Origin: Betaproteobacteria bacterium TMED22
Lineage (GTDB): Bacteria; Pseudomonadota; Gammaproteobacteria; Burkholderiales; Eutrophovitaceae
DNA length: 64,000 bases
Assembly (NCBI GenBank): GCA_002167745.1
Contig: NHCB01000015.1
Span: 105,726-169,725 of the forward strand
Direction of reading: 5' to 3'
Positions 1-64,000 of the stretch are shown one piece after another. The translations under genes and the position numbers were made by a program. Numbering within the stretch: the first letter of the stretch is position 1; the number at the start of each line of letters is the position of its first letter. The notes below the pieces were generated by a model. The model was given only the letters and a program-made list of their open reading frames with translations, did not search any database and was not told the origin of the DNA.

Positions 1-612
1 GACGGATATAAATGGCAGTCCTTGGGCAGATAACTGAGATAAAGCCGCAGTCGTCTTCGCCATCTGCATCAATGATGTAAGCCCTTCCTGCATACGGGCT
101 CCTCCACTTGCGGAAAAGCAAATAAAAGGTATCTTCTTTGAACAGCTATATCTCACTCCAACCGCGAAACGCTCGCCAACCACGGAGCCCATCGAGCCCC
201 CTAAGAATGAAAACTCAAACGCAGCACCCACGACATTAATACCCTTGATTGATCCTTGTTGTACAACAAGAGCATCGGTTTCATCTGTAGTCTCTTGAGC
301 CGCAGTCAATCGATCTTTATATTTTTTACTATCGATGAACTTTAAAAAATCAACTGGCTTCGTGCTTTGGCCAATATCCAAGCATTTTTTACCTTCATCA
401 AAGATGGAATCCAGTCGTTGACGTGCATTTAGCCTGCCATGATGAGAACATTTGGGGCAGACCTGAAAGCTCTTTTCCAGTTCAGCCTGATAAAGTACCG
501 CTTCACATCTGGGACATTTACTCCACAATCCCTCGGGAACCGCCTTTCGTGAATTCTTTGTACCATCAAGCTTATTAATCTTTGGTGGTAATATTTTTTG
601 GAGCCAACTCAT
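1..612 (-). CDS. accD: Acetyl-CoA carboxylase carboxyltransferase subunit beta (3' end cut by window)
   Basis: AccD forms the carboxyltransferase half of acetyl-CoA carboxylase with AccA, moving CO2 from carboxybiotin to acetyl-CoA to make malonyl-CoA for fatty acid synthesis in the cytoplasm. The visible 204 residues start [12 protein letters not shown] and carry the N-terminal four-cysteine zinc ribbon (Cys33, 36, 52, 55), then the crotonase-like core with [12 protein letters not shown] and [11 protein letters not shown]. The start is well supported by a strong GGAGGTGA ribosome site a few bases upstream. The frame is open to base 1; family members run to about 290 residues, so roughly 85 are missing beyond the window edge. 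It follows trpA in the same direction, the usual trpFBA-accD order. Confidence 0.97.
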
Positions 613-646
613 TATCTAGTCACCTCCGAGGAATAAGCGCTCATTC

Positions 647-1441
647 CTAGTCTATCGCCTTGCGAATAGAGCGAATAAAGCCCTCAACATTCGTTACGAT
701 ATTTTTAGCATCGGATTGCTCAATTTCCTCAACTAAACGACTACCTATCACGACAGCATCCGATAGTTTTGCTACCGCTTTTGCAGTCGCCTCATCACGA
801 ATACCAAAGCCAACGCCGACGGGCACCTTTACGTGCCTCTTAATTTGCTCTACTCGTTTTGATACATCCTCTAAATCTAAATGGCCCGCGCCTGTTACGC
901 CTTTTAAAGAGACATAATAAACATAGCCAGTCGCTAGAGCAGCTACGTCGGTGATTCTTGCCTCAAGTGTCGTTGGAGCAAGTAAAAAAATTGAATCGAT
1001 TTTATTTTCTTGAAGCGCCACGTTTAAAGCACCGCTCTCTTCAGGCGGATAATCGACCACCAAAACTCCATCAACCCCCACCTCTGCAGCACGTGCGACA
1101 AAAACATCAACTCCGAGAGCTTCGATGGGATTCGCGTATCCCATCAATACGACAGGAGTCTCTTGATCCGTTTCGCGGAACATTTTAACTAAATCGAGTA
1201 CATCGCTAAGGCTTGTCTTACCCGCCAACGCCCGTTCACTAGCCCGTTGAATAGTAGGTCCATCCGCAATCGGGTCAGAGAATGGAATTCCAAGCTCAAT
1301 AATATCTGAGCCGCTATCTACGAGAGCTGACATCAATTTCAGAGTTGTCCCTAAATTGGGATCCCCAGAGGTTATGAACGGAATTAACGCCTTACGATTA
1401 TTCTGGGACAGTTCTTCAAACTTTTTTTTGATTCGCGACAT
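647..1441 (-). CDS. trpA: Tryptophan synthase alpha subunit
   Basis: TrpA cleaves indole-3-glycerol phosphate to indole and glyceraldehyde 3-phosphate; indole is channelled to TrpB. The protein of 264 residues beginning MSRIKKKFEELS places the catalytic acids at Glu49 and Asp60 (IELGIPFSDPIADGPTIQ), the canonical numbering. The phosphate-binding GVGFGIRD and VIGSRLVE segments are present near the C-terminus. The frame is open a further 24 codons upstream, but those codons lie over the trpB end and are not TrpA-like, so I take the ATG seven bases after the trpB stop. No clear ribosome site precedes it, which suggests translational coupling to trpB. Confidence 0.96.
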   Translation of the reverse strand: MSRIKKKFEELSQNNRKALIPFITSGDPNLGTTLKLMSALVDSGSDIIELGIPFSDPIADGPTIQRASERALAGKTSLSDVLDLVKMFRETDQETPVVLMGYANPIEALGVDVFVARAAEVGVDGVLVVDYPPEESGALNVALQENKIDSIFLLAPTTLEARITDVAALATGYVYYVSLKGVTGAGHLDLEDVSKRVEQIKRHVKVPVGVGFGIRDEATAKAVAKLSDAVVIGSRLVEEIEQSDAKNIVTNVEGFIRSIRKAID

Positions 1442-1448
1442 AGATGAC

Positions 1449-2666
1449 TTACAACCCCATATTAGAAGCAGTTGCGACAGTTGCCATATCCTTATCACCT
1501 CGACCAGAAACATTTACAAGCAGCACTTGATCAGAACTCATTTTAGGAGCAATTTTCATCGCATGCGCCACTGCATGAGCCGTCTCTAAAGCCGGCATAA
1601 TGCCCTCGACCTTCGTGCACTTATGAAAGGCCTCTAACGCCTCATCGTCATCCGCTGATACATATTCGGCACGCCCTATATCCTTTAACCATGAGTGCTC
1701 TGGCCCAACACCAGGATAGTCCAATCCCGCTGAAATCGAATGTGTCTCAATAATTTGTCCATCTGGATCTTGCATGAGATAAGTTCGGTTACCATGCAAC
1801 ACTCCTGGTGTCCCTGATGCAAGGGGCGCCGCATGCTTTCCAGTATCAATACCAGACCCACCAGCTTCCACACCAATCAAACGTACGCCTTCGTCTTTAA
1901 TATATGGATAAAAAACGCCTAAAGCATTTGATCCTCCCCCAACACACGCAATGACTGCGTCTGGCTGACGACCAATCATTTGTGGCATTTGTATTTTTAA
2001 CTCCTCCCCAACTACTGAGTTGAAATCACGCACAATCATAGGATACGGATGCGGCCCCGCCACAGTACCGATAATATAAAATGTGTTCTCAACATTAGTA
2101 ACCCAATCACGCATCGCCTCGTTGAGTGCATCTTTTAGCGTTTTCGATCCACTTTCAACTGGGACTACGTCTGCCCCGAGCAACTTCATCCGGTATACAT
2201 TACTAGCTTGACGTTTGATATCTTCTGACCCCATGTAAACAACACATTCCATTCCGTATCGAGCGGCAACTGTGGCGGAAGCCACTCCGTGCTGCCCGGC
2301 ACCGGTTTCAGCAATGATTCGCTTCTTACCCATGTGGCGAGCTAAAAGTGCTTGTCCAACCGTATTATTAACTTTGTGAGCTCCAGTGTGGTTTAGATCT
2401 TCGCGCTTAAACCATATCTGCGCCCCACCAAGCATCTCAGATAAACGCTTAGCATAATAAACCGGACTCGGTCGGCCCACGAAATTTTTCAGGTCATTAT
2501 GAAACTCCTCCATAAAACTCGGAGTATTTTTTAACTTCTCGTAGTTATCTCGTAAGTCTTCTAAAGCATGGATTAATGTCTCAGGAACGAAAACTCCGCC
2601 ATAAGGACCGAAATGACCTTTTTGGTCAGGAAAATTATAATTCTGTAAATCTTCTTGCATCTGCAT
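1449..2666 (-). CDS. trpB: Tryptophan synthase beta subunit
   Basis: TrpB is the PLP enzyme that condenses indole with serine to make tryptophan. The 405-residue protein has the expected family length. The PLP lysine is Lys98 in [10 protein letters not shown], and the phosphate-binding glycine loop appears as [10 protein letters not shown]. The ETGAGQHG motif for the substrate carboxylate is also present. The start at 2666 has GAGGT a few bases upstream, and the reading frame overlaps the end of trpF by 32 bases, so the two are probably co-translated. Its position between trpF and trpA is the standard proteobacterial order. Confidence 0.97.
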
Positions 2667-3288
2667 TTTTTACCTCATCAATAAAGTCTCGCACCAGCGC
2701 AAGATCCTTGACCCCTTTTCGCGCGCCTTCTACACCGCTGCTCACATCGACTGCCCAAGGCCTTACGCAATCAATTGCAGCTGCTACATTGTCTGGACAC
2801 AACCCCCCTGCCAGAACTATTGGCACATCTAATTCACTTGGAACAAGGTTCCAATCAAACGTCTCACCTGTACCACCACGGACTTTTTCAGAAAAAGTGT
2901 CCAATAACAATCCAGATGCTTCTTCGTATACCTTGCCGTATTCTATCAAATCCACCTCAGTAGAAACGTTAGTCGCTTTCAAATACGGCTTTTTGAACTT
3001 TGAACAGAAGTCCGGCTTTTCCTCCCCATGAAATTGCAAAAGATTTAAATCAACTGATTCCAAGGTTTTGAAAACCTCATCAACTGAGGGATTCACAAAA
3101 AGTCCCACCACAGAAACGAATGGCGGTAAATTTTTTACTATACTTCTAGCAATTTCTAGATCCACATTTCTCGGACTCTCGGCGTAAAATACCAATCCGA
3201 TCGCACTTACACCCGATCGGGCCACCTCAAGGGCATTATCTACTGATGTTACGCCACAAATCTTAATTGCCGTGGTGATATTCTTCAT
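2635..3288 (-). CDS. trpF: Phosphoribosylanthranilate isomerase
   Basis: TrpF catalyses the Amadori isomerisation of N-(5-phosphoribosyl)anthranilate, the third step of tryptophan synthesis. The single TIM barrel shows the catalytic cysteine in KICGVTS (Cys11) near the N-terminus, the VGLFVNP strand, [10 protein letters not shown] and the C-terminal acid and phosphate loop in [14 protein letters not shown] use the ATG at 3288 rather than the TTG two codons upstream. The truA stop lies 15 bases before it, and the gene overlaps trpB, placing it in a truA-trpF-trpB-trpA run. Confidence 0.95.
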
Positions 3289-3303
3289 ATTCAAATATGG
3301 GCT

Positions 3304-4107
3304 TCAAGCATCAAAAGAGGTTAATACATTCTCAAAGTCAGAAAACAATCCAGGACCCGGTAGCCCCCAGTGAGGGTTGTAATCAATGGAAGTTAAGTAT
3401 AGTCCATTCGGGCTGAATGTTGGCGCAGCTAAAGCACGGTTTCTAGAAACAAGGATTTCGTCCATCCATTCGACTGGCTGCTTTCCCGCTCCAATATAGA
3501 CTAGAGTACCCACGATATTACGAACCATATGGTGTAAAAATGCATTCGCTGTGACTTCAAAAACAATAACGTCTCCGACTGCACGAACACATAATTTCTC
3601 AATAGTTCTAACTGGGTTATTCGCTTGACACTCTGAAGATCTAAATGCAGAGAAGTCATTCTCCCCTATTATTGTTAACGCCGCCGCCTTCATGGCATTA
3701 ACATCTAACTTTTTATGGTACCAACCAACATTTTTAGCAAACAGGCCTGGACGCTGCTCACGGTTTAATAATAAATAACGATATGTTCGACGCAGAGCCG
3801 AGTATCTCGCATGAAATTCCGAACTCACCTCTCTTACCCAGAGTATTGAAATATCTTTAGAGATTAATGCATTAAGACCCCGCACCCAGGCGCTGTCTGG
3901 ACGAATGACTGTGGTATCAAAATGAACAATCTGATATGTCGCGTGAACTCCTGTATCAGTGCGGCCCGCGCAAAAAACACGGATGGGCTCACCCGCAACT
4001 TGACTCAACCCTCGCTCTATCTCTCCTTGAATGGTCAAGACCTCAGGTTGAATTTGCCAACCAAAAAAAGATGACCCGTCATACTCTATCCTTAAAGCTA
4101 GTCTCAA
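3304..4107 (-). CDS. truA: tRNA pseudouridine(38-40) synthase
   Basis: TruA converts uridines 38, 39 and 40 of the tRNA anticodon arm to pseudouridine. At 267 residues it is the normal size. The nucleophilic aspartate is Asp51 in the family signature FCAGRTDTGVHA, and the C-terminal part has FLHHMVRNIVGTL. The start codon is TTG; the protein begins RLALRIEYDGSSFFGW, which matches where TruA proteins begin, and an AGAAG stretch lies upstream. The gene sits between fimV and trpF on the same strand, the arrangement common in pseudomonads and Burkholderiales. Confidence 0.95.
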   Translation of the reverse strand: MRLALRIEYDGSSFFGWQIQPEVLTIQGEIERGLSQVAGEPIRVFCAGRTDTGVHATYQIVHFDTTVIRPDSAWVRGLNALISKDISILWVREVSSEFHARYSALRRTYRYLLLNREQRPGLFAKNVGWYHKKLDVNAMKAAALTIIGENDFSAFRSSECQANNPVRTIEKLCVRAVGDVIVFEVTANAFLHHMVRNIVGTLVYIGAGKQPVEWMDEILVSRNRALAAPTFSPNGLYLTSIDYNPHWGLPGPGLFSDFENVLTSFDA

Positions 4108-4212
4108 AATGATCTTCTCTTATATTTTTAGCAGCTAATTGATAGCCTCCTAAAATGGCAAAATCTCATAAATTAGTATGCCTAAAAAAATGATCTCAGC
4201 TTAGAGATACAC

Positions 4213-6099
4213 TCATGATTTCGGTGAGGAAGGATTACCAAGATCCAGGTCAATCGAGGATAAATCAACCGGTTTCATCGAGGCTTGTCTTTCACTTGCG
4301 AACTTCCCCTCAGCATACCGCTCATCGGTTGGATTGATTAGGTACCCTAGCGCAACGAGTCGCTCCCAATAAGCACCTGCTTTACTCGTAACATTAGCAA
4401 TAGTCTCTGCAACAGTATCAAAACTAGCTAATTCTTTTTGATGCGAATAAACTTGAGCTAACTTCAACAATACATCCAGTCTATCTGGCTCAAGAGCTAG
4501 AGCTTCCTTGAGGATTTTTTCAGCCTGGGGATAACGCCCATAAGCTAGAAAAATATCGGCATCCTCAACTGGATCCTGATTAGGGGAAACATTAGCTTCT
4601 CCGCGCTCGTTAAGCGCAGTAGACTCGCTAGAACTAGACTCGCTAGAACTAACTACGGTACGTGTCTCAACCACTGGTTGTGTCCCATCATCCCCACCGC
4701 CGTTCTCGTTCATTCGATTCAATCTTTTAGAGACCCATAAACCCATTATGAGGAGAACTAAGATCGGAACCAATAGATATAAGGGTTGATGCAAAACAGC
4801 CTCGATTATTTTAGCTTGCCAAGGCCGCTCTATATTCTCCCGAACCACCGTTATTGGGACGCCTACTGCTTGTTCCCTCTCGGGCTGAATAGCCGACCCC
4901 AGATCTTGTTTCGACTGCGCTAAAGACGTTAAGTCAGCAATGATTTTCTCTAGCTCATCCGCTCGCGTCTTTTGTTCTGCTAACGCTTTTTCAGTAGCTA
5001 ATAGTCGCTCCTCTAACCCCTGCGATCCTAAGTCTCCTGAAGCGGTGCCTTTAGATACTTCAACAACATAAGCATTCTCCGCCTGAGGTTTAACATTGAC
5101 TTGATTCGGGGCCGTCTCCACGACGCCGGATTTAGTTCGATCAGCCTGCTCAATAGTGGTTTGCAACTGAACGCTAGACCGTGCGGCGAGGTTATCTTTA
5201 TATACTCTCCATTCGGCCATGTGAATTTTAATTTCACTGGTTGCTTCATTTGCAGAAATAGTCTCAAGTTCGTCTTCTATAGGAATTCGAATCACGTTTC
5301 CAGCTCTGAGACGATTCATGTTATCCCCAACAAAAGCCTCTCTGTTTTTTCGAAAAACACCTACAAGCATCTGCTCGATAGAAAAATCAGATAACTTTTC
5401 ACGTTGAGCGATCTTAGTTAAGGTATCGCCGGTGCGCACGATAATCTGCCGACCATAAACGGACGCTTGTGTTGCATCACTCCCCATTTCATCGATGCTA
5501 CCGGGCGTCGATGAAATGCTCTCTGTTCTTTGTACTAAATCATCAATTACAGGCTCGGCTTCAACTTCAATCGCTTCGGGACCATCCACTAATTCCAAAA
5601 CATCAATATCCTTTTCAATCAGTAGTTCCTCGGTAGACTCTTCGATACTCAACAACTCGGACTCTAACGCAAAACTGGACAAACGCTCATCAATAAGGAA
5701 AGGTGGGTCAATAAAGGCGACATATGTTTTACTGACCTTACCCTCTGGCCCAACAAACTCGACTTGCAGATCTAAAACAACCTCATTTACCGGGTCTTTG
5801 GTCGACAATCGAATTAAAGATCCATTGCCTTCATCCTCATATTGCAGATTAATTCTTGAGATAAGATCGTTATAGATCAACCCAAGACTGTCGTAGGTAG
5901 ATGGAGACGCCATGGAAACTGTCGTTCGACCAATAACAACCTCCCCAAGTTCATAGAGCCGAATAGAGGCCTTCAGTGGCTCCCCAAGGGCGGACTCAAC
6001 GGATAGCGTGCCCATGCGGACTGCCTGAGCATTTGGTCCAAGTAAGACAAGGACTATCCCAACAAATACTTGAACAAAATATATAAGTCTTTTACGCAA
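4213..6099 (-). CDS. fimV: FimV/HubP-family polar peptidoglycan-binding protein
   Basis: FimV proteins are inner-membrane polar landmarks that organise type IV pili and other polar machinery. Visible in order over 628 residues: a signal peptide ending near ANA-Q-A (about residue 26), the conserved FimV N-terminal domain (MGTLSVESALGEPLKASI), an acidic linker, a LysM peptidoglycan-binding domain near residues 215-275 (RTGDTLTKIAQREK), a coiled coil near 355-395, one transmembrane helix near 440-462 and a cytoplasmic TPR-like segment near 520-585 preceded by a Ser/Glu linker. It is shorter than the roughly 900-residue Pseudomonas protein. Translation starts at TTG with GGGAG upstream. Family assignment is firm; the precise cellular role here is inferred. 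Confidence 0.9.
   Translation of the reverse strand: MRKRLIYFVQVFVGIVLVLLGPNAQAVRMGTLSVESALGEPLKASIRLYELGEVVIGRTTVSMASPSTYDSLGLIYNDLISRINLQYEDEGNGSLIRLSTKDPVNEVVLDLQVEFVGPEGKVSKTYVAFIDPPFLIDERLSSFALESELLSIEESTEELLIEKDIDVLELVDGPEAIEVEAEPVIDDLVQRTESISSTPGSIDEMGSDATQASVYGRQIIVRTGDTLTKIAQREKLSDFSIEQMLVGVFRKNREAFVGDNMNRLRAGNVIRIPIEDELETISANEATSEIKIHMAEWRVYKDNLAARSSVQLQTTIEQADRTKSGVVETAPNQVNVKPQAENAYVVEVSKGTASGDLGSQGLEERLLATEKALAEQKTRADELEKIIADLTSLAQSKQDLGSAIQPEREQAVGVPITVVRENIERPWQAKIIEAVLHQPLYLLVPILVLLIMGLWVSKRLNRMNENGGGDDGTQPVVETRTVVSSSESSSSESTALNERGEANVSPNQDPVEDADIFLAYGRYPQAEKILKEALALEPDRLDVLLKLAQVYSHQKELASFDTVAETIANVTSKAGAYWERLVALGYLINPTDERYAEGKFASERQASMKPVDLSSIDLDLGNPSSPKS
4621..4650 (-). repeat. 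15-bp exact tandem duplication in the fimV linker
   Basis: The 15-base unit agactcgctagaact occurs twice without a break. On the coding strand it gives five codons repeated in frame, producing the Ser/Glu-rich stretch SSSESSSSES between the transmembrane helix and the cytoplasmic domain of FimV. It is a recent in-frame duplication in a low-complexity linker and would be expected to vary in length between strains. Confidence 0.9.
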
Positions 6100-6173
6100 G
6101 CTCGTTAACTCCCTCGATCATTCATTGACCCAATAGTTGCAGAATATCATGGTAACGCCTGCCTTCGTTATCG

Positions 6174-7283
6174 TCAGCGGCGAACCAAAATCTGTAACAT
6201 TCTCCTCAGAGGCTCCGCAGCACCCCATAATAGCTGGTCTCCGACCGTAAATGCTGAATATATGTTGCCCGGGAGGTTTAATTTACGCACACGCCCCACG
6301 GGAATATTCAATGTGCTGGTAACACTCGTTGGGGAAAGCATAGAAATCGTAGAGGGTTTATCGTTTGGGATCACCGATACCCACTCATTCGCATCACCCA
6401 GTATTTTCTCAACTTCCAACACAGGAACCGAATTAGACAATTTAAAAGTCAAAGCTTGGCTATGGCACCTCATCGCCCCAATTCGCACACAAATCCCCTC
6501 AACAGGAATCGGATCCCCTTGCCTACCAAGGATCTTATTGGTCTCTGCCTGAGCCTTCCACTCTTCCCGACTTTGTCCGTTACCTAAATCAGCATCTATC
6601 CAAGGAATCAAACTGCCGGCTAAAGGCGTACCGAAATACTCGGTTGGAAATTCTTTCGCCCGCATGCGATCTAACACAAGGGCATCAATATCCAATATGC
6701 CTCCTTTCGGAGATGCGAGGTCATCTTTACTCGCCTCATAAATTGAACCCATTTGTTCAATTAACTCTCGCACGTTTTGAGCCCCAGCTCCTGAGGCAGC
6801 TTGATATGTCATGGCAGAAACCCATTCAACTAGCTCATCACGAAACAAGCCGTGCATCGCAAGCATCATAAGGCTGGTAGTACAGTTTCCTCCAATAAAA
6901 TCTTTTTTCCCATCATCTAGGGCGGCGTGAATGTCATCGATATTGATCGGATCAAGAACGACTAAGGCATTCGAGGCCATACGAAGCGTCGAAGCAGCAT
7001 CAATCCAATATCCTTGCCATCCTGCATCTCTAAGAGGACCATGAATTTTTTGCGTGTAGTCACCACCTTGACACGAAACAATCGCATCCATTTTCAAAAG
7101 CTGGCTCAGATCGTTCGCGTCTTTCAGGACGACCTCTCTACCATCTCGTAGGGTAACGGCCTGTCCAGATTGGGAAGTACTAAAAAAAACAGAAGCAACA
7201 TTTTTGAAATCTTTCTCCGCAATCATACGTTGCATCAGAACAGAACCAACCATCCCCCTCCAGCCAACCAAACCAACTTGCAT
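6174..7283 (-). CDS. asd: Aspartate-semialdehyde dehydrogenase
   Basis: Asd reduces aspartyl phosphate to aspartate semialdehyde with NADPH, the branch point to lysine/diaminopimelate, threonine and methionine. The 369-residue protein opens with the dinucleotide motif GLVGWRGMVGS and has the catalytic cysteine at Cys134 in GGNCTTSL, with the later histidine in GAMRCHSQAL. The length and GWRGMVGSVLMQRM start identify the Gram-negative asd type. It follows leuB directly on the same strand (60-base gap) and precedes fimV, a gene order conserved in beta- and gammaproteobacteria. Confidence 0.96.
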   Translation of the reverse strand: MQVGLVGWRGMVGSVLMQRMIAEKDFKNVASVFFSTSQSGQAVTLRDGREVVLKDANDLSQLLKMDAIVSCQGGDYTQKIHGPLRDAGWQGYWIDAASTLRMASNALVVLDPINIDDIHAALDDGKKDFIGGNCTTSLMMLAMHGLFRDELVEWVSAMTYQAASGAGAQNVRELIEQMGSIYEASKDDLASPKGGILDIDALVLDRMRAKEFPTEYFGTPLAGSLIPWIDADLGNGQSREEWKAQAETNKILGRQGDPIPVEGICVRIGAMRCHSQALTFKLSNSVPVLEVEKILGDANEWVSVIPNDKPSTISMLSPTSVTSTLNIPVGRVRKLNLPGNIYSAFTVGDQLLWGAAEPLRRMLQILVRR

Positions 7284-7342
7284 ATTAATTAGTCCTTAAC
7301 ACTTACATAACTCAAAAGTCGATGACCTGACGACTCGCCTCA

Positions 7343-8407
7343 CTACATTGCTTGGATAACCGCATCGCCCATTTCTTGCGTACCCACACGTTGCGTTGAA
7401 TCTTGATAGATATCCGCCGTTCTCAATCCTTTACCCAAGACTGTCTTCACTGCTCCCTCAACGCGCTCCGATGCCTCAGTTTCATTAAATGTATATCTCA
7501 ACATCATCGCAACAGATAAAATTGTCGCCAGCGGATTCGCAACATTCTTTCCCGCTATATCAGGAGCAGAGCCATGTATGGGCTCATATAAACCCTTGCG
7601 GTTAACATCCATAGAGGCAGAGGGAAGCATTCCTATTGATCCAGTCAACATAGATGCTTCATCCGATAAAATATCGCCGAATATATTTCCAGTTAAAATC
7701 ACATCAAATTGTTTCGGCTCTCGAACTAATTGCATAGCTGCATTATCGACGTACATATGTGTCAACTCGACCGAAGGATATTCTTGAGCAAGATTTGTAA
7801 CGACCTCTCTCCAAAGAATGCTCGTATCAAGAACGTTAGCTTTATCAACTGAACATAATTTATGATTTCGCTGTTCAGCTATGTTAAATGCCACACGAGC
7901 AATCCTCTCAATCTCAGAAACAGAGTATTTCATGGTATCGAAACCCTCGTCCTCCCCCGACTCAGTTTGGCGCCTACCTCTGGGTTGACCAAAATAAATA
8001 TCTCCTGTTAACTCTCTCAAGATCATCAAATCCAGTCCTTCAACCAATTCCGATTTCAAACTTGAGGCCGCTGCTAATTCAGGAAAAACCACGGCCGGAC
8101 GAAGATTTGCAAACAGTCCTAATTCTTTGCGAATTCTTAATAACCCCTGTTCCGGCCGCATTGCGCGAGGCAGAGAATCATATTTGGGACCACCAACAGC
8201 CCCCAGAAGGACTGCGTCAGCTTGCTTAGTCAAAGTAACTGTTGCGCTTGGCAAGGGATCTCCAGCCTCATCATATCCAGCTCCCCCAATAGCCCCCGTT
8301 TCCCACTCAATTGGTAACCCGTCATTTTTTAAAATCTTTAGTACACGCAGCGCTTGCTTCATAATGTCAGGCCCAATCCCATCCCCCGGGAGAACTGCTA
8401 TTTTCAT
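7343..8407 (-). CDS. leuB: 3-isopropylmalate dehydrogenase
   Basis: LeuB oxidatively decarboxylates 3-isopropylmalate to 2-oxoisocaproate with NAD+ in leucine synthesis. The protein begins [14 protein letters not shown] and contains [13 protein letters not shown] for substrate binding, the active-site VDKANVLD segment and the metal- and NAD-binding [13 protein letters not shown] and [13 protein letters not shown] motifs. I use the ATG at 8407, which has GAGGA five bases upstream; an in-frame TTG four codons earlier is less likely. It forms a leuC-leuD-leuB cluster. Confidence 0.96.
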
Positions 8408-8453
8408 TTTATTCCTCAAAGTAGTTTTGTATTAGAAGGTTAAATTTTAAGAC

Positions 8454-9095
8454 TTAGCTAAATAACCAAGGCTGATTCAATTTATGCCTGTCTTCAAATT
8501 TTTTAATTTCGTCAACGTGCTCTAAAGTCAAACTTATGTCATCCAATCCATTCAAAAGACAATGTTTACGAAAAGAGTCGATCTCAAAGTCAAAACTCTT
8601 ACTGGTATTCTCAGTCGTCACTTTCTGACTCTCTAGGTCAATCGTCAATTGGAACCCCGGAAACCCAAGAACATCATGGAACAAGGCATCAACTTCGGAA
8701 TCTGTAAGCGCAATGGGCAATAATCCATTTTTCAATGAATTATTAGAAAATATTTCGCCAAAGCTAGGCGCTATAACGACTTTAAACCCGTAATCCGTCA
8801 AAGCCCAAGGGGCATGTTCGCGAGATGAACCACAACCAAAATTCTTTCTAGCAAGTAAAACGGACGCCCCTTGATATCGTGGCTCATTCAAGATGAAATC
8901 TGGATTTAGCTGTCTTTTATCAAGTGACACTCCTGGTTGCCCGACATCTAAAAATCTCCACGCATCGAATAAATTCATACCAAAACCAGATCGCTTGATT
9001 GACTTAAGGAACTGTTTCGGAATAATAGCGTCCGTATCTACATTAGCACGGTCAAGAGGTGCGACGAGTCCTTTATGCAAGGCAAATTTTTCCAT
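8454..9095 (-). CDS. leuD: 3-isopropylmalate dehydratase small subunit
   Basis: LeuD pairs with LeuC to form isopropylmalate isomerase, interconverting 2- and 3-isopropylmalate. The 213-residue swivelling-domain protein starts [22 protein letters not shown] and shows the signature [18 protein letters not shown] and the GLLPI strand, all typical of the proteobacterial LeuD. It begins 33 bases after leuC ends and leuB follows 46 bases later, so the three are probably co-transcribed. Confidence 0.96.
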
Positions 9096-9128
9096 GGCTT
9101 ATCCATTTATACGTTTAAAGTTTAAAAG

Positions 9129-10541
9129 TTACTTACTCATTATTCCGCGAACATCAACGAATGTACCGTGTACCGCAGCACTTGCAGCCATCGCAGGACT
9201 GACTAAATGCGTTCGACCACCCGCACCTTGGCGACCTTCAAAATTACGATTCGATGTTGAAGCGCATCGCTCTCCAGCTTCAAGTCGATCATTGTTCATA
9301 GCCAAGCACATAGAGCATCCCGGTTGTCGCCACTCAAATCCTGCCGCGATAAAGATTTTGTCCAGGCCCTCCTGCTCAGCTTGAGCCTTTACCAGACCAG
9401 AGCCGGGCACAACCATCGCCAACTGAACACTCGGCGCAACCCGTTTACCTGCGACTACCTTTGCTGCCGTCCGAATATCCTCAATTCTTGAGTTAGTGCA
9501 TGACCCAATAAAAACCTTATCGATCTCGATGTCAGTCAAAGATGTATTAGGCTTCAGCCCCATGTATTCAAGTGCTTGCTCGATACTTTCTCTTTTAGCT
9601 GCGTCCTTTTCTTGCTCTGGATCTGGCACACGACCATTAATACCGACCACCATCTCAGGAGAGGTACCCCACGTAACCTGCGGGATGAGCTCACTGCCGT
9701 TTAAAGTCACCATCAAATCAAAGATCGCTCCTGGGTCGGACCTAAGCGACCTCCAATAGCTGACCGCCTGCTCCCAAAGATCCCCTTGGGGAGCAAACGT
9801 TCGACCTAGTAGGTAGTCAATTGTGGTTTGGTCAACAGCTATCATTCCAGCTCTTGCGCCTGCCTCAATCGCCATATTACATAGGGTCATGCGTCCCTCT
9901 ACCGATAGCGATTCAATAGCCGAGCCGGCAAACTCTATAGCGTAGCCAGTACCACCTGCCGTGCCAATCTTACCGATCAAAGCAAGGGCTATATCCTTAG
10001 CGCTGACACCTGGATCCAAGTGCCCTTCAACCTTAACCAACATATTTTTCATTTTCTTCTGAACGAGGCACTGAGTCGCTAAAACATGCTCGACTTCAGA
10101 TGTACCAATACCGTGAGCCAAGCACCCTAAAGCTCCGTGCGTACTCGTATGAGAGTCACCACACACAACTGTCATTCCTGGTAACGTCGCACCCTGCTCT
10201 GGGCCTATAACATGAACAATGCCTTGCCTTGAATCTAAAAACGGAAAATACGCCTTTGATCCGTATTCTTTGATGTTCTGGTCTAGGGTGTCTACCTGTA
10301 GCTTTGAGATTGGGTCTTCGATCCCTTTATCCCAATCAGTGGTAGGCGTGTTGTGATCAGCCGTCGCCACAATGGATTCAGCTCTCCAAGGACGCCTTTT
10401 CGCGAGTTTCAAACCCTCGAAGGCTTGCGGACTGGTTACCTCGTGAACGAGATGTCTATCGATATAAATCAACCCGGTGCCATCGTCTTCAGTTCTAACG
10501 ACGTGACTATCCCAAAGTTTGTCATATAAGGTTTTCAACAT
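9129..10541 (-). CDS. leuC: 3-isopropylmalate dehydratase large subunit
   Basis: LeuC carries the [4Fe-4S] cluster of isopropylmalate isomerase. The 470-residue protein is of normal length. The cluster cysteines are visible in [13 protein letters not shown] and in the pair within [28 protein letters not shown] and GSCTNSR are aconitase-family hallmarks. It is the first gene of the leu cluster on this strand. The 86 bases before it, next to the MFS gene stop, show no recognisable leader peptide or riboswitch. Confidence 0.97.
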
Positions 10542-10627
10542 ACTGATTACACCTATCGGCTAACTAATTAATATTCGAGGACAGAATTATGACATACAGA
10601 TTCAGACTGATCATTCAGAAAAGCACG

Positions 10628-11773
10628 CTAATCGATAAAGTGACGACGCACCCAAAGTATCAAAACAACGCCTAATAAGCTTGTTAGAGCAGACATCCCA
10701 AAGGTTACCGCACCACCTAAACTCTCCCAAACCAGCCCAGACGCCAGAGTCCCGGAGGCCCCGCCGGCTCCAAAACCGACACTAGAATAAAGAGCCTGCC
10801 CCCTTGAACGGTACTCTCCTGTAAAGAGTTTGTTCGTTGCTGCGATTCCAGCAACATGAAACATGCCAAACGTGATGGCATGCATGATTTGGGCGATGAT
10901 AAGGAGCCAAAGACTACCGTGTCCAACGTAAACTAAAAAGAAACGCAAAGCGGCTATCAAAAAACAAAACAAAAAGAAATCATTAATACTGAATTTCTTA
11001 AATAACCGCGGCATTAACAAAAAAATAAAAATTTCTGCGATTACTGCGATCGCCCATAACCAACCAACTGTTGATTTACTATGCCCTTGCTCAACTAAAA
11101 AGATCGAGAAAAATGCATTATAGGCGCCATGCGCAAATTGCATAATAAAAAAACAAGACAATAACGCGATAACTCGTTTGTCGGTCAGAAATTGGAAAGA
11201 ATGGCTAGCTTGGTGCGTTCGCACCGATATTTTGGTGTCTTTCGGGAGTATCAAAATTGCACCCAAAATAATTACCAGCATCACACAAATAATCCAATCA
11301 AGATAAACTACATCTAACCACTCAAAAAGATAGCCACCGCCAACCACCGTCAAGATAAATCCGATCGAACCCCAAACACGAACCTTCCCATAAGTCGACA
11401 TTTCCTCACCCAAGGCTTCGACACACAGCGCTTCCGCAATTGGCAGTATTCCAGACCAAAGAAGTCCCCACAGAATTAGTACGCCCGCGACTGAAAAAAA
11501 AGATCCTTTAGCGACCATAAGAGCAAAAAGTAAGGGACTAAGGAGTGCAAGAATTCTTAAAAGCTTGTACTTGTTACCCCAGTGGTCAGCCAACCAAGCC
11601 CAAAAAAAAGGAACGACAATTCTTAATGTTGGGCTAATCCCGAGTAAGACAGCTATCTCAATCGGAGCAAATCCCCGACGCTGAAGGTATAAAGAGAAAA
11701 AGGGGGCGAACGCACCTACGAAAGCAAAGTACCAAAAATAAAAATTTGACAGTCGACCAAATAAAGATGTCAT
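10628..11773 (-). CDS. MFS transporter, HcaT/LacY-like family
   Basis: A 381-residue, very hydrophobic protein with about twelve predicted transmembrane helices. It has a short N-terminus (FYFWYFAFVGAFAPFFSLYLQ), the motif LLGISPTLRIVVPFFWAWLADHWGNK between helices 2 and 3, and a second-half helix with GMFHVAGIAATNKLF. These are typical of the MFS_1-like family that includes the 3-phenylpropionate carrier HcaT, whose members are usually of unknown substrate. It lies between aroC and leuC on the same strand, an arrangement seen near aroC in betaproteobacteria. The substrate cannot be read from the sequence. Confidence 0.85.
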   Translation of the reverse strand: MTSLFGRLSNFYFWYFAFVGAFAPFFSLYLQRRGFAPIEIAVLLGISPTLRIVVPFFWAWLADHWGNKYKLLRILALLSPLLFALMVAKGSFFSVAGVLILWGLLWSGILPIAEALCVEALGEEMSTYGKVRVWGSIGFILTVVGGGYLFEWLDVVYLDWIICVMLVIILGAILILPKDTKISVRTHQASHSFQFLTDKRVIALLSCFFIMQFAHGAYNAFFSIFLVEQGHSKSTVGWLWAIAVIAEIFIFLLMPRLFKKFSINDFFLFCFLIAALRFFLVYVGHGSLWLLIIAQIMHAITFGMFHVAGIAATNKLFTGEYRSRGQALYSSVGFGAGGASGTLASGLVWESLGGAVTFGMSALTSLLGVVLILWVRRHFID

Positions 11774-11854
11774 AAATTGTCGAACGCTATCAACATCTCC
11801 AATTTATTAATTCGACAAGTACAGCCTATCGGCGATAAACCAAACCGAATCCAC

Positions 11855-12964
11855 TCAATCAACTGATCTATTTTTAACAGGAAGTTTTGGCGTAACCGTC
11901 TCAACATCTACGTTTTGACCGCGATGTCTTAATGCATGATCTATGAGGACCAAAGCCATCATAGCCTCTCCGATCGGCGTTGCTCTAATCCCTACGCACG
12001 GGTCATGTCGCCCATAAGTGTTGACCTTAACAGACGAGCCGCTTTTGTTAATCGATTGTCTATCAAGGCGAATACTCGAAGTAGGTTTTATGGCAATCCG
12101 TGCAATCACGTCCTGCCCCGTAGAAATGCCTCCAAGCACTCCACCTGAGTGGTTACTCAAAAAGTCTTCAGGGGTCATCTCATCGCTATGTTCCGTTCCG
12201 GACTGAGCAACCGATTCAAACCCATCACCAATCTCAACACCCTTAACCGCATTAATACCCATCAATGCGCCCGCAAGGTTTGCATCGAGCTTATCAAAAA
12301 CCGGCTCTCCCCAACCCACTGGCACTCCTGAAGCCACTATGGTTATCTTTGCGCCACACGAGTCACCAGACTTCCTCAACTTATCCATGTGCCGCTCTAG
12401 CTCAGGAACAATATCAGGATCTGGAGAGAAAAATGGATTTTGATTCACGCTATCCCATGTTTTAAAACCGATCTCTACCGTCCCAATTTGAGACATGTAA
12501 CCTCGGACCTCGACTCCATAGCGTTCGCGAAGCCATTTTTTCGCGATCGCCCCAGCGGCTACTCGAGCGGCAGTTTCGCGTGCTGATGACCGACCACCGC
12601 CCCTATAGTCACGCTCTCCGTATTTTTGCCAGTAGGTGTAATCTGCGTGCCCGGGACGAAACTGATCAGCAATATTTCCATAATCCTTCGATCTTTGATC
12701 GATATTACGGATCAAAAGCGCAATCGGCACCCCGGTTGTGCGTCCCTCAAAAACACCGGACAAAATCTCAACCTTATCTGGCTCTCTTCTTTGGGTCACA
12801 TGACGGGACGTACCAGGTCTTCTTCTATCGAGCTCTTTTTGAATATCCTCCACGCTAAGGTCCAAGCCAGGCGGGCAGCCATCGACCACACAACCAATCG
12901 CTGGGCCATGACTCTCCCCAAAAGATGTAACGCAGAAGGATTTTCCGATCGTATTGCCAGCCAT
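11855..12964 (-). CDS. aroC: Chorismate synthase
   Basis: AroC uses reduced FMN to eliminate phosphate from EPSP, giving chorismate, the last shared step of aromatic amino acid synthesis. The 369-residue protein has all three family signatures: [18 protein letters not shown] near residue 15, [18 protein letters not shown] near 125-142 and [17 protein letters not shown] near the C-terminus. The ATG at 12964 is the natural family start. It is divergent from thyA, with a 155-base spacer that must hold both promoters; I could not assign a convincing -35/-10 pair. Confidence 0.97.
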
Positions 12965-13119
12965 GGTCAGATTAATAAAGTTATGAATAGATTTCCCTAG
13001 GAGTTTAACACACCGTCTGCCTCCAAAGGAGCATGAAAAAGGTGCTGACTATTACATTAGTTGATAGACTTTAACTTAAACATATCGGCCAAATAAGGCA
13101 CTCATAACAGGAATTACTA

Positions 13120-13914
13120 ATGCGCTCTTATCTAGAACTGTTACGACACATTCGAGACCAAGGTACGCCCAAAGGCGATAGGACCGGGACCGGTACGCTA
13201 AGTATTTTTGGTGCTCAATTACGCTTTGACTTAAGTCAAGGATTCCCAATATTAACGACTAAAAAAGTCCATCTAAAATCAATCATCCACGAATTACTTT
13301 GGTTCTTGAGTGGCGATACGAATATCAAATATCTAAAAGATAACGGTGTCACGATTTGGGATGAGTGGGCAAATAATAAGGGGGACCTCGGACCTGTCTA
13401 TGGACATCAGTGGCGCTCATGGCCTACAACTGGTGGCAGCCATATCGATCAGATCACAAACGTCATCAAAGAAATTCATGAAAACCCAAACTCACGGCGG
13501 TTAATCGTTTCAGCGTGGAACGTTGGAGAGATAGATAAGATGGCTTTAGCGCCTTGTCACGCCCTTTTCCAATTTTATGTGGCGGATGGTAAATTATCGT
13601 GCCAGCTCTACCAAAGAAGTGCAGATTTATTCCTCGGTGTACCTTTTAATATCGCGTCATACGCTCTATTGAACATGATGGTCGCTCACGTGTGCGGACT
13701 TAAAGTCGGAGACTTCGTCCATACATTTGGCGATTGTCACCTCTACATGAACCATCTAGAGCAAGCTGACGAACAACTCTCCCGCTCGCCACGAGCACTT
13801 CCCGTTATGAAACTCAACACGGAGATCAGAAATATCTTTGATTTTAGTTATGAGGATTTTAAGCTTGAAAACTATGACCCACATCCGCTAATTAAGGCTC
13901 CTGTAGCAATATAA
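13120..13914 (+). CDS. thyA: Thymidylate synthase
   Basis: ThyA methylates dUMP to dTMP with methylene-tetrahydrofolate. At 264 residues it has the length of the E. coli enzyme, and the nucleophilic cysteine is Cys146 in [12 protein letters not shown], the same numbering. Substrate-binding [18 protein letters not shown] and the C-terminal PLIKAPVAI are intact. AGGAAT precedes the start. folA begins ten bases after its stop, so dihydrofolate produced here would be recycled by the next gene product. Confidence 0.98.
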
Positions 13915-13924
13915 AAGGAATCAG

Positions 13925-14416
13925 ATGGGAACCACAATTATTGTCGCCCAAGCGAAAAATAGAGCTATTGGGATTAACGGAACACTACCCTGGCATCTAT
14001 CTGCAGATCTAAAACGCTTTAAACAGCTAACTTCGGGTCATACGATCATTATGGGCAGGAAGACCTGGGACTCGATAGGAAAGCCTCTTCCGAACCGACA
14101 TAATATTGTAATCACGCGGGTGCATGGTTTAATTCTTGAAGGCGCACAAACAGTCACAAGTTTGGAAGCAGCAATTGACGTCGCCTCAAATGAGTCAGAA
14201 AAATTTATTATTGGCGGAGCCGAAATATACAATCTTGCTATGCCTATAGTCGACACTATAGAGATGACATTAATTCATGAAGATATTCAAGGAGACACAT
14301 ATTTCCCGCCTGTTGATTCGAATACTTGGAGAGAGTCAAACCGCAGCGAACATCAAGACAATAAATCGGGCTTAGATTACTCATTTGTGACATACAAGCG
14401 AATAAGCACAGGCTAA
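13925..14416 (+). CDS. folA: Dihydrofolate reductase
   Basis: FolA reduces dihydrofolate to tetrahydrofolate with NADPH. The 163-residue protein shows IIVAQAKNRAIGINGTLPWHLSADL (the Met20-loop region and catalytic acid Asp in LSADL), the NADPH segment IIMGRKTWDSIGKPLPNR, and FIIGGAEIYN. It begins ten bases after thyA, with AAAGGAATC just upstream, and is presumably co-transcribed. The next gene is convergent, 18 bases on, with no obvious terminator hairpin in between. Confidence 0.97.
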   Translation: MGTTIIVAQAKNRAIGINGTLPWHLSADLKRFKQLTSGHTIIMGRKTWDSIGKPLPNRHNIVITRVHGLILEGAQTVTSLEAAIDVASNESEKFIIGGAEIYNLAMPIVDTIEMTLIHEDIQGDTYFPPVDSNTWRESNRSEHQDNKSGLDYSFVTYKRISTG

Positions 14417-14434
14417 CTAAAACAGAGTTTGCCT

Positions 14435-15616
14435 TTATTCATTGACGATTAAAATATTGGGCAGGGGAAACCCATTAAATTCATTGGCATATACAGTCGT
14501 ATAAGCTCCCGCGTTTGGAAAGTACAAGAGGTCGCCCTCTGACGTTGCAGCAGGTAGCATTTGCTCTCGGCCCAAAACATCAACGGAATCACAGCTTGGT
14601 CCAGCAACGTACCAGGGAACCTCATTACCAGATTTATTGTTGACATCGATCTGGTACTGAATTCCTTGCGTGCACTCCATCAAGCCACCAAAAACCCCCG
14701 CATCCAAATACATCCAACGTTCATGACCCTTAATCGTAGTACCAATCACTTGGCACACGAAATAGGCGGCATCAGACACCATATATCGACCAGGCTCAGC
14801 AGTCACTTGAATATCGGAGTCAACATCCTCTAACGCCTTCTTAATAACCTTACCAATATACTCTATCGATGGAATAGGCTTGCTAAGACGCACCGGATAA
14901 CCACCACCGATATCTAATAACTCAGGCTTTAAACCCCGTCTCACCATATTTTTAAAAATACTCTTAGCCGAATGAATCGCTTGACTCCAATTATCGATGT
15001 TCCGACACTGCGAACCAACATGAAATGTAAGTCCACAAAGGTTTGCCCCTATGTCATTTGCCGCGTCCAAAATATCGTCAACATCTCTAAGCTTCGCGCC
15101 AAATTTGCCCGACAAAGGCCAATCGCTGCCGATATTTGGAGTATCAAACCTCAGATATAACTTGGCAGTAGGGACTAAGTTTTGAATCTTTATGAGCTCC
15201 TCTTTGCTATCAAATGCAAACCAGCGAACACCTTTAGAGGCAGCATATTTAATAAAGGAAACAGGCTTTACCGGATTACTGTAATGAACTGTAGCGGCAT
15301 CGACACCAATAGATAAAAGCAAATCTAGCTCTTGAATAGAGGCTATCTCGAACTTACACCCCCTGTCTTTGAGAGCTCTGAGTACACGTATTTCGGGATT
15401 CGCCTTCACAGCATAATGAGGAATAATTTCCGGCATTGCTGCTTTAAAACGATCGTATTTGTGTCGCACGATATCAAGATCCAAGATAAGAACTGGCTGT
15501 TCATATCCAGTGCGCAAGAGGTCGGTGACATGAGCAATATCGAGCCTAAGCTCCTGATGCGAATCAAACAAATTTTCCAGCTCAACTTGTTGCTCGAGCG
15601 CCGCTTGGATCGTCAT
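14435..15616 (-). CDS. Ornithine/lysine decarboxylase, alanine-racemase (barrel) fold
   Basis: A 393-residue fold-type III PLP decarboxylase of the eukaryotic-like ornithine decarboxylase family, producing putrescine (or cadaverine). The PLP lysine is Lys71 in HYAVKANP. LDIGGGYP and ITAEPGR-type (VTAEPGRYMV) phosphate-binding segments follow, and the catalytic cysteine of the partner active site is in GPSCDSVDVL. Beta- and gammaproteobacteria carry this gene near dcd, as here. Substrate preference between ornithine and lysine cannot be settled by eye. Its 220-base upstream spacer contains no recognisable gene. Confidence 0.9.
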   Translation of the reverse strand: MTIQAALEQQVELENLFDSHQELRLDIAHVTDLLRTGYEQPVLILDLDIVRHKYDRFKAAMPEIIPHYAVKANPEIRVLRALKDRGCKFEIASIQELDLLLSIGVDAATVHYSNPVKPVSFIKYAASKGVRWFAFDSKEELIKIQNLVPTAKLYLRFDTPNIGSDWPLSGKFGAKLRDVDDILDAANDIGANLCGLTFHVGSQCRNIDNWSQAIHSAKSIFKNMVRRGLKPELLDIGGGYPVRLSKPIPSIEYIGKVIKKALEDVDSDIQVTAEPGRYMVSDAAYFVCQVIGTTIKGHERWMYLDAGVFGGLMECTQGIQYQIDVNNKSGNEVPWYVAGPSCDSVDVLGREQMLPAATSEGDLLYFPNAGAYTTVYANEFNGFPLPNILIVNE

Positions 15617-15836
15617 CTAATTTCCTAAACAAAATAAAATCTTTACAACCGCCAAAGAATCAAAATTTCACACTAAAAACGTACGTTCTTGAGCCCATGA
15701 TAGCCAGATAGCTCAAAATTCGAGCATCCAATACCATAAAGCGAATCAAGAGGCGCAATTATAGGCACTCTCGATCAAGAATCAAGAAAAATTATGCAGT
15801 ACAGTTAGAATTAAAAAAAATAATATATACAATAGT

Positions 15837-16409
15837 TTATATCCTAGGCAACGTAACTCCAGACTGTCCTTGGTACTTGCCACCCCGATCACGATAGGAT
15901 GTTTCACACACATCATCGGCGTCAGCTTGAAAAAATATAACTTGAGCAACACCTTCATTAGCATAAATTTTAGCTGGTAACGGTGTTGTATTCGAGAATT
16001 CTAGCGTAACAAAACCCTCCCACTCAGGTTCGAATGGAGTAACGTTAACAATGATTCCACAACGGGCATATGTCGATTTACCTAAACAAATCGTTAAGAC
16101 GTCTCTAGGGATACGGAAGTACTCCACTGTTCTGGCTAGCGCGAAGGAATTTGGAGGAATGATGCAAACATCGCCTTGAAAATCTACGAACGAATCCGAG
16201 TCGAAATTCTTAGGATCTACAATCGTCGAATTAATATTTGTGAAGATCTTAAATTCTCCCGAACAACGAATATCGTAGCCGTAACTGGATGTCCCGAAAG
16301 ACACTACTCGTTCACCGTTAACCGCTTTAATTTGTCCGGGCTCAAATGGTTCGATCATCCCCTGCTCCGAAGCCATCTCCCGAATCCAACGATCAGATTT
16401 AACACTCAT
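15837..16409 (-). CDS. dcd: dCTP deaminase
   Basis: Dcd deaminates dCTP to dUTP, feeding dTMP synthesis by way of dUMP. The 190-residue protein has family hallmarks: SYGYDIRC, the catalytic region [11 protein letters not shown] with the general base glutamate in [26 protein letters not shown], and the C-terminal [18 protein letters not shown] at 16409 fits the family start (MSVKSDRWI). It lies 57 bases after mrp on the same strand. Confidence 0.97.
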
Positions 16410-16466
16410 TTATTCACCCTATCTCATTATTTTTTATTAGCGCGCCGATTTAGTTATACCCAACCG

Positions 16467-17552
16467 TTAGTTATTCTCTACTTTAATTTTTGGAAATGTC
16501 TGACTATAGTCACGCTTTCTTCTGGCAAGCTTCAACCCCACAGACCGAGCAATATCTCTATAAGTAACACTCGCGGCACCTTCTGGGTCGGATATCAATG
16601 TCGGCGTACCGGCGTCGAGAGCTTCTCTAATTTTTATATCCAAAGGAAGCGCACCTAACACGTCAACTTGATAATCCTTCGACATTTCGCTGGCTCCTCC
16701 TTCACCAAAAATATGCTCCGCATGACCACATTTAGAGCATATGTGAACACTCATATTTTCAATTATGCCGAGTATCGGGACATGAACCTTTTCGAACATC
16801 TTTAAGGCTTTTTTCGCATCAATCAAGGCAATATCCTGAGGAGTCGTGACAATTACAACGCCTGTAAGAGGCACTTTCTGAGATAGAGTCAATTGAATAT
16901 CTCCTGTCCCAGGTGGCAAATCAATCAACAAATAGTCCAAGTTAGACCACATGGTATCCCTCAGTAACTGCTCAAGAGCTTGTGAGACCATCGGCCCACG
17001 CCATACCATTGGTTGGTCGACATCAACCAATGCCCCGATCGACATCGCCTGGACACCATGAGACTCCATTGGAGTTATAGTCTTACCATCAGCAGACTCT
17101 GGCCGACCTTTGAGGCCAAGCATAACTTGTTGAGATGGCCCATAAATATCTGCGTCTAAAACACCAACTCGAGCTCCCTCAGAAGATAACGCTAAAGCTA
17201 AATTAGTTGTTGTTGTCGATTTCCCGACACCACCCTTTCCAGAAGCAATCGCAATAACGTTACGCACATTAGGCAGTAACTTTAACCCCGATTGTGCTGC
17301 GTGCGCGACAACTCGTAGCTCAATAACTACTGATACCTGTCTGCCATCGTTCACTTTACCGATTTGCTCAATAATCAGTGAGATGAGAGTTGGCCTCATA
17401 CTTTTCATTGGATAACCAACAAGGAGCGTGACGTTTATTGTTGATTCATTTGATTCGACTACAACTTGCTCACCACATTTACCAATTAACTCTCCACTGA
17501 CTGGATTATTTATCTTTAAAATTTCTTCTTTAACCGCTTCATTATTCATCAT
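16467..17552 (-). CDS. mrp: Mrp/ApbC iron-sulfur cluster carrier ATPase
   Basis: Mrp/ApbC is a P-loop NTPase that carries and delivers Fe-S clusters. The 361-residue protein has an N-terminal MIP18/DUF59 domain (about residues 1-85), then the deviant Walker A GKGGVGKSTTTTNLA (residues 105-119), LDADIYGPSQQVMLG, and LIDLPPGTGDIQLTL. The cluster-bridging CxxC lies in HICSKCGHAEHIFG near residue 270. It is divergent from metG with a 126-base spacer, the standard metG/mrp arrangement. Confidence 0.96.
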   Translation of the reverse strand: MMNNEAVKEEILKINNPVSGELIGKCGEQVVVESNESTINVTLLVGYPMKSMRPTLISLIIEQIGKVNDGRQVSVVIELRVVAHAAQSGLKLLPNVRNVIAIASGKGGVGKSTTTTNLALALSSEGARVGVLDADIYGPSQQVMLGLKGRPESADGKTITPMESHGVQAMSIGALVDVDQPMVWRGPMVSQALEQLLRDTMWSNLDYLLIDLPPGTGDIQLTLSQKVPLTGVVIVTTPQDIALIDAKKALKMFEKVHVPILGIIENMSVHICSKCGHAEHIFGEGGASEMSKDYQVDVLGALPLDIKIREALDAGTPTLISDPEGAASVTYRDIARSVGLKLARRKRDYSQTFPKIKVENN

Positions 17553-17678
17553 TATGATTTACACTCACTTTCTCTATTCACCATTCTAACCAAAACGCAC
17601 TCAGTGTTGTACGCTCTTTGCCAATTGGTTTGATAAAATCTTTAGCTTAATTACAGAGAACGGTAGCGATAATAAAAA

Positions 17679-19769
17679 ATGGCCAAAAGAATCCTTGTTA
17701 CATCAGCACTGCCTTATGCGAATGGGAGTATTCACCTTGGTCACTTAGTCGAATATATCCAAACCGATATTTGGGTAAGAGCCCAGAAAATGTTTGGACA
17801 TGAAGTGCACTATGTTTGCGCTGACGATACGCACGGCACCCCCGTTATGCTGAAGGCAGAACAAGAGAATATATCACCCGTACAACTGATTAAACGCGTT
17901 CACGAGGAACACTCCCAAGACTTTGATAACTTTAGTATTCGGTTTGATAATTACTACACGACAAACTCACCAGAAAATCGACAACTTTGTGAAGAAATTT
18001 TTAGCTCACTATCAGATGCTGGGTTAATCGATGAAAAGGAAGTTGAACAGTTCTACGACCCTATTAAGCAGATGTTTCTTCCGGACCGATACGTGAAGGG
18101 TACCTGCCCAAAGTGCAATGCTCCCGACCAATATGGCGACTCTTGTGAGGTTTGTGGCGCAACATACTCTACTACGGAATTGATCGCCCCTTATTCAACA
18201 GTCTCGGGAGCGAAGCCTGATAGAAAAACCTCGTCACACTTGTTCTTCAAGCTCTCGGATGAGCGCTGCGAAAATTATTTAAGAGAATTCACACAAAATA
18301 CGGACAGACTGCAACCCGAAGCCGCGAACAAAATGAAAGAATGGCTCGGCGAGATTGGTGAAGCAAAGTTATCCGATTGGGATATTTCCCGAGATGCACC
18401 GTACTTTGGATTTCCAATACCTGGAACAAATGAAACAAAATTCTTTTACGTTTGGCTAGATGCTCCGGTTGGATACTTTGGAAGCTTTTTAAATTACCTA
18501 ACGAGCGACCAATCTCTAAATCTTGCTAACCTTACTCAAGACTTTCTGAGGCCAGGCGGAGAGACAGAACTAATTCACTTTATTGGTAAGGATATTCTGT
18601 ACTTTCACGCGTTATTTTGGCCTGCGATGCTAAAGTTCTCTGGATTCAGGACGCCAACCAAAATATTTGCACACGGCTTCCTCACGGTGAATGGACAAAA
18701 AATGTCCAAATCTCGCGGGACATTCATTACAGCCAGAAGCTTTTTGGAGAGTGGTCTCGAACCAGAGTGGTTGCGTTATTACTATGCAGCTAAATTAAAC
18801 GACTCAATGGAAGACATAGACCTTAATCTTGCTGACTTTATGGCGCGCGTTAATAGCGACCTAGTCGGTAAATATATCAATATTGCCAGTCGCTCAGCCA
18901 ACTTCCTGACCAAAAAATTTGATGGTAAGTTAAGCAGCGTATCAATGACTGATGATGAGATAGTGCAGTATTTTTATAGCTGCTCTAAAAATGTAGCTGA
19001 TGCTTTTGAGTCAAGACAATACAGCAAAGGCATTCGAGAAATCATGTCTTTGGCAGATCGCGCTAACAGTTACATCGATAAACAAAGACCTTGGGAGCTC
19101 GCTAAATCCGAATCAGACTCGGAGAAACTCCACGAGGTATGCTCAATAGCAATTAATTTATTCAAAATATTGACCGTATATTTAAAACCGGTGCTACCGA
19201 CTTTAGCGAGTAAAGTTGAAGAATTTTTAGACGTTGATAGCCTTCAATGGTCGGACAGTAAGAAATGTCTCCCCATGGCGCACGTGATTAAACCTTACAA
19301 ACACCTGATGGGCCGCATTGATCCCAAGCTGATCGACAAACTTATTTCGTTGAATACGCAGAAGCCTATTCAATCAAAAACCCAATCAAACAAACCAAAC
19401 TCAAAAAAAATGACAGCTGAAAAAACTACCGTTGAATCCACTACCGACATCACAATTGATGCGTTCAACAACGTAGACCTGCGTGTCGGCAGAATCATTG
19501 AAGCCGAACATGTCGAGGGCGCAGATAAGTTAGTGCGTTTAAAAATCGATCTTGGTGACAAGCAAAGACAAGTGTTTGCCGGGATCAAGTCTGCTTATGA
19601 TCCAAAGGATCTCAAAGAAAAACTTGTTGTCGTAGTAGCAAACCTAAAACCAAGAAAAATGCGTTTTGGTGAATCCCAGGGCATGGTGCTGGCGGCCAGC
19701 AGTGAAGATTCTGGAATTTTTTTAATTTCTCCTGAATCAGGTGCTGCTCCTGGAATGCGGGTGAAATAA
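17679..19769 (+). CDS. metG: Methionyl-tRNA synthetase
   Basis: MetG charges tRNA-Met. The 696-residue protein contains the class I HIGH-type motif HLGH (residues 19-22), the zinc-binding knuckle [17 protein letters not shown] near 145-161, and the KMSKS loop near residue 341. An anticodon-binding helical region follows, then a Ser/Lys/Thr-rich linker near 560-590 and a C-terminal EMAP-II/Trbp111-like tRNA-binding domain ([19 protein letters not shown]). This is the long bacterial form. It converges on dnaE with only nine bases between the stops. Confidence 0.98.
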
Positions 19770-19778
19770 GGCGAAAAC

Positions 19779-22700
19779 TTAGTACTGGAGACTTACGTCC
19801 TCTGGGCTTAACCAATCTCGTAACTCGCTAAAAAGTGAGTCCTCAGGTCTAACGCGCCACTCCTCACCCAAGTCTATTTCAGCCGCTCCGCTCGGCCCCT
19901 GATACATGACCGTAACAGGAATAACTCCATTACGATACCTGCCGAGAATTTGTTTCAGCTGCGTCGCATCAGCGCTTTGCCCCATGCGCAACTTCAGCGT
20001 CTTACCAAACCGTTCGCGAACGGCGGCTAGACTAAAAACATTCTCCGCAGCGATTCTAGAGACAATCGAAGTCTCACTTGTTTCTGAACCTCGACGATAA
20101 GAGCGTATTTTTACCTCAAAAACCACGATCTTATCCTCTTTAACTAAATCTCTAAACCGATCAATAAACTCATCATAGAGCACGACTTCCTCTGAGCCGT
20201 ATCCGTCCGAAATAGTTACGACCATCATTCTCCCATTGTTCGTCTTTTGTATTCGCACGGAGTCGACTACTCCAGCCAACAAAGTTTGGCGAATTCCCTC
20301 CTCTGGAGCGGGAATAGAAACGGAATCCAAGCGAGAAGATACAACTAACGATAACTCTTCCTCAAAACTCTTAAAAGGATGACCACTGTAATAGAAACCT
20401 AAAGCTACCTTTTCGTGCTGTAATTGCTCGTAGTCTGCCCAGACACGCGCTTCTGTAATCGCCACATCCGACACAGATACGACATCATCATCAAATAAAC
20501 TCCTTTGAGAGAGATCACGTTCTTGTTGTTCAGCTGCCATCATCGCTGATTGGACCGAAGCAAGAAGACGAGCTCGGTTTTCATCTAACATATCAAAAGC
20601 TCCAGCTTTCACTAATGACTCCACACTACGCTTATTCACAATATGTCTATCAACACGACAACAAAAATCGAAAAAACCAGTAAAAGGACCGTGCGACCGT
20701 ACATGGAGAATATGCTCGATGGCTGATTCTCCTGTACCCCGAATTCCTCCCAAACCATAACGTATCTGGGAGCTGGATGCTGGGAAAAAACGATACTCAG
20801 ACGCATGAATATCTGGAGGTAACAGCTCTAAATTATTCTTTTTACAGTCCGCATAGAGCTGCTGAATTCGGTCTGTATCATCCATAGATGCCGACATATT
20901 CGCCGCCATAAATGCCGAGATATGATGACATTTAAACCAAGCTGTTTGGTAAGCTATTAACGCATAGGCCGCAGCATGTGACTTATTAAAACCATAGCCG
21001 GCAAACTTTTCCATCAAATCAAAAATTTCATTTGCCTTGGTCTCGGTGACCTCATTATTTTTTGATCCCTCAAGAAAAAGCTGACGATGCTGAGCCATCT
21101 CGTCTGCTTTCTTTTTTCCCATGGCCCGTCGCAAAAGATCAGCCCCACCAAGGGAGTATCCTCCAATAATTTGAGCCATCTGCATTACTTGTTCTTGGTA
21201 AACCATAATCCCATAGGTCTCTTCCAAAATGGTTTTAACTCTCTCATCCGGATAATTCACCTGTTGGCGTCCATGCTTTCGCTCCACAAAATCGGGAATA
21301 AGATCCATGGGACCCGGTCTAAAGAGAGCCACTAAAGCAACGATATCCTCAAAACGATCCGGTTGCGCTCTTTCAATTAGATCTCTCATTCCTCGAGATT
21401 CAAATTGGAAAACAGCAGCTGTATTCCCTCTAGAAAATATCCGATAAGTCAGCGGATCATCAAGCGGTAAGGTTGCCAGATCAATGACTTTTTCGGGATC
21501 TAACCTCGATATAAACTTAAGCGTCCAATCAATAACGGTTAACGTAGTTAAACCAAGAAAATCAAATTTAACTAGACCGATATGCTCAACATCATCTTTA
21601 TCTAGTTGCGAAATAACGCTATGGGAACCATCTGTCGAGTACAGCGGACAAAAATCGCTAAGTGCAGATGGTGCGATTAAAACACCACCAGCATGCATCC
21701 CCACGTTTCGGGTGACTCCCTCCAACTGCCTAGCCAATGCTAAAAGCTCACGCGTCTCTTCGTCGGACTCTTCTTTCTCTCTCAGTCGGGGTTCCATCTC
21801 AAGAGCTAAGTCCAAGGTAATCAGCTTGCCAGGCTGGAATGGTATCAACTTAGCTAGCTCATCAGCTCGACCATAGCTCCACTCCATAACACGCGCCACA
21901 TCTCTTACAACAGCTTTCGCTGCCATCGTTCCAAATGTCACGATTTGGGACACCGAGTCTGTGCCATATTTCTCCCGCACATAGTCAATGACTCGATCCC
22001 TACCATCTTGACAAAAATCAATATCAAAATCAGGCATTGACACTCGCTCTGGATTTAAGAAACGCTCAAACAGAAGGTTATATTTTATGGGATCTAAATC
22101 AGTAATACCTAGCGAAAAAGCGACCAAAGAGCCCGCTCCCGATCCTCGCCCTGGGCCAACAGGTACGTCATTATCTTTAGCCCAATTAATAAAGTCAGCG
22201 ACAATTAAGAAGTAGCCCGCGAAGCCCATGTCGACAATCGTATCAATCTCAAATTTCAACCGCTCTCGGTATACTTCACTCTCGGTGATTGAGTCACTAT
22301 CGATACGAACTAACTGAGTCATTCTTTTGTCGAGGCCAGCAGCTGACTCCTGAGCCAAAAACTGTTCAAGCGACATGCCTGGTGGTGTTGGAAAATTTGG
22401 TAATTGAGGGTTCCCTAAGTCAAATTCCAATGAACAGCGCTTAGCAATTTCAATCGTATTATCAATGGCCCCGGGCAAATCGGAAAACAACTCCTGCATC
22501 TGCGTCTGAGATTTAAAGTACTGCTCCTCATTGAAAAGGCGCGGCCTATTTTGATCTGCCAACAATAGACCCTCTGCAATACAGTAGCGCGCTTCATGCG
22601 CCATAAATTCTGTTGGCGCTAAAAATTCAACAGGATGAGTTGCAACAACCGGTATTCGTTCTTGCTCTGCGAGTCGTAAAATACTCGCCTCTAATATGCT

Positions 22701-23234
22701 GTTACCCGCTTTGTTTGATCTTTGAATTTCAAGATAAAAACGTCCCTCGAATAAATTGCTCCAATATTTAATCTTTTTAGTAGCTTCTTCCTCATCGTCG
22801 TGCATTAAGGACCGCTCAATGTCCCCATCCTTCCACCCCGACAAGGCAATCAATCCATGAGAACCCTCAGCCTTGATCCAGTCGCTATGAATCGCAGCTC
22901 GCATTTCACGCTCTTCACCAACATAGGCGCGAGTCAACCAACGACTGAGCTTTAAGTAGCCCTCTGTATTTTGAACCAGCAGTAAAAGGCGAGTGGGCCC
23001 CTTACTATCTGACGTACGCACCGAGATATCACAACCAATTATTGGCTTAAGTCCGCGCTTACGAGCAGCACTATAAAACTTAACAACACCAAACAAATTG
23101 TCTAAATCACTAAGGGCTAGTGATGGCATACCATATTCAACAGCACGATCACATAGCTCAGGAATGCGAACCATACCTTGGGTAATCGAATATTCGCTGT
23201 GTGTCCTTAAATGCACAAAATGAGAATCAGTCAT
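19779..23234 (-). CDS. dnaE: DNA polymerase III alpha subunit
   Basis: DnaE is the replicative DNA polymerase. About 1151 residues: an N-terminal PHP domain ([14 protein letters not shown]), the polymerase palm with the catalytic acidic motif PDFDIDF near residue 400, [12 protein letters not shown], the fingers ([21 protein letters not shown]), a helix-hairpin-helix region, an OB domain ([14 protein letters not shown]) and a C-terminal tail. I use the ATG at 23234, which opens [16 protein letters not shown] as the family does; the frame continues seven codons to an upstream TTG with no support. Length and architecture match the DnaE1 type. Confidence 0.97.
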   Translation of the reverse strand: [1151 protein letters not shown]

Positions 23235-23322
23235 GTCTTTATTGTACGATGGCAACCGGATGGATATCCAACGATTAAGGGTATCTGCGCTGAATATTTA
23301 TTAATCAAGTCAAGGTGGAAAC

Positions 23323-24189
23323 GTGCAATCAGTATCAAAAAGTCAATTTTTAAATATAAATGGGCTCAGATATCACATTAGGACCTGGGGTAATAACAGC
23401 GACCGACATTTGTATCTTATGCATGGATGGATGGATATGTCCGCCTCTTTTGAATTTGTTGTTAAGGAACTCAGTGAGCACTGGTTCATACTCGCCCCTG
23501 ACTGGCGTGGATTTGGTCTGACAGAGTGGGCGCCATATGGCTATTGGTTTCCGGATTACGTTGCGGATCTGTCAGAAATCATTAACGCCCTTTCAAAAGA
23601 AAAAGAAGTAAACCTATTTGGGCACAGTATGGGTGGCAATATAGCAGGCTTGTACACAGGCGTATTCCCAGAAAAAGTTAATAAGTTAATTTTGGCTGAG
23701 GGTTTTGGTATGCCGCCAAGAGACGCAAGTGACGCACCTAACCATCTTAAAAAGTGGTTAGACCAAAAGCAGGTTAGTCCCACCCTAAAACCATACAAAT
23801 CGCTCTACGACGTAGCACAAAGACTGATCGCTAACACACCTCAGCTAACACAGCATCAAGCATTATTTCTTGCAGAACATTGGGCTGAGGAGCAATCCAA
23901 TGGAGAATTTAAACTCAGAGCGGATCCAAAACACAAAATGGTTAATCCAATTCTTTATCGATCAACGGAAGCATCTTTTTTCTGGAAGCGGATCACTTGC
24001 CCTACCCTTTGGTTACATAGCGATAGTGGTTGGTTACGGAAATTTATGAAAGATGACTACGAAACCATTAACGAATATCGCTCTAACTATCAAAATCTAA
24101 GTGAAGAAACCATAACTCATTCCACGCACATGATGCACCATGTACAACCGAAAAAAATTGCTGCTGCAATAGAGTCTTTTATGGATTAA
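23323..24189 (+). CDS. Alpha/beta hydrolase (serine nucleophile)
   Basis: A 288-residue soluble alpha/beta hydrolase. The oxyanion segment HGWMDMSASFEF is near residue 35, the nucleophile elbow GHSMGGNIAGLY near residue 105 gives a catalytic serine, and the late histidine is in ITHSTHMMHH. Translation starts at GTG with AAGGTGG seven bases upstream. It resembles the esterase/peroxidase-type hydrolases found singly in proteobacteria. No neighbour defines its substrate: it is divergent from dnaE and convergent with an MFS gene. Confidence 0.85.
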   Translation: MQSVSKSQFLNINGLRYHIRTWGNNSDRHLYLMHGWMDMSASFEFVVKELSEHWFILAPDWRGFGLTEWAPYGYWFPDYVADLSEIINALSKEKEVNLFGHSMGGNIAGLYTGVFPEKVNKLILAEGFGMPPRDASDAPNHLKKWLDQKQVSPTLKPYKSLYDVAQRLIANTPQLTQHQALFLAEHWAEEQSNGEFKLRADPKHKMVNPILYRSTEASFFWKRITCPTLWLHSDSGWLRKFMKDDYETINEYRSNYQNLSEETITHSTHMMHHVQPKKIAAAIESFMD

Positions 24190-24213
24190 GCTGACGCCTC
24201 GATAGCTTTGCCT

Positions 24214-25392
24214 TTATTCACTTTTCTTGTAGAACAATAGGCCACGCCATACAGCAAATGTGCCCAAGACTAAAAATCCCAAAGTGTAGCTTTCGGTCAA
24301 CACATGAATCAGCCAAAACAAAGTTGGTAACAAAACAACACCAGAGTAAGTCATCGCAAGGGAAGCTCCAGTCGCTGCGCCAGCCCGACCGGGTGACGCA
24401 ATTCTCGCCACTTCGGCTATATAAACTCCGTTCCATCCAACAGCAGAGGCCCCAAAGAAAAAAGAAAAAATGTAAATTAGCATGACGGAGAACGTTGGAT
24501 GAACTAGACACATCGCCGCTGCTGAAATGCCCATTAATAACCCGAGAAACCCCAATACGGAGCGAGGTGAAAAACCGTAATCTGCAAGAACTCCCCAGAA
24601 TAAACGCGCTATAGCACCAGCGATCATAGCAATCGAAAGGGCCGAACCAGCAACAGATACCGTCAGTTGCGCTCGTTCGGTCAACATGACTACCAAATAA
24701 GAGCCTAAACTCATCTGCATTCCAGAAAATACAAACGAAGATATGGCTAGTTCTCTTAGCTTCCCATTTGAAAACACAAGTCTTAGGGGTTCGAGTAAGC
24801 TCAATGACTGCATTTCAGTCGGTGCATTTAGAGATATTCGATCAACTTTCTTTTGAATGAATTGCGCGAAGAAGATAACAGCTACACCGATCAAACCAAC
24901 AATAATGGCTGCTTCTTTCCATCCAAACGAATACATTAAATAAGGAACGAGCGCCCCAGCGATAGCTCCACCTATCGGAACGCCTGTCTGCTTTATTGAA
25001 AAAATCAAAGAGCGCATATTAGTCGGAGCCTGATCAGCCAGAACAGTCGACGAAGATGGTGTTACTGCGCCGTAACCCAAACCCACTACTAGTGCGCCCA
25101 GTACGATAATGAATACATCTCCGGTTGACATTAATACAACACCGAACGACGCGCATAAAACGCATAATTGGCTTACCCGAATCGCACCAAGACGACTGAT
25201 TAATAAACCAGACAACAATGCGGAGGGTACCGAAGACAGATAAATTAATGCAATTATGAGCCCGACAGACGCTGCGCTAACACCTACATCGCCTTGAGCT
25301 ACCGGCGCCAGGATAGGTGGTGTAAACACTACCAAAGAAGCTTGAATTTGAACCGCTAATGTGACCAGTAAGGAGGCAATGAACATAGGCAT
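24214..25392 (-). CDS. MFS transporter, unknown substrate
   Basis: A 392-residue integral membrane protein with about twelve transmembrane helices. It carries the MFS motif in helices 2-3 (SVPSALLSGLLISRLGAIR), the helix 4-5 segment GLGYGAVTPSSSTVLADQAP and a second-half loop (FSPRSVLGFLGLL). The pattern resembles the CynX/NimT and NarK-like branches of the superfamily, which export or import small anions, but the substrate cannot be assigned. AAAAGG lies ten bases before the start. It follows metY by 67 bases and could be co-transcribed with it. Confidence 0.82.
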   Translation of the reverse strand: MPMFIASLLVTLAVQIQASLVVFTPPILAPVAQGDVGVSAASVGLIIALIYLSSVPSALLSGLLISRLGAIRVSQLCVLCASFGVVLMSTGDVFIIVLGALVVGLGYGAVTPSSSTVLADQAPTNMRSLIFSIKQTGVPIGGAIAGALVPYLMYSFGWKEAAIIVGLIGVAVIFFAQFIQKKVDRISLNAPTEMQSLSLLEPLRLVFSNGKLRELAISSFVFSGMQMSLGSYLVVMLTERAQLTVSVAGSALSIAMIAGAIARLFWGVLADYGFSPRSVLGFLGLLMGISAAAMCLVHPTFSVMLIYIFSFFFGASAVGWNGVYIAEVARIASPGRAGAATGASLAMTYSGVVLLPTLFWLIHVLTESYTLGFLVLGTFAVWRGLLFYKKSE

Positions 25393-25459
25393 GAAAACCT
25401 TTTAGGACGAACAACCCACTAAATCAATACTATTGTTGATTTAGTCATATTTTACGCAG

Positions 25460-26752
25460 TCACGTGGGAGATGAAGACTTAGCCAAAGCTTGGTCAAGGT
25501 CCCAGAGAATATCGTCGATATCTTCAATCCCTATAGATAAACGGATCATATCGGGAGAAATACCTGCTTTTAGTTGATCCTCCTCAGATAACTGTCTATG
25601 AGTGGTGGAGGCAGGATGAATTACAAGGGATTTTGCATCGCCGACATTAGCTAAATGCGAGAAAAACTCAAGTGCCTCGATAAAACGCTCACCCGCATTC
25701 AAGCCACCTTTAATACCAAACGTCATAATGGAGCCACAGCCTTTAGGCATATATTTTTTTCCCAAATCAACATGCGGGCTCGAGGCAAGACCGGGAAAGC
25801 TAACCCAAGATACGCAAGCATGCGACTCTAGAAAATTCGCTACTTTAAGCGCATTCGAAACATGACGATCCATGCGCACGTGCAGCGTCTCTAATCCCTG
25901 CAGAAGAAGCCAAGCGCTCATCGGCGCCAAAGAAGGCCCAAGCGTTCTCAACGTCTCCATTCGAGCCTTCATGGTAAATCCGAAGTCCCCAAAAGTTTCA
26001 TAAAAACGTACTCCATGGTAACCCTTAGATGGCTCTGTCATTGAGGGAAAATTGCCGTTATCCCAGGGAAAGTCGCCGGACTCAACAATCACACCACCCA
26101 TGGTCGTCCCGTGACCCCCAATGAATTTTGTAGCCGATTGCACGACGATATCGGCACCATGCTTAATCGGTTGGCACAGATAAGGAGATGCAAATGTATT
26201 GTCTATTACCAAGGGAATTCCAGCTTCATGGGCAATATCCGCTACAGCTCGAATGTCAAGAACATTGACCTGAGGATTACCCATAGTCTCAGCATAAATC
26301 GCCTTTGTTTTAGGTGTTATTGCAGCTCTAAAATTCTCTGGATCGTTGGGATTAACAAAGTTTGTATGAATCCCAAAGCGTCTGAACGTGACGTCAAATT
26401 GCGAATACGTGCCACCGTACAAAGTACTTGAAGAGAGAAGTTCATCCCCCTCCTCAAGCAATGTCAAAATCGCACACATTTGTGCTGCCTGACCAGAACT
26501 AACTGCAAGGGCAGCTCTACCTCCCTCCAGAGCAGCCACCCGCTCTTCAAGAACTGCGACAGTTGGGTTGGATAATCTAGAATAAACGTTACCGAAAGTT
26601 TGTAGATTAAATAAACTCGCAGCATGTTCTGCAGAGTCAAAAACATAAGACGTCGTTTGATATATAGGAGCGGCTCTTGATCCAGTTACCGCATCTGGAA
26701 TCTGACCTGCATGTAAACATAGGGTACCAACCCCGTATTCTCGATCTGCCAT
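25460..26752 (-). CDS. metY: O-acetylhomoserine sulfhydrylase (Cys/Met metabolism PLP enzyme)
   Basis: The enzyme makes homocysteine directly from O-acetylhomoserine and sulfide, bypassing cystathionine. The 430-residue length and the starts GTLCLHAGQ and AAPIYQTTSYVF are typical of MetY rather than the shorter MetB/MetC. The PLP lysine is Lys209 in VQSATKFIGGHG, and YSRLSNPT supplies the tyrosine and arginine that contact PLP in the neighbouring subunit. The CoA-binding protein gene upstream ends 20 bases before its start, so they are likely co-transcribed. Confidence 0.93.
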   Translation of the reverse strand: MADREYGVGTLCLHAGQIPDAVTGSRAAPIYQTTSYVFDSAEHAASLFNLQTFGNVYSRLSNPTVAVLEERVAALEGGRAALAVSSGQAAQMCAILTLLEEGDELLSSSTLYGGTYSQFDVTFRRFGIHTNFVNPNDPENFRAAITPKTKAIYAETMGNPQVNVLDIRAVADIAHEAGIPLVIDNTFASPYLCQPIKHGADIVVQSATKFIGGHGTTMGGVIVESGDFPWDNGNFPSMTEPSKGYHGVRFYETFGDFGFTMKARMETLRTLGPSLAPMSAWLLLQGLETLHVRMDRHVSNALKVANFLESHACVSWVSFPGLASSPHVDLGKKYMPKGCGSIMTFGIKGGLNAGERFIEALEFFSHLANVGDAKSLVIHPASTTHRQLSEEDQLKAGISPDMIRLSIGIEDIDDILWDLDQALAKSSSPT

Positions 26753-26772
26753 TATTTATTTTCCCTCGTCCT

Positions 26773-27255
26773 TTAGGGTAGCCATTTGGGCCGCTTTGAG
26801 GAAATGACCTTAGTGTTCACCCCAACCCAATTTAAACCCCCAAATAATCTGCCATGCTCAATCTTGACGCAACGATCTTCGACATAGGTAATACCAGCGT
26901 TACTCGCGATTCGACTTGCCTCTTCGTTCTTAACACCAAGTTGCAACCAAAGCACTTTTGCGCCGATAGATACTGACTGCTCGGCGATTGGCATTATATC
27001 CTCGCTTTTTCTGAAGCAGTCCACCATATCCACCCGCTCTTCAATCTCACCAAGGGATGAATAACAGCGTTCACCCAAAACCTCTTCGCCCTCGTACGCG
27101 GGATTGACAGGAATTATTTTATAGCCATGTTCTTGCATATATTTCGCCGCGAAATAACTCGGTCTGTACCAATTTGCAGATAATCCAACGACCGCAATAG
27201 TTTTGGACTCTCTCAATATCAGTCTTAGCTCGCTTATCCCTTGCCCATCACTCAT
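26773..27255 (-). CDS. CoA-binding domain protein (YccU family)
   Basis: A 160-residue single-domain Rossmann protein of the CoA_binding_2/YccU family. It shows the dinucleotide-type loop IAVVGLSANWYRPSYFAAKYMQEHGY, IIPVNPAYEGEEVLGERCY, the DMVDCFR strand and the LWLQLGVKNEEA segment, with the conserved cysteine and lysine of VEDRCVKIEHGRL. Family members are structurally related to the succinyl-CoA synthetase alpha N-domain, but their physiological role is unclear. It is the apparent first gene of a unit with metY. Confidence 0.9.
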   Translation of the reverse strand: MSDGQGISELRLILRESKTIAVVGLSANWYRPSYFAAKYMQEHGYKIIPVNPAYEGEEVLGERCYSSLGEIEERVDMVDCFRKSEDIMPIAEQSVSIGAKVLWLQLGVKNEEASRIASNAGITYVEDRCVKIEHGRLFGGLNWVGVNTKVISSKRPKWLP

Positions 27256-27354
27256 TAGTTTCTGTTCCAGATTTAGTTTTGATTTTGCTCATGGAATGGC
27301 GATATTTATTGAGCTTGCATTCTAGCATTGTCTAGTCAACGAGCTCTTATTGCT

Positions 27355-27370
27355 TGGGTTTATCAACCCA
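27355..27370 (-). terminator. Short hairpin after the hydroxyacyl-CoA dehydrogenase gene
   Basis: TGGGTT and AACCCA form a six-base-pair stem with a four-base loop, beginning two bases after the stop codon of the minus-strand gene that ends at 27372. There is no long uridine run after it on the minus strand, so it is at best a weak terminator or mRNA-end stabiliser between that gene and the CoA-binding/metY unit. Confidence 0.35.
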
Positions 27371-27371
27371 T

Positions 27372-28286
27372 TTAATTGTCCAGAAGCACTTTTATACTGG
27401 ACTTAAGTTTCTGCATATATCGTTCACGAGTCTCACGAATAGAAGCCTGATCCCAATGCCAAAATCCTTTTCCAGATTTCATCCCAATCTCGCCTCGCTT
27501 GACTTTATCCCCGAGAAATGAAGGCGGCTTATCCGCATTACTCAAGTCTGAAAATACGCTCGTATTTGCCGAATAGGTAACATCTAAACCAGAAATTTCT
27601 TTTTGCATGACTGGGCCAGCAGCAAGAAAACGACATCCGAAACCATACATAACTGCTTTGTCTACATCCTCAGGAGTTGCGATCTCACGCTCTAATATGT
27701 GCCATACCTCTCTGATCAATGCTGCCTGAATACGGTTTGCTAAAAATCCGGGAACGTCCTTCCGTACAATTACCGGGACAAAATCACGAGCGGACAGGTA
27801 CTGTTTAAGTTCGTTTGCTATCTGAAGCTCTGAGCTCTCGGACATAACGATCTCTACCAACGGAACCAAATGGGCTGGCATAAAAAAATGCAGCCCAAAA
27901 AAACGAGTCTGTTGACTCAACCCGCTAGCAATGAGCGAAATTCCAAAGGTGGAGGAGTTACTTGTGATGATGGCGTGTTCGTTCGCAAGAGAAACTATCT
28001 GTCGAAATATACTTTGTTTAACCGCCAAATCCTCAATGACGTTCTCAATGACAAGATCCACAGAAAGCCAATCTACGGAGGTCAAAGTCGAGACCAACTG
28101 CATATCAATATTATCAGAGGACACATCTAGGTCACGAGCTGCGCTTATAGCTCGAGCGGCAAACGTCTCAGCACGTCCACCAGGACGGCCAATCACAGTA
28201 ACCCGAGCACCAGATGCGGACAATTTGACGGCAAGGTCGGTGCCCATAGTACCTGCTCCGACGATTACGATATGTTTAATGTCCAT
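27372..28286 (-). CDS. 3-hydroxyacyl-CoA dehydrogenase family protein
   Basis: A 304-residue NAD-dependent dehydrogenase with an N-terminal Rossmann domain (IVIVGAGTMGTDLAVKLSASG) and a C-terminal helical 3HCDH domain. The catalytic histidine segment is GLHFFMPAHLVPLVEIVM, the glutamate-containing dimer region follows, and KDVPGFLANRIQAALIREVWHI is characteristic of the family. Its size fits single-domain 3-hydroxybutyryl-CoA dehydrogenases and the related L-carnitine and hydroxy-acid dehydrogenases. The substrate is not determined by context; it could act on a beta-hydroxyacyl-CoA or a hydroxy acid. Confidence 0.88.
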   Translation of the reverse strand: MDIKHIVIVGAGTMGTDLAVKLSASGARVTVIGRPGGRAETFAARAISAARDLDVSSDNIDMQLVSTLTSVDWLSVDLVIENVIEDLAVKQSIFRQIVSLANEHAIITSNSSTFGISLIASGLSQQTRFFGLHFFMPAHLVPLVEIVMSESSELQIANELKQYLSARDFVPVIVRKDVPGFLANRIQAALIREVWHILEREIATPEDVDKAVMYGFGCRFLAAGPVMQKEISGLDVTYSANTSVFSDLSNADKPPSFLGDKVKRGEIGMKSGKGFWHWDQASIRETRERYMQKLKSSIKVLLDN

Positions 28287-28357
28287 TGGATATCCGGTAT
28301 TAGTTTCAATGATACTTTATCGTTTTAAGATCGCCCTAAACAGCCAGCAGTCTCAGA

Positions 28358-28822
28358 TTAATAGTCGAGCGTGTAACGCATCGTAATCAATTCCGACCCC
28401 GGATTGTTCGTCGTTAACCCGCCATTAGATAAATGATCAATACTAATAGATAGTGCCGAGTCCCCAGCAAAATGAATACCCAGGCCAATTAATGAACGAA
28501 AATGAATGTTCCCACCTAAATCTGTATCTTCTGGGTTGTAGTACCCGGGCATAAAACTAGCCTCGACAAAAAAACGATCCGATAAATCAACCTGCTTGTG
28601 TACGCCTACACCCGCCCAAAAATCACTATCGGCATCAAGTCTTAACGCCGTAGCCCATGGCCAATTAGTTACTGCTCCAGAAAATTTGCCACCTTTGTGG
28701 TACTCAAGCACCACCCCGCCGCCGCCATCGGGATCAACGCCAGCACCAACGACAACGCTTTGAGCGAGCAAGGTAAGTGGCAAACAGAAACAAACAAACA
28801 AAACTAATCGAGACAAAAGCAT
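28358..28822 (-). CDS. pagL: PagL-like lipid A 3-O-deacylase
   Basis: A 154-residue outer-membrane beta-barrel candidate. A signal peptide of about 20 residues ends in LLA-QS; amphipathic strands then alternate to a terminal aromatic (TMRYTLDY), the usual outer-membrane insertion signal. The motif SIDHLSNGG supplies the His130 and Ser132 expected for the PagL catalytic pair, followed by the conserved asparagine. PagL enzymes remove the 3-position acyl chain of lipid A in the outer leaflet. Overall similarity was judged only from these features. It stands alone between the hydroxyacyl-CoA dehydrogenase and TRAP genes. Confidence 0.8.
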   Translation of the reverse strand: MLLSRLVLFVCFCLPLTLLAQSVVVGAGVDPDGGGGVVLEYHKGGKFSGAVTNWPWATALRLDADSDFWAGVGVHKQVDLSDRFFVEASFMPGYYNPEDTDLGGNIHFRSLIGLGIHFAGDSALSISIDHLSNGGLTTNNPGSELITMRYTLDY

Positions 28823-28883
28823 CCCACAAACCTTTCAAAAAGAGCCTGGTGAAATACAGGAGCGACTAAATTCCCGCTAAACA

Positions 28884-30269
28884 CTACATGAGAAATCCTG
28901 AGGCCCTAGGCAACCAAAGTACTAGCTCAGGAAAGCCTATAATCAAACCAAGTCCCGTTAACTGTAGCAACACAAAAGGGATTATCCCTCGGTAGATATG
29001 CCCCATATTGATAGAAGGCGGCACAACACCCTTCATATAGAAAAGTGTGAAGCCAAAAGGTGGTGTTAGGAAAGATGTCTGAAGATTCACAGAAAGCATC
29101 ACACAAAACCAAGTTAGGAATACGATCGGACCACCATCGCCAATATGCGGGCCAAAGTCAATTCCTTGAAGTATTGGCGCAAATACTGGCAGAACGATTA
29201 ATGTGATTTCAATCCAATCAAAGAAAAATCCGAGCAAGAAAGTCAGCACTAACATGAACGTCAAAATTTCCCATCCCGTATCAATACCGATAGTTTCCAA
29301 GAGCTCTACAATCAGATCATCTCCACCTAAAGCTCGGAATACGTAACTAAAAAGCTGCGCGCCAAAAAATATAAAGAAGACCATCCCGTTCGTTAAACCA
29401 GCACGGCGTATCACCTCTTTCATCGTTTGCATGCTGAGCTTCTTGTTCATCCAAGCGAGAAATATAGCGCCAAGACAACCTACACCTGCCGCCTCAGTTG
29501 GTGTTGCAAATCCGCCAAAAATTGAGCCCAGCACTAATGTGATCAACAATAACGGTGGAAAGAAGCTCTTAAGAACTAGACCGATCAATTCTGCGGTTGA
29601 GTCAGGTCCCACATCGTCCGGCAAAGGCGGTGCCCTATCAGGATTTCTATAACTACTAAAGCCAATATAAAAAAGATATAGACCGGCGAGAATCATTCCC
29701 GGAACTATAGACGCCGCAAATAGAGCTCCTACTGAGACCGATAAAAGATCACCCATAATCACCAGCATAATCGAGGGCGGGATTAAAATTCCAAGTGTTC
29801 CCGCAGACGCGATCGTGCCAGTCGCTAACTCCTTCGCATACCCACGTTCCATCATTGATGGCAATGCGATCATTGTTAGCATCACAACGGATGCACCTAC
29901 GATTCCGGTCGTTGCCGCCATAATAGTACCCATTAGGGTGACTGACATAGCTAACCCACCGGGGATCCGTCTGGTCACGATTTGGAGTGTGGACAACAAA
30001 TCTTTAGCGACACCACTTCGCTCAAGCATCGTACCCATAAAGATAAACATGGGTACAGCAACAATGATTGGATTGGAAGCGGCTGTACCCCAAACACGGG
30101 GCATCAAATTGAAAAATTGTATTGGATTGAAAATATCAAGCAATATACCAATTCCGCCAAACAATATGGCGACACCACCAAGCACGAACGCTACCGGAAA
30201 GCCACAAAAAAGAGAAATCGCCAGAACGAGAAATAAAAACAGAGAAATATGATGCGCAAACCAACTCAT
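28884..30269 (-). CDS. dctM: TRAP transporter large permease subunit (DctM)
   Basis: The large, 461-residue membrane subunit of a tripartite ATP-independent periplasmic transporter, with about twelve to thirteen hydrophobic helices. Recognisable segments are the FPVAFVLGG start, PMFIFMGTMLERSGVAKDLL, GILIPPSIMLVIMGD and TPTEAAGVGCLGA. The insertion of DIFNPIQFFNLMPRVWGTAASN resembles the mannitol/chloroaromatic (2-oxoacid) branch of DctM proteins. The start overlaps the dctQ stop by four bases (ATGA), so the subunits are co-translated. It would drive sodium-coupled uptake using the receptors encoded just upstream. Confidence 0.94.
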   Translation of the reverse strand: MSWFAHHISLFLFLVLAISLFCGFPVAFVLGGVAILFGGIGILLDIFNPIQFFNLMPRVWGTAASNPIIVAVPMFIFMGTMLERSGVAKDLLSTLQIVTRRIPGGLAMSVTLMGTIMAATTGIVGASVVMLTMIALPSMMERGYAKELATGTIASAGTLGILIPPSIMLVIMGDLLSVSVGALFAASIVPGMILAGLYLFYIGFSSYRNPDRAPPLPDDVGPDSTAELIGLVLKSFFPPLLLITLVLGSIFGGFATPTEAAGVGCLGAIFLAWMNKKLSMQTMKEVIRRAGLTNGMVFFIFFGAQLFSYVFRALGGDDLIVELLETIGIDTGWEILTFMLVLTFLLGFFFDWIEITLIVLPVFAPILQGIDFGPHIGDGGPIVFLTWFCVMLSVNLQTSFLTPPFGFTLFYMKGVVPPSINMGHIYRGIIPFVLLQLTGLGLIIGFPELVLWLPRASGFLM

Positions 30270-30844
30270 GACGATGCCTCCACTTTACTCGCAATCACAG
30301 CCGGTGTTGCTCGCCCCCGAAGACTTGGATCGCCATACAAATAAACTACCGAACGCATCAATACGGAAAGAACGCCCGCAAACAGCAAGATCAGTCCAGC
30401 GGTTATACAGCCTTTCGGTATCCATCTAAAAGGCAACCCGTTTGAAGACGGTGACGCTTCATTATCGACCCACGCCTCCCATGTAAAATCAGCACTAAAA
30501 TATATGGCAAGCAAACAATAGGGAATCGCAAAGAACAAACATCCTATAAACTCCGCAAAGACTATCGTTCGTGGCTTTGCATTAATATACGCAATATCAA
30601 TACGAACATGTGCATTGTGAATATAGGCGGCTCCAAGCCAAAATGAGAACAAAGCGGTATGAAGATGCCACTCAAGCTCTTGTAACTTTGTTGAACCCAT
30701 CCCCGGCATTTGATATCCAATTTTCCGCGTCACCACATCAAAAGCAATCACGATAGTTGTAAGAATAAATAACCAGCCAACCGTGTCTGCCACACGATCC
30801 AGCACACTATCGATACGGTCACTCACATCCAGCATAGATTTCAT
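30266..30844 (-). CDS. dctQ: TRAP transporter small permease subunit (DctQ)
   Basis: A 192-residue membrane protein with four predicted helices, the DctQ architecture. The N-terminal helix WLFILTTIVIAFDVVTRKIG is followed by the conserved LQELEWHLHTALFSFWLGAAYIHNAHVRIDI, the DctQ signature of the larger, keto-acid type subunits. It overlaps dctM by four bases and starts 77 bases after the last receptor gene, with a hairpin and T-rich tract in that gap. Confidence 0.93.
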   Translation of the reverse strand: MKSMLDVSDRIDSVLDRVADTVGWLFILTTIVIAFDVVTRKIGYQMPGMGSTKLQELEWHLHTALFSFWLGAAYIHNAHVRIDIAYINAKPRTIVFAEFIGCLFFAIPYCLLAIYFSADFTWEAWVDNEASPSSNGLPFRWIPKGCITAGLILLFAGVLSVLMRSVVYLYGDPSLRGRATPAVIASKVEASS

Positions 30845-30858
30845 AAATCACCACACAC

Positions 30859-30894
30859 TAGTAAAAAATCAAAAAGAACGGACCAGCTATCCGT
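30859..30894 (-). terminator. Attenuator-like hairpin with T-rich tail between receptor and permease genes
   Basis: Read on the minus strand, ACGGA and TCCGT pair across a seven-base loop (30878-30894) and are followed by TCTTTTTGATTTTTT. This resembles a weak intrinsic terminator. It lies between the receptor gene ending at 30922 and dctQ, where partial termination would lower permease expression relative to receptor. No measurement supports this; it is inference from position and shape. Confidence 0.5.
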
Positions 30895-30921
30895 CTAAAA
30901 TATCAAGCAGGCAACTATTCT

Positions 30922-32001
30922 TTATCTTAGATATCCATTATCTCGCCAAATAGAGAACTGCTCCCGAAACGCCATGTAATTTTCATATACCCTTTTAAAT
31001 TCAGGATTCACCGCCATCTCTTCAGCCGCTACTTCATTCCACCCTGCTTGAAACGCAGCTAAGAACTCAGGTTGCCAATAATGAATGTTAACCCCCTGCT
31101 CCACCATTGAGGCTATTGCCGCTGGCTGAGAGAAATCTCCTAGGGCCAATCCATCACGTATATTGTCGCCACACGAGACCTCAATTACCGCCTGATGTTG
31201 CTTAGATAAGCTATCCCAAACCTCAAGATTAATAAAAGCTCCATTGAAAGATGCCGGTTGATGCCATCCTGGGAAATAGTAATGTTTTGCCACTTGGTAA
31301 AGACCAATACCCTCATCAATAGATGGCATAGCGAATTCAGTTGCGTCAATAGTCCCCAACTGCAGTGCCTGGAAAATCTCACCGCCGGCTAAAAGTTGCG
31401 TAGAAACGCCCAACTTCTCCATAACCTTAGCCCCCAAACCAAAGAACCGCATTTTCAAGCCTTTGAGGTCATCTAAAGTCTTAATCTCTTTTTTAAACCA
31501 ACCTGAGGCCTCAGGCGGAATCATATGGCATGGTATGTACTTAATGTTCTGCGCCCCATACAATTCATCAGCAAACTTAGAACCATCGCCGTAGTAATAC
31601 CAAGCCAAAAATTCAGTAGCATTGGGTCCAAAAGGTAGCGTGGTAAACATACTAAATACGTTATTAATCCCGGCATAATATCCGGAACTTGCCCAGGCCA
31701 TTTCAACTGAACCTTTTGACGCTGCTGGAATAGCCTCTAAACCGGGGACTAACGCATTAGGTTCAAAGAATTTTATTTCGAGTGTCCCTCCGGACAACCG
31801 CTTAACTTTATCAGTCCACTCAACGCCTCCGACGCCCAGTATCGGCAAAGACGATGGAAACGCACTCGCCATCTGTAACTTCACTTTTTTAACAGGTGCC
31901 TCGCCAACGTTGGTGGTCGCAACCTCTTCTCCACCACCACACCCAGTTAAAGCAAATATACCAATTAAACTCGAAACCAGAGTGGCTCTAAATTTAATCA
32001 T
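30922..32001 (-). CDS. dctP: TRAP solute receptor 1 (DctP, 2-oxoacid-type, lipoprotein)
   Basis: A periplasmic TRAP receptor of 359 residues. A signal peptide ends at a lipobox (LTGC followed by GGGEE), so it is probably an outer- or inner-membrane-anchored lipoprotein. The mature part has KLQMASAFPSS, KIRF-type LKMRFFGLGAKVMEKLGVS and GGEIFQALQLGTIDATEF, the pattern of the TakP-like 2-oxoacid receptors. I use the ATG at 32001 with GGAGGAG directly upstream instead of the TTG four codons earlier. It is closest of the three receptors to dctQM and about 85% identical by eye to receptor 2 in the mature region. Confidence 0.92.
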   Translation of the reverse strand: MIKFRATLVSSLIGIFALTGCGGGEEVATTNVGEAPVKKVKLQMASAFPSSLPILGVGGVEWTDKVKRLSGGTLEIKFFEPNALVPGLEAIPAASKGSVEMAWASSGYYAGINNVFSMFTTLPFGPNATEFLAWYYYGDGSKFADELYGAQNIKYIPCHMIPPEASGWFKKEIKTLDDLKGLKMRFFGLGAKVMEKLGVSTQLLAGGEIFQALQLGTIDATEFAMPSIDEGIGLYQVAKHYYFPGWHQPASFNGAFINLEVWDSLSKQHQAVIEVSCGDNIRDGLALGDFSQPAAIASMVEQGVNIHYWQPEFLAAFQAGWNEVAAEEMAVNPEFKRVYENYMAFREQFSIWRDNGYLR

Positions 32002-32035
32002 AAACTCCTCCAATGCTATCGCAGTATTAATAATA

Positions 32036-32058
32036 GAGCGGGCCTATTAAGCCCGCTC
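32036..32058 (-). terminator. Perfect 8-bp stem hairpin between receptor genes 2 and 1
   Basis: GAGCGGGC and GCCCGCTC form an uninterrupted GC-rich stem with a seven-base loop, 25 bases after the stop codon of receptor 2. The minus-strand tail (TATTATTAATACTG) is AT-rich but not a pure U-run. It could act as a partial terminator or protect the 3' end of the receptor 2 mRNA, raising the level of that receptor above its downstream genes. Confidence 0.6.
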
Positions 32059-32082
32059 GACTAACTAAACAATCAAATTGTC

Positions 32083-33174
32083 TTATTTGAGATATCCATT
32101 ATCTCGCCAAATAGCAAATTGCTCGCGGAACGCAAGGTAATTTTCATAAACTTTTTTAAATTCTGGATTCACTGCCATTTCCTCTTCTGCAACTTCATCC
32201 CACGCAGCCTTGAAAGCAGCCAAAAACTCAGGTCCCCAGTAGTGCACATTAACACCTTGTTCAATCATACGTGCCATAGCTGCCGGCTGAGAGAAATCAC
32301 CAAGAGCTAATCCATCACGCACTTTGTCTCCACACGAAACCTCAATCACTGCTTGGTGATGATCTGACAAACCATTCCACACATCCATGTTAATGAAGAC
32401 ACCTAGAAACGAAGCTGGTTGGTGCCAACCTGGAAAGTAGTAGTGTTTTGCCACTTGATAAAGACCAATACCCTCATCCATAGCCGGGTTACCGAACTCT
32501 GTTGCATCAATAGTGCCCAACTGCAAAGCTTGGAAAATTTCACCGCCAGCTAGGAGTTGTGTCGACACGCCTAATTTTTCCATAACCTTGGCGCCCAAGC
32601 CAAAGAATCGCATCTTGAGGCCCTTAAGATCATCAAGGCTCTTGATCTCATTCTTAAACCATCCCGAAGCCTCAGGTGGAATCATGATGCACGGAACATA
32701 CTTAATGTTGTGATCAAGATACAGTTCATCGGCAAGCTTCTGACCATCTCCGTAGTAATACCAAGCTAAAAACTCTGTGGCATTTGGCCCGAATGGTAGC
32801 GTTGTAAACATGCTAAACACGTTATTGATCCCGGCATAATAGCCGGAGGTGGCCCATGCGGCTTCGACTGACCCCTTAGACGCAGCTGGTATCGCTTCCA
32901 ATCCTGGCACTAAAGCATTCGGTTCAAAAAATTTTATTTCCAAAGTCCCGCCAGACAAAGTATCAACTGTTTCAGTCCACTGAAGCCCACCATCACCCAA
33001 GATTGGTAACGAAGAAGGAAATGCGCTCGCCATCTTCAACTTCACTTTTTTGATTGGTGCGTTATTTGGCGCAACATCGCCGTTAGAAGTGGTAGCATCT
33101 TCTCCGCCGCCACAACCAGTCAAAACAAATAATCCAATTAAGCCTAACGCTAGAGCGCCCGTGAATTTACTCAT
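32083..33174 (-). CDS. dctP: TRAP solute receptor 2 (DctP, 2-oxoacid-type, lipoprotein)
   Basis: A 363-residue paralogue of receptor 1 with a lipoprotein signal peptide (VLTGCGGGED), followed by the same TRAP receptor core: MASAFPSSLPILG, MRFFGLGAKVMEKLG and GGEIFQALQLGTIDATEF. The ATG at 33174 has GGGAG eight bases upstream; a GTG six codons earlier is in frame but overlaps that ribosome site. Differences from receptor 1 are few and include the loops after TEF (GNPAMDE versus AMPSIDE) and ASF (LGVFIN versus NGAFIN), positions that line the ligand pocket in TakP-type proteins (structural knowledge, not shown here). It follows receptor 3 after a 200-base spacer. Confidence 0.92.
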   Translation of the reverse strand: MSKFTGALALGLIGLFVLTGCGGGEDATTSNGDVAPNNAPIKKVKLKMASAFPSSLPILGDGGLQWTETVDTLSGGTLEIKFFEPNALVPGLEAIPAASKGSVEAAWATSGYYAGINNVFSMFTTLPFGPNATEFLAWYYYGDGQKLADELYLDHNIKYVPCIMIPPEASGWFKNEIKSLDDLKGLKMRFFGLGAKVMEKLGVSTQLLAGGEIFQALQLGTIDATEFGNPAMDEGIGLYQVAKHYYFPGWHQPASFLGVFINMDVWNGLSDHHQAVIEVSCGDKVRDGLALGDFSQPAAMARMIEQGVNVHYWGPEFLAAFKAAWDEVAEEEMAVNPEFKKVYENYLAFREQFAIWRDNGYLK

Positions 33175-33377
33175 AAATTTCTCCCAATGCACTTTTTAGT
33201 GCTTTTAATTTCATAAGTTTTTCAATTTCATACCTGTGAATCGAATTATAAATAAGAAAAGTTAAAATACGATTCTTTAAGTTTAGAAACCATACATCCG
33301 CTAATTACGAGACCCTATCACGAGTCTGCCTCTCTACCAAGAAACGTTTCATACCGAAGATACCCCATTAACTTGGC

Positions 33378-34475
33378 CTATCTCATATAACCATGCTCAC
33401 CCCAAAGTTTGTAATCCTCTCGAAATTTTGTATAAGAATCATGTACTTTTTTGAACTTAGGGTTTATTGCAGACTCTTCTACCACAACCTCATTCCAAGC
33501 TTTACGATACGCATTAAGAATTTCATCCGACCAATAATGGATCGTGACTCCATGTTTTTCCACCATTCTGCGCATAGCAGGAGCCTGGGTAGCCTCACCC
33601 TCTGCAATCATTTCTTTAAGAATATAACCACATGAAACCTCTACAATCCTTTGGTGATAAGCGGAAAGAGAATTCCATATATCCATATTGAAAAACGCGT
33701 GTCCAAGGGCTGTAGCTTGGTGCCAACCAGGAAAATAGTAGTGCTTCGCTACTTGATAAAAACTTGAGCTCTCGTCTACTGAGGGGACTGAGAACTCGGT
33801 CGCATCAATGGTGCCTAACTGCAGCGCCTGAAAGATGTCACCACCAGCAAGTAACTGAGTGGCAACACCTAATTTATCCATCACCTTGGCACCTAAACCA
33901 AAGAAGCGCATCTTCATACCCTTAAGATCTTCAACGGAATTGATTTCCTTTCTAAACCAACCCGACGCTTCTGGCGGCGTTATAAAACAAGGCACTGCCT
34001 TTATATTGTGTTCTGCATACATTTCATCTGCCAGCTCGTTTCCACCTCCATATTGGAGCCACGCCAACAATTCATCGGCAGAAGCGCCAAAGGGAACTGA
34101 AGTAAAAAAACTAAACGCTAGATCATTGCCTGCGTAAAAACCAGATGTTGACCAAGCGACATCTACAGAGCCCTTCGATACGGCTGGAATGGCCTCCAAC
34201 GCTGGCACCAAAGCGCCAGGTTCAAAAAATTTTAACTCTAAAGTCCCCGCCGAGACCTCCTCAACGGTTTTTGAGAAACGCACCCCATTCGAACCAATCA
34301 ACTCAAGAGATGTTGGGAAAGCACTTGCCATATTCAGTTTGACTTTTTGTTGTACTTTTTGACCGTCCGACCCTGATGAGGGCTGCGATACATCTCCACC
34401 CCCATCACCGCATCCACTCATTGCGATTACAATTGCGAGCGTCAGAAGGCTCGCCACCAAACTACCTACTCTCAT
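33378..34475 (-). CDS. dctP: TRAP solute receptor 3 (DctP, divergent paralogue, lipoprotein)
   Basis: A 365-residue TRAP receptor, more distant from receptors 1 and 2 (about half identical by eye) but with the same core landmarks: MASAFPTSLELIG, MRFFGLGAKVMDKLGVATQLLAGG and ALQLGTIDATEF followed by SVPSVDE. A lipobox (AMSGC) ends the signal peptide. GGGAGGGG lies just before the ATG. It is the promoter-proximal gene of the TRAP unit, so the whole order is receptor 3, receptor 2, receptor 1, dctQ, dctM. Its pocket-loop sequence differs again (TALGHAFFN). Confidence 0.92.
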   Translation of the reverse strand: MRVGSLVASLLTLAIVIAMSGCGDGGGDVSQPSSGSDGQKVQQKVKLNMASAFPTSLELIGSNGVRFSKTVEEVSAGTLELKFFEPGALVPALEAIPAVSKGSVDVAWSTSGFYAGNDLAFSFFTSVPFGASADELLAWLQYGGGNELADEMYAEHNIKAVPCFITPPEASGWFRKEINSVEDLKGMKMRFFGLGAKVMDKLGVATQLLAGGDIFQALQLGTIDATEFSVPSVDESSSFYQVAKHYYFPGWHQATALGHAFFNMDIWNSLSAYHQRIVEVSCGYILKEMIAEGEATQAPAMRRMVEKHGVTIHYWSDEILNAYRKAWNEVVVEESAINPKFKKVHDSYTKFREDYKLWGEHGYMR

Positions 34476-34514
34476 TAACCCCTCCCAACATATTATTTTT
34501 ATTAATTTTTTTAT

Positions 34515-34539
34515 AGGCCGAATCCAATTCAGGCCGAAT
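34515..34539 (-). promoter_or_regulatory. 9-bp direct repeat upstream of the TRAP unit (candidate operator)
   Basis: The minus-strand sequence ATTCGGCCT occurs twice, 16 bases apart start to start, about 40-65 bases before the first receptor ATG. The second copy runs straight into TATAAAAAAATTAAT, which could be a -10 region. A direct repeat at this distance in an otherwise AT-rich leader looks like a regulator-binding site covering the promoter. No regulator gene for it is recognisable nearby. Confidence 0.4.
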
Positions 34540-34625
34540 TTCTATCAAACTCTTCTGATTTCATCGTAGCACAGTTAACGCCTTACCAGCGCACCTGGCG
34601 ACCTACTTTCAACTATGTATGACAG

Positions 34626-35783
34626 CTAGCGGAACGCTCTAAAGAATTGACGCATATCCTTGACCAAGAGGTCTGGCTGCTCCAAGGCGGCAAAATGACC
34701 GCCCTGATCGCACTCGGTCCAGCTTTGAATATCAGAGTAAAACAAATCTGCAACTGATCTTGGCGGTGAAATTATTTCTTTTGGAAACTGGATATAGCCA
34801 GTCGGCACATCAACAGTTTTACCAATTGGTATTGGCCATGAACTGTGCATTCTCGCGTAATAAGGCCAAAACGAAGAGCCGATAGCACCAGTAATCCAGT
34901 AAAGCATGATATCTGTAAGCATTGTATCTCGGCCAAAATAACCATCTAGATCACCCCGATGATCGGTCCAGGTATGAAATTTCTCCACCAACCAAGCTGC
35001 CAAGCCGACTGGAGAATCGGTCAAGCCATACGCCAATGTTTGTGGTTTTGTCCCCTGGATCCATTGATAGCCAGTTTCGTCTTTCAAAAATTTATTCAAT
35101 TGCGTCAAAAAAAACGCTTCCTCATCCGTAGGGTTTTCTACGATGCTTGGATCCCTTCGAACTGCGAGAAAATTCAGGTGTATCGCCTTTAACAAATCCG
35201 GATACGCAAAACCCATACGAGAGGTAACGAAGCCACCCCAATCGCCCCCTTGAGCTACAAAGGACTCAAAACCCAAAACTCGCGTCATGAGCTCAGCAAA
35301 CGCATCGGTGATTTCCTCTACAGAAAAGCGAGCCTGCCCAGGCTCATAAGAAAAGGTATAACCTGGCAACGAAGGTGCAATAACCGTAAACGAATCCTCC
35401 GCAGAGCCTCCATGCGACGCGGGATCAGTAAGCATCGGGATGATCTTATGAAACTCATACACTGACCCTGGCCAACCATGCGATAAAAGTAACGGCAGAG
35501 GATTCGTCCCTTTCCCCTTCTCATAAATAAAGTGCAAGTCAATCCCTGCTACCTGGGCTTTATATTGTTTGAATTGATTAATAACGACCTCATTTGCCCG
35601 CCAATCATATTCATCCGCCCAATATGTACAAAGATCTTTTAAATACCCTAAGTCGGCACCGTACTGCCACTTGTTATCAGGGATTTCATCGGGCCAACGT
35701 GTGTTTTTCAGTCGCTGCTTTAAATCACTTAGGACACTGTCCGGGACCGATAACGTAAAAGGGGTGACTTGCTTGTCAGACAT
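34626..35783 (-). CDS. Epoxide hydrolase with EHN N-terminal domain
   Basis: A 385-residue alpha/beta hydrolase with an N-terminal EHN domain (PFTLSVPDSVLSDLKQRLKNTRWPDEI), the arrangement of the microsomal/juvenile-hormone epoxide hydrolase group, which opens epoxides to diols. The oxyanion motif is HGWPG (residues 102-106), the nucleophile is Asp181 in GGDWGG, and the catalytic histidine is His363 in GGHFAALE. No membrane anchor is apparent. It precedes nothing obviously related on its strand; the nearby dehalogenase-like gene suggests a general role in processing reactive organics, which is inference. Confidence 0.92.
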   Translation of the reverse strand: MSDKQVTPFTLSVPDSVLSDLKQRLKNTRWPDEIPDNKWQYGADLGYLKDLCTYWADEYDWRANEVVINQFKQYKAQVAGIDLHFIYEKGKGTNPLPLLLSHGWPGSVYEFHKIIPMLTDPASHGGSAEDSFTVIAPSLPGYTFSYEPGQARFSVEEITDAFAELMTRVLGFESFVAQGGDWGGFVTSRMGFAYPDLLKAIHLNFLAVRRDPSIVENPTDEEAFFLTQLNKFLKDETGYQWIQGTKPQTLAYGLTDSPVGLAAWLVEKFHTWTDHRGDLDGYFGRDTMLTDIMLYWITGAIGSSFWPYYARMHSSWPIPIGKTVDVPTGYIQFPKEIISPPRSVADLFYSDIQSWTECDQGGHFAALEQPDLLVKDMRQFFRAFR

Positions 35784-35913
35784 GGGGGTTCATCCTGATA
35801 TAGAAAAAAGGATATTTTAACGAAAAGACTCCTATGAGAATACTCGAACGTCAACAAAAGCAATTCAGTTCATTTGGATCGAGTGAACGGTATCGCAAAT
35901 CTAGAGCGAACTA

Positions 35914-36510
35914 TTAATCCAAATCAGAATCGCAAGCCTGCCCTTGAGAATACGCCACCCTTATTTGGCTCCCCACAATTTCTAGAAAGCGTTTTTGAAC
36001 CGCATAAGCCTCTTGTTCACGCCGATACCAACGCTCACACTCCTTTAAATTAACAAGCTCATCGTTCATATCCTGAACGTAATGAACAATCTCATGCAAC
36101 AACACCGACCGCGCAAAAACGTTAGTCTCGGGCTTAAGGGATTCGTCCAGATAAACTCCTTCCCCTGCCCGATAAACCGCAAGTGCTGCGCACGGCTTTT
36201 GGCACGCATATTGCTCAACAACCGAGTGCGTCACCTTTTGTATCGCTGGTGGTGCATCAGGGATGCGATACTTCGTAATTTGATCTAGCGCCTCTAGTAG
36301 ATTTAAGACAAGTACATCCATCGGGATGTGATGCGTCTTTCCAAGCTTGTAACTGAGATCACGTTCACCATCTGAAGGATAATTGCTGTACACGCCCGGT
36401 ATTTTAGAAGTTGTCTCTTCAGCGAAAACTAAGCCGTTCAGCCCATTGCAAATGAAAATCGAACCCAGGATCAACCAATAATAACCTTTGAAACAGACTG
36501 GGTGTTTCAT
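35914..36510 (-). CDS. Secreted protein with HExxH zinc-peptidase-like motif (DUF6647-like)
   Basis: A 198-residue protein with an N-terminal signal peptide or anchor (WLILGSIFICNGLNGLVFAEE) and a later motif LLHEIVHYVQD, an HEIVH zinc-binding consensus, followed by an acidic helix RREQEAYAVQKRFLE whose glutamate could be the third ligand. A cysteine pair (CQKPC) lies before it. The layout resembles small periplasmic metallopeptidase-like domains of unknown function. It starts nine bases after the Sel1-repeat gene and is probably co-expressed with it. Function is not known; catalysis has not been shown for this family, to my knowledge. Confidence 0.75.
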   Translation of the reverse strand: MKHPVCFKGYYWLILGSIFICNGLNGLVFAEETTSKIPGVYSNYPSDGERDLSYKLGKTHHIPMDVLVLNLLEALDQITKYRIPDAPPAIQKVTHSVVEQYACQKPCAALAVYRAGEGVYLDESLKPETNVFARSVLLHEIVHYVQDMNDELVNLKECERWYRREQEAYAVQKRFLEIVGSQIRVAYSQGQACDSDLD

Positions 36511-36519
36511 AACATATCG

Positions 36520-37401
36520 TTAAATACGAGATTCGCCTTCATCCAAGTTCTGCTCAGCCATTTGAGGGGCTGTAAATTTTTTTAAATATTCGAGTCGAGT
36601 GGCAGCTTCTTCTTTTTGTGGCTCATTAAGCTGTCCTTCTATTGATCGCGCCTCACTCTCAGCAAAATTCAAATTTCCAACATCTTGAGGGTCGAGCCTA
36701 AGACTAGAAACCTGATACCAAGATAATGCTTCAACAAGGTCTTTTTGGCCTCCAAAACCATCTCGGTAGAAGTCACCCAAGGACAACATTGAATACGGAT
36801 CACCAAGCTCGGCTCCCCTCATAAACCAATCGTGGGCCGTATCTAGATTTCTGTCGACTCCTTGGCCAGTTTGGTATAGCGCACCTACATTGTAGTGGGC
36901 AAGCGGATCTCCAGCGTCAGCCGCGGTTTTGTACCAAGTCATCGCCAATACGTAATCCTTAGCAACACCATCACCGGTCTCATAACAATCACCGACAGAA
37001 TTCATCGCCCAAGCGTTACCTCCGATCGCGGATTTTAGCCACCAATCAAAAGCCTGTTTGATATCTTGGTCCACCCCTTGGCCATTAGCGTATGCGAGCC
37101 CGAGATTATTCATGGCGAGGGGATATCCTCGATTAGCTGCCTCGGTCCACCACTTAACCGCCTCTTCAAAACTTTGCTTTCCATCGTGACCTGTCGCCCA
37201 AAGGAGTCCCACATTATTTATTGCCTTGACGTCCCCTCTCTCGACCAGCAAACCGAGATTATATGGATCAAGCATATCTTTATTCGACTCGATATCTGTA
37301 AATGTATCCGGACGAGCCTCCGATGACTCTTCGGCAGACACTCCGGTACCGAACCCAAACAAAACAACTGTTAAGCACACGACATAAAAACTGTTCTTCA
37401 T
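36520..37401 (-). CDS. Secreted Sel1-repeat protein
   Basis: A protein of 293 residues with a signal peptide (MKNSFYVVCLTVVLFGFGTGVSAEES) followed by five Sel1-like repeats of about 36 residues between roughly residues 50 and 230 (for example AMNNLGLAYANGQGVDQDIKQA). Sel1 repeats form alpha-solenoid scaffolds for protein contacts. The frame extends 21 codons further upstream, but AGGGGAAGG sits just before the ATG at 37401, which I take as the start. The following gene is nine bases downstream, so the pair may act together in the periplasm. Confidence 0.88.
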   Translation of the reverse strand: MKNSFYVVCLTVVLFGFGTGVSAEESSEARPDTFTDIESNKDMLDPYNLGLLVERGDVKAINNVGLLWATGHDGKQSFEEAVKWWTEAANRGYPLAMNNLGLAYANGQGVDQDIKQAFDWWLKSAIGGNAWAMNSVGDCYETGDGVAKDYVLAMTWYKTAADAGDPLAHYNVGALYQTGQGVDRNLDTAHDWFMRGAELGDPYSMLSLGDFYRDGFGGQKDLVEALSWYQVSSLRLDPQDVGNLNFAESEARSIEGQLNEPQKEEAATRLEYLKKFTAPQMAEQNLDEGESRI

Positions 37402-37438
37402 ACCTTCCCCTGATTCAATCTCACTAATAATTTTATAA

Positions 37439-38305
37439 CTAATCACCGAAAAAAAACGGCACAACCTCGCTTAGCAACTCGTCGGGCGCCTCTTCCGGAA
37501 TAAAGTGACCGCACGGTAGTGATTTACCTATTACGTTATCAGCTTTTTCTTTCCACGTATCCACTACGTCAAAAAGAGAGTCCATTTTGCCAAATTGACC
37601 CCATATAGCATAGACCGGGCAAGAGAGTTTAGTTCCTAAGTCTTTCTCATCATCTTCGAAATCGATAGTGGCCGCTGCTCGATAATCTTCTAGCCCGCAA
37701 CGAATCGTCCCAGGCAACATAAAAGCCCTCAGATATTCCGCGAATAACATGTCGTCAATAGCATTAGGCCTCCAACTGAGCGAGCGAAACATCGTTTGGA
37801 GAAACGGCTTTGCACTATTTCTAATCATAATTTCTGGTAAATCTGGCGCTTGAAAGTAAAACCAGTGCCAGTAGGCTGCGGCTAATTCCCGTCCCGTCCG
37901 GCTGAAGATCGTATGGGTTGGCACGATATCCAAAACGACGAGCTTTTCAACTCTTTCCGAAAAATCAGTTGCCAGCCGATGCGCTACCCGCGCGCCTCTA
38001 TCATGACCCATCAAGAAAAACTTATCATGTCCCAATTCACTGGCTAAACACGCAATATCCTTTGACATCGTTTTTTTATCGAACCCTGTCCGAGTTTTTT
38101 CCGAATCTCCATATCCTCTTAAATCTGGAATAACCAAGTTGAACTGCGCCATCAAAGCGGGTGCCATTTTGTGCCACATCTGTCCCGTTTGCGGGTACCC
38201 ATGCAGCAATATCAAAGTGGGGCCCTCACCTCCCGTCCAAACATTCATTCGAACCCCGTTGGCCCGAACGGTGGAGCGACTCATTCCCGTCATGAAATCA
38301 GACAT
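37439..38305 (-). CDS. Haloacetate dehalogenase-like alpha/beta hydrolase
   Basis: A 288-residue alpha/beta hydrolase with an aspartate nucleophile. HGYPQ (35-39) forms the oxyanion region. GHDRGARVAHR places the nucleophile at Asp102 and two arginines at 103 and 106, matching the carboxylate-binding Arg pair of fluoroacetate dehalogenase. LDIVPT supplies the second aspartate, YWHW the halide-binding His-Trp pair, and CGHFIPEE the catalytic histidine. The start at 38305 has AAGGTT upstream; six earlier in-frame codons are unlikely. The residue set favours a haloacetate dehalogenase over an epoxide hydrolase, but halide specificity is untested. Confidence 0.85.
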   Translation of the reverse strand: MSDFMTGMSRSTVRANGVRMNVWTGGEGPTLILLHGYPQTGQMWHKMAPALMAQFNLVIPDLRGYGDSEKTRTGFDKKTMSKDIACLASELGHDKFFLMGHDRGARVAHRLATDFSERVEKLVVLDIVPTHTIFSRTGRELAAAYWHWFYFQAPDLPEIMIRNSAKPFLQTMFRSLSWRPNAIDDMLFAEYLRAFMLPGTIRCGLEDYRAAATIDFEDDEKDLGTKLSCPVYAIWGQFGKMDSLFDVVDTWKEKADNVIGKSLPCGHFIPEEAPDELLSEVVPFFFGD

Positions 38306-38357
38306 ATTTAACCTTCTATACAATCACCAAAAAATTACTCAATTAACTCATTATCTC

Positions 38358-39590
38358 TCATTGATAGAGATGTGCTCGGATTCTCCTCACACCTTCCGTA
38401 AGGATAGACACTGGCTTGGGAAAGGAAAATCGAACATGCTGATTCGCCTGATTGAAACCAAAATCTAAGCCAGGCGCGATTGCTACCCCAGCCTTCTCGA
38501 GTAAATCCTGACAAAATTGAAAACTATCGTTGGAAAACTCACTGCAGTCTGCATAAATATAGATAGCACCCGTCGGTTCAACGGGAATCCTGAAACCAAT
38601 ATTTTTCAATTCTGTTACCAAATAATCCCTCTGCTCCTGATAACGGGATCGGTACAAATTACATTCCTTAATGCTGTCGGGATGAAAAGCAGCAACCGCG
38701 GCCTTTTGAGCGACATCTGGACTCGAAATATATAAATTTTGAGCAAGCGTTTCAAAGGAATTGATGAACCTATCCGGCACTACGGCCCACCCTAATCGCC
38801 AACCAGTCATCGAAAAAAACTTAGAGAAACTATTTATTACAAATACGTCGTCGGCAAAATCTAAAGCCGAGGCTGCGTCTTGTCCGTACGTGATCCCATG
38901 ATAGATCTCATCAACTATCAAAGTCCCAGCATTCGCTTGAACGACCCGATGAATATCTCTCAAAACATCATGTTCTATCATGGTTCCAGTGGGATTGGAG
39001 GGGCTTGCAACCATCACACCGACAGTGCGGTCCGTCCAATTTTTTTCCACTAATTCTGCGGTCAGTTGATAACTCGTTTCGGGACCAACCGGAATTAAAG
39101 TTGATGCCCCTTCCATTGTAGACACAAAATTACGATTGCAGGGATAGCTCGGATCAGACATGAGGATCTCGTCCCCAGGAGACACCAGCACTCCCATTGT
39201 CAGCAATAATGCACCAGAAGACCCAGTCGTTACGGCAATACGTTCTTTGGGAACATGAATTGCATATTTTTGCTGATACCACTGAGAAATCGCCTCACGC
39301 AATTCATCTCTGCCAAGGGCTGGTAAGTAGCGCATGCTATCCGCTTTAAGAGCGTTAACAGCGGCGTCAACAATTAAACTCGGCGTCGGAAAGTCAGGCT
39401 CTCCAACCGCCAAATTTACAACATCAACTCCAGATGCCTGGATCTCCATAGCCCGAGTAATGATTCGCATAACATGGAATGGCTCAATGTGCTCCAGTCG
39501 TTTTGCCTGATTTGCCAGGTTCTTGATGTTTTCAGTCCGCACTGCATCATCCATATTTAATTTATTTTCACTCCATGTTAAAGCGACCAT
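38358..39590 (-). CDS. Class I/II pyridoxal-phosphate aminotransferase
   Basis: A 410-residue fold-type I aminotransferase with the conserved LAVGEPDFPTP substrate loop, SPSNPTGTM, VDEIYHGITY and the PLP lysine Lys257 in INSFSKFFSMTGWRLGW. The family covers aspartate, aromatic and alanine aminotransferases; the RFSFP segment near the C-terminus holds the carboxylate-binding arginine. I keep the ATG at 39590 because AGAAGG lies five bases upstream; an internal Met at residue 13 lacks a ribosome site. It is divergent from the PanE-type reductase gene. Confidence 0.88.
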   Translation of the reverse strand: MVALTWSENKLNMDDAVRTENIKNLANQAKRLEHIEPFHVMRIITRAMEIQASGVDVVNLAVGEPDFPTPSLIVDAAVNALKADSMRYLPALGRDELREAISQWYQQKYAIHVPKERIAVTTGSSGALLLTMGVLVSPGDEILMSDPSYPCNRNFVSTMEGASTLIPVGPETSYQLTAELVEKNWTDRTVGVMVASPSNPTGTMIEHDVLRDIHRVVQANAGTLIVDEIYHGITYGQDAASALDFADDVFVINSFSKFFSMTGWRLGWAVVPDRFINSFETLAQNLYISSPDVAQKAAVAAFHPDSIKECNLYRSRYQEQRDYLVTELKNIGFRIPVEPTGAIYIYADCSEFSNDSFQFCQDLLEKAGVAIAPGLDFGFNQANQHVRFSFPKPVSILTEGVRRIRAHLYQ

Positions 39591-39692
39591 TGTACCTTCT
39601 GAGTTATAAATTCCGTTTTCAAATTATTACGATGGTTTTCCCAGCATAGAGGCAAAGCCTAAAAATATTTAGTATACTTGTTGTCTATATAG

Positions 39693-39704
39693 TTGTTGTA
39701 ACAA
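39693..39704. promoter_or_regulatory. Inverted repeat in the aminotransferase/reductase divergent spacer (candidate GntR-type operator)
   Basis: TTGT and ACAA half-sites flank TGTA in TTGTTGTAACAA, within a stretch where TTGTTG recurs several times. GntR-family regulators often bind TTGT-N-ACAA-like palindromes. It lies about 50 bases before the ATG of the reductase gene and about 100 bases before the divergent aminotransferase. No adjacent GntR regulator is present, so this is weak. Confidence 0.25.
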
Positions 39705-39753
39705 TAGTTGTTTAGCATAAGGTTGCATAAACAATTAATTTATGGAGAGAAAA

Positions 39754-40689
39754 ATGCGTATAGCGGTAATTGGCACGGGAGGAGTGGGAGGATACTTTGG
39801 AGCAAGACTTAGCGAGGCGGGCGAAGACGTTACTTTCATAGCTCGGGGGGCTCATTTAGAAGCAATGAAAAATAAAGGCTTAGCTATACACTCTCCGCTA
39901 GGGAACATGCATTTGGACAAGATCCAGTGCACTGATGATCCGAGCACTATAGCTCCAGTTGACATCGTGATGATTGCAGTCAAATTATGGGCAACAAACG
40001 AGGCGATTGAAGCAGCCAGACCTCTCCTGTCTGAAGGCACAGGAATCATCTCGTTTCAGAATGGAATCTTGGCTGAGGAGCTATTACTTAAAGCCTTCAC
40101 AAAAACTCATGCTATGGGTGGGGTCGCCAATATAGCTGCACTCATCGAGGAGCCTGGCGTCATTCGCCATAACGGGACCATGGCAAGTCTGTTCTTTGGA
40201 GAACTGGATAATGAATCCTCGAGTCGATCAAAACTGCTGCTCGAAGCGTGCGAAAAGGCAAATATCACTGCTAGCATACCTGAGGACATTAATCGCGCGA
40301 TCTGGGAAAAATATATCCGCTTAGTCACCATGGCGGCTATGACCACAATATGTAGAATGCCAATTGGTCCTATCCGGAACGATACCGATACAAGAAGCCT
40401 TCTAACCCAAATTTTGTCAGAGATAATAGCGGTCGCAAAAGCTAAAGGGATAAAATTCAGTGCCGACGTTGTAGCCGAACAACTATCAATCATAGATAGT
40501 TATCCACCAAGCATGGTAGCCTCGATGTGTGGAGATTTAAGGCGAGGATATAGACTGGAACTTCCTTGGTTTTCTGGAACAGTAACGAACCTCGGCAAGG
40601 ACTTTAATATTCCCACGCCAGCAAATGCATTTGTCTACAGCGCTTTGAAACTCTTTGAAAACGGGAAACCTGAAGAAGCACAAATTTGA
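39754..40689 (+). CDS. Ketopantoate reductase (PanE/ApbA) family 2-oxoacid reductase
   Basis: A 311-residue NADPH-dependent reductase. It has the N-terminal loop IAVIGTGGVGGYFGARLSEAG, NG-containing IISFQNGILAEE, the catalytic lysine region NRAIWEKYIRLVTMAAMTT and the C-terminal helix IPTPANAFVYSAL. PanE makes D-pantoate from ketopantoate, but many paralogues reduce other 2-oxo acids. Because it leads a plus-strand set with a mandelate racemase homologue and a hydroxyacid dehydrogenase, a catabolic 2-oxoacid role is as likely as pantothenate synthesis. The start is the ATG directly after GGAGAG, not the upstream ATG that overlaps it. Confidence 0.88.
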   Translation: MRIAVIGTGGVGGYFGARLSEAGEDVTFIARGAHLEAMKNKGLAIHSPLGNMHLDKIQCTDDPSTIAPVDIVMIAVKLWATNEAIEAARPLLSEGTGIISFQNGILAEELLLKAFTKTHAMGGVANIAALIEEPGVIRHNGTMASLFFGELDNESSSRSKLLLEACEKANITASIPEDINRAIWEKYIRLVTMAAMTTICRMPIGPIRNDTDTRSLLTQILSEIIAVAKAKGIKFSADVVAEQLSIIDSYPPSMVASMCGDLRRGYRLELPWFSGTVTNLGKDFNIPTPANAFVYSALKLFENGKPEEAQI

Positions 40690-40726
40690 GACGGGACGTG
40701 AATTCGAAATAATAAAGGAGATATCC

Positions 40727-41818
40727 ATGCCAGTTACAATTACAGGGTTTCAAGCTCGGGCCGTCGCTGCGCCAATCAAGCATCCACCGCGACCCGCCAG
40801 TGGCGTTATTGACTCAGCAGCCCTTATCCTAATTGACCTTCAAACCAACGAAGGAATAACAGGACATACTTACCTGTTCGCCTTTTCACAAAGCATGCTC
40901 AAACCAACTGTGGAGTGTTTTAACGCCGTTTGTGAACTCATTATGGGCGATGAAGCATCTCCGTTAGAGACCGATAGTAAACTGAGAAAGCACTTCACCC
41001 TGTACGATACGCATGGAATCTTAGGACAAGTACTTGCAGGTATAGACATGGCCCTCTGGGATATCCAAGCGAAAAGGCAAGGGGTCCCGCTTGCCGTTGC
41101 TCTGGGGGGCAAACCGTCCCAAATTAGAGCCTATAATAGTTGCGGGCTTTGGGCGAACGAGACTGCCAACACGCTACCCGAATTAGCACACGAACTCATT
41201 AATGACGGTGATTACACCGGCGTTAAAATGAGAATAGGTCGTGCCGACTTTAATTTGGACCTTGCTGCTGTCCGGGCAGTCAAAAAGGCGATTGGAGATG
41301 GAATAAGTTTAATGGTTGACTTCAATCAATCGCTATCGGTGAATGAAGCACTAAAAAGGTGTCGAGTATTAGATCAAGAAGGGCTTTACTGGATTGAGGA
41401 TCCTATCCGTCACGACGACTACGAGGGATGCGCCAAAATTCGTGCGACCATCGATACACCAATTCAAATCGGAGAAAATTTACTTAACTCATTGGAAATG
41501 AAGAAAGCCATCGATGCGGAGGCGGGGGATTTCTATATGCCAGATGTGCAAAGAATTGGGGGCGTCACCGGTTGGCTGAGAGCCGCCTCTTTGGCACAAG
41601 CGAATGCACTGGACCTCTCGTGCCACCTATTCCCCGAGATCAGTTGCCATCTTCTTTCCGTATCCCCCACGAGACACTGGCTTGAGTATGTGGATTGGTT
41701 CGCAGGCGTTGTTCAAGAGCCGATTCAAATAGTCGATGGTTTAGCAATTACGCCAGATAGGCCCGGTATTGGAATTTCATGGGATGAGAAAGCAGTCAAT
41801 AAATATCTGGTATCTTGA
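40727..41818 (+). CDS. Mandelate racemase/enolase superfamily enzyme, close to mandelate racemase
   Basis: A 363-residue enolase-superfamily enzyme that aligns by eye with Pseudomonas mandelate racemase almost end to end with a constant +3 offset. Metal ligands are Asp198, Glu224 and Glu250; the His-Asp dyad is His300 and Asp273; Glu320 matches the oxyanion-stabilising Glu317. The KxK base motif is KMR here: Lys167 remains, but the S-face catalytic lysine 166 is Arg169. That change would impair two-base racemisation, so a different reaction (dehydration or one-base epimerisation) is possible. AAGGAGAT precedes the ATG at 40727; 24 upstream in-frame codons are not part of the protein. Confidence 0.9.
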   Translation: MPVTITGFQARAVAAPIKHPPRPASGVIDSAALILIDLQTNEGITGHTYLFAFSQSMLKPTVECFNAVCELIMGDEASPLETDSKLRKHFTLYDTHGILGQVLAGIDMALWDIQAKRQGVPLAVALGGKPSQIRAYNSCGLWANETANTLPELAHELINDGDYTGVKMRIGRADFNLDLAAVRAVKKAIGDGISLMVDFNQSLSVNEALKRCRVLDQEGLYWIEDPIRHDDYEGCAKIRATIDTPIQIGENLLNSLEMKKAIDAEAGDFYMPDVQRIGGVTGWLRAASLAQANALDLSCHLFPEISCHLLSVSPTRHWLEYVDWFAGVVQEPIQIVDGLAITPDRPGIGISWDEKAVNKYLVS

Positions 41819-41819
41819 T

Positions 41820-42170
41820 ATGAATGTCAAAATCTTTGGAATAAAAAATTGTGACACAATGAAAAAAGCGATGAAATGGCTTGACTCAAACAATATTGCA
41901 TTTGAATTTCACGATTACAAAAAGGAAGGTGTTGACGACGAATGGCTTAAGAGATGGTGCGGCCTGGTAACTTGGGACACCCTACTCAACACACGAGGCA
42001 CAACTTGGCGTAAACTACTTGAAGATGAGCGGTCAAACGTAAACGAAGAAAAAGCGTGTGAACTAATGAAGGCATATCCTTCATTAGTAAAAAGGCCGGT
42101 TTTGGTTGACTGCTCGGGGCAAGTGTATGTGGGCTTTTCTGAAGCTCAATATCAAGGAATAAAATTTTAA
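41820..42170 (+). CDS. ArsC/Spx-family protein, YffB type
   Basis: A 116-residue thioredoxin-fold protein of the ArsC/YffB group. FGIKNCDTMKKAMKWL near the N-terminus carries a single reactive cysteine (Cys11), and RGTTWRKLL, PSLVKRPVLV and VGFSEAQY are conserved YffB positions. YffB homologues are suspected glutathione-dependent thiol reductases; no arsenate function is established. The ATG follows the previous stop by one base, so the genes are co-translated. Confidence 0.9.
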   Translation: MNVKIFGIKNCDTMKKAMKWLDSNNIAFEFHDYKKEGVDDEWLKRWCGLVTWDTLLNTRGTTWRKLLEDERSNVNEEKACELMKAYPSLVKRPVLVDCSGQVYVGFSEAQYQGIKF

Positions 42171-42211
42171 ATCAGCACTTTAAAAAAACTCGATTACAGG
42201 TTTCTTACAAA

Positions 42212-43597
42212 ATGGCTCTTCCAGAAAAAGATTCTCAAACCATTCTCGATAAGCTAACTAGCTTACTCAACGACCGCATCTCAACCAATGCATCGGTGAG
42301 AGATATACACGGTAAAGACGAATCGTGGCACCATCCACACCGACCAGACCTTGTAGCATTTCCCAAAACAACCGAAGAGGTCTCGGAAATCGTCAAGATA
42401 TGTTCAGAATTCAATGTCCCTGTCATCGCTTATGGCACGGGCACTAGCCTCGAGGGCAATGTCATCCCTCACAACGGCGGTATTGTTGTTGATCTAATGC
42501 ACATGGATCAGGTATTACGCGTAAACGCTGAAGATTTAGATTGCACCGTACAAGCGAGAGTAACTCGAAAACAACTCAACGAATTCATTAAAGACCAAGG
42601 ATTATTTTTTCCAATCGACCCTGGAGCTGATGCCTCGCTAGGCGGGATGGCTGCCACCAGGGCTTCCGGAACCAATGCTGTTCGGTATGGGACGATGCGG
42701 GAGAATGTTCTTGGACTGACCGTTGTTCTCGCTGATGGGCGTATTATCCGCACATCTAGGAGAGCCCGTAAGTCTGCTGCTGGATATGATTTAACCCGAT
42801 TGTTTGTGGGCTCTGAGGGTACCCTAGGGATTATTACAGAAGTTACATTAAAACTCTATGGTGTTCCTGAGGCGATGGCGGCAGCTGTGTGTTCTTTTGA
42901 CTCGCTCGAGGGAGCAATTGATACGGTAATACAAACCATACAACTCGGAGTACCGGTTGCTCGTATCGAGTTACTGGACGACGTACAAATGGGTGCAGTT
43001 AATTCTTTTTCGCAGCTTGATTATCCTGTAAAAGATACGCTTTTCTTAGAATTTCATGGGAGCGAAACTGGCGTTAAGGAACAGGCGGAGACTGTTCAAG
43101 CTATTGCTGCTGAGAACTCTGGAGGGGAATTTAAATGGGCCACCAAACCTGAAGATAGAAATAAATTATGGGCAGCGAGGCATGATGTGACATACGCGAC
43201 TAAAGCGCTTCGGGCTGGAGCAGAAGTATGGGCAACAGACGTATGCGTGCCAATTTCACGACTTGCTGAATGTATCTTAGAAACCAAAAAAGATTTAGCT
43301 GACAGCTTCCTCATGGCTCCGCTCGTCGGCCACGTTGGGGACGGGAACTTCCATCTCGGCTTCGTCATTAAGAGGGAAGAAGAACACGAAACGAAAGAGG
43401 CTGAGCGCTTAAATGATCGCTTAGTTATGCGAGCGATCGCGATGGACGGCACATGTACCGGTGAGCATGGCATTGGACTGGGTAAGATGAAGTTTTTAAC
43501 AGCGGAACATGGTGAAGGTGTCTCTGTTATGCGTAGCATCAAAAAGTCTCTTGACCCAAAAAACATCATGAATCCCGGAAAAATATTTACCGTTTAA
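42212..43597 (+). CDS. FAD-linked D-2-hydroxyacid (D-lactate-type) dehydrogenase
   Basis: A 461-residue flavoprotein of the GlcD/D-lactate dehydrogenase (cytochrome) family. The PCMH-type FAD domain covers about residues 1-220, with GTGTSLEGNVIPHNGGIVVDL and DPGADASLGGMAATRASGTNAVRYG. The FAD-oxidase C-terminal domain has VGHVGDGNFHLGFV and GTCTGEHGIGLGKM, carrying the active-site histidines. It would oxidise a D-2-hydroxy acid to a 2-oxo acid, passing electrons to a quinone or cytochrome. There is no iron-sulfur domain. Its place next to a mandelate-racemase homologue suggests a shared 2-hydroxyacid route. Confidence 0.88.
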   Translation: MALPEKDSQTILDKLTSLLNDRISTNASVRDIHGKDESWHHPHRPDLVAFPKTTEEVSEIVKICSEFNVPVIAYGTGTSLEGNVIPHNGGIVVDLMHMDQVLRVNAEDLDCTVQARVTRKQLNEFIKDQGLFFPIDPGADASLGGMAATRASGTNAVRYGTMRENVLGLTVVLADGRIIRTSRRARKSAAGYDLTRLFVGSEGTLGIITEVTLKLYGVPEAMAAAVCSFDSLEGAIDTVIQTIQLGVPVARIELLDDVQMGAVNSFSQLDYPVKDTLFLEFHGSETGVKEQAETVQAIAAENSGGEFKWATKPEDRNKLWAARHDVTYATKALRAGAEVWATDVCVPISRLAECILETKKDLADSFLMAPLVGHVGDGNFHLGFVIKREEEHETKEAERLNDRLVMRAIAMDGTCTGEHGIGLGKMKFLTAEHGEGVSVMRSIKKSLDPKNIMNPGKIFTV

Positions 43598-43615
43598 TTT
43601 AACTAAGCTGCGCAA

Positions 43616-44596
43616 TTGGACTCGCTGACTCAAATGGCGCTCGGAGCGTCAGTAGGTGCGGCGTGCGTGTCGCGTGGTGATAAACGCCGCGCAGCAATAC
43701 TCGGGGCAGCACTTGGGACGCTACCAGATCTAGATATATTGATTAGCTATGCGGACCCCATTGATAATTTCATCGAACATCGAGGGTTCAGCCACTCACT
43801 CTTCGTACTCATCCCACTATCGATATTGATTTGGTTACTTGGGAAAAAACTTAGCGATCGAGTCACAAACGCACCATACCCTTGGCTAGCGTCTATCACG
43901 CTGGCTTTGATAACCCATCCTATTCTCGATGCTCATACGGTCTATGGGACTCAGCTCTTCTGGCCATTAAATAATCCACCTTTAATGTGGTCAACCATTT
44001 TTATAATTGATCCGATCTACACGCTACCACTCGTGGTTATTGCCTTGACCGTAATTATTGTTCCGCGCTGGAAGGGCATACAGAAAACCTTGGCGATTGG
44101 CCTTATATTGAGCTCCTGCTATCTTTCCTGGTCTTGGGTGGCCAAAAATCTGGTCGCCCAAGAACTCGCGTCTTACATGGCAGTCAAGGACATGAATTAT
44201 AAAAAATATTTTACCGTTCCCACGCCATTCAACACGCTACTTTGGCGCATTGTAGCAATGACATCTGAGGGCTATTACGAGGGCTTTTACTCATTACGAA
44301 AACCTAATAACCCGATCAACTTTAGGTTCATCGGAATTGAACCCGAGGCGCAAGATATTGCATTAACCGAGGATGCATACAATAAATTAAATTGGTTCTC
44401 CCACGGATTCCTGAAAACAGAAATTATCGATGATCGACTGATAATTAGTGACTTACGCATGGGCTTAGAGCCTGATTATGTTTTTCGGTTTGCGATTAGT
44501 GAAAAAAAAGATGGTAAATGGCGTGCTATTACACCCTTAAAAGTAGGAACCAGATACGATCAATCAAGATTAATAGAGATATTCAAAAAGCTTTAA
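43616..44596 (+). CDS. YdjM/DUF457 membrane-bound metal-dependent hydrolase family protein
   Basis: A 326-residue membrane protein of the YdjM type, beginning (M)DSLTQMALGASVGAACV with a TTG start, as family members do. The histidines and acids of the family are visible: GTLPDLDIL, EHRGFSHSLFVL and THPILDAHTVYG. Four or five transmembrane helices follow, then a soluble C-terminal domain of about 130 residues. Family members are predicted inner-membrane metal-dependent hydrolases of unknown substrate. It ends the plus-strand run that starts with the reductase gene. Confidence 0.88.
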   Translation: MDSLTQMALGASVGAACVSRGDKRRAAILGAALGTLPDLDILISYADPIDNFIEHRGFSHSLFVLIPLSILIWLLGKKLSDRVTNAPYPWLASITLALITHPILDAHTVYGTQLFWPLNNPPLMWSTIFIIDPIYTLPLVVIALTVIIVPRWKGIQKTLAIGLILSSCYLSWSWVAKNLVAQELASYMAVKDMNYKKYFTVPTPFNTLLWRIVAMTSEGYYEGFYSLRKPNNPINFRFIGIEPEAQDIALTEDAYNKLNWFSHGFLKTEIIDDRLIISDLRMGLEPDYVFRFAISEKKDGKWRAITPLKVGTRYDQSRLIEIFKKL

Positions 44597-44626
44597 AGCT
44601 AAATGTTAAAGCCTCACCAATTACAC

Positions 44627-45034
44627 TTAATCAATTTTTTTATGCGCGCCATCACAGAAAGGTTTCATTTGAGAAGCTCCGCAGCGACACAATTTCACTT
44701 GGTTACCCTGCCAAATTACGGATCGTTCATCGACGAGGGACACAGGCCCGGATATATGCAAAGGCCCACCCTTGATTCCAGCGACAGCAGTTGATCCATC
44801 CTCTGGACTAGGTCTTTCGTTAGTGACCACGTACTCACACTCAAGCTGATCTTGCGTATTAAACGAAAAAGAGTTGTGAGATTCATCGCAAAACGGAGCG
44901 CGGCCCGTCCTTCCGCAACGACAGAACGCTAATGAATCATGTTTCATAACACGAGATAACATCTCCTCATTTAGGTAGACAAATGTGCCAAAAAAATAAA
45001 GCGGTCCATCTTTGATTACTTTAATCTTGAGCAT
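44627..45034 (-). CDS. Double CDGSH iron-sulfur protein
   Basis: A 135-residue protein with two CDGSH-type [2Fe-2S] modules. The first uses Cys38, Cys40, Cys49 and His53 (CRCGRTGRAPFCDESH); the second uses Cys116, Cys118, Cys127 and His131 (CRCGASQMKPFCDGAH). The three-Cys, one-His ligation is diagnostic. Between them the IKGGPLHISGPV segment is typical of the bacterial two-domain subtype. I use the ATG at 45034; the frame is open a further nine codons to a TTG within the SDR gene end. It is the last gene of the benzoate-related run and may carry electrons, which is inference. Confidence 0.88.
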   Translation of the reverse strand: MLKIKVIKDGPLYFFGTFVYLNEEMLSRVMKHDSLAFCRCGRTGRAPFCDESHNSFSFNTQDQLECEYVVTNERPSPEDGSTAVAGIKGGPLHISGPVSLVDERSVIWQGNQVKLCRCGASQMKPFCDGAHKKID

Positions 45035-45045
45035 GACCGATTGTT

Positions 45046-45828
45046 CTAATGTGCAGTCCAACCACCATCAACCGAATAGGAAGAACCAGTGATCGATGAT
45101 GCTTGTTCGGAGGCAAGAAACAAAGCTAGCGCAGCAATTTCATTAACCTGTACAAATTTTCTAGTTGGCTGTCGCTCCAAGATTAAATTGCGGATCACCT
45201 CAGTCTGAGATATTGATTTTTCACGCGATAAGGTCTCAACCTGAGTTTTAACGAGAGGCGTCTCTACCCAACCTGGACAAATGGCGTTACAAGTAATCCC
45301 GGACTCGGCAACCTCCAAGGCTATTGTCTTAGTAAAGCCAATTAGCCCATGTTTCGCTGCCACATAAGCGGATTTGTTTACAGAGGCGACCAGTCCGTGA
45401 GCCGATGCAATATTGATGATTCTGCCAAACCCTTGATTACGCATACTTGGTATGAGTAATCGGCTCATATGAAATGCCGAGGATAAATTAACAGCCAAGA
45501 TGAGGTCCCACTTGTCAATCGGAAAGTGCTCTACCGGCGACACATGCTGAACTCCAGCATTATTAATCAAAACATCGACTTCACCCAGGGCGTCACCTGC
45601 GTCTCCCGCGAAGCGCTCAATCTCACGAGGTTTCGACATGTCTGCTCCAGAAGAGAACACCTGAACACCAAAATCCTCTTTAATACCATGTTCAATTTCT
45701 TGTATATCTTGCGCATTGTCTAAACCATTCAAGCCAATATCGTAACCGTTCGATGCAAACTCTTTCGCAATTCCTAAGCCGATACCAGAAGTAGACCCAG
45801 TAATTAAAGCGACTTTCCTTCTACTCAT
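45046..45828 (-). CDS. 3-hydroxybutyrate dehydrogenase-like SDR
   Basis: A 260-residue classical short-chain dehydrogenase resembling D-3-hydroxybutyrate dehydrogenase. Features are the NAD loop GSTSGIGLGIAKEFA, NNAGVQHVSPVE, the catalytic Ser with YVAAKHG (Tyr-x-x-x-Lys) and CPGWVETPLVKTQ, plus the C-terminal SITGSSYSVDGGWTAH. It starts at the ATG at 45828 with GAGGAT upstream and overlaps the hydrolase stop by eight bases. It could process hydroxyacid or hydroxyacyl intermediates late in benzoate breakdown, or simply link to ketone-body metabolism. Confidence 0.85.
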   Translation of the reverse strand: MSRRKVALITGSTSGIGLGIAKEFASNGYDIGLNGLDNAQDIQEIEHGIKEDFGVQVFSSGADMSKPREIERFAGDAGDALGEVDVLINNAGVQHVSPVEHFPIDKWDLILAVNLSSAFHMSRLLIPSMRNQGFGRIINIASAHGLVASVNKSAYVAAKHGLIGFTKTIALEVAESGITCNAICPGWVETPLVKTQVETLSREKSISQTEVIRNLILERQPTRKFVQVNEIAALALFLASEQASSITGSSYSVDGGWTAH

Positions 45829-46618
45829 AGCGATCCTCACACAGGCTATCTTCAACAAATTTCGTTATAGCATCAATCGTGGCACGGGTTTGGTCAACAT
45901 GCGGAGAATGCCCACACTCCTTTAGGATGACTCGTTGAGTCGGCGCTGGCGATAACTTTTCAATAACTTCAACTTGCGCTAACGATCCATATGGATCGTT
46001 AGCGCTTTGAATGAGCAAAGATTCACAAGTAAGGTTTTCAACATACGTTTTAATATCCCAATGCCTAAACTCCTGCGATAACCAAATGTCGTTCCAACCC
46101 CAAAATGCGGATTTGACATCCGCATGGTAGCGTTCTAACTTCTTAGGTAACTCTGTTGTTTCAAAGGCAACTCGAGCCTGCTCAATGCTCTCTACCGTTA
46201 AGTCTTCTACAAAAACATGAGGCGCCATCAAGACCAGTCCGCCCACGTCGTATCCTCCGCCATTATGAATCAAAGCGATAGAGGCTCCATCACTATGTCC
46301 AATGAGTATCGGCCTATGGACGTTTATGTGTTTTAAGAACTCTGGAAGAATATTAAGGGCCTCTTCATGCATATATTTAATCGGTCTTTTCTCGGCAAGA
46401 GGAGTGGATCCACCGTAACCATACCTGGAGTAAGTGAATACACGGCAGCCTGTCGCTGAAGCCAAGTCCTCAGGAAAGCTCTTCCATAAACCAACGGAGC
46501 CCAAACCCTCATGCAGCAAAACTAACGCATCACCAGTGGCAATTACGTCATCGGACTCGACGCATCGATACTCCAAACGTTTATCATCGAGATCAAAATA
46601 ACTATCCGTAATTTTCAT
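45821..46618 (-). CDS. Alpha/beta hydrolase in the benzoate operon, lactonase-like
   Basis: A 265-residue alpha/beta hydrolase. HEGLGSVGLWKSFPEDLA is the oxyanion segment, GHSDGASIAL gives the serine nucleophile, ANDPYG the catalytic aspartate, and KECGHSPHVDQ the histidine. Box clusters in other bacteria often encode a lactone hydrolase-like protein, so the enzyme may open a shunt lactone or hydrolyse a dead-end CoA ester; this is inference. GAGGG precedes the start by about 12 bases. A 30-bp perfect palindrome sits inside its coding sequence at the catalytic-aspartate region. Confidence 0.85.
   Translation of the reverse strand: MKITDSYFDLDDKRLEYRCVESDDVIATGDALVLLHEGLGSVGLWKSFPEDLASATGCRVFTYSRYGYGGSTPLAEKRPIKYMHEEALNILPEFLKHINVHRPILIGHSDGASIALIHNGGGYDVGGLVLMAPHVFVEDLTVESIEQARVAFETTELPKKLERYHADVKSAFWGWNDIWLSQEFRHWDIKTYVENLTCESLLIQSANDPYGSLAQVEVIEKLSPAPTQRVILKECGHSPHVDQTRATIDAITKFVEDSLCEDRYE
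45976..46005. repeat. 30-bp perfect palindrome inside the hydrolase gene
   Basis: The 15-base arm GCGCTAACGATCCAT is followed immediately by its exact reverse complement, with no spacer and the centre CATATG. The repeat lies within the coding sequence that specifies the catalytic-aspartate segment, so it survives under coding constraint. Transcribed, it would form a long hairpin; as DNA, it would suit a dimeric binding protein. It does not extend: base 45975 and 46006 are both T. Confidence 0.95.
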
Positions 46619-46657
46619 CCTTAAAGCCCTCCTAAAAAGTGAGACTCAGCAGAGGCA

Positions 46658-47374
46658 TCAGACTCCCAACCAGTTTTTAAGTGCTTCTGGATGCTCAATT
46701 AATTTTGGTGAAACATCATCAAATACAATCTTACCTTTAACCATTACGACACATCGATTTGATATTTTTGAAACTGCTTTAAAGTTCTTATCGACAATTA
46801 GAGCCGAAATACCAGATTCTTGTACGACTTTAATTATGCCCCATATGTCTTGCGCAATTAGAGGCGCAAGTCCCTCGGTAGCCTCATCCAATATCAATAA
46901 ATCAGGATTGGTTAATAAGGCTCGGCCGATACTCAACATCTGCTGCTCGCCTCCAGACAATTGCTGCCCCCCATGCATCAATCGTTCCTTGAGCCGAGGA
47001 AAACTATCAAGCACTCGATCATAGGTCCACTCTATCCGACCCTCGAAACCCGATCGAGCAGCCAAGATTAAGTTTTCTTTGACAGATAAATTCTTGAAAA
47101 TCCCGCGGCCCTCAGGCACGTACGCTATACCGCCTCTCGCAAGCGTATGAGTAGGTAAAGTTTTGGTATTCTGCTCTCGGAATTGAATTTCACCAGAGCT
47201 AATAGAAACCAAGCCCAAAAGACACTTTATTAACGTGGTCTTACCCATTCCATTTCTACCCATGAGCCCCACCGTTTCACCACGTTTAATTTCCAGATTC
47301 ACGCCGTGAAGCACATGACTCAAACCATAGTGCGCATGCAGGTCTGTCAATTTAACAAGCGTATTAAGCATCAA
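46658..47374 (-). CDS. livF: Branched-chain-type ABC transporter ATPase LivF (benzoate uptake)
   Basis: A 238-residue ABC ATPase of the LivF type: Walker A GRNGMGKTTLIKC, the signature QLSGGEQQMLSIGRA, Walker B LLILDEATEGLAP and the LivF hallmark EGRGIFKNLSVKENL. It forms a HAAT-family importer with the neighbouring LivG, LivM, LivH and binding protein. The LivG gene overlaps its start by 11 bases. Placement in a benzoate gene set makes benzoate, or a related aromatic acid, the likely substrate. Confidence 0.92.
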   Translation of the reverse strand: MMLNTLVKLTDLHAHYGLSHVLHGVNLEIKRGETVGLMGRNGMGKTTLIKCLLGLVSISSGEIQFREQNTKTLPTHTLARGGIAYVPEGRGIFKNLSVKENLILAARSGFEGRIEWTYDRVLDSFPRLKERLMHGGQQLSGGEQQMLSIGRALLTNPDLLILDEATEGLAPLIAQDIWGIIKVVQESGISALIVDKNFKAVSKISNRCVVMVKGKIVFDDVSPKLIEHPEALKNWLGV

Positions 47375-48116
47375 TAGATGTGCCTAAATAAGCCTCTTGG
47401 ACTCGAGGGCTTGAGCGAACGACGGCAGGTTTATCACTTTCAATAATCTCGCCATTTTGCATCACTGTTAGCGTATCAGCTAACGCAAACACTGCGTCCA
47501 TATCATGCTCTACCAATATAACTGCAAAGTCTGATCGGATTCTCTGAAGCAGCGCTATCATGTTTAAAGACTCTTCCGCACCCATACCAGCTAGAGGCTC
47601 ATCTAACAGTAATACCTTTGGGTCAGTTGCTAATGCTAATGCGATTTCGATCTGTCTCTGTTCTCCGTGAGATAGCTCACTGGCCTTCTTATATGAAAGT
47701 GAATCCAGCTGCAATCTTTCTATCACACGCCTAGACCCACTTTCGACATCAGGATAAGCATTAACGCTTCTCATAAATTGCATAGACATATCGAGACGAG
47801 ACTGAACGGCAATGTTGCAGTTCTCAAGGACGCTTAGACTGGGATAAATATTAGTGCGCTGATAACTACGGCCTACTCCCAGAAGACTCATCTTTGTAGA
47901 CCCATATCCAGTGACGTCGACCCCATCAACCACTATTTTTCCTTCAGTCGGCCGTAACTCCCCCGACAATAAGTTCATCAAGGTACTTTTACCGGCACCG
48001 TTAGGACCTATAACAGCATGAATATGCCCTCGCTCGCAGGACAGGGAAACTTTCGAGACAGCGGTTAATCCAGAGAATTTTTTTGTCAGCCCTCGAGCCT
48101 CAATTAGCGCCCCCAC
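47364..48116 (-). CDS. livG: Branched-chain-type ABC transporter ATPase LivG (benzoate uptake)
   Basis: A 250-residue ABC ATPase: Walker A GPNGAGKSTLMNLL, GVGRSYQRTNIYPSLSVLEN, signature LSHGEQRQIEIALA, Walker B LLLDEPLAGMG and the LivG-type C-terminus PRVQEAYLG. The GTG at 48116, immediately after the livM stop and preceded by AAAGGATC, gives the family length. Longer in-frame starts (to 48191) lie inside livM and are not needed. It overlaps livF and is translationally linked to livM. Confidence 0.9.
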   Translation of the reverse strand: MGALIEARGLTKKFSGLTAVSKVSLSCERGHIHAVIGPNGAGKSTLMNLLSGELRPTEGKIVVDGVDVTGYGSTKMSLLGVGRSYQRTNIYPSLSVLENCNIAVQSRLDMSMQFMRSVNAYPDVESGSRRVIERLQLDSLSYKKASELSHGEQRQIEIALALATDPKVLLLDEPLAGMGAEESLNMIALLQRIRSDFAVILVEHDMDAVFALADTLTVMQNGEIIESDKPAVVRSSPRVQEAYLGTSIDA

Positions 48117-48117
48117 C

Positions 48118-49062
48118 TTAAGATCCTTTTTTAAAAAACTTAAATCCAACCAATCCATGTGGAAAGAAAAGTGCAACAAGAACAATGGCAACCCCAGTCA
48201 AGAGCTGCCAATGTTTGGTGACCATTTGAAAGCCTTCCTCAACGAGCATTAGGGTCGTGGTCCCAATCACCGGTCCAAGTATTGCGCCTTTACCCCCTAA
48301 AATTACCATCATCAGCGCGTGCCCTGATACATGCCAACCAACCATTTCGGGATTAACAACTCCAAACTGAACTGCAGACAAAAACCCGCTTACAGCGGCG
48401 ATCATACTCGCGATCACAAAACACACTAATTTAAATTTATAAGTATTGTAACCAAGCGCCTTAGTTCTATGCTCATTAACACAAATACCTGCTAGTACCC
48501 GGCCAAATGGAGAATGAATTATTGCTCTAATAACTATTAGCACTATAACTGCTGTGATCAGGGCTAGATAATAAAAGTGAACCACATTCGCCAGATCAAG
48601 CTGCCACCAGTCAAAAAAGCTTACGTCAGGTCGACTATTGATATACATACCATCCGAGCCGCCTGCCAAATCCGTATCATGTAAAAAATAGAACAGCATT
48701 TCACCTAGCGCCAATGTAGACATGATGAAAAATATACCTTTAGTGCGCAGAACCAGCGCTCCGAAAATTACACCAAGCACACCCGTACAAAGGATACTGG
48801 CAAGCAGTGCAACAAAAAAGTTCATAGCTGAGTCCACAGGACTCAAAAGTGCCAAAACGTATCCTGAGAATCCGAAAAATGCAGCATGACCAAGACTAAC
48901 TAAGCCTGTAAAACCTACTAATAGATTTAAGCTACTCACAAACACAATCATTATTAGGATCTTCGAAGCAAATTGTATATAGAACCGATCGCCCCAAAAT
49001 GGAAGTAGAAGCAGCGCAAGGAAAATTAATCCAAAAAAAAGTTTTCGAAGTATAGCCCTCAA
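48118..49062 (-). CDS. livM: Branched-chain-type ABC transporter permease LivM
   Basis: A 314-residue permease with about nine to ten hydrophobic helices and the LivM landmarks GLVSLGHAAFFGFSGYVLA, RTKGIFFIMSTLALGEM and GGKGAILGPVIGT. The start is TTG directly after the livH stop with AGGAG about eight bases upstream. A five-residue basic tail (FKFFKKGS) precedes livG. It pairs with LivH to form the membrane pore. Confidence 0.92.
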   Translation of the reverse strand: MRAILRKLFFGLIFLALLLLPFWGDRFYIQFASKILIMIVFVSSLNLLVGFTGLVSLGHAAFFGFSGYVLALLSPVDSAMNFFVALLASILCTGVLGVIFGALVLRTKGIFFIMSTLALGEMLFYFLHDTDLAGGSDGMYINSRPDVSFFDWWQLDLANVVHFYYLALITAVIVLIVIRAIIHSPFGRVLAGICVNEHRTKALGYNTYKFKLVCFVIASMIAAVSGFLSAVQFGVVNPEMVGWHVSGHALMMVILGGKGAILGPVIGTTTLMLVEEGFQMVTKHWQLLTGVAIVLVALFFPHGLVGFKFFKKGS

Positions 49063-49959
49063 TTAATACTCCTTACCAAATATACCTTGAGGACGAAAGA
49101 TCAATATCAAGGCCATAAGTGCGAAGATACTCATGCCAGCCATTTCAGGAAAAATATTTATTCCGAAAATATCGAGACTCATTACCTTACCAAAGGTATC
49201 AATCAAACCAACCAGCAAGGCCGCAACCATCGCCCCCTTAATTGAACCTAGGCCGCCAATTACAACAACTACGAAACTGACAATTAACACCTGACTTCCC
49301 ATTCCCGGAAATACGGAGGATATCGGCGCCGATATCATTCCTGAAAAAGCAGCAAGTGACACTCCGAGAGCGAATATAAATCTATAAACCAGTCCAATAT
49401 TTATGCCCAACGCTTTCGTCATTTCCCGGTCAGACTCGCCAGCCCTGATCATCATACCCAAGCGGGTGTGTTGTATGCCGAAGTACATCAAAATAGCAAT
49501 AACAACACAAACTCCCGAAAGCCATAGTCGATAAATAGGATAAGCTAAATTTTCAGTTAATTGGATTGATCCATCCAATAATGCTGGGATAGCAACACTA
49601 TGCACATCATCACCCCATATAACACTCCGCAACTCAGAAAAAATCAGTATCAAACCATAAGTAACCAGTACTTGCTGCAGGTGGTCTCGATCGTACAAGA
49701 ACCGAATGAACATCCATTCGAGAACTAATCCTAGAAGAAATGCAGCCGCTACTCCAACAAACAACCCAAACCAAAAATTTTCTAACCACCCCATCAATGA
49801 CCAGGCTAGGTAAGCACCGATCATATAAAAACTGCCATGAGCAATATTAATTACGCCCATAATGCCGAAAATTAGCGTTAAACCACTGGCCACCAGAAAC
49901 AACAATAAACCGTATTGAATACCGTTCATGGCTTGAATAAAAATTGCGAATGCGTCCAT
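49063..49959 (-). CDS. livH: Branched-chain-type ABC transporter permease LivH
   Basis: A 298-residue permease with eight or so helices and the LivH motifs FGIMGVINIAHGSFYMIGAY, MIRAGESDREMTKALGIN and VVVIGGLGSIKGAMVAALLVGL. It abuts livM with no gap and starts eight bases after the carboxyltransferase-like gene stop, so the whole set should be one transcript. Confidence 0.93.
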   Translation of the reverse strand: MDAFAIFIQAMNGIQYGLLLFLVASGLTLIFGIMGVINIAHGSFYMIGAYLAWSLMGWLENFWFGLFVGVAAAFLLGLVLEWMFIRFLYDRDHLQQVLVTYGLILIFSELRSVIWGDDVHSVAIPALLDGSIQLTENLAYPIYRLWLSGVCVVIAILMYFGIQHTRLGMMIRAGESDREMTKALGINIGLVYRFIFALGVSLAAFSGMISAPISSVFPGMGSQVLIVSFVVVVIGGLGSIKGAMVAALLVGLIDTFGKVMSLDIFGINIFPEMAGMSIFALMALILIFRPQGIFGKEY

Positions 49960-49967
49960 TTTTGGTC

Positions 49968-51236
49968 TTAGCTCATAACACTTGAGAGATCGTCAATAAT
50001 ATTGTCGACCACTTGTGCCGTAACCAACTGATTCACACCAATCAGTTCGTCATCTTTCCAGTGCATGAGATCGAGCGCCGATGACGGCAAAACTTGAATT
50101 GAGCCCGTTTTCAACATACTCACCTCAGACGCCGCCGCAGATAGTGCCGCAAAAATTCCACCACCCGTGGGCCTTAGTACGACTACATGCACATGAGCAC
50201 CTTTCGCATGTTTCTGTCTCAAGCATATCGCTAAAGTTGAGAGATACTCTGACAAAAGTAAACGCTCGTCGCTTAAATTAGGTGAATGACTCGAGCAAGC
50301 GATAAGAATTTTTATGCTCAACACAGAATTTGACAAAGCATTAATCGCAGACGTTAAATCAAGAATAGCTTCAGCATCAGCGAAATAATCGGCGGCCAAA
50401 GCGTAAACCGCCATCCCCTCATCAATATGATTATTTAACACTAATAGCGTCGACTTACCGGACCAATTGGTCAGACCACCAATTTCATCGAAATTGATCA
50501 TAGGGTGAGTGGTTTTTTCATTGTGCTGGCGCTCGGAACGGACTAACCTTTTGTCGGGAAATCTATGCTTCAGTTCGTTTAAAAAACTAATATTTGACAT
50601 GGTCAACTTTTGCCTAGATGACAAAAAACGATACATGCCTAACTGATACGCCTTTTCATCGTCGTCTATCAACTGAAACCTGCTTGATGTTTTAGCACGA
50701 GCCACTCCGCTTAATACACCCTGGATATCATCGAGCGTTACGGAATCGTGGTCAAAATCTTTATTCAGCGCTTTGATTAATTTAGGGCCAGACATTGCAA
50801 TCTGTGAACCAGCATTTACTAATACCATGTCGCTGATTGCCGCCAGCATACTACCGCCACCGTAACAATGCCTCATGACCAAAGATAACACCGGAAGTCC
50901 ATCCAATTTAGCCTCAAGCAATTCTCTGTAAAGGAACCTAAAAGCTGCCAAACTCTTAGCGCCTTCCGTGACTCGAACTCCACCTGTGTTAAGTAGCATA
51001 ACCAATGGAAACTTCGATTTTTTAGCTATTCTTATTGCTGCTCGCAGCTGGCCCGCTTCGCGGACGCCAATTGAGCCACCGTAAAGGCTAAAATCGAATC
51101 CTATGACCACTACATTAATCTCTCCTAGAGCGCCTCGAGCAACACGTAGATCTCCTGGAAAATCACATTCAATTTCTATTAGCTCATTAAAAAGCAGCTT
51201 TAACTGTTGATCCAGATCAAGTTGAGACAAACGCAT
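49968..51236 (-). CDS. Fused carboxyltransferase-like protein (malonate decarboxylase beta/gamma type)
   Basis: A 422-residue protein made of two crotonase-fold carboxyltransferase halves. The first, about residues 1-230, has FDFSLYGGSIGVREAGQLR, NTGGVRVTEGAKS and the oxyanion-type HCYGGGSMLAAISD and IAMSGPKLI. The second, about 250-422, has TLLVLNNHIDEGMAVYALA and RPTGGGIFAALSAAASEVSM. Each half matches the layout of malonate decarboxylase MdcD and MdcE, and of AccD/AccA. No acyl-carrier, CoA-transferase or biotin subunit gene is in the window. It sits between the ABC receptor and permease genes of the benzoate operon. The substrate is unknown. Confidence 0.75.
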   Translation of the reverse strand: MRLSQLDLDQQLKLLFNELIEIECDFPGDLRVARGALGEINVVVIGFDFSLYGGSIGVREAGQLRAAIRIAKKSKFPLVMLLNTGGVRVTEGAKSLAAFRFLYRELLEAKLDGLPVLSLVMRHCYGGGSMLAAISDMVLVNAGSQIAMSGPKLIKALNKDFDHDSVTLDDIQGVLSGVARAKTSSRFQLIDDDEKAYQLGMYRFLSSRQKLTMSNISFLNELKHRFPDKRLVRSERQHNEKTTHPMINFDEIGGLTNWSGKSTLLVLNNHIDEGMAVYALAADYFADAEAILDLTSAINALSNSVLSIKILIACSSHSPNLSDERLLLSEYLSTLAICLRQKHAKGAHVHVVVLRPTGGGIFAALSAAASEVSMLKTGSIQVLPSSALDLMHWKDDELIGVNQLVTAQVVDNIIDDLSSVMS

Positions 51237-51256
51237 ATCGATGTCTAAAAACGAAA

Positions 51257-51286
51257 CTTAGTTAACTAAGACGCGACAGCATCGCG
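51257..51286 (-). terminator. Two adjacent inverted repeats after the receptor gene
   Basis: CTTAGTTAACTAAG is a perfect 14-base palindrome (51257-51270); immediately beside it CGCGA and TCGCG pair over a five-base loop (51272-51286). They lie in the 117-base gap between the ABC receptor and the carboxyltransferase-like gene, without a long U-run. They may lower downstream expression or stabilise the receptor mRNA; a regulator site is the alternative. Confidence 0.35.
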
Positions 51287-51353
51287 ATTAACTGTCAATC
51301 GCCTAAGGGGTATATTAATAATTTTCTCTAACATCCCAGTGGTCTCGTTAGGA

Positions 51354-52535
51354 TTAAAGATCACATCCTGAGGCTGGATCTTCTAAACCTTCCCACGCTG
51401 TGCCCACTACATTATTAATTCCGTTTTCCACTCTGACTGTATAGAAGTTTTGAATGGGATTATGGGCTCGGGACATTATCCAGGATCCGCGCGGACTATC
51501 AATTTCTGCCCCCTCCATAGCGCTGATTGCCTCAGCTTTCAGAGATAAATCACCGGATGTCTCCTGTAGTGCTTTTATCAATAATAACCCGGCATCATAA
51601 CCTTGAACGGCATAGACGTCTGCTTCTTCACTATAAGCCGCTCTGTAGGCTTTTCGGAAAGCTAGATTTTTAGCATTCTGCAATCCATCAGCATAATGAA
51701 GTGTCGTCGTAATTCCTTCAGCCGACTCGCCCTGAGCTTCAAGAACTCCCTCCGTTAAAAAGCCTGATCCATAAAGTGGTATCGAGGATTTAAGTCCCGC
51801 CGCAGCATAATCTTTGACAAACTTTACGGCGCCACCCCCAGCGAAGAAGCAAGCAACGGCGTCAGGTTTTAGAGAGGCTATTTCCGTGAGAATAGCCTGA
51901 AATTCAACGTTCGGGAAAGGCACGAACAATTCTTTAATAACCTCGCCTCCAGCAGCTTCAAAACCCTCCCTAAATGAGGCAAGTGCCTCTTCTCCGGCAC
52001 CATACTTCCATGTCACAAAAACCGATCTTCTATGCCCTTGCTCCACCATAATACGGCCAAGTGGATGAGTAGGTTGCCAATTAGAGAAAGATGTCCGAAA
52101 TACGTTTGAAGCACACATTGCACCGGTGGCTGCATTCGCACCAGCATTCGGAATAATCACCAAAGACCCGGTTTCGCGAGCAACTTTTATCATACCCATA
52201 GCAACACCGGAATGGACGGTACCAATAACGACGTCAACATTATCTCTAGTCATAATCTTATTCGCGTTATCGGTCGCCTTCGCCGGATTTGATTCATCAT
52301 CTACCGTGAAAAACTCAATGGTTTTTCCAAATGGACTATCTCCCAGCTCACTCAAGGCCAACTTAAATCCATTCTCAATCGCCATCCCAAGCTTCGCGTA
52401 AGTTCCCGTATAAGGCAACATAAAACCTATGCGAATTGCATCATTATTTTTACTGCAACCAGCTAGCGATAAAAACGACAATCCAGCCAAAGCTGAAGTG
52501 CCAGCCAGAAATTGACGACGATTAGTGTTAAACAT
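51354..52535 (-). CDS. ABC transporter periplasmic receptor (LivK-like, Tat lipoprotein signal)
   Basis: A 393-residue type I periplasmic binding protein, LivK/Peripla_BP_6 family. The N-terminus NRRQFLAGTSALAGLSFLSLAGC has a twin-arginine motif followed by a lipobox cysteine. The mature protein shows IRIGFMLPYTGTYAKLG, VDVVIGTVHSGVAMGM and PDAVACFFAGGGAVKFVKDY. In benzoate operons such receptors bind aromatic acids, so benzoate is likely. Its stop is followed by the two inverted repeats before the next gene. Confidence 0.9.
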   Translation of the reverse strand: MFNTNRRQFLAGTSALAGLSFLSLAGCSKNNDAIRIGFMLPYTGTYAKLGMAIENGFKLALSELGDSPFGKTIEFFTVDDESNPAKATDNANKIMTRDNVDVVIGTVHSGVAMGMIKVARETGSLVIIPNAGANAATGAMCASNVFRTSFSNWQPTHPLGRIMVEQGHRRSVFVTWKYGAGEEALASFREGFEAAGGEVIKELFVPFPNVEFQAILTEIASLKPDAVACFFAGGGAVKFVKDYAAAGLKSSIPLYGSGFLTEGVLEAQGESAEGITTTLHYADGLQNAKNLAFRKAYRAAYSEEADVYAVQGYDAGLLLIKALQETSGDLSLKAEAISAMEGAEIDSPRGSWIMSRAHNPIQNFYTVRVENGINNVVGTAWEGLEDPASGCDL

Positions 52536-52567
52536 CCTGTTCCCCTTTAAACTTTTTTATCATTTTT

Positions 52568-54175
52568 TTACGTTCTCTGCCGTAACTTGAACCGTTGAAT
52601 TTTACCCGTCGCTGTTTTAGGCAACTCATCGACAAACTCAATCCACCTTGGATATTTAAACGGTGCAAGCTTGGATTTAACATACTCTTTTAAATCTTCT
52701 ACCAATTCGGAAGATGCCTGAGATGAATCCACCAGCACCACATACGCTCGTGGCTTTATAAGTTTATCCTCATCTTCATCGCCCACTACTGCAGCCTCAA
52801 GAACCGCAGCATGTGATACCAGAACTCCCTCCACTTCGAAAGGGGAAACGTACAACCCGCTCACCTTGAGCATATCGTCTGATCGTCCACCATAAGTATA
52901 AAACCCTTGCGCATCTACACTATACTTATCTCCGGCACGGGTCCACTCACCACAAAACGTTTCTCGCGACTTTTGTCTTTGGTTCCAGTACAAGTTTGCT
53001 GCTGAAGGCCCTTTAATCTGGAGCTCTCCCAGCTCGCCTGTAGGAACGTCCTGTCCATTTTCATCAACTAATCGTATTTCGTATCCTGGTACGGGCTTGC
53101 CCGTACTGCCATATTGACAATCCCCCGGTCGGTTTGACAAAAATATATGCAACATTTCAGTGGAACCGATACCGTCCAATATTTCGCTACCGAAGTGTGA
53201 TGTCCATCGCTTTCCGATTTCTGCAGGTAGTGCCTCGCCGGCAGAAGTCGCCACTCGAATCGAGACCTCAGAGCGATTGGGCAAATGATCACTTGCTAGC
53301 ATCGCTCCGAATAAAGTAGGAACACCATAAAATATAGTGGGTTGATGCTCTTTCAATCTCTTAAATACCGAATCAGGTGTAGGTCTCTCTGCCATTAAGA
53401 CAGTCGTTGCTCCAACCGATAGAGGAAATGTAAGTCCATTTCCCAATCCATATGCGAAAAATAATTTAGCAGCAGAAAAGACGACATCAGTTTCTTTGAT
53501 ACCTAAAACTGGCTTAGCATAAAGTTCGGCTGTGTGCGCTAAGCTGGAGTGGACGTGAATCGTGCCCTTTGGAGCTCCTGTTGATCCTGATGAATATAAC
53601 CAAAAACAGCTATCATCACACGAGGTAACAGCAGGGTCGCACTCATCGCTGGCTAGACTTTGAAGCCTTTGTAAGTTGTGATATCCAGATAATTCGTCTC
53701 CCGAGACGATAATATGTTGCAAATATTTTGATTTCGAAATTGCTCTGTCCAGTTTTTCCATCAACGACGATGTAACAATTAGCGCCTTAGCGCGACTATC
53801 TTCCAACATGAACTCATAGTCGTCTGGCGTTAACAAGGTATTCACAGCAATCGGAACAACGCCCACCTTAATGGCTCCAAGGAATACAGCGGGAAAATCA
53901 ACCGTATCCGAATGCACAATCATAATGCGATCTTCTATATTGAGGCCAAGCTTCAAAAAGGCATTACCCGATTGGTTCGCACGTGCTATCAACTCCTCAT
54001 ATGTGTAACGTCCAGCGTCATCAATATAAGCTATTTTCTTGGATCGACCCGCAAGAATATTGCGCTCCAGAAGGTCATGTGCCGCGTTAAATGCTCGAGG
54101 CATATGAATGATAGGAGGACTCGTAGAGTGATCAGACGAATAGCTCTTCAACTTCGTGGTGTCACTTTTCAACAC
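52568..54175 (-). CDS. bclA: Benzoate-CoA ligase
   Basis: Activates benzoate to benzoyl-CoA with ATP and CoA, the entry step of the box pathway. A 535-residue ANL-superfamily enzyme. The phosphate-binding loop is YSSGSTGAPKG (194-204), followed by GIGSTEMLHIFLSNRPG, YGGRSDDMLKVSGLYVSP and the C-terminal catalytic lysine Lys525 in PKTATGKIQRF. The FFAYGLGNGLTFPL and FGAMLAS segments resemble benzoate/4-hydroxybenzoate-CoA ligases. It is 32 bases before the ABC receptor and 47 after the flavodoxin. Confidence 0.93.
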   Translation of the reverse strand: MLKSDTTKLKSYSSDHSTSPPIIHMPRAFNAAHDLLERNILAGRSKKIAYIDDAGRYTYEELIARANQSGNAFLKLGLNIEDRIMIVHSDTVDFPAVFLGAIKVGVVPIAVNTLLTPDDYEFMLEDSRAKALIVTSSLMEKLDRAISKSKYLQHIIVSGDELSGYHNLQRLQSLASDECDPAVTSCDDSCFWLYSSGSTGAPKGTIHVHSSLAHTAELYAKPVLGIKETDVVFSAAKLFFAYGLGNGLTFPLSVGATTVLMAERPTPDSVFKRLKEHQPTIFYGVPTLFGAMLASDHLPNRSEVSIRVATSAGEALPAEIGKRWTSHFGSEILDGIGSTEMLHIFLSNRPGDCQYGSTGKPVPGYEIRLVDENGQDVPTGELGELQIKGPSAANLYWNQRQKSRETFCGEWTRAGDKYSVDAQGFYTYGGRSDDMLKVSGLYVSPFEVEGVLVSHAAVLEAAVVGDEDEDKLIKPRAYVVLVDSSQASSELVEDLKEYVKSKLAPFKYPRWIEFVDELPKTATGKIQRFKLRQRT

Positions 54176-54222
54176 GCTTTATTCTCTTCACTTTGAATTT
54201 AGTTTGGATTTGATCAAGTTAC

Positions 54223-54696
54223 TCACTTTTGGGACCAGACGCTTTCACATAATGTTAACCAACCCTGAGACCAATCAGCGGCCTCCTCCTCTGGCATTGT
54301 GCCAGAGCTGGCATCATGCATTAGTATATCGCCTATTCGGACAGCTCCGCACGAGTTTAAAAGCTCATCAAACCGTTTTCCTCCAAAGCAATATGTTTCA
54401 GCATACGTTCGGTCACCTAGTGCAATGACGCCATAATACATCTTTCGTAAATCGGGCTTTGCATCATCAATAGCCTCGATGAAAGACCTAGCATTATCTG
54501 GAACGTCGCCCTGCCCATAGGTAGACGTACAAATTAAATGAACGTGGTCAGATTCAAATACTTCAGGAGTCAATCGATCCATATCTATCGTCTGCACCGC
54601 GATTCCATCGCCATCGAATCTCAACTCCAACTCTTGTGCAACCAATTGGGCATTGCCGGTCATGGTGCCAATCAAGATTTTGATCTGTTTACTCAT
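54223..54696 (-). CDS. Flavodoxin, probable electron carrier of the box cluster
   Basis: A 157-residue flavodoxin-like protein. FMN binding is indicated by the phosphate loop GTMTGNAQ (residues 10-17), the STYGQGDVPDNARSF loop near the isoalloxazine ring and ALGDRTYAETYCFGGKRFDELL. It resembles MioC/flavodoxins that are not fused to a reductase. The start is the ATG at 54696; twelve earlier codons lie in the promoter region. As the first gene of the box operon it may take the place of BoxA as reductant for BoxB. That role is inferred from position only. Confidence 0.85.
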   Translation of the reverse strand: MSKQIKILIGTMTGNAQLVAQELELRFDGDGIAVQTIDMDRLTPEVFESDHVHLICTSTYGQGDVPDNARSFIEAIDDAKPDLRKMYYGVIALGDRTYAETYCFGGKRFDELLNSCGAVRIGDILMHDASSGTMPEEEAADWSQGWLTLCESVWSQK

Positions 54697-54928
54697 ATAC
54701 CTACCGCCGCTCCAAACACTTACAATTCGCAATATATAATATGCAATATATTACCTATATAGACATATTTGATGATTTATTATACACTTTTATGGAATTT
54801 GTAGTATCATTCATTACTTATCTTTTAAAAAAGCAATATAGTGCAATTAGTAAGGAACTTGACTGCGCCGTCTATGTCTAGGAGTACTGATAGTTTTAAA
54901 AAATTATAACGACGTAGGAAGATTAATT
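54697..54928. promoter_or_regulatory. Divergent box promoter region with GCAATATA repeats
   Basis: This AT-rich spacer separates boxR (plus) from the flavodoxin gene (minus). GCAATATA occurs at 54729, 54743 and 54833, with GCAATTA at 54843. The first pair is 14 bases apart and the second pair ten. Two TGCA cores lie exactly 100 bases apart (54742 and 54842). BoxR/BzdR-type regulators are described as binding TGCA-containing repeats (recalled knowledge), so these are candidate operators. I could not define a firm -35/-10 pair. Confidence 0.5.
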
Positions 54929-55864
54929 ATGCTTGGAACAGCGCATCATACTGGGATCAATCATGGCTCGACTCTGCCAACAAATACACGGGAAACGGCC
55001 AACTCCGAATTCCTGAGCTTAGTCGGATCCAGAGTTAAAAAAATTCGTAAAGAAAAAAAACTGACTAGAAAAGTTTTGTCCGAACATTCAGGGGTATCGG
55101 AGAGGTATCTCGCCTTATTAGAGTCCGGTCAAGGCAATGTATCCATAGCACTTTTACGGCAAGTAGCGCAATCTTTAGACGTCGAACCAGAGATTCTTAT
55201 CTCAAATACTGCTCCAGTGAATTCAGAATCACGCCTGTTACTAGGATTACTGGGGGGCCTAACGAGTTCCGATCGACTAAGACTCAAAAATCAGATACTG
55301 AAAGAACTCCGTAATTCTCCAGTAAGCCGCAGTTATCGGATAGCGCTAATTGGAATGAAAGGGGCGGGAAAAACAACCGTAGGAGAAAGACTCTCGACCA
55401 TCTTAGACATCCCGTTTGTTGAGATTGATAAGGAAATTGAGAAACTTGCAGATGCTCCATTATCTGAAATTTTTATTACCTACGGACAAGAAGGTTATAG
55501 GAATTTAGAGAAAACTTGTCTGGAAAATTTATTACGGAACGGCAGTAACTGTATTATTTCAACCGGCGGAGGCATTGTTCAAGAACCATCGGTTTATGAT
55601 CTCCTTTTATCTACTTGCTACACAGTATGGTTGAAAGCTTCTCCAAAAGAACATATGGACAGAGTCGTTGCACAAGGTGATCTCAGACCCATCGCCGGAA
55701 ACAGTAAAGCTATGGATCAATTAAAAAATATTCTTCTCAAGCGACAATCAAGCTACGAAAAGGCAGATTTAACAGTGACGACTGACGGGAAAGCCCCCGG
55801 AATTATTGCTAGTCAAATTCTTGCGGATCGAACGCTTCGAAAGTTAATACAGCACACAAATTAA
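54929..55864 (+). CDS. boxR: BoxR-type regulator (XRE domain fused to shikimate kinase-like domain)
   Basis: BoxR controls aerobic benzoate genes, with benzoyl-CoA as the inducer. The 311-residue protein has an XRE helix-turn-helix (about residues 31-90: GSRVKKIRKEKKLTRKVLSEHSGVSERYL) fused to a shikimate kinase-like domain (about 130-311) with Walker A GMKGAGKTTVG (142-152), the DKEIEK segment and the GGGIVQEP loop. This fusion defines the BoxR/BzdR family. AGGAAG precedes the start. boxC begins 18 bases after its stop. Confidence 0.94.
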   Translation: MLGTAHHTGINHGSTLPTNTRETANSEFLSLVGSRVKKIRKEKKLTRKVLSEHSGVSERYLALLESGQGNVSIALLRQVAQSLDVEPEILISNTAPVNSESRLLLGLLGGLTSSDRLRLKNQILKELRNSPVSRSYRIALIGMKGAGKTTVGERLSTILDIPFVEIDKEIEKLADAPLSEIFITYGQEGYRNLEKTCLENLLRNGSNCIISTGGGIVQEPSVYDLLLSTCYTVWLKASPKEHMDRVVAQGDLRPIAGNSKAMDQLKNILLKRQSSYEKADLTVTTDGKAPGIIASQILADRTLRKLIQHTN

Positions 55865-55882
55865 ACCGGACACTTAACAACC

Positions 55883-57565
55883 ATGCAGCCATTAGTCCAA
55901 AAAGAAGAAAGATCTACTGCTGACGTAGTGCTCTTTGACACCCGGCCCGAACAATACAAACATTGGACGCTGTCAATCGCAGATAACACCGCGATATTGA
56001 GTATGGATGTAAACGAAGATGAAGGCTTAAAACCTGGATATAAGCTCAAACTCAACTCCTACGACTTGGGCGTTGATATCGAACTCTATGACGCCATTAA
56101 TCGAATCAGGTTCGAGCATCCCAGGGTCAAATGCGTCGTGATTACTTCCGCGAAGGAGAGGATGTTTTGCTCCGGAGCCAATATCTATATGCTTGGACAA
56201 TCAAGCCATCCTTGGAAAGTAAATTTTTGTAAGTTCACGAATGAAACCAGAAATGGCATTGAGGATTCAAGCAAACATGAGGGTCTTAAATTTCTGGCGG
56301 CAATTAACGGTACTATCGCGGGCGGAGGTTACGAACTTGCGCTAGCCTGCGATAAGTTGCTCATGATTGATGACCGTTCGTCTAGCGTAAGTCTTCCCGA
56401 GGTGCCGCTTTTGGGTGTTCTACCCGGCACCGGGGGACTCACACGAGTCATTGACAAGCGGAAGGTGAGAAGAGACCTGGCAGATGTATTTTGCTCAACG
56501 AGTGAAGGCGTCCGGGCCGAACGTGCAAAAAAATGGGGTCTAGTCGACGAAATTGCCAAACCAAACATGTTCGATGAAGCGCGGAACCAATTAATTTCAA
56601 AACTAACTTCTCAAAGTAAGCGACCAAACGAAGCCGTCGGCGTGAACCTGACGAAATTAGATAGAACTATGGACAATGATGGAATCCATTACTCAACAAT
56701 TGATGTTGATATCAACAGAGCCTCACGAACGGCGTCAATAACCATAAAAGCGCCGCCTGCTTCATTATCAGCAGATCTGAATTCCATTCTTAAAGCCGGA
56801 GCATCGTGGTGGCCGCTGACATTTGCAAGAGAATTAGATGACACGATACTGCTATTGCGGACTAACGAACTAGAGATCGGGACTTGGATTTTTCGAACAA
56901 GCGGTCGCGTGACAGACGTGCTTGAAATGGATCGCATACTTAATAAACATCAAGAAAATTGGTTCGTAAAAGAGACTTTAGGGTATTTACGCCGCACGTT
57001 AGCCCGCCTTGATGTATCGTCAAGAACAATATTCTCGCTTATCGACGAGGATTCATGCTTTGCGGGAACATTATTTGAAATTGCGCTCTCTTCAGATCGC
57101 GTTTTTATGCTATCAGAAACGGAAAATGGTACTAAACCAAACATTGCTCTTTCAATATTAAATTTTGGGAGCTTTCCAATGGTCAACCATCTCACTAGGC
57201 TCCAAAATCGTTTTTACGGCCACGAAGATCAGCTGGAAGTATTAACACCCATTGAGGGTCAGTTGCTGAATGCAGAAGAGGCGCTTGAGTTGGGATTGGT
57301 AACATTTGCCCCGGATGATATAGATTGGGATGACGAAATTCGAATAGCACTCGAGGAGCGCAGCAGTTTATCTCCAGACGCGCTGTCAGGCATGGAAGCA
57401 AACCTGAGATTCGCTGGCCCAGAAACAATGGAGACACGGATTTTTGCGAGGCTTTCCGCTTGGCAGAATTGGATTTTTATTCGGCCCAACGCCGTGGGTA
57501 AGCAAGGAGCGCTCAAGGTTTTTGGCAGTGGGAAAAAACCAGCTTTCAGCTGGCCGAGAATTTAA
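55883..57565 (+). CDS. boxC: 2,3-epoxybenzoyl-CoA dihydrolase
   Basis: BoxC opens the ring of 2,3-epoxybenzoyl-CoA with two waters, giving 3,4-dehydroadipyl-CoA semialdehyde and formate. The 560-residue length and double crotonase-like architecture are characteristic: the first crotonase domain spans about residues 30-270 with CSGANIYMLGQSSHPWKV and AINGTIAGGGYELALACD, and the second continues to about 560 with EDSCFAGTLFEIALSSDR. It lies between boxR and boxB on the same strand with short gaps. Confidence 0.95.
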   Translation: MQPLVQKEERSTADVVLFDTRPEQYKHWTLSIADNTAILSMDVNEDEGLKPGYKLKLNSYDLGVDIELYDAINRIRFEHPRVKCVVITSAKERMFCSGANIYMLGQSSHPWKVNFCKFTNETRNGIEDSSKHEGLKFLAAINGTIAGGGYELALACDKLLMIDDRSSSVSLPEVPLLGVLPGTGGLTRVIDKRKVRRDLADVFCSTSEGVRAERAKKWGLVDEIAKPNMFDEARNQLISKLTSQSKRPNEAVGVNLTKLDRTMDNDGIHYSTIDVDINRASRTASITIKAPPASLSADLNSILKAGASWWPLTFARELDDTILLLRTNELEIGTWIFRTSGRVTDVLEMDRILNKHQENWFVKETLGYLRRTLARLDVSSRTIFSLIDEDSCFAGTLFEIALSSDRVFMLSETENGTKPNIALSILNFGSFPMVNHLTRLQNRFYGHEDQLEVLTPIEGQLLNAEEALELGLVTFAPDDIDWDDEIRIALEERSSLSPDALSGMEANLRFAGPETMETRIFARLSAWQNWIFIRPNAVGKQGALKVFGSGKKPAFSWPRI

Positions 57566-57611
57566 GCAGATTACGCCATATTTTGTATAACGATAACGGA
57601 TTGAATAAATT

Positions 57612-59021
57612 ATGAGCATCAATTACAACGATAAAATTCCTAATAATGTGAATCTTGCAAATGATAGGAAACTACAAAGAGCACTAGAACATTGGCAACC
57701 ACATTTTTTAAAATGGTGGGATGAGCAAGGCCCAAAAGATTATCAATCAAACGACGTTTATTTAAGAACTGCTGTAGGGGTTGACGCAAAAGGTTGGGCA
57801 AGTTATGGACATGTAAAAATGCCTGACTACCGTTGGGGGATATTTCTTGCCGACCAAATGCCTGAAAGAAAAATTGGTTTTGGCGACCACTTCGGTGAAC
57901 CAGTTTGGCAACAGGTTCCAGGAGAATTACGCTCTCAATTTCGAAGAATCATCGTGACTCAAGGCGACACAGAGCCAGCTTCTGTGGAGCAGCAGAGATT
58001 ACTCGGACTGACATGCCCCTCACTTTACGATCTAAGAAATTTATTCCAAGTCAATGTTGAAGAAGGAAGACACCTCTGGGCAATGGTATACCTACTTCAT
58101 TGCTACTTTGGCCGGGATGGGAGAGAAGAAGCTGAAGAACTTCTTGCCAGACATTCTGGAGACACAGATAATCCTCGCATCTTAGGCACATTTAACGAAC
58201 CCATCAGTGACTGGCTATCGTTCTTTATGTTTACCTACTTCACTGATCGAGATGGTAAGTTTCAGTTGAAAAGCCTCAGCGAATCAGCGTTTGACCCTCT
58301 CGCAAGGACCTGCCGATTCATGCTGACCGAAGAAGCCCATCATATGTTTGTTGGCGAAACTGGGGTCGGCCGAGTAATTAAAAGATCCCTCGAAGTGATG
58401 AAGGAAACTGGCACTGACGACCCGAGCATTATCCGTAAAAATGGAGCCGTTGATCTAGTGACAATTCAAAAATACTTAAACTTTTGGTTTAGCTCCTCCC
58501 TCGATTTATTCGGCTCAGAGATTTCATCCAATGCCGCATCGTCTTTTGCAAGCGGCATCAAAGGACGGCCTGACGAGGGCAGATACGAGGATCACATTTG
58601 TAATGACGCGACCTACGATATTGATACACCCGAAGGTACTGAACAAGTGAGCTTAAGAAATGCAATGAATGATGTGACCCGAGAAGCCTACGTGAAAGAC
58701 TGCGAAATTGGTATTAAACGCTGGAACATGATGATCAAACGCGCTAACTTTGACATAACTTTAACGTTGCCAAGTACCCGATTTCATAGAACGATTGGAA
58801 GTTGGGCGAACGTTCCAACGGAACCCAGCGGGAAATCTATAAGCCAAACGGAATACAAAAACGGAATCCTCAGCTGGTTGCCAACCGAGCAAGATCGGGC
58901 TTTCATCAGAAGCTTAATGCAGCGCGTAGTTGAGCCAGGAAAAATGGCCGGATGGATAGCCCCCCCTGACCGAGGCATCAACAACAATCCCGTTGACTAT
59001 GAGTACGTTCGACTGAAGTAA
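57612..59021 (+). CDS. boxB: Benzoyl-CoA 2,3-epoxidase, oxygenase component
   Basis: BoxB is the di-iron monooxygenase that adds one oxygen atom to benzoyl-CoA, forming the 2,3-epoxide, using O2 and electrons from a reductase. The 469-residue protein has the family length. The expected di-iron ligand set is visible: Glu121, Glu151, His154 (NVEEGRHLW), Asp212, Glu241 and His244 (LTEEAHHMFVGE). It ends DYEYVRLK, like the family. It starts 46 bases after boxC. The reductase gene boxA that normally accompanies it is absent; the next gene is an unrelated RND pump on the other strand. Confidence 0.95.
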   Translation: MSINYNDKIPNNVNLANDRKLQRALEHWQPHFLKWWDEQGPKDYQSNDVYLRTAVGVDAKGWASYGHVKMPDYRWGIFLADQMPERKIGFGDHFGEPVWQQVPGELRSQFRRIIVTQGDTEPASVEQQRLLGLTCPSLYDLRNLFQVNVEEGRHLWAMVYLLHCYFGRDGREEAEELLARHSGDTDNPRILGTFNEPISDWLSFFMFTYFTDRDGKFQLKSLSESAFDPLARTCRFMLTEEAHHMFVGETGVGRVIKRSLEVMKETGTDDPSIIRKNGAVDLVTIQKYLNFWFSSSLDLFGSEISSNAASSFASGIKGRPDEGRYEDHICNDATYDIDTPEGTEQVSLRNAMNDVTREAYVKDCEIGIKRWNMMIKRANFDITLTLPSTRFHRTIGSWANVPTEPSGKSISQTEYKNGILSWLPTEQDRAFIRSLMQRVVEPGKMAGWIAPPDRGINNNPVDYEYVRLK

Positions 59022-59047
59022 ATAATCGGAGCATATGCTCCGATTAT
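59022..59047. terminator. 26-bp perfect palindrome between boxB and the RND gene
   Basis: ATAATCGGAGCAT is followed directly by its exact reverse complement, starting at the last base of the boxB stop region. The hairpin has a 13-bp stem with no loop in strict reading, or about ten pairs and a small AT loop, and lies between two convergent genes. AT-rich flanks on both sides support a bidirectional terminator. The U-run is short. Confidence 0.7.
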
Positions 59048-59076
59048 GAATGGACATCCGCTAGGACTTGTGTCGC

Positions 59077-62000
59077 CTACGTACCATCCCTGACACGCGG
59101 CGTAGTTCGAACGATAAGTGAATACGCTACAGGAATAATAAAGAGGGTCAATAGCGTGCCGATCGACACACCCCCGACAATGACCCATCCTATAGCTCGC
59201 CGAGCCTCAGCGCCGGCACCGGATGATAAAGCAAGTGGCAAGGCACCTAGCACGGTCGCTAGAGCCGTCATTAAAATGGGTCGTAACCTCAGAGTTGAAG
59301 CCTCTACGACCGCTTCGATTCTCTCCTGACCGGCCCGTCGCAGCTGATTGGCAAACTCCACAATAAGAATACCGTTCTTAGTAATCAACCCTACGAGCAT
59401 AACCAAACCAATCCGACTATAAACGTTCAAAGAACCACCGTCACCGAACTTAGCATTAAGCCACATTACAAAAAGAGCGCCGAGGAATCCCAAAGGTACC
59501 GTAAGCATAATCACAAAGGGGCCAATAAAACTCTCAAACTGTGCCGCAAGCACGAGATATATGAATATGAGTGCGAGCACCAACGTAACCTTCATTTCGT
59601 CTCCACTCTCCCTATATTCTCTTGACGAACCATTTAAATCCGTCGTCACATTTTTAGGTAATTCTGAAGCCACAACGGAATCGATGAAATCCAAGACCTC
59701 ACCTTGGCTTGCCTCTGGACCTACATTTCCATTAATAATCGCAGCACGAAATCTATTAAAATGGTTCAACTCCTTCGGCGTTACAGTCTCTTCGATGGTT
59801 ACGAGATTAGCTAACTGAACAAGCTGCCCACCCCTAGTACGAACATAAATCGAAGTTAAATCGGTTGGTTGTCGCCTTTTGGCATCTTCCATTTGCAACA
59901 CAACATCATACTGTTTCCCTTCACGCTTATAACGAGTCACATCACGCCCGCCCAGTAGAGTTTCTACCGTAGTACCAATGGTAGCCATGGATATCCCCAT
60001 TGATGCTGCCTTATCACGATCGACATTAACTCTTAACTGTGGCTTATTGAGCTTTAGATCCGTATCTAGTCCAGTGATGCCAGGATATACGCTCAGCTTC
60101 GCCATGACCTTGTTGACATGATCTTGTAATTCCTCATATGAGTTCCCATAAATCACATATTCTATCTCCTTAGCCGTGAAGCTTTGTCCCAAAGATAGCG
60201 GATTAACAGCAAATGAAATAACGCCAGGAATACCACCAAATAACTTGGGAGTAATTTGTTTGCTTATTTCAAGTTGATTGCGCTTTCTGGTATCCCAGTG
60301 TTCCAAGATGGCAAATCCAATAGCAAAATTCACAGGATTTGGCCGCTCAAGCCCCGGAGCTACGACCTCAAACAATGTATCAATTTCCGGAACATCCGTC
60401 CCAAGTATACCTGCGACCTGTCTCATATAACGGTCGGTGTATTGCACCGTCGATCCTTCCGGGGCGATCGCAAACGCCATAAAAAAGCCACGGTCTTCGA
60501 CTGGTGAGAGCTCTTGCTTTAACTGTGTAAATAAACTAATCATGGCAATAATTGCCACAAAAAAAACTCCTACGACGACAAACCACCACTTCAGAAACTG
60601 CCTTAGTACTGACGTATAACCAGTATTAATTTTTTCAAAAATTAACTCACTGGTTTTGTAAATTGAACCGTGATTTTCATCCTTCTTAAGTAAAATCGAG
60701 CACATCATCGGCGTCAGAGTTAAAGCCACAAAACCGCTTACCAGCACAGCAGAAACCACCGTTAGCGCAAACTCTACAAATAGTTGCCCAACTCGACCCG
60801 TGATAAACACAAGCGGAGTAAAAACGGCAACCAGCGTAATTGTCATCGCGACGACCGCAAATCCAATCTCCTTAGCTCCCTTCATGGCGGCTTCAAAGCG
60901 ATTCATCCCCGCCTCTATATGACGATGAATGTTCTCAAGCATTACGATCGCGTCATCAACGACCAATCCTACTGAAAGTACAATACCCAGGAGAGTCAGG
61001 ACGTTAATCGAAAACCCAAGTATGTATAGAAAAAAGAAAGAGCCGATGAGCGAAATCGGTATCGTCACAATTGGGATCAACGTCGCTCTGACGCTTCTTA
61101 AGAACACAAAAATAACAAGAACAACAAGGATCAAGGCTTCAATCAAAACCTTATACACAGAATCAATCGCAGCAGATATAAATTTAGATGTATCGAATGC
61201 GACCTTCATCGACATGCCATCAGGCAAACCACTGATCAATTGTGGCAACAAGTCTCTGACCGCTTGGGCTAATGCTAAAGTGTTGCCAGTAGATTGTTTC
61301 ACTACACCTAAACCAAGAGCTTCTTCGCCTGAAATTCTGACGATCTTTCGATTCTCGTATGGCGCCGGCACAGCGTATCCCACATCTTTAATTCTTATTG
61401 GATATCCAGAAACTTCTCGGATGATCATATTATCGAATGCTTCTGGGCTCTTTAAGTCAGTTTCAGTCATGACTGTAAGCTCTCGATCATTACTCTCAAT
61501 TCGCCCACCCGGAGAATCCAGATTTTGCTGTCGCAAAGCAGTCTCTATATCTTGAATCGTTAAGCCTCTGGCTGCAAGCTTCTCACGGTCTATCCATACT
61601 CTCATCGCATACCGACGTTCGCCACCAATAATTACGGTGGCAACGCCAGGAAGCGTTTTTAACGGATCAGTGAGATATCGATCGGCATAGTCAGTGAGCT
61701 CCATAGGACTGTGTCGATCACTTTTTAGCGCTAGCCATAGAACAGGCCAAGCATCTGCTTCAATTTTAGAAACAACTGGATCGTCAGCACTTTCGGGCAA
61801 TAGTGTCTGTATGCGAGAAACTCTATCTCGAACATCATTCGCAGCCGCCTCTACGTTCCTATCGGTTAAGAATGTAACCGTGATCTCACTGACTTCTTCT
61901 TTACTTTTGGACTTGATAGTATCCACTCCCTCGATGCCAGACAAAACGTCTTCTATTGGGGTCGTAATCACACTTTCTACAACTTGAGCTGTGGCGCCCT

Positions 62001-62154
62001 TATAAATTGTTCTAACAGAAACGGTCGGTGGATCTATTTTCGGATATTCTCTGACCGATAAACGGTCGAAGGATATGACGCCCAGCAATACAATCAACAG
62101 ACTGAAAACTGTCGCCAAAACTGGCCTACGGATGGAAATCTCAGAAAGAATCAT
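59077..62154 (-). CDS. RND family efflux permease (HAE1 type)
   Basis: A 1025-residue inner-membrane RND pump of the hydrophobe/amphiphile branch. It begins MILSEISIRRPVLATVFSLL and shows two sets of helices and two large periplasmic loops. Motifs include REYPKIDPPTVSV, VVDDAIVMLENIHRH with the proton-relay acidic pair in helix 4, and GLITKNGILIVEFANQLR. It would extrude drugs or toxic organics with the adaptor encoded 55 bases upstream and an outer-membrane channel encoded elsewhere. Next to benzoate genes it may relieve aromatic stress; this is inference. Confidence 0.93.
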   Translation of the reverse strand: MILSEISIRRPVLATVFSLLIVLLGVISFDRLSVREYPKIDPPTVSVRTIYKGATAQVVESVITTPIEDVLSGIEGVDTIKSKSKEEVSEITVTFLTDRNVEAAANDVRDRVSRIQTLLPESADDPVVSKIEADAWPVLWLALKSDRHSPMELTDYADRYLTDPLKTLPGVATVIIGGERRYAMRVWIDREKLAARGLTIQDIETALRQQNLDSPGGRIESNDRELTVMTETDLKSPEAFDNMIIREVSGYPIRIKDVGYAVPAPYENRKIVRISGEEALGLGVVKQSTGNTLALAQAVRDLLPQLISGLPDGMSMKVAFDTSKFISAAIDSVYKVLIEALILVVLVIFVFLRSVRATLIPIVTIPISLIGSFFFLYILGFSINVLTLLGIVLSVGLVVDDAIVMLENIHRHIEAGMNRFEAAMKGAKEIGFAVVAMTITLVAVFTPLVFITGRVGQLFVEFALTVVSAVLVSGFVALTLTPMMCSILLKKDENHGSIYKTSELIFEKINTGYTSVLRQFLKWWFVVVGVFFVAIIAMISLFTQLKQELSPVEDRGFFMAFAIAPEGSTVQYTDRYMRQVAGILGTDVPEIDTLFEVVAPGLERPNPVNFAIGFAILEHWDTRKRNQLEISKQITPKLFGGIPGVISFAVNPLSLGQSFTAKEIEYVIYGNSYEELQDHVNKVMAKLSVYPGITGLDTDLKLNKPQLRVNVDRDKAASMGISMATIGTTVETLLGGRDVTRYKREGKQYDVVLQMEDAKRRQPTDLTSIYVRTRGGQLVQLANLVTIEETVTPKELNHFNRFRAAIINGNVGPEASQGEVLDFIDSVVASELPKNVTTDLNGSSREYRESGDEMKVTLVLALIFIYLVLAAQFESFIGPFVIMLTVPLGFLGALFVMWLNAKFGDGGSLNVYSRIGLVMLVGLITKNGILIVEFANQLRRAGQERIEAVVEASTLRLRPILMTALATVLGALPLALSSGAGAEARRAIGWVIVGGVSIGTLLTLFIIPVAYSLIVRTTPRVRDGT

Positions 62155-62209
62155 AAGTCGCTTTAACTAAAAAAAAGTTTTTCCCTACGCACGAAAGTAA
62201 TGATAATTA

Positions 62210-63295
62210 TTACGTACCACCTAGCACCATCACTGGCGCACCATCTCTAATTTTCATTTGTCCCTCCGATACCACCACATCCCCAGGACTCAACCCATTC
62301 ACTATCTCTACGTACCCAGGCATTCTTCGACCAAGCTCCACTTTTGTAAGTGATACTTTTCCGTCTATGACTCGATATACAAAGTTTTCGGTTCCCTGAG
62401 GCCAGAGTGCCTGCTCCGGAACTGATAATGCATTTTGCTTTTTAGACATGACAAGCGAGACCCGTGCGAACATACCTGAGTGTAATTTCCCTGCCTCGTT
62501 ACTGACTCGTGCCCTAACAAGCGCTGTTCTGGTTTCTCTATCGATTCCAGTCTCGATAGCATACACATTCCCCTTGAAGACACTATCCGGAAAAGCATCA
62601 ACAACAATATTGACAACTTGACCAGAACGAACTTTAGCAAGGTAGACCTCAGGTACTCTAAAATCAACTTTTACTGAACTTAAATCCTCTAATTTAGCAA
62701 TGTCAGCGCCGGCCTCTAGGTAAGCTCCGGGACTAACTTTTCTAAGACCAATAACACCCGAAAACGGCGCAGTAATAATAGTTTTTTGCAGTCTGGCATC
62801 AGCCCCCTGAACCATAGCAGCCAACCTAGTTACAGCTCCAGCTTGGATGTCTAAGGCCTCTTTACTGATAAATTTTTGTTGATATAACTCTTTTAACCTC
62901 AAGAACCTTTGCTTCTCTGTCCTAAGTTCCGCATTAACAGCTGCCAGTTGAGCTCGGTGCTCCCTGTCATCCAATGACACGAGAAGTTGGTCCAACTCAA
63001 CTATTTGACCCTCATCAAAATTTAACTTGGTAAGCCGCCCACTAATCTCTGTCCTTATGCGGACTGACTCATTTGCGACCACGGTGCCGACCGCGGAGAT
63101 ATCGTCCACGACAACACCAACAAGCACCGGAGACGCCATAACAGGTAATCCCTGGGGCTTGGCTGGCGCAGCTTGTTCAACCTTTTCGGATGCCTTGTCT
63201 ACAACTTCAGCGGGCCTATTCAACCAAGCGAATAGCCCCAAAACTATAACGACAATAACCCCCCAAAACGCTAAGCGATTTTTTGATTCTGACAA
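62210..63295 (-). CDS. RND efflux periplasmic adaptor (membrane fusion protein)
   Basis: A 361-residue membrane fusion protein with an N-terminal membrane anchor (LAFWGVIVVIVLGLFAWLN). The lipoyl-like half-motifs (GRLTKLNFDEGQIVELDQLLVSLD and TAPFSGVIGLRKVSPGAYLEAG), a coiled-coil hairpin near residues 110-160 and a beta-barrel domain follow. Translation starts at TTG with AGGGGG upstream. It precedes the RND permease on the same strand, and the two form the inner-membrane and periplasmic parts of one pump. Confidence 0.92.
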   Translation of the reverse strand: MSESKNRLAFWGVIVVIVLGLFAWLNRPAEVVDKASEKVEQAAPAKPQGLPVMASPVLVGVVVDDISAVGTVVANESVRIRTEISGRLTKLNFDEGQIVELDQLLVSLDDREHRAQLAAVNAELRTEKQRFLRLKELYQQKFISKEALDIQAGAVTRLAAMVQGADARLQKTIITAPFSGVIGLRKVSPGAYLEAGADIAKLEDLSSVKVDFRVPEVYLAKVRSGQVVNIVVDAFPDSVFKGNVYAIETGIDRETRTALVRARVSNEAGKLHSGMFARVSLVMSKKQNALSVPEQALWPQGTENFVYRVIDGKVSLTKVELGRRMPGYVEIVNGLSPGDVVVSEGQMKIRDGAPVMVLGGT

Positions 63296-63453
63296 CTTGT
63301 CCCCCTAACTCTAAAAACACTTCTTAACTCATCTCTGTGGAGTTTAGAGATATTTAAACCTCTGTGGTAAATAGAGACTTACCGTGACTGATCTCAATCA
63401 CTCTCCAAGTAAAAATTATAGTCTCGTAAAACGGAGGGGCCACAATCTTACCG

Positions 63454-63822
63454 CTAAGCCTCTGGCTTAGAGTTTGCCATTTCATCCCTTACTTGCGCCA
63501 TATCAAGCTTAGCCATTCGATCTAGAAGTCCTTCGAGCGAATATGCTGGAACAGCTCCTGGCTTAGAATACAAGATGATCTGCTCTCGAATAACAACCAA
63601 AGTCGGAATGGAGCGGATCCCAAAAGACTCCGCTAACTCTTTCTCCTCCTCAGAATTGACTTTTGCAAAGTAGACACCAGTATACGTCTCTGAGGCGGTC
63701 TCGAAAACAGGCGCAAAGGTTTTGCACGGAGCGCACCAAGGCGCCCAAAAATCAATAATAATCATATCGTTTTCTTTAACTGCTTGATCAAACGTCTCAC
63801 GTGTTAGGTTAGCTACTGGCAT
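63454..63822 (-). CDS. Thioredoxin-family protein with CAPC active site
   Basis: A 122-residue thioredoxin fold. The active site is WCAPC (Cys30 and Cys33) rather than the usual WCGPC, followed by RSIPTLVVI with the conserved cis-proline. No signal peptide is visible, so it should be cytoplasmic. It lies between two RND efflux units on the same strand but has its own ATG and a 158-base upstream separation from the adaptor gene. The Ala for Gly replacement probably shifts its redox potential; its partner is not known. Confidence 0.9.
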   Translation of the reverse strand: MPVANLTRETFDQAVKENDMIIIDFWAPWCAPCKTFAPVFETASETYTGVYFAKVNSEEEKELAESFGIRSIPTLVVIREQIILYSKPGAVPAYSLEGLLDRMAKLDMAQVRDEMANSKPEA

Positions 63823-63892
63823 TTTCTTATATCCAAAAATTAATTGTCTAAGCAGTCTATCATTTTCCCTAAAACCATAAAATTAAAGCCTA

Positions 63893-64000
63893 CTAATCAA
63901 GACTCAGGGCTTGAAAGCGACCGAAATGATGCAAAATTGTAGGAAGTACCAAAAGATTTAAAACGGTTGAGGTAAATAGTCCTCCAACTATAATAGTCGC
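63893..64000 (-). CDS. C-terminus of a second RND efflux permease (5' end outside window)
   Basis: The last 108 bases read, in one open minus-strand frame, TIIVGGLFTSTVLNLLVLP followed by TILHHFGRFQALSLD and a stop. The VGGLxTSTxLxLLVLP helix is the final transmembrane segment of RND permeases, most like the CusA/CzcA heavy-metal branch. Only 35 residues are visible, so the branch is tentative. Confidence 0.75.
   Translation of the reverse strand, partial: ATIIVGGLFTSTVLNLLVLPTILHHFGRFQALSLD

Follow-up and report, generated by a model that had tools for sequence, protein, structure and literature searches.

A box cluster for aerobic benzoate degradation that lacks boxA, and a small flavodoxin as the probable electron donor of its diiron epoxidase BoxB

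The window, as the whole analysed stretch of 64,000 nucleotides from Betaproteobacteria bacterium TMED22 is called here, contains a divergent box cluster with the following genes and features:

57612..59021, + strand: boxB, diiron benzoyl-CoA 2,3-epoxidase of the flavodoxin-linked clade (TIGR03225, 765 bits, cut-off 499; clade placement)
55883..57565, + strand: boxC, 2,3-epoxybenzoyl-CoA dihydrolase (TIGR03222, 879 bits, cut-off 712)
54929..55864, + strand: boxR, XRE/shikimate-kinase-like regulator (NF006015, 330 bits, cut-off 204; PF01202, PF01381)
54831..54846, + strand: BoxR-operator-like palindrome in the gap between the flavodoxin gene and boxR, with three mismatches to ATGCACTATAGTGCAT
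54223..54696, - strand: box flavodoxin (157 aa), proposed electron donor of BoxB (PF00258; box-flavodoxin profile, 254 bits)
52568..54175, - strand: benzoate-CoA ligase, second gene of the flavodoxin operon (TIGR02262, 805 bits, cut-off 375)
51354..52535, - strand: periplasmic binding protein of a putative benzoate ABC transporter (PF13458)
49968..51236, - strand: carboxyltransferase-domain protein (PF01039, 54 bits)
49063..49959, - strand: ABC permease, presumably LivH-like (homologues in relatives)
48118..49062, - strand: ABC permease, presumably LivM-like (homologues in relatives)
47364..48191, - strand: ABC ATPase, LivG-like (PF00005, PF12399)
46658..47374, - strand: ABC ATPase, LivF-like (PF00005)
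45821..46618, - strand: alpha/beta hydrolase of the flavodoxin operon (PF00561)
45046..45858, - strand: presumed short-chain dehydrogenase (sequence only)
44627..45061, - strand: small protein that ends the same-strand gene run, with what we take by eye to be two CDGSH-like motifs

The first-pass annotation had named boxR, boxC, boxB and a benzoate-CoA ligase, and in a profile search of the window all four exceed their curated cut-offs; their co-occurrence is as expected of the box aerobic benzoyl-CoA pathway. BoxB covers positions 1-471 of TIGR03225, the full length of the profile, and scores 672 bits against the solved structures 3per/3pm5, aligning with 3per over 3-468. The LivH-like and LivM-like names are assumed from sequence and position, and the small protein at the end of the run has no NCBIfam match at E<=1e-10. 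Among 51 flavodoxin-type loci, relatives of the carboxyltransferase-domain protein are found in three and the alpha/beta hydrolase family in nine.

The flavodoxin does head the divergent operon, as had been claimed (PF00258, 86 bits, cut-off 25), and is the sole PF00258 match in its own genome. Its open reading frame as listed runs to 54732; the true start is probably an internal ATG (54223-54696), to judge from agreement with relatives. The top fold matches of an AlphaFold2 model (pLDDT 94.6) are cindoxin and YqcA, the best in the PDB being cindoxin 4oxx (32% identity), and the nearest solved structures by sequence are the short flavodoxins YqcA (2m6r, 96 bits) and MioC (2hna, 75 bits); the protein is nearer to YqcA, MioC and cindoxin than to classical FldA. 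It differs from MioC and YqcA in being box-linked and in scoring below the curated cut-offs for MioC (NF006531, 103 versus 158) and PRK08105 (NF005989, 129 versus 160). No literature naming a box flavodoxin was found.

The window has no match to TIGR03224 above the cut-off, which bears out the earlier report that boxA is missing from it, and a boxA homologue elsewhere, which would have spoken against the flavodoxin route, was found neither in the same genome nor in any of the four congeners examined (at E<=1e-20 in the latter). The 1.88 Mb genome, rated 95% complete, has three weak matches, the best at 40.5 bits against a cut-off of 459.2, which we take to be an RnfB-like protein, a small ferredoxin, and a GltD-like protein with iron-sulfur motifs. 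Six-frame boxA searches, which read through stops, found no BoxA pseudogene. Assembly gaps were rejected as the reason for the missing gene, as the same absence is seen in the one-contig genomes G148 and G185 and in six of eight flavodoxin-type isolates; the other two isolates (L086 and L110) have boxA elsewhere in the genome. The genome-wide search for boxA left out L082, L119, L122 and L126. With no BoxA found beside boxB or elsewhere in the genome, the window's system does not fit the BoxAB two-component type of epoxidase.

The first-pass annotation had asked whether flavodoxin and boxB recur without boxA in related genomes, and the answer is strongly positive in genomes of the order, in named loci and in the BoxB tree. 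The BoxB matches of 250 genomes of the order fall for the most part into two score groups. The flavodoxin scores >=220 bits in each of the 22 genomes that have the BoxB group of the window, against 2 of the 228 genomes outside that group (3 of 228 at >=200 bits). boxA is missing from 20 of these 22, and the remaining two possess both BoxB groups with boxA between. Within genus g31, the flavodoxin is present and boxA absent in G075; the reverse is seen in G029, G118, G157, G193 and G224, which have boxA but give no match to the flavodoxin at E<=1e-12. The flavodoxin is present in 35 of 80 named loci, one of which also has boxA at boxB and three of which have too little sequence after boxB to tell; in another 15 of the 80, boxB has no boxA next to it and the sequence upstream is too short for a verdict on the flavodoxin. 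Its gene sits between boxR and the ligase gene in 41 of 43 testable loci.

Some genomes depart from this pattern. The flavodoxin gene is not next to boxB in G216, G153, G241, G103 and G185, which is accounted for by contig ends or by a separate locus. Neither boxA above the cut-off nor a flavodoxin of >=55 bits was found genome-wide for L076, L081 and L103 of the flavodoxin clade, for L117 of the same clade (whose split boxB keeps it out of the label counts), for L135 next to the boxA clade, or in G084 and G164. In G049, G180 and the genomes of L125 and L128 the flavodoxin is present with no boxB of the flavodoxin clade in the sequence read; the stretch of L130 was read in part. L053 is identical in sequence to L079, and L024 to L056, each having been reached twice; both members are counted in the tree, operator gaps and locus counts, so that distinct totals are one lower.

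In the BoxB tree (IQ-TREE), 49 boxA-linked and 56 flavodoxin-linked rows are separated by a single change, duplicates (L004, L011, L033 and L061) having been removed before any tree and L055, L124 and L059 before the IQ-TREE run; for eight loci the flavodoxin behind the label lies on a different contig or at a different locus of that genome. Four strains with a boxB-boxA-boxB tandem (L042, L067, L049 and L072) place copy 1 in the boxA clade and copy 2 in the flavodoxin clade, and have the flavodoxin in the genome. Nine BoxB positions differ between the clades, at >=90% in both, but Ferrovibrio (L127) and L130 have mostly the boxA-clade residue despite a flavodoxin in the genome, and the nine positions therefore do not mark the donor. 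BoxB of the flavodoxin clade is not more basic overall (mean net charge -12.4 versus -10.1). Distances correlate with those of BoxB at 0.790 for the flavodoxin and 0.792 for the ligase, and the flavodoxin-BoxB partial correlation given the ligase is 0.43 (boxR control, 0.30); the flavodoxin does not surpass linked control genes in its co-divergence with BoxB, so specific co-evolution is unsupported. An AlphaFold2 model of BoxB was poor (pLDDT 52) and was set aside.

We consider it probable (about 0.75) that a distinct, widespread BoxB clade takes its electrons from a dedicated single-domain flavodoxin that replaces BoxA. The flavodoxin route suggested by the first-pass annotation is supported, and we infer that the flavodoxin reduces BoxB; the most likely chain would run from NADPH through an Fpr-type reductase to the flavodoxin and on to BoxB. 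As for the separate NADPH reductase of that suggestion, an Fpr-type enzyme is encoded in the same genome, but is split over two frames in the assembly. PF00175 finds no reductase in this genome and alone would suggest that Fpr is missing; with a congener Fpr as the query, the gene is found in two frames with many ambiguous bases, and it is an intact open frame in all four congeners. No NADPH reductase for the flavodoxin was recognised among the window ORFs read (about 28.9-64 kb). A thioredoxin-reductase-like gene of the same genome was rejected as the flavodoxin reductase, as its CATC motif, which we take to be the mark of that enzyme, points to a true TrxB; PF07992 gave 21 matches, and none of the 20 loci read encodes a clear flavodoxin reductase. 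In five loci a gene of the FprA type (305-318 bits to 1lqt/1cjc for the L093 copy) lies on the same strand downstream of boxB, at distances that range from immediate adjacency to about 1.3 kb.

BoxB might instead be reduced in trans, by a Rieske- or PaaE-like ferredoxin reductase or by a ferredoxin with Fpr, the flavodoxin serving another enzyme of the regulon. The same genome encodes a 312-aa FAD/[2Fe-2S]-type reductase (PF00970; best NCBIfam matches GbcB at 85 bits and PaaE at 65 bits, both far under cut-off) and a small ferredoxin, and L076, L081 and L103 seem to manage without the box flavodoxin; we consider this arrangement unlikely, as every one of the order's 22 genomes with the boxA-less BoxB group has the flavodoxin, and no reductase family recurs in flavodoxin-type stretches, the best being the FprA type in 4 of 51. 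There is still less to recommend a protective or repair function (redox buffering, re-reduction of oxidised BoxB) in place of donation during turnover, for which the available part of PMC10983741 offers a precedent in the long-chain flavodoxin FldX1, which in Paraburkholderia xenovorans is reported to counter oxidative stress while aromatic compounds are being catabolised. Such protection would be equally useful beside boxA, yet the flavodoxin is found in none of the 14 single-boxB loci that have boxA and >=7 kb upstream. BoxB is full length, with a mean column identity of 81% over 15 clade members in which E121, E151, H154, D212, E241 and H244 (aligned to 3per; presumed diiron ligands after the A. 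evansii structure) are invariant, and the arrangement is retained across records whose titles name Beta-, Alpha- and Gammaproteobacteria and Acidobacteriaceae, all of which makes a non-running remnant left by loss of boxA very improbable. The missing boxA would fit a remnant, and PMC10803450, in the part available, implies the same for box contexts termed incomplete, under which it places ligases of Polaromonas, Ramlibacter and Ferrovibrio, and regards the lack of BoxA in a P. xenovorans copy as an obstacle.

The proposal that the flavodoxin replaces BoxA extends to its regulation. With the BoxR operator motif of PMC6449761, the palindrome upstream of boxR is the sole match in the window (0.20 expected; >=1 match in 19 of 100 shuffles), and 35 of 40 homologous flavodoxin-boxR gaps have an operator-like site at p<=0.05. 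BoxR would keep both arms of the divergon shut through this operator, and upon derepression the ligase, BoxC, BoxB and the flavodoxin would be made together. The FMN of the flavodoxin would be reduced with NADPH by the housekeeping Fpr-type ferredoxin/flavodoxin-NADP reductase, or in some other lineages perhaps by the product of the FprA (adrenodoxin-reductase type) gene at or near the usual place of boxA. The flavodoxin would dock on BoxB and pass single electrons to the diiron site, which with O2 would yield 2,3-epoxybenzoyl-CoA, the substrate of BoxC.

The BoxAB system of Azoarcus (Aromatoleum) evansii likewise comprises BoxB, BoxC, BoxR and benzoate-CoA ligase in a divergent layout, whereas the window lacks BoxA, its BoxB belongs to a separate clade, and a flavodoxin heads the ligase operon. 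A small FMN flavodoxin dedicated to an oxygenase is likewise found in the P450cin system (cindoxin reductase, cindoxin and P450cin), where, according to the available part of PMC9687028, cindoxin is fed by an FAD reductase. As for cindoxin, the flavodoxin gene lies beside oxygenase genes; the oxygenase of the window is a diiron epoxidase rather than a P450, and no reductase gene was recognised in its cluster. PaaA is a structural homologue of BoxB and acts in the phenylacetyl-CoA epoxidase PaaABCE, a complex with extra subunits and the FAD/[2Fe-2S] reductase PaaE (PMC4498308, in the part available), and differs from the box system in both.

A tentative further reading, which we hold to be possible but somewhat doubtful, is that the flavodoxin was the ancestral donor of BoxB and BoxA a single later replacement; Ferrovibrio (L127) and L130, with their flavodoxins, branch just outside the boxA-linked clade. 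Beyond BoxB, it may extend to a wider class of diiron acyl-CoA epoxidases driven by flavodoxins: in G187 and the L131 genome, the gene of a related flavodoxin diverges from those of a PaaA-like diiron protein and of an enoyl-CoA hydratase.

Epoxidation of benzoyl-CoA is a key step of one aerobic route of aromatic breakdown, and the pairing of flavodoxin and BoxB in many bacteria suggests a second, overlooked way to power it. Should BoxB indeed have a second electron system, the absence of boxA would not have to mean that a cluster is incomplete, the gene would mark the pathway poorly, and a single family of diiron epoxidases would have two kinds of electron partner, an iron-sulfur flavoprotein in some members and a flavodoxin in others. 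The question of the partner can be put directly to the test in strains that carry the two BoxB types next to each other.

The box cluster of the window is divergent: one arm consists of boxR-boxC-boxB, and the other begins with a small flavodoxin. The benzoate-CoA ligase comes 47 bases after it in this second arm, which continues with genes for an ABC transporter of branched-chain type, a hydrolase, a dehydrogenase, and a CDGSH-like protein. The first-pass annotation listed boxR, boxC, boxB and the ligase, all four of which exceed their curated cut-offs in a profile scan, and profile searches confirm that no boxA lies within the window and that a flavodoxin is present instead. The features concerned are:

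54223-54696 (-), small flavodoxin, a PF00258 match, likely to start at the internal ATG at 54696
44627-45061, 144-aa protein with two CDGSH-like motifs, last of the same-strand run after the ligase
30922-34475, three similar genes in a row (products of 363-369 aa), presumably solute-binding proteins, with TRAP-type permease genes adjoining

Relatives of the CDGSH-like protein occur in 3 of 51 flavodoxin-type loci. The proposal that the flavodoxin replaces BoxA as electron donor of BoxB withstood a profile search for boxA elsewhere in the genome (1.88 Mb, 17 contigs, 95% complete): none was found, the best BoxA match scoring 40.5 bits against a cut-off of 459.2. The three weak matches fall in what we take to be a small ferredoxin and two proteins resembling RnfB and GltD.

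Among 250 genomes of the order (this one counted), 53 match the BoxB profile TIGR03225, with scores in two bands, 838-918 bits and 735-770 bits, the BoxB of the window (764 bits) belonging to the lower; outside both are a 529-bit second copy (genome G180), a partial match (G126), and a weak match (G187). Of these 53 genomes, 28 have a BoxA match above cut-off. Among the 22 genomes with a lower-group boxB, 20 combine flavodoxin and boxB and yield no boxA match at E≤1e-20; in G010 and G103, which possess both BoxB groups, boxA separates the two boxB genes. Genomes with a higher-group boxB but no lower-group copy have boxA in 26 of 29 cases, the remainder being G052, in which the contig ends inside boxA, and G084 and G164, which belong to one genus and have neither partner genome-wide.

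A profile built from 21 box flavodoxins and run on the same 250 genomes matches every one of the 22 lower-group genomes at 226-273 bits. Elsewhere only G126 (266 bits), where the flavodoxin adjoins boxR on a contig fragment, and G180 (223 bits) reach at least 220 bits, followed by G049 (211), G187 (156), and G171 (153); the remaining matches listed score at most 104 bits, in open frames of at least 460 codons. One genus segregates, G075 having the flavodoxin without boxA and five others boxA without a flavodoxin match. In five lower-group genomes (G216, G153, G241, G103, and G185) the flavodoxin and the ligase lie together away from boxB, on a different contig or at a different locus. Four genomes (G049, G180, and those of loci L125 and L128) have the flavodoxin but, within the stretch read, no boxB of the flavodoxin clade; in two of them the flavodoxin adjoins an ABC transporter. 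L234 (7500-12823) and L148 (2865-8114) are ABC transporter operons that have a box-type flavodoxin as first gene and no box genes; both genomes have boxA-type clusters elsewhere, and these operons are perhaps leftovers of a lost flavodoxin-type cluster.

Named genomes were scanned as the best 80 of 591 relatives, a sample weighted to the clade of the window. At boxB, 34 of these 80 have the flavodoxin without boxA (three of them with too little sequence past boxB to rule boxA out), one has both, 15 have boxA with no flavodoxin in the stretch (including tandem locus L072, with its flavodoxin elsewhere in the genome), five have boxA with the flavodoxin not scorable, nine have neither in the stretch, 15 lack boxA with the flavodoxin not scorable, and one has a split boxB. 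Records of the flavodoxin set are titled Beta-, Alpha- and Gammaproteobacteria and an Acidobacteriaceae bin, with isolates such as Polaromonas sp. A23, Ramlibacter lithotrophicus, Sneathiella sp. HT1-7, and Sphingobium wenxiniae. In 41 of the 43 loci that could be assessed, the flavodoxin has boxR on one side, on the opposite strand, and the ligase on the other, on its own strand. A genome-wide search covering 36 of these genomes found no boxA in six of eight flavodoxin-type isolates; the other two, both Ramlibacter (L086 and L110), have boxA elsewhere. Neither partner was found genome-wide for L076, L081, and L103 (flavodoxin clade), L117 (split boxB), or L135 (next to the boxA clade). Two Myxococcota loci, L121 and L136, are without flavodoxin, with boxA elsewhere in the genome. 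Actinobacterial boxB and boxC of Nonomuraea gerenzanensis (L235, 8737-13081) have neither boxA nor flavodoxin within about 9 kb. In boxA and flavodoxin clusters alike, a DUF4863 gene may be seen in or next to the boxR-ligase slot (L236 4551-5009, Mycetohabitans pBRH01; homologues at L042, L067, L068, L070, and L145, matching each other at 160-213 bits).

On a FastTree tree of 138 BoxB rows, 47 of them boxA-linked and 52 flavodoxin-linked, two changes separate the types, and a branch of 99% support cuts off the boxA clade; IQ-TREE (135 rows, 49 and 56 of the two types) needs one change. Five loci have a boxC-boxB-boxA-boxB tandem with one BoxB per clade; in L042, L067, L049, and L072 boxB1 belongs to the boxA clade and boxB2 to the flavodoxin clade, and L078 is alike, but a search of its genome found no flavodoxin. 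Tandem strains may be natural holders of both donor systems. Ferrovibrio (L127) and L130 have the flavodoxin and a BoxB branching just outside the boxA clade, which fits a flavodoxin-first history with BoxA gained once, though the BoxB tree lacks a fixed root and the flavodoxin tree has low support (13 of 64 inner branches starred). The flavodoxin co-diverges with BoxB no more strongly than the linked ligase does, and BoxB showed neither a charge nor a residue signature of a docking site for the flavodoxin.

PMC6449761 describes BoxR divergons and gives BoxR/BzdR sites as ATGCACTATAGTGCAT-like palindromes. The window has one match with at most three mismatches (54831-54846; 0.20 expected by chance), exactly between flavodoxin and boxR, and the best site has p≤0.05 against mononucleotide shuffles in 35 of 40 flavodoxin-boxR gaps, that of the window counted; because of these operator-like sites, co-regulation of flavodoxin and boxB is probable.

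In the part of the window whose open frames were read (about 28.9-64 kb), no gene was recognised as a reductase for the flavodoxin. All four congeners have an open frame of the Fpr (ferredoxin/flavodoxin-NADP reductase) type; two that were scanned score 199 and 201 bits with NF008178, short of its cut-off of 390; against solved structures, one reaches at most 212 bits with ferredoxin-NADP reductases and 165 with the flavodoxin reductase 1fdr. The Fpr gene of the genome itself, on the contig of the flavodoxin about 116 kb away, is in two frames, with 93 N in 2,201 positions. Stretches rich in ambiguous bases occur in this assembly on contigs C13 (42400-44600) and C16, one of them breaking up the Fpr gene. 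Five loci (L077, L084, L093, L100, and L114) have an FprA/adrenodoxin-reductase-type gene downstream of boxB, either adjoining it or up to about 1.3 kb away, at or close to the position where boxA usually lies; against structures of FprA and adrenodoxin reductase, the L093 copy scores 305-318 bits. A further gene, carried nearby in the three Rhodospirillaceae loci L093, L101, and L114, which we take to be 2-oxoacid:acceptor oxidoreductase-like, is another possible electron source.

The confident flavodoxin model (pLDDT 94.6) has as its best PDB fold match cindoxin, the flavodoxin of P450cin, with YqcA behind. In G187 (L149, 7333-8657) and the L131 genome (L182, 1501-2970), a related flavodoxin is divergent from a PaaA-like diiron protein of 254-270 aa (61-68 bits with TIGR02156, far under its cut-off of 280; 59 bits for L182 against 4mud), with genes 3' of it that are presumably an enoyl-CoA hydratase (both loci) and two PaaK-like ligases (L149); these loci possibly encode a second flavodoxin-driven aryl-CoA epoxidase. 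The P450cin chain runs from NADPH through an FAD reductase and cindoxin to the P450, and E. coli flavodoxin reductase can stand in for its reductase, according to PMC9687028.

No published link of flavodoxin to boxB was found in the literature searched; most subscription journals lie outside it, and an earlier notice is possible. Two papers mention flavodoxin, benzoyl-CoA, and boxB alike, but in passages that leave them unconnected. PMC10803450 groups ligases with incomplete box contexts from Ferrovibrio, Polaromonas, Ramlibacter, and other genera, calls their lower pathway undefined, and gives BoxA as what is missing in a member of a Pandoraea-dominated clade and in P. xenovorans, its absence from the latter being seen as an impediment; the word flavodoxin is absent from the main text. 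Judging by the gene content of the loci compared here, boxA would also be the missing gene of the Ferrovibrio, Polaromonas, and Ramlibacter contexts. SAR324 bins have ligase, BoxB, and BoxC together, and the sections available of PMC4782131 do not name BoxA beside them. Comparison supports, with a probability of roughly three in four, the flavodoxin-linked box cluster as a new electron-supply variant of the known pathway, the functional steps of which we infer.
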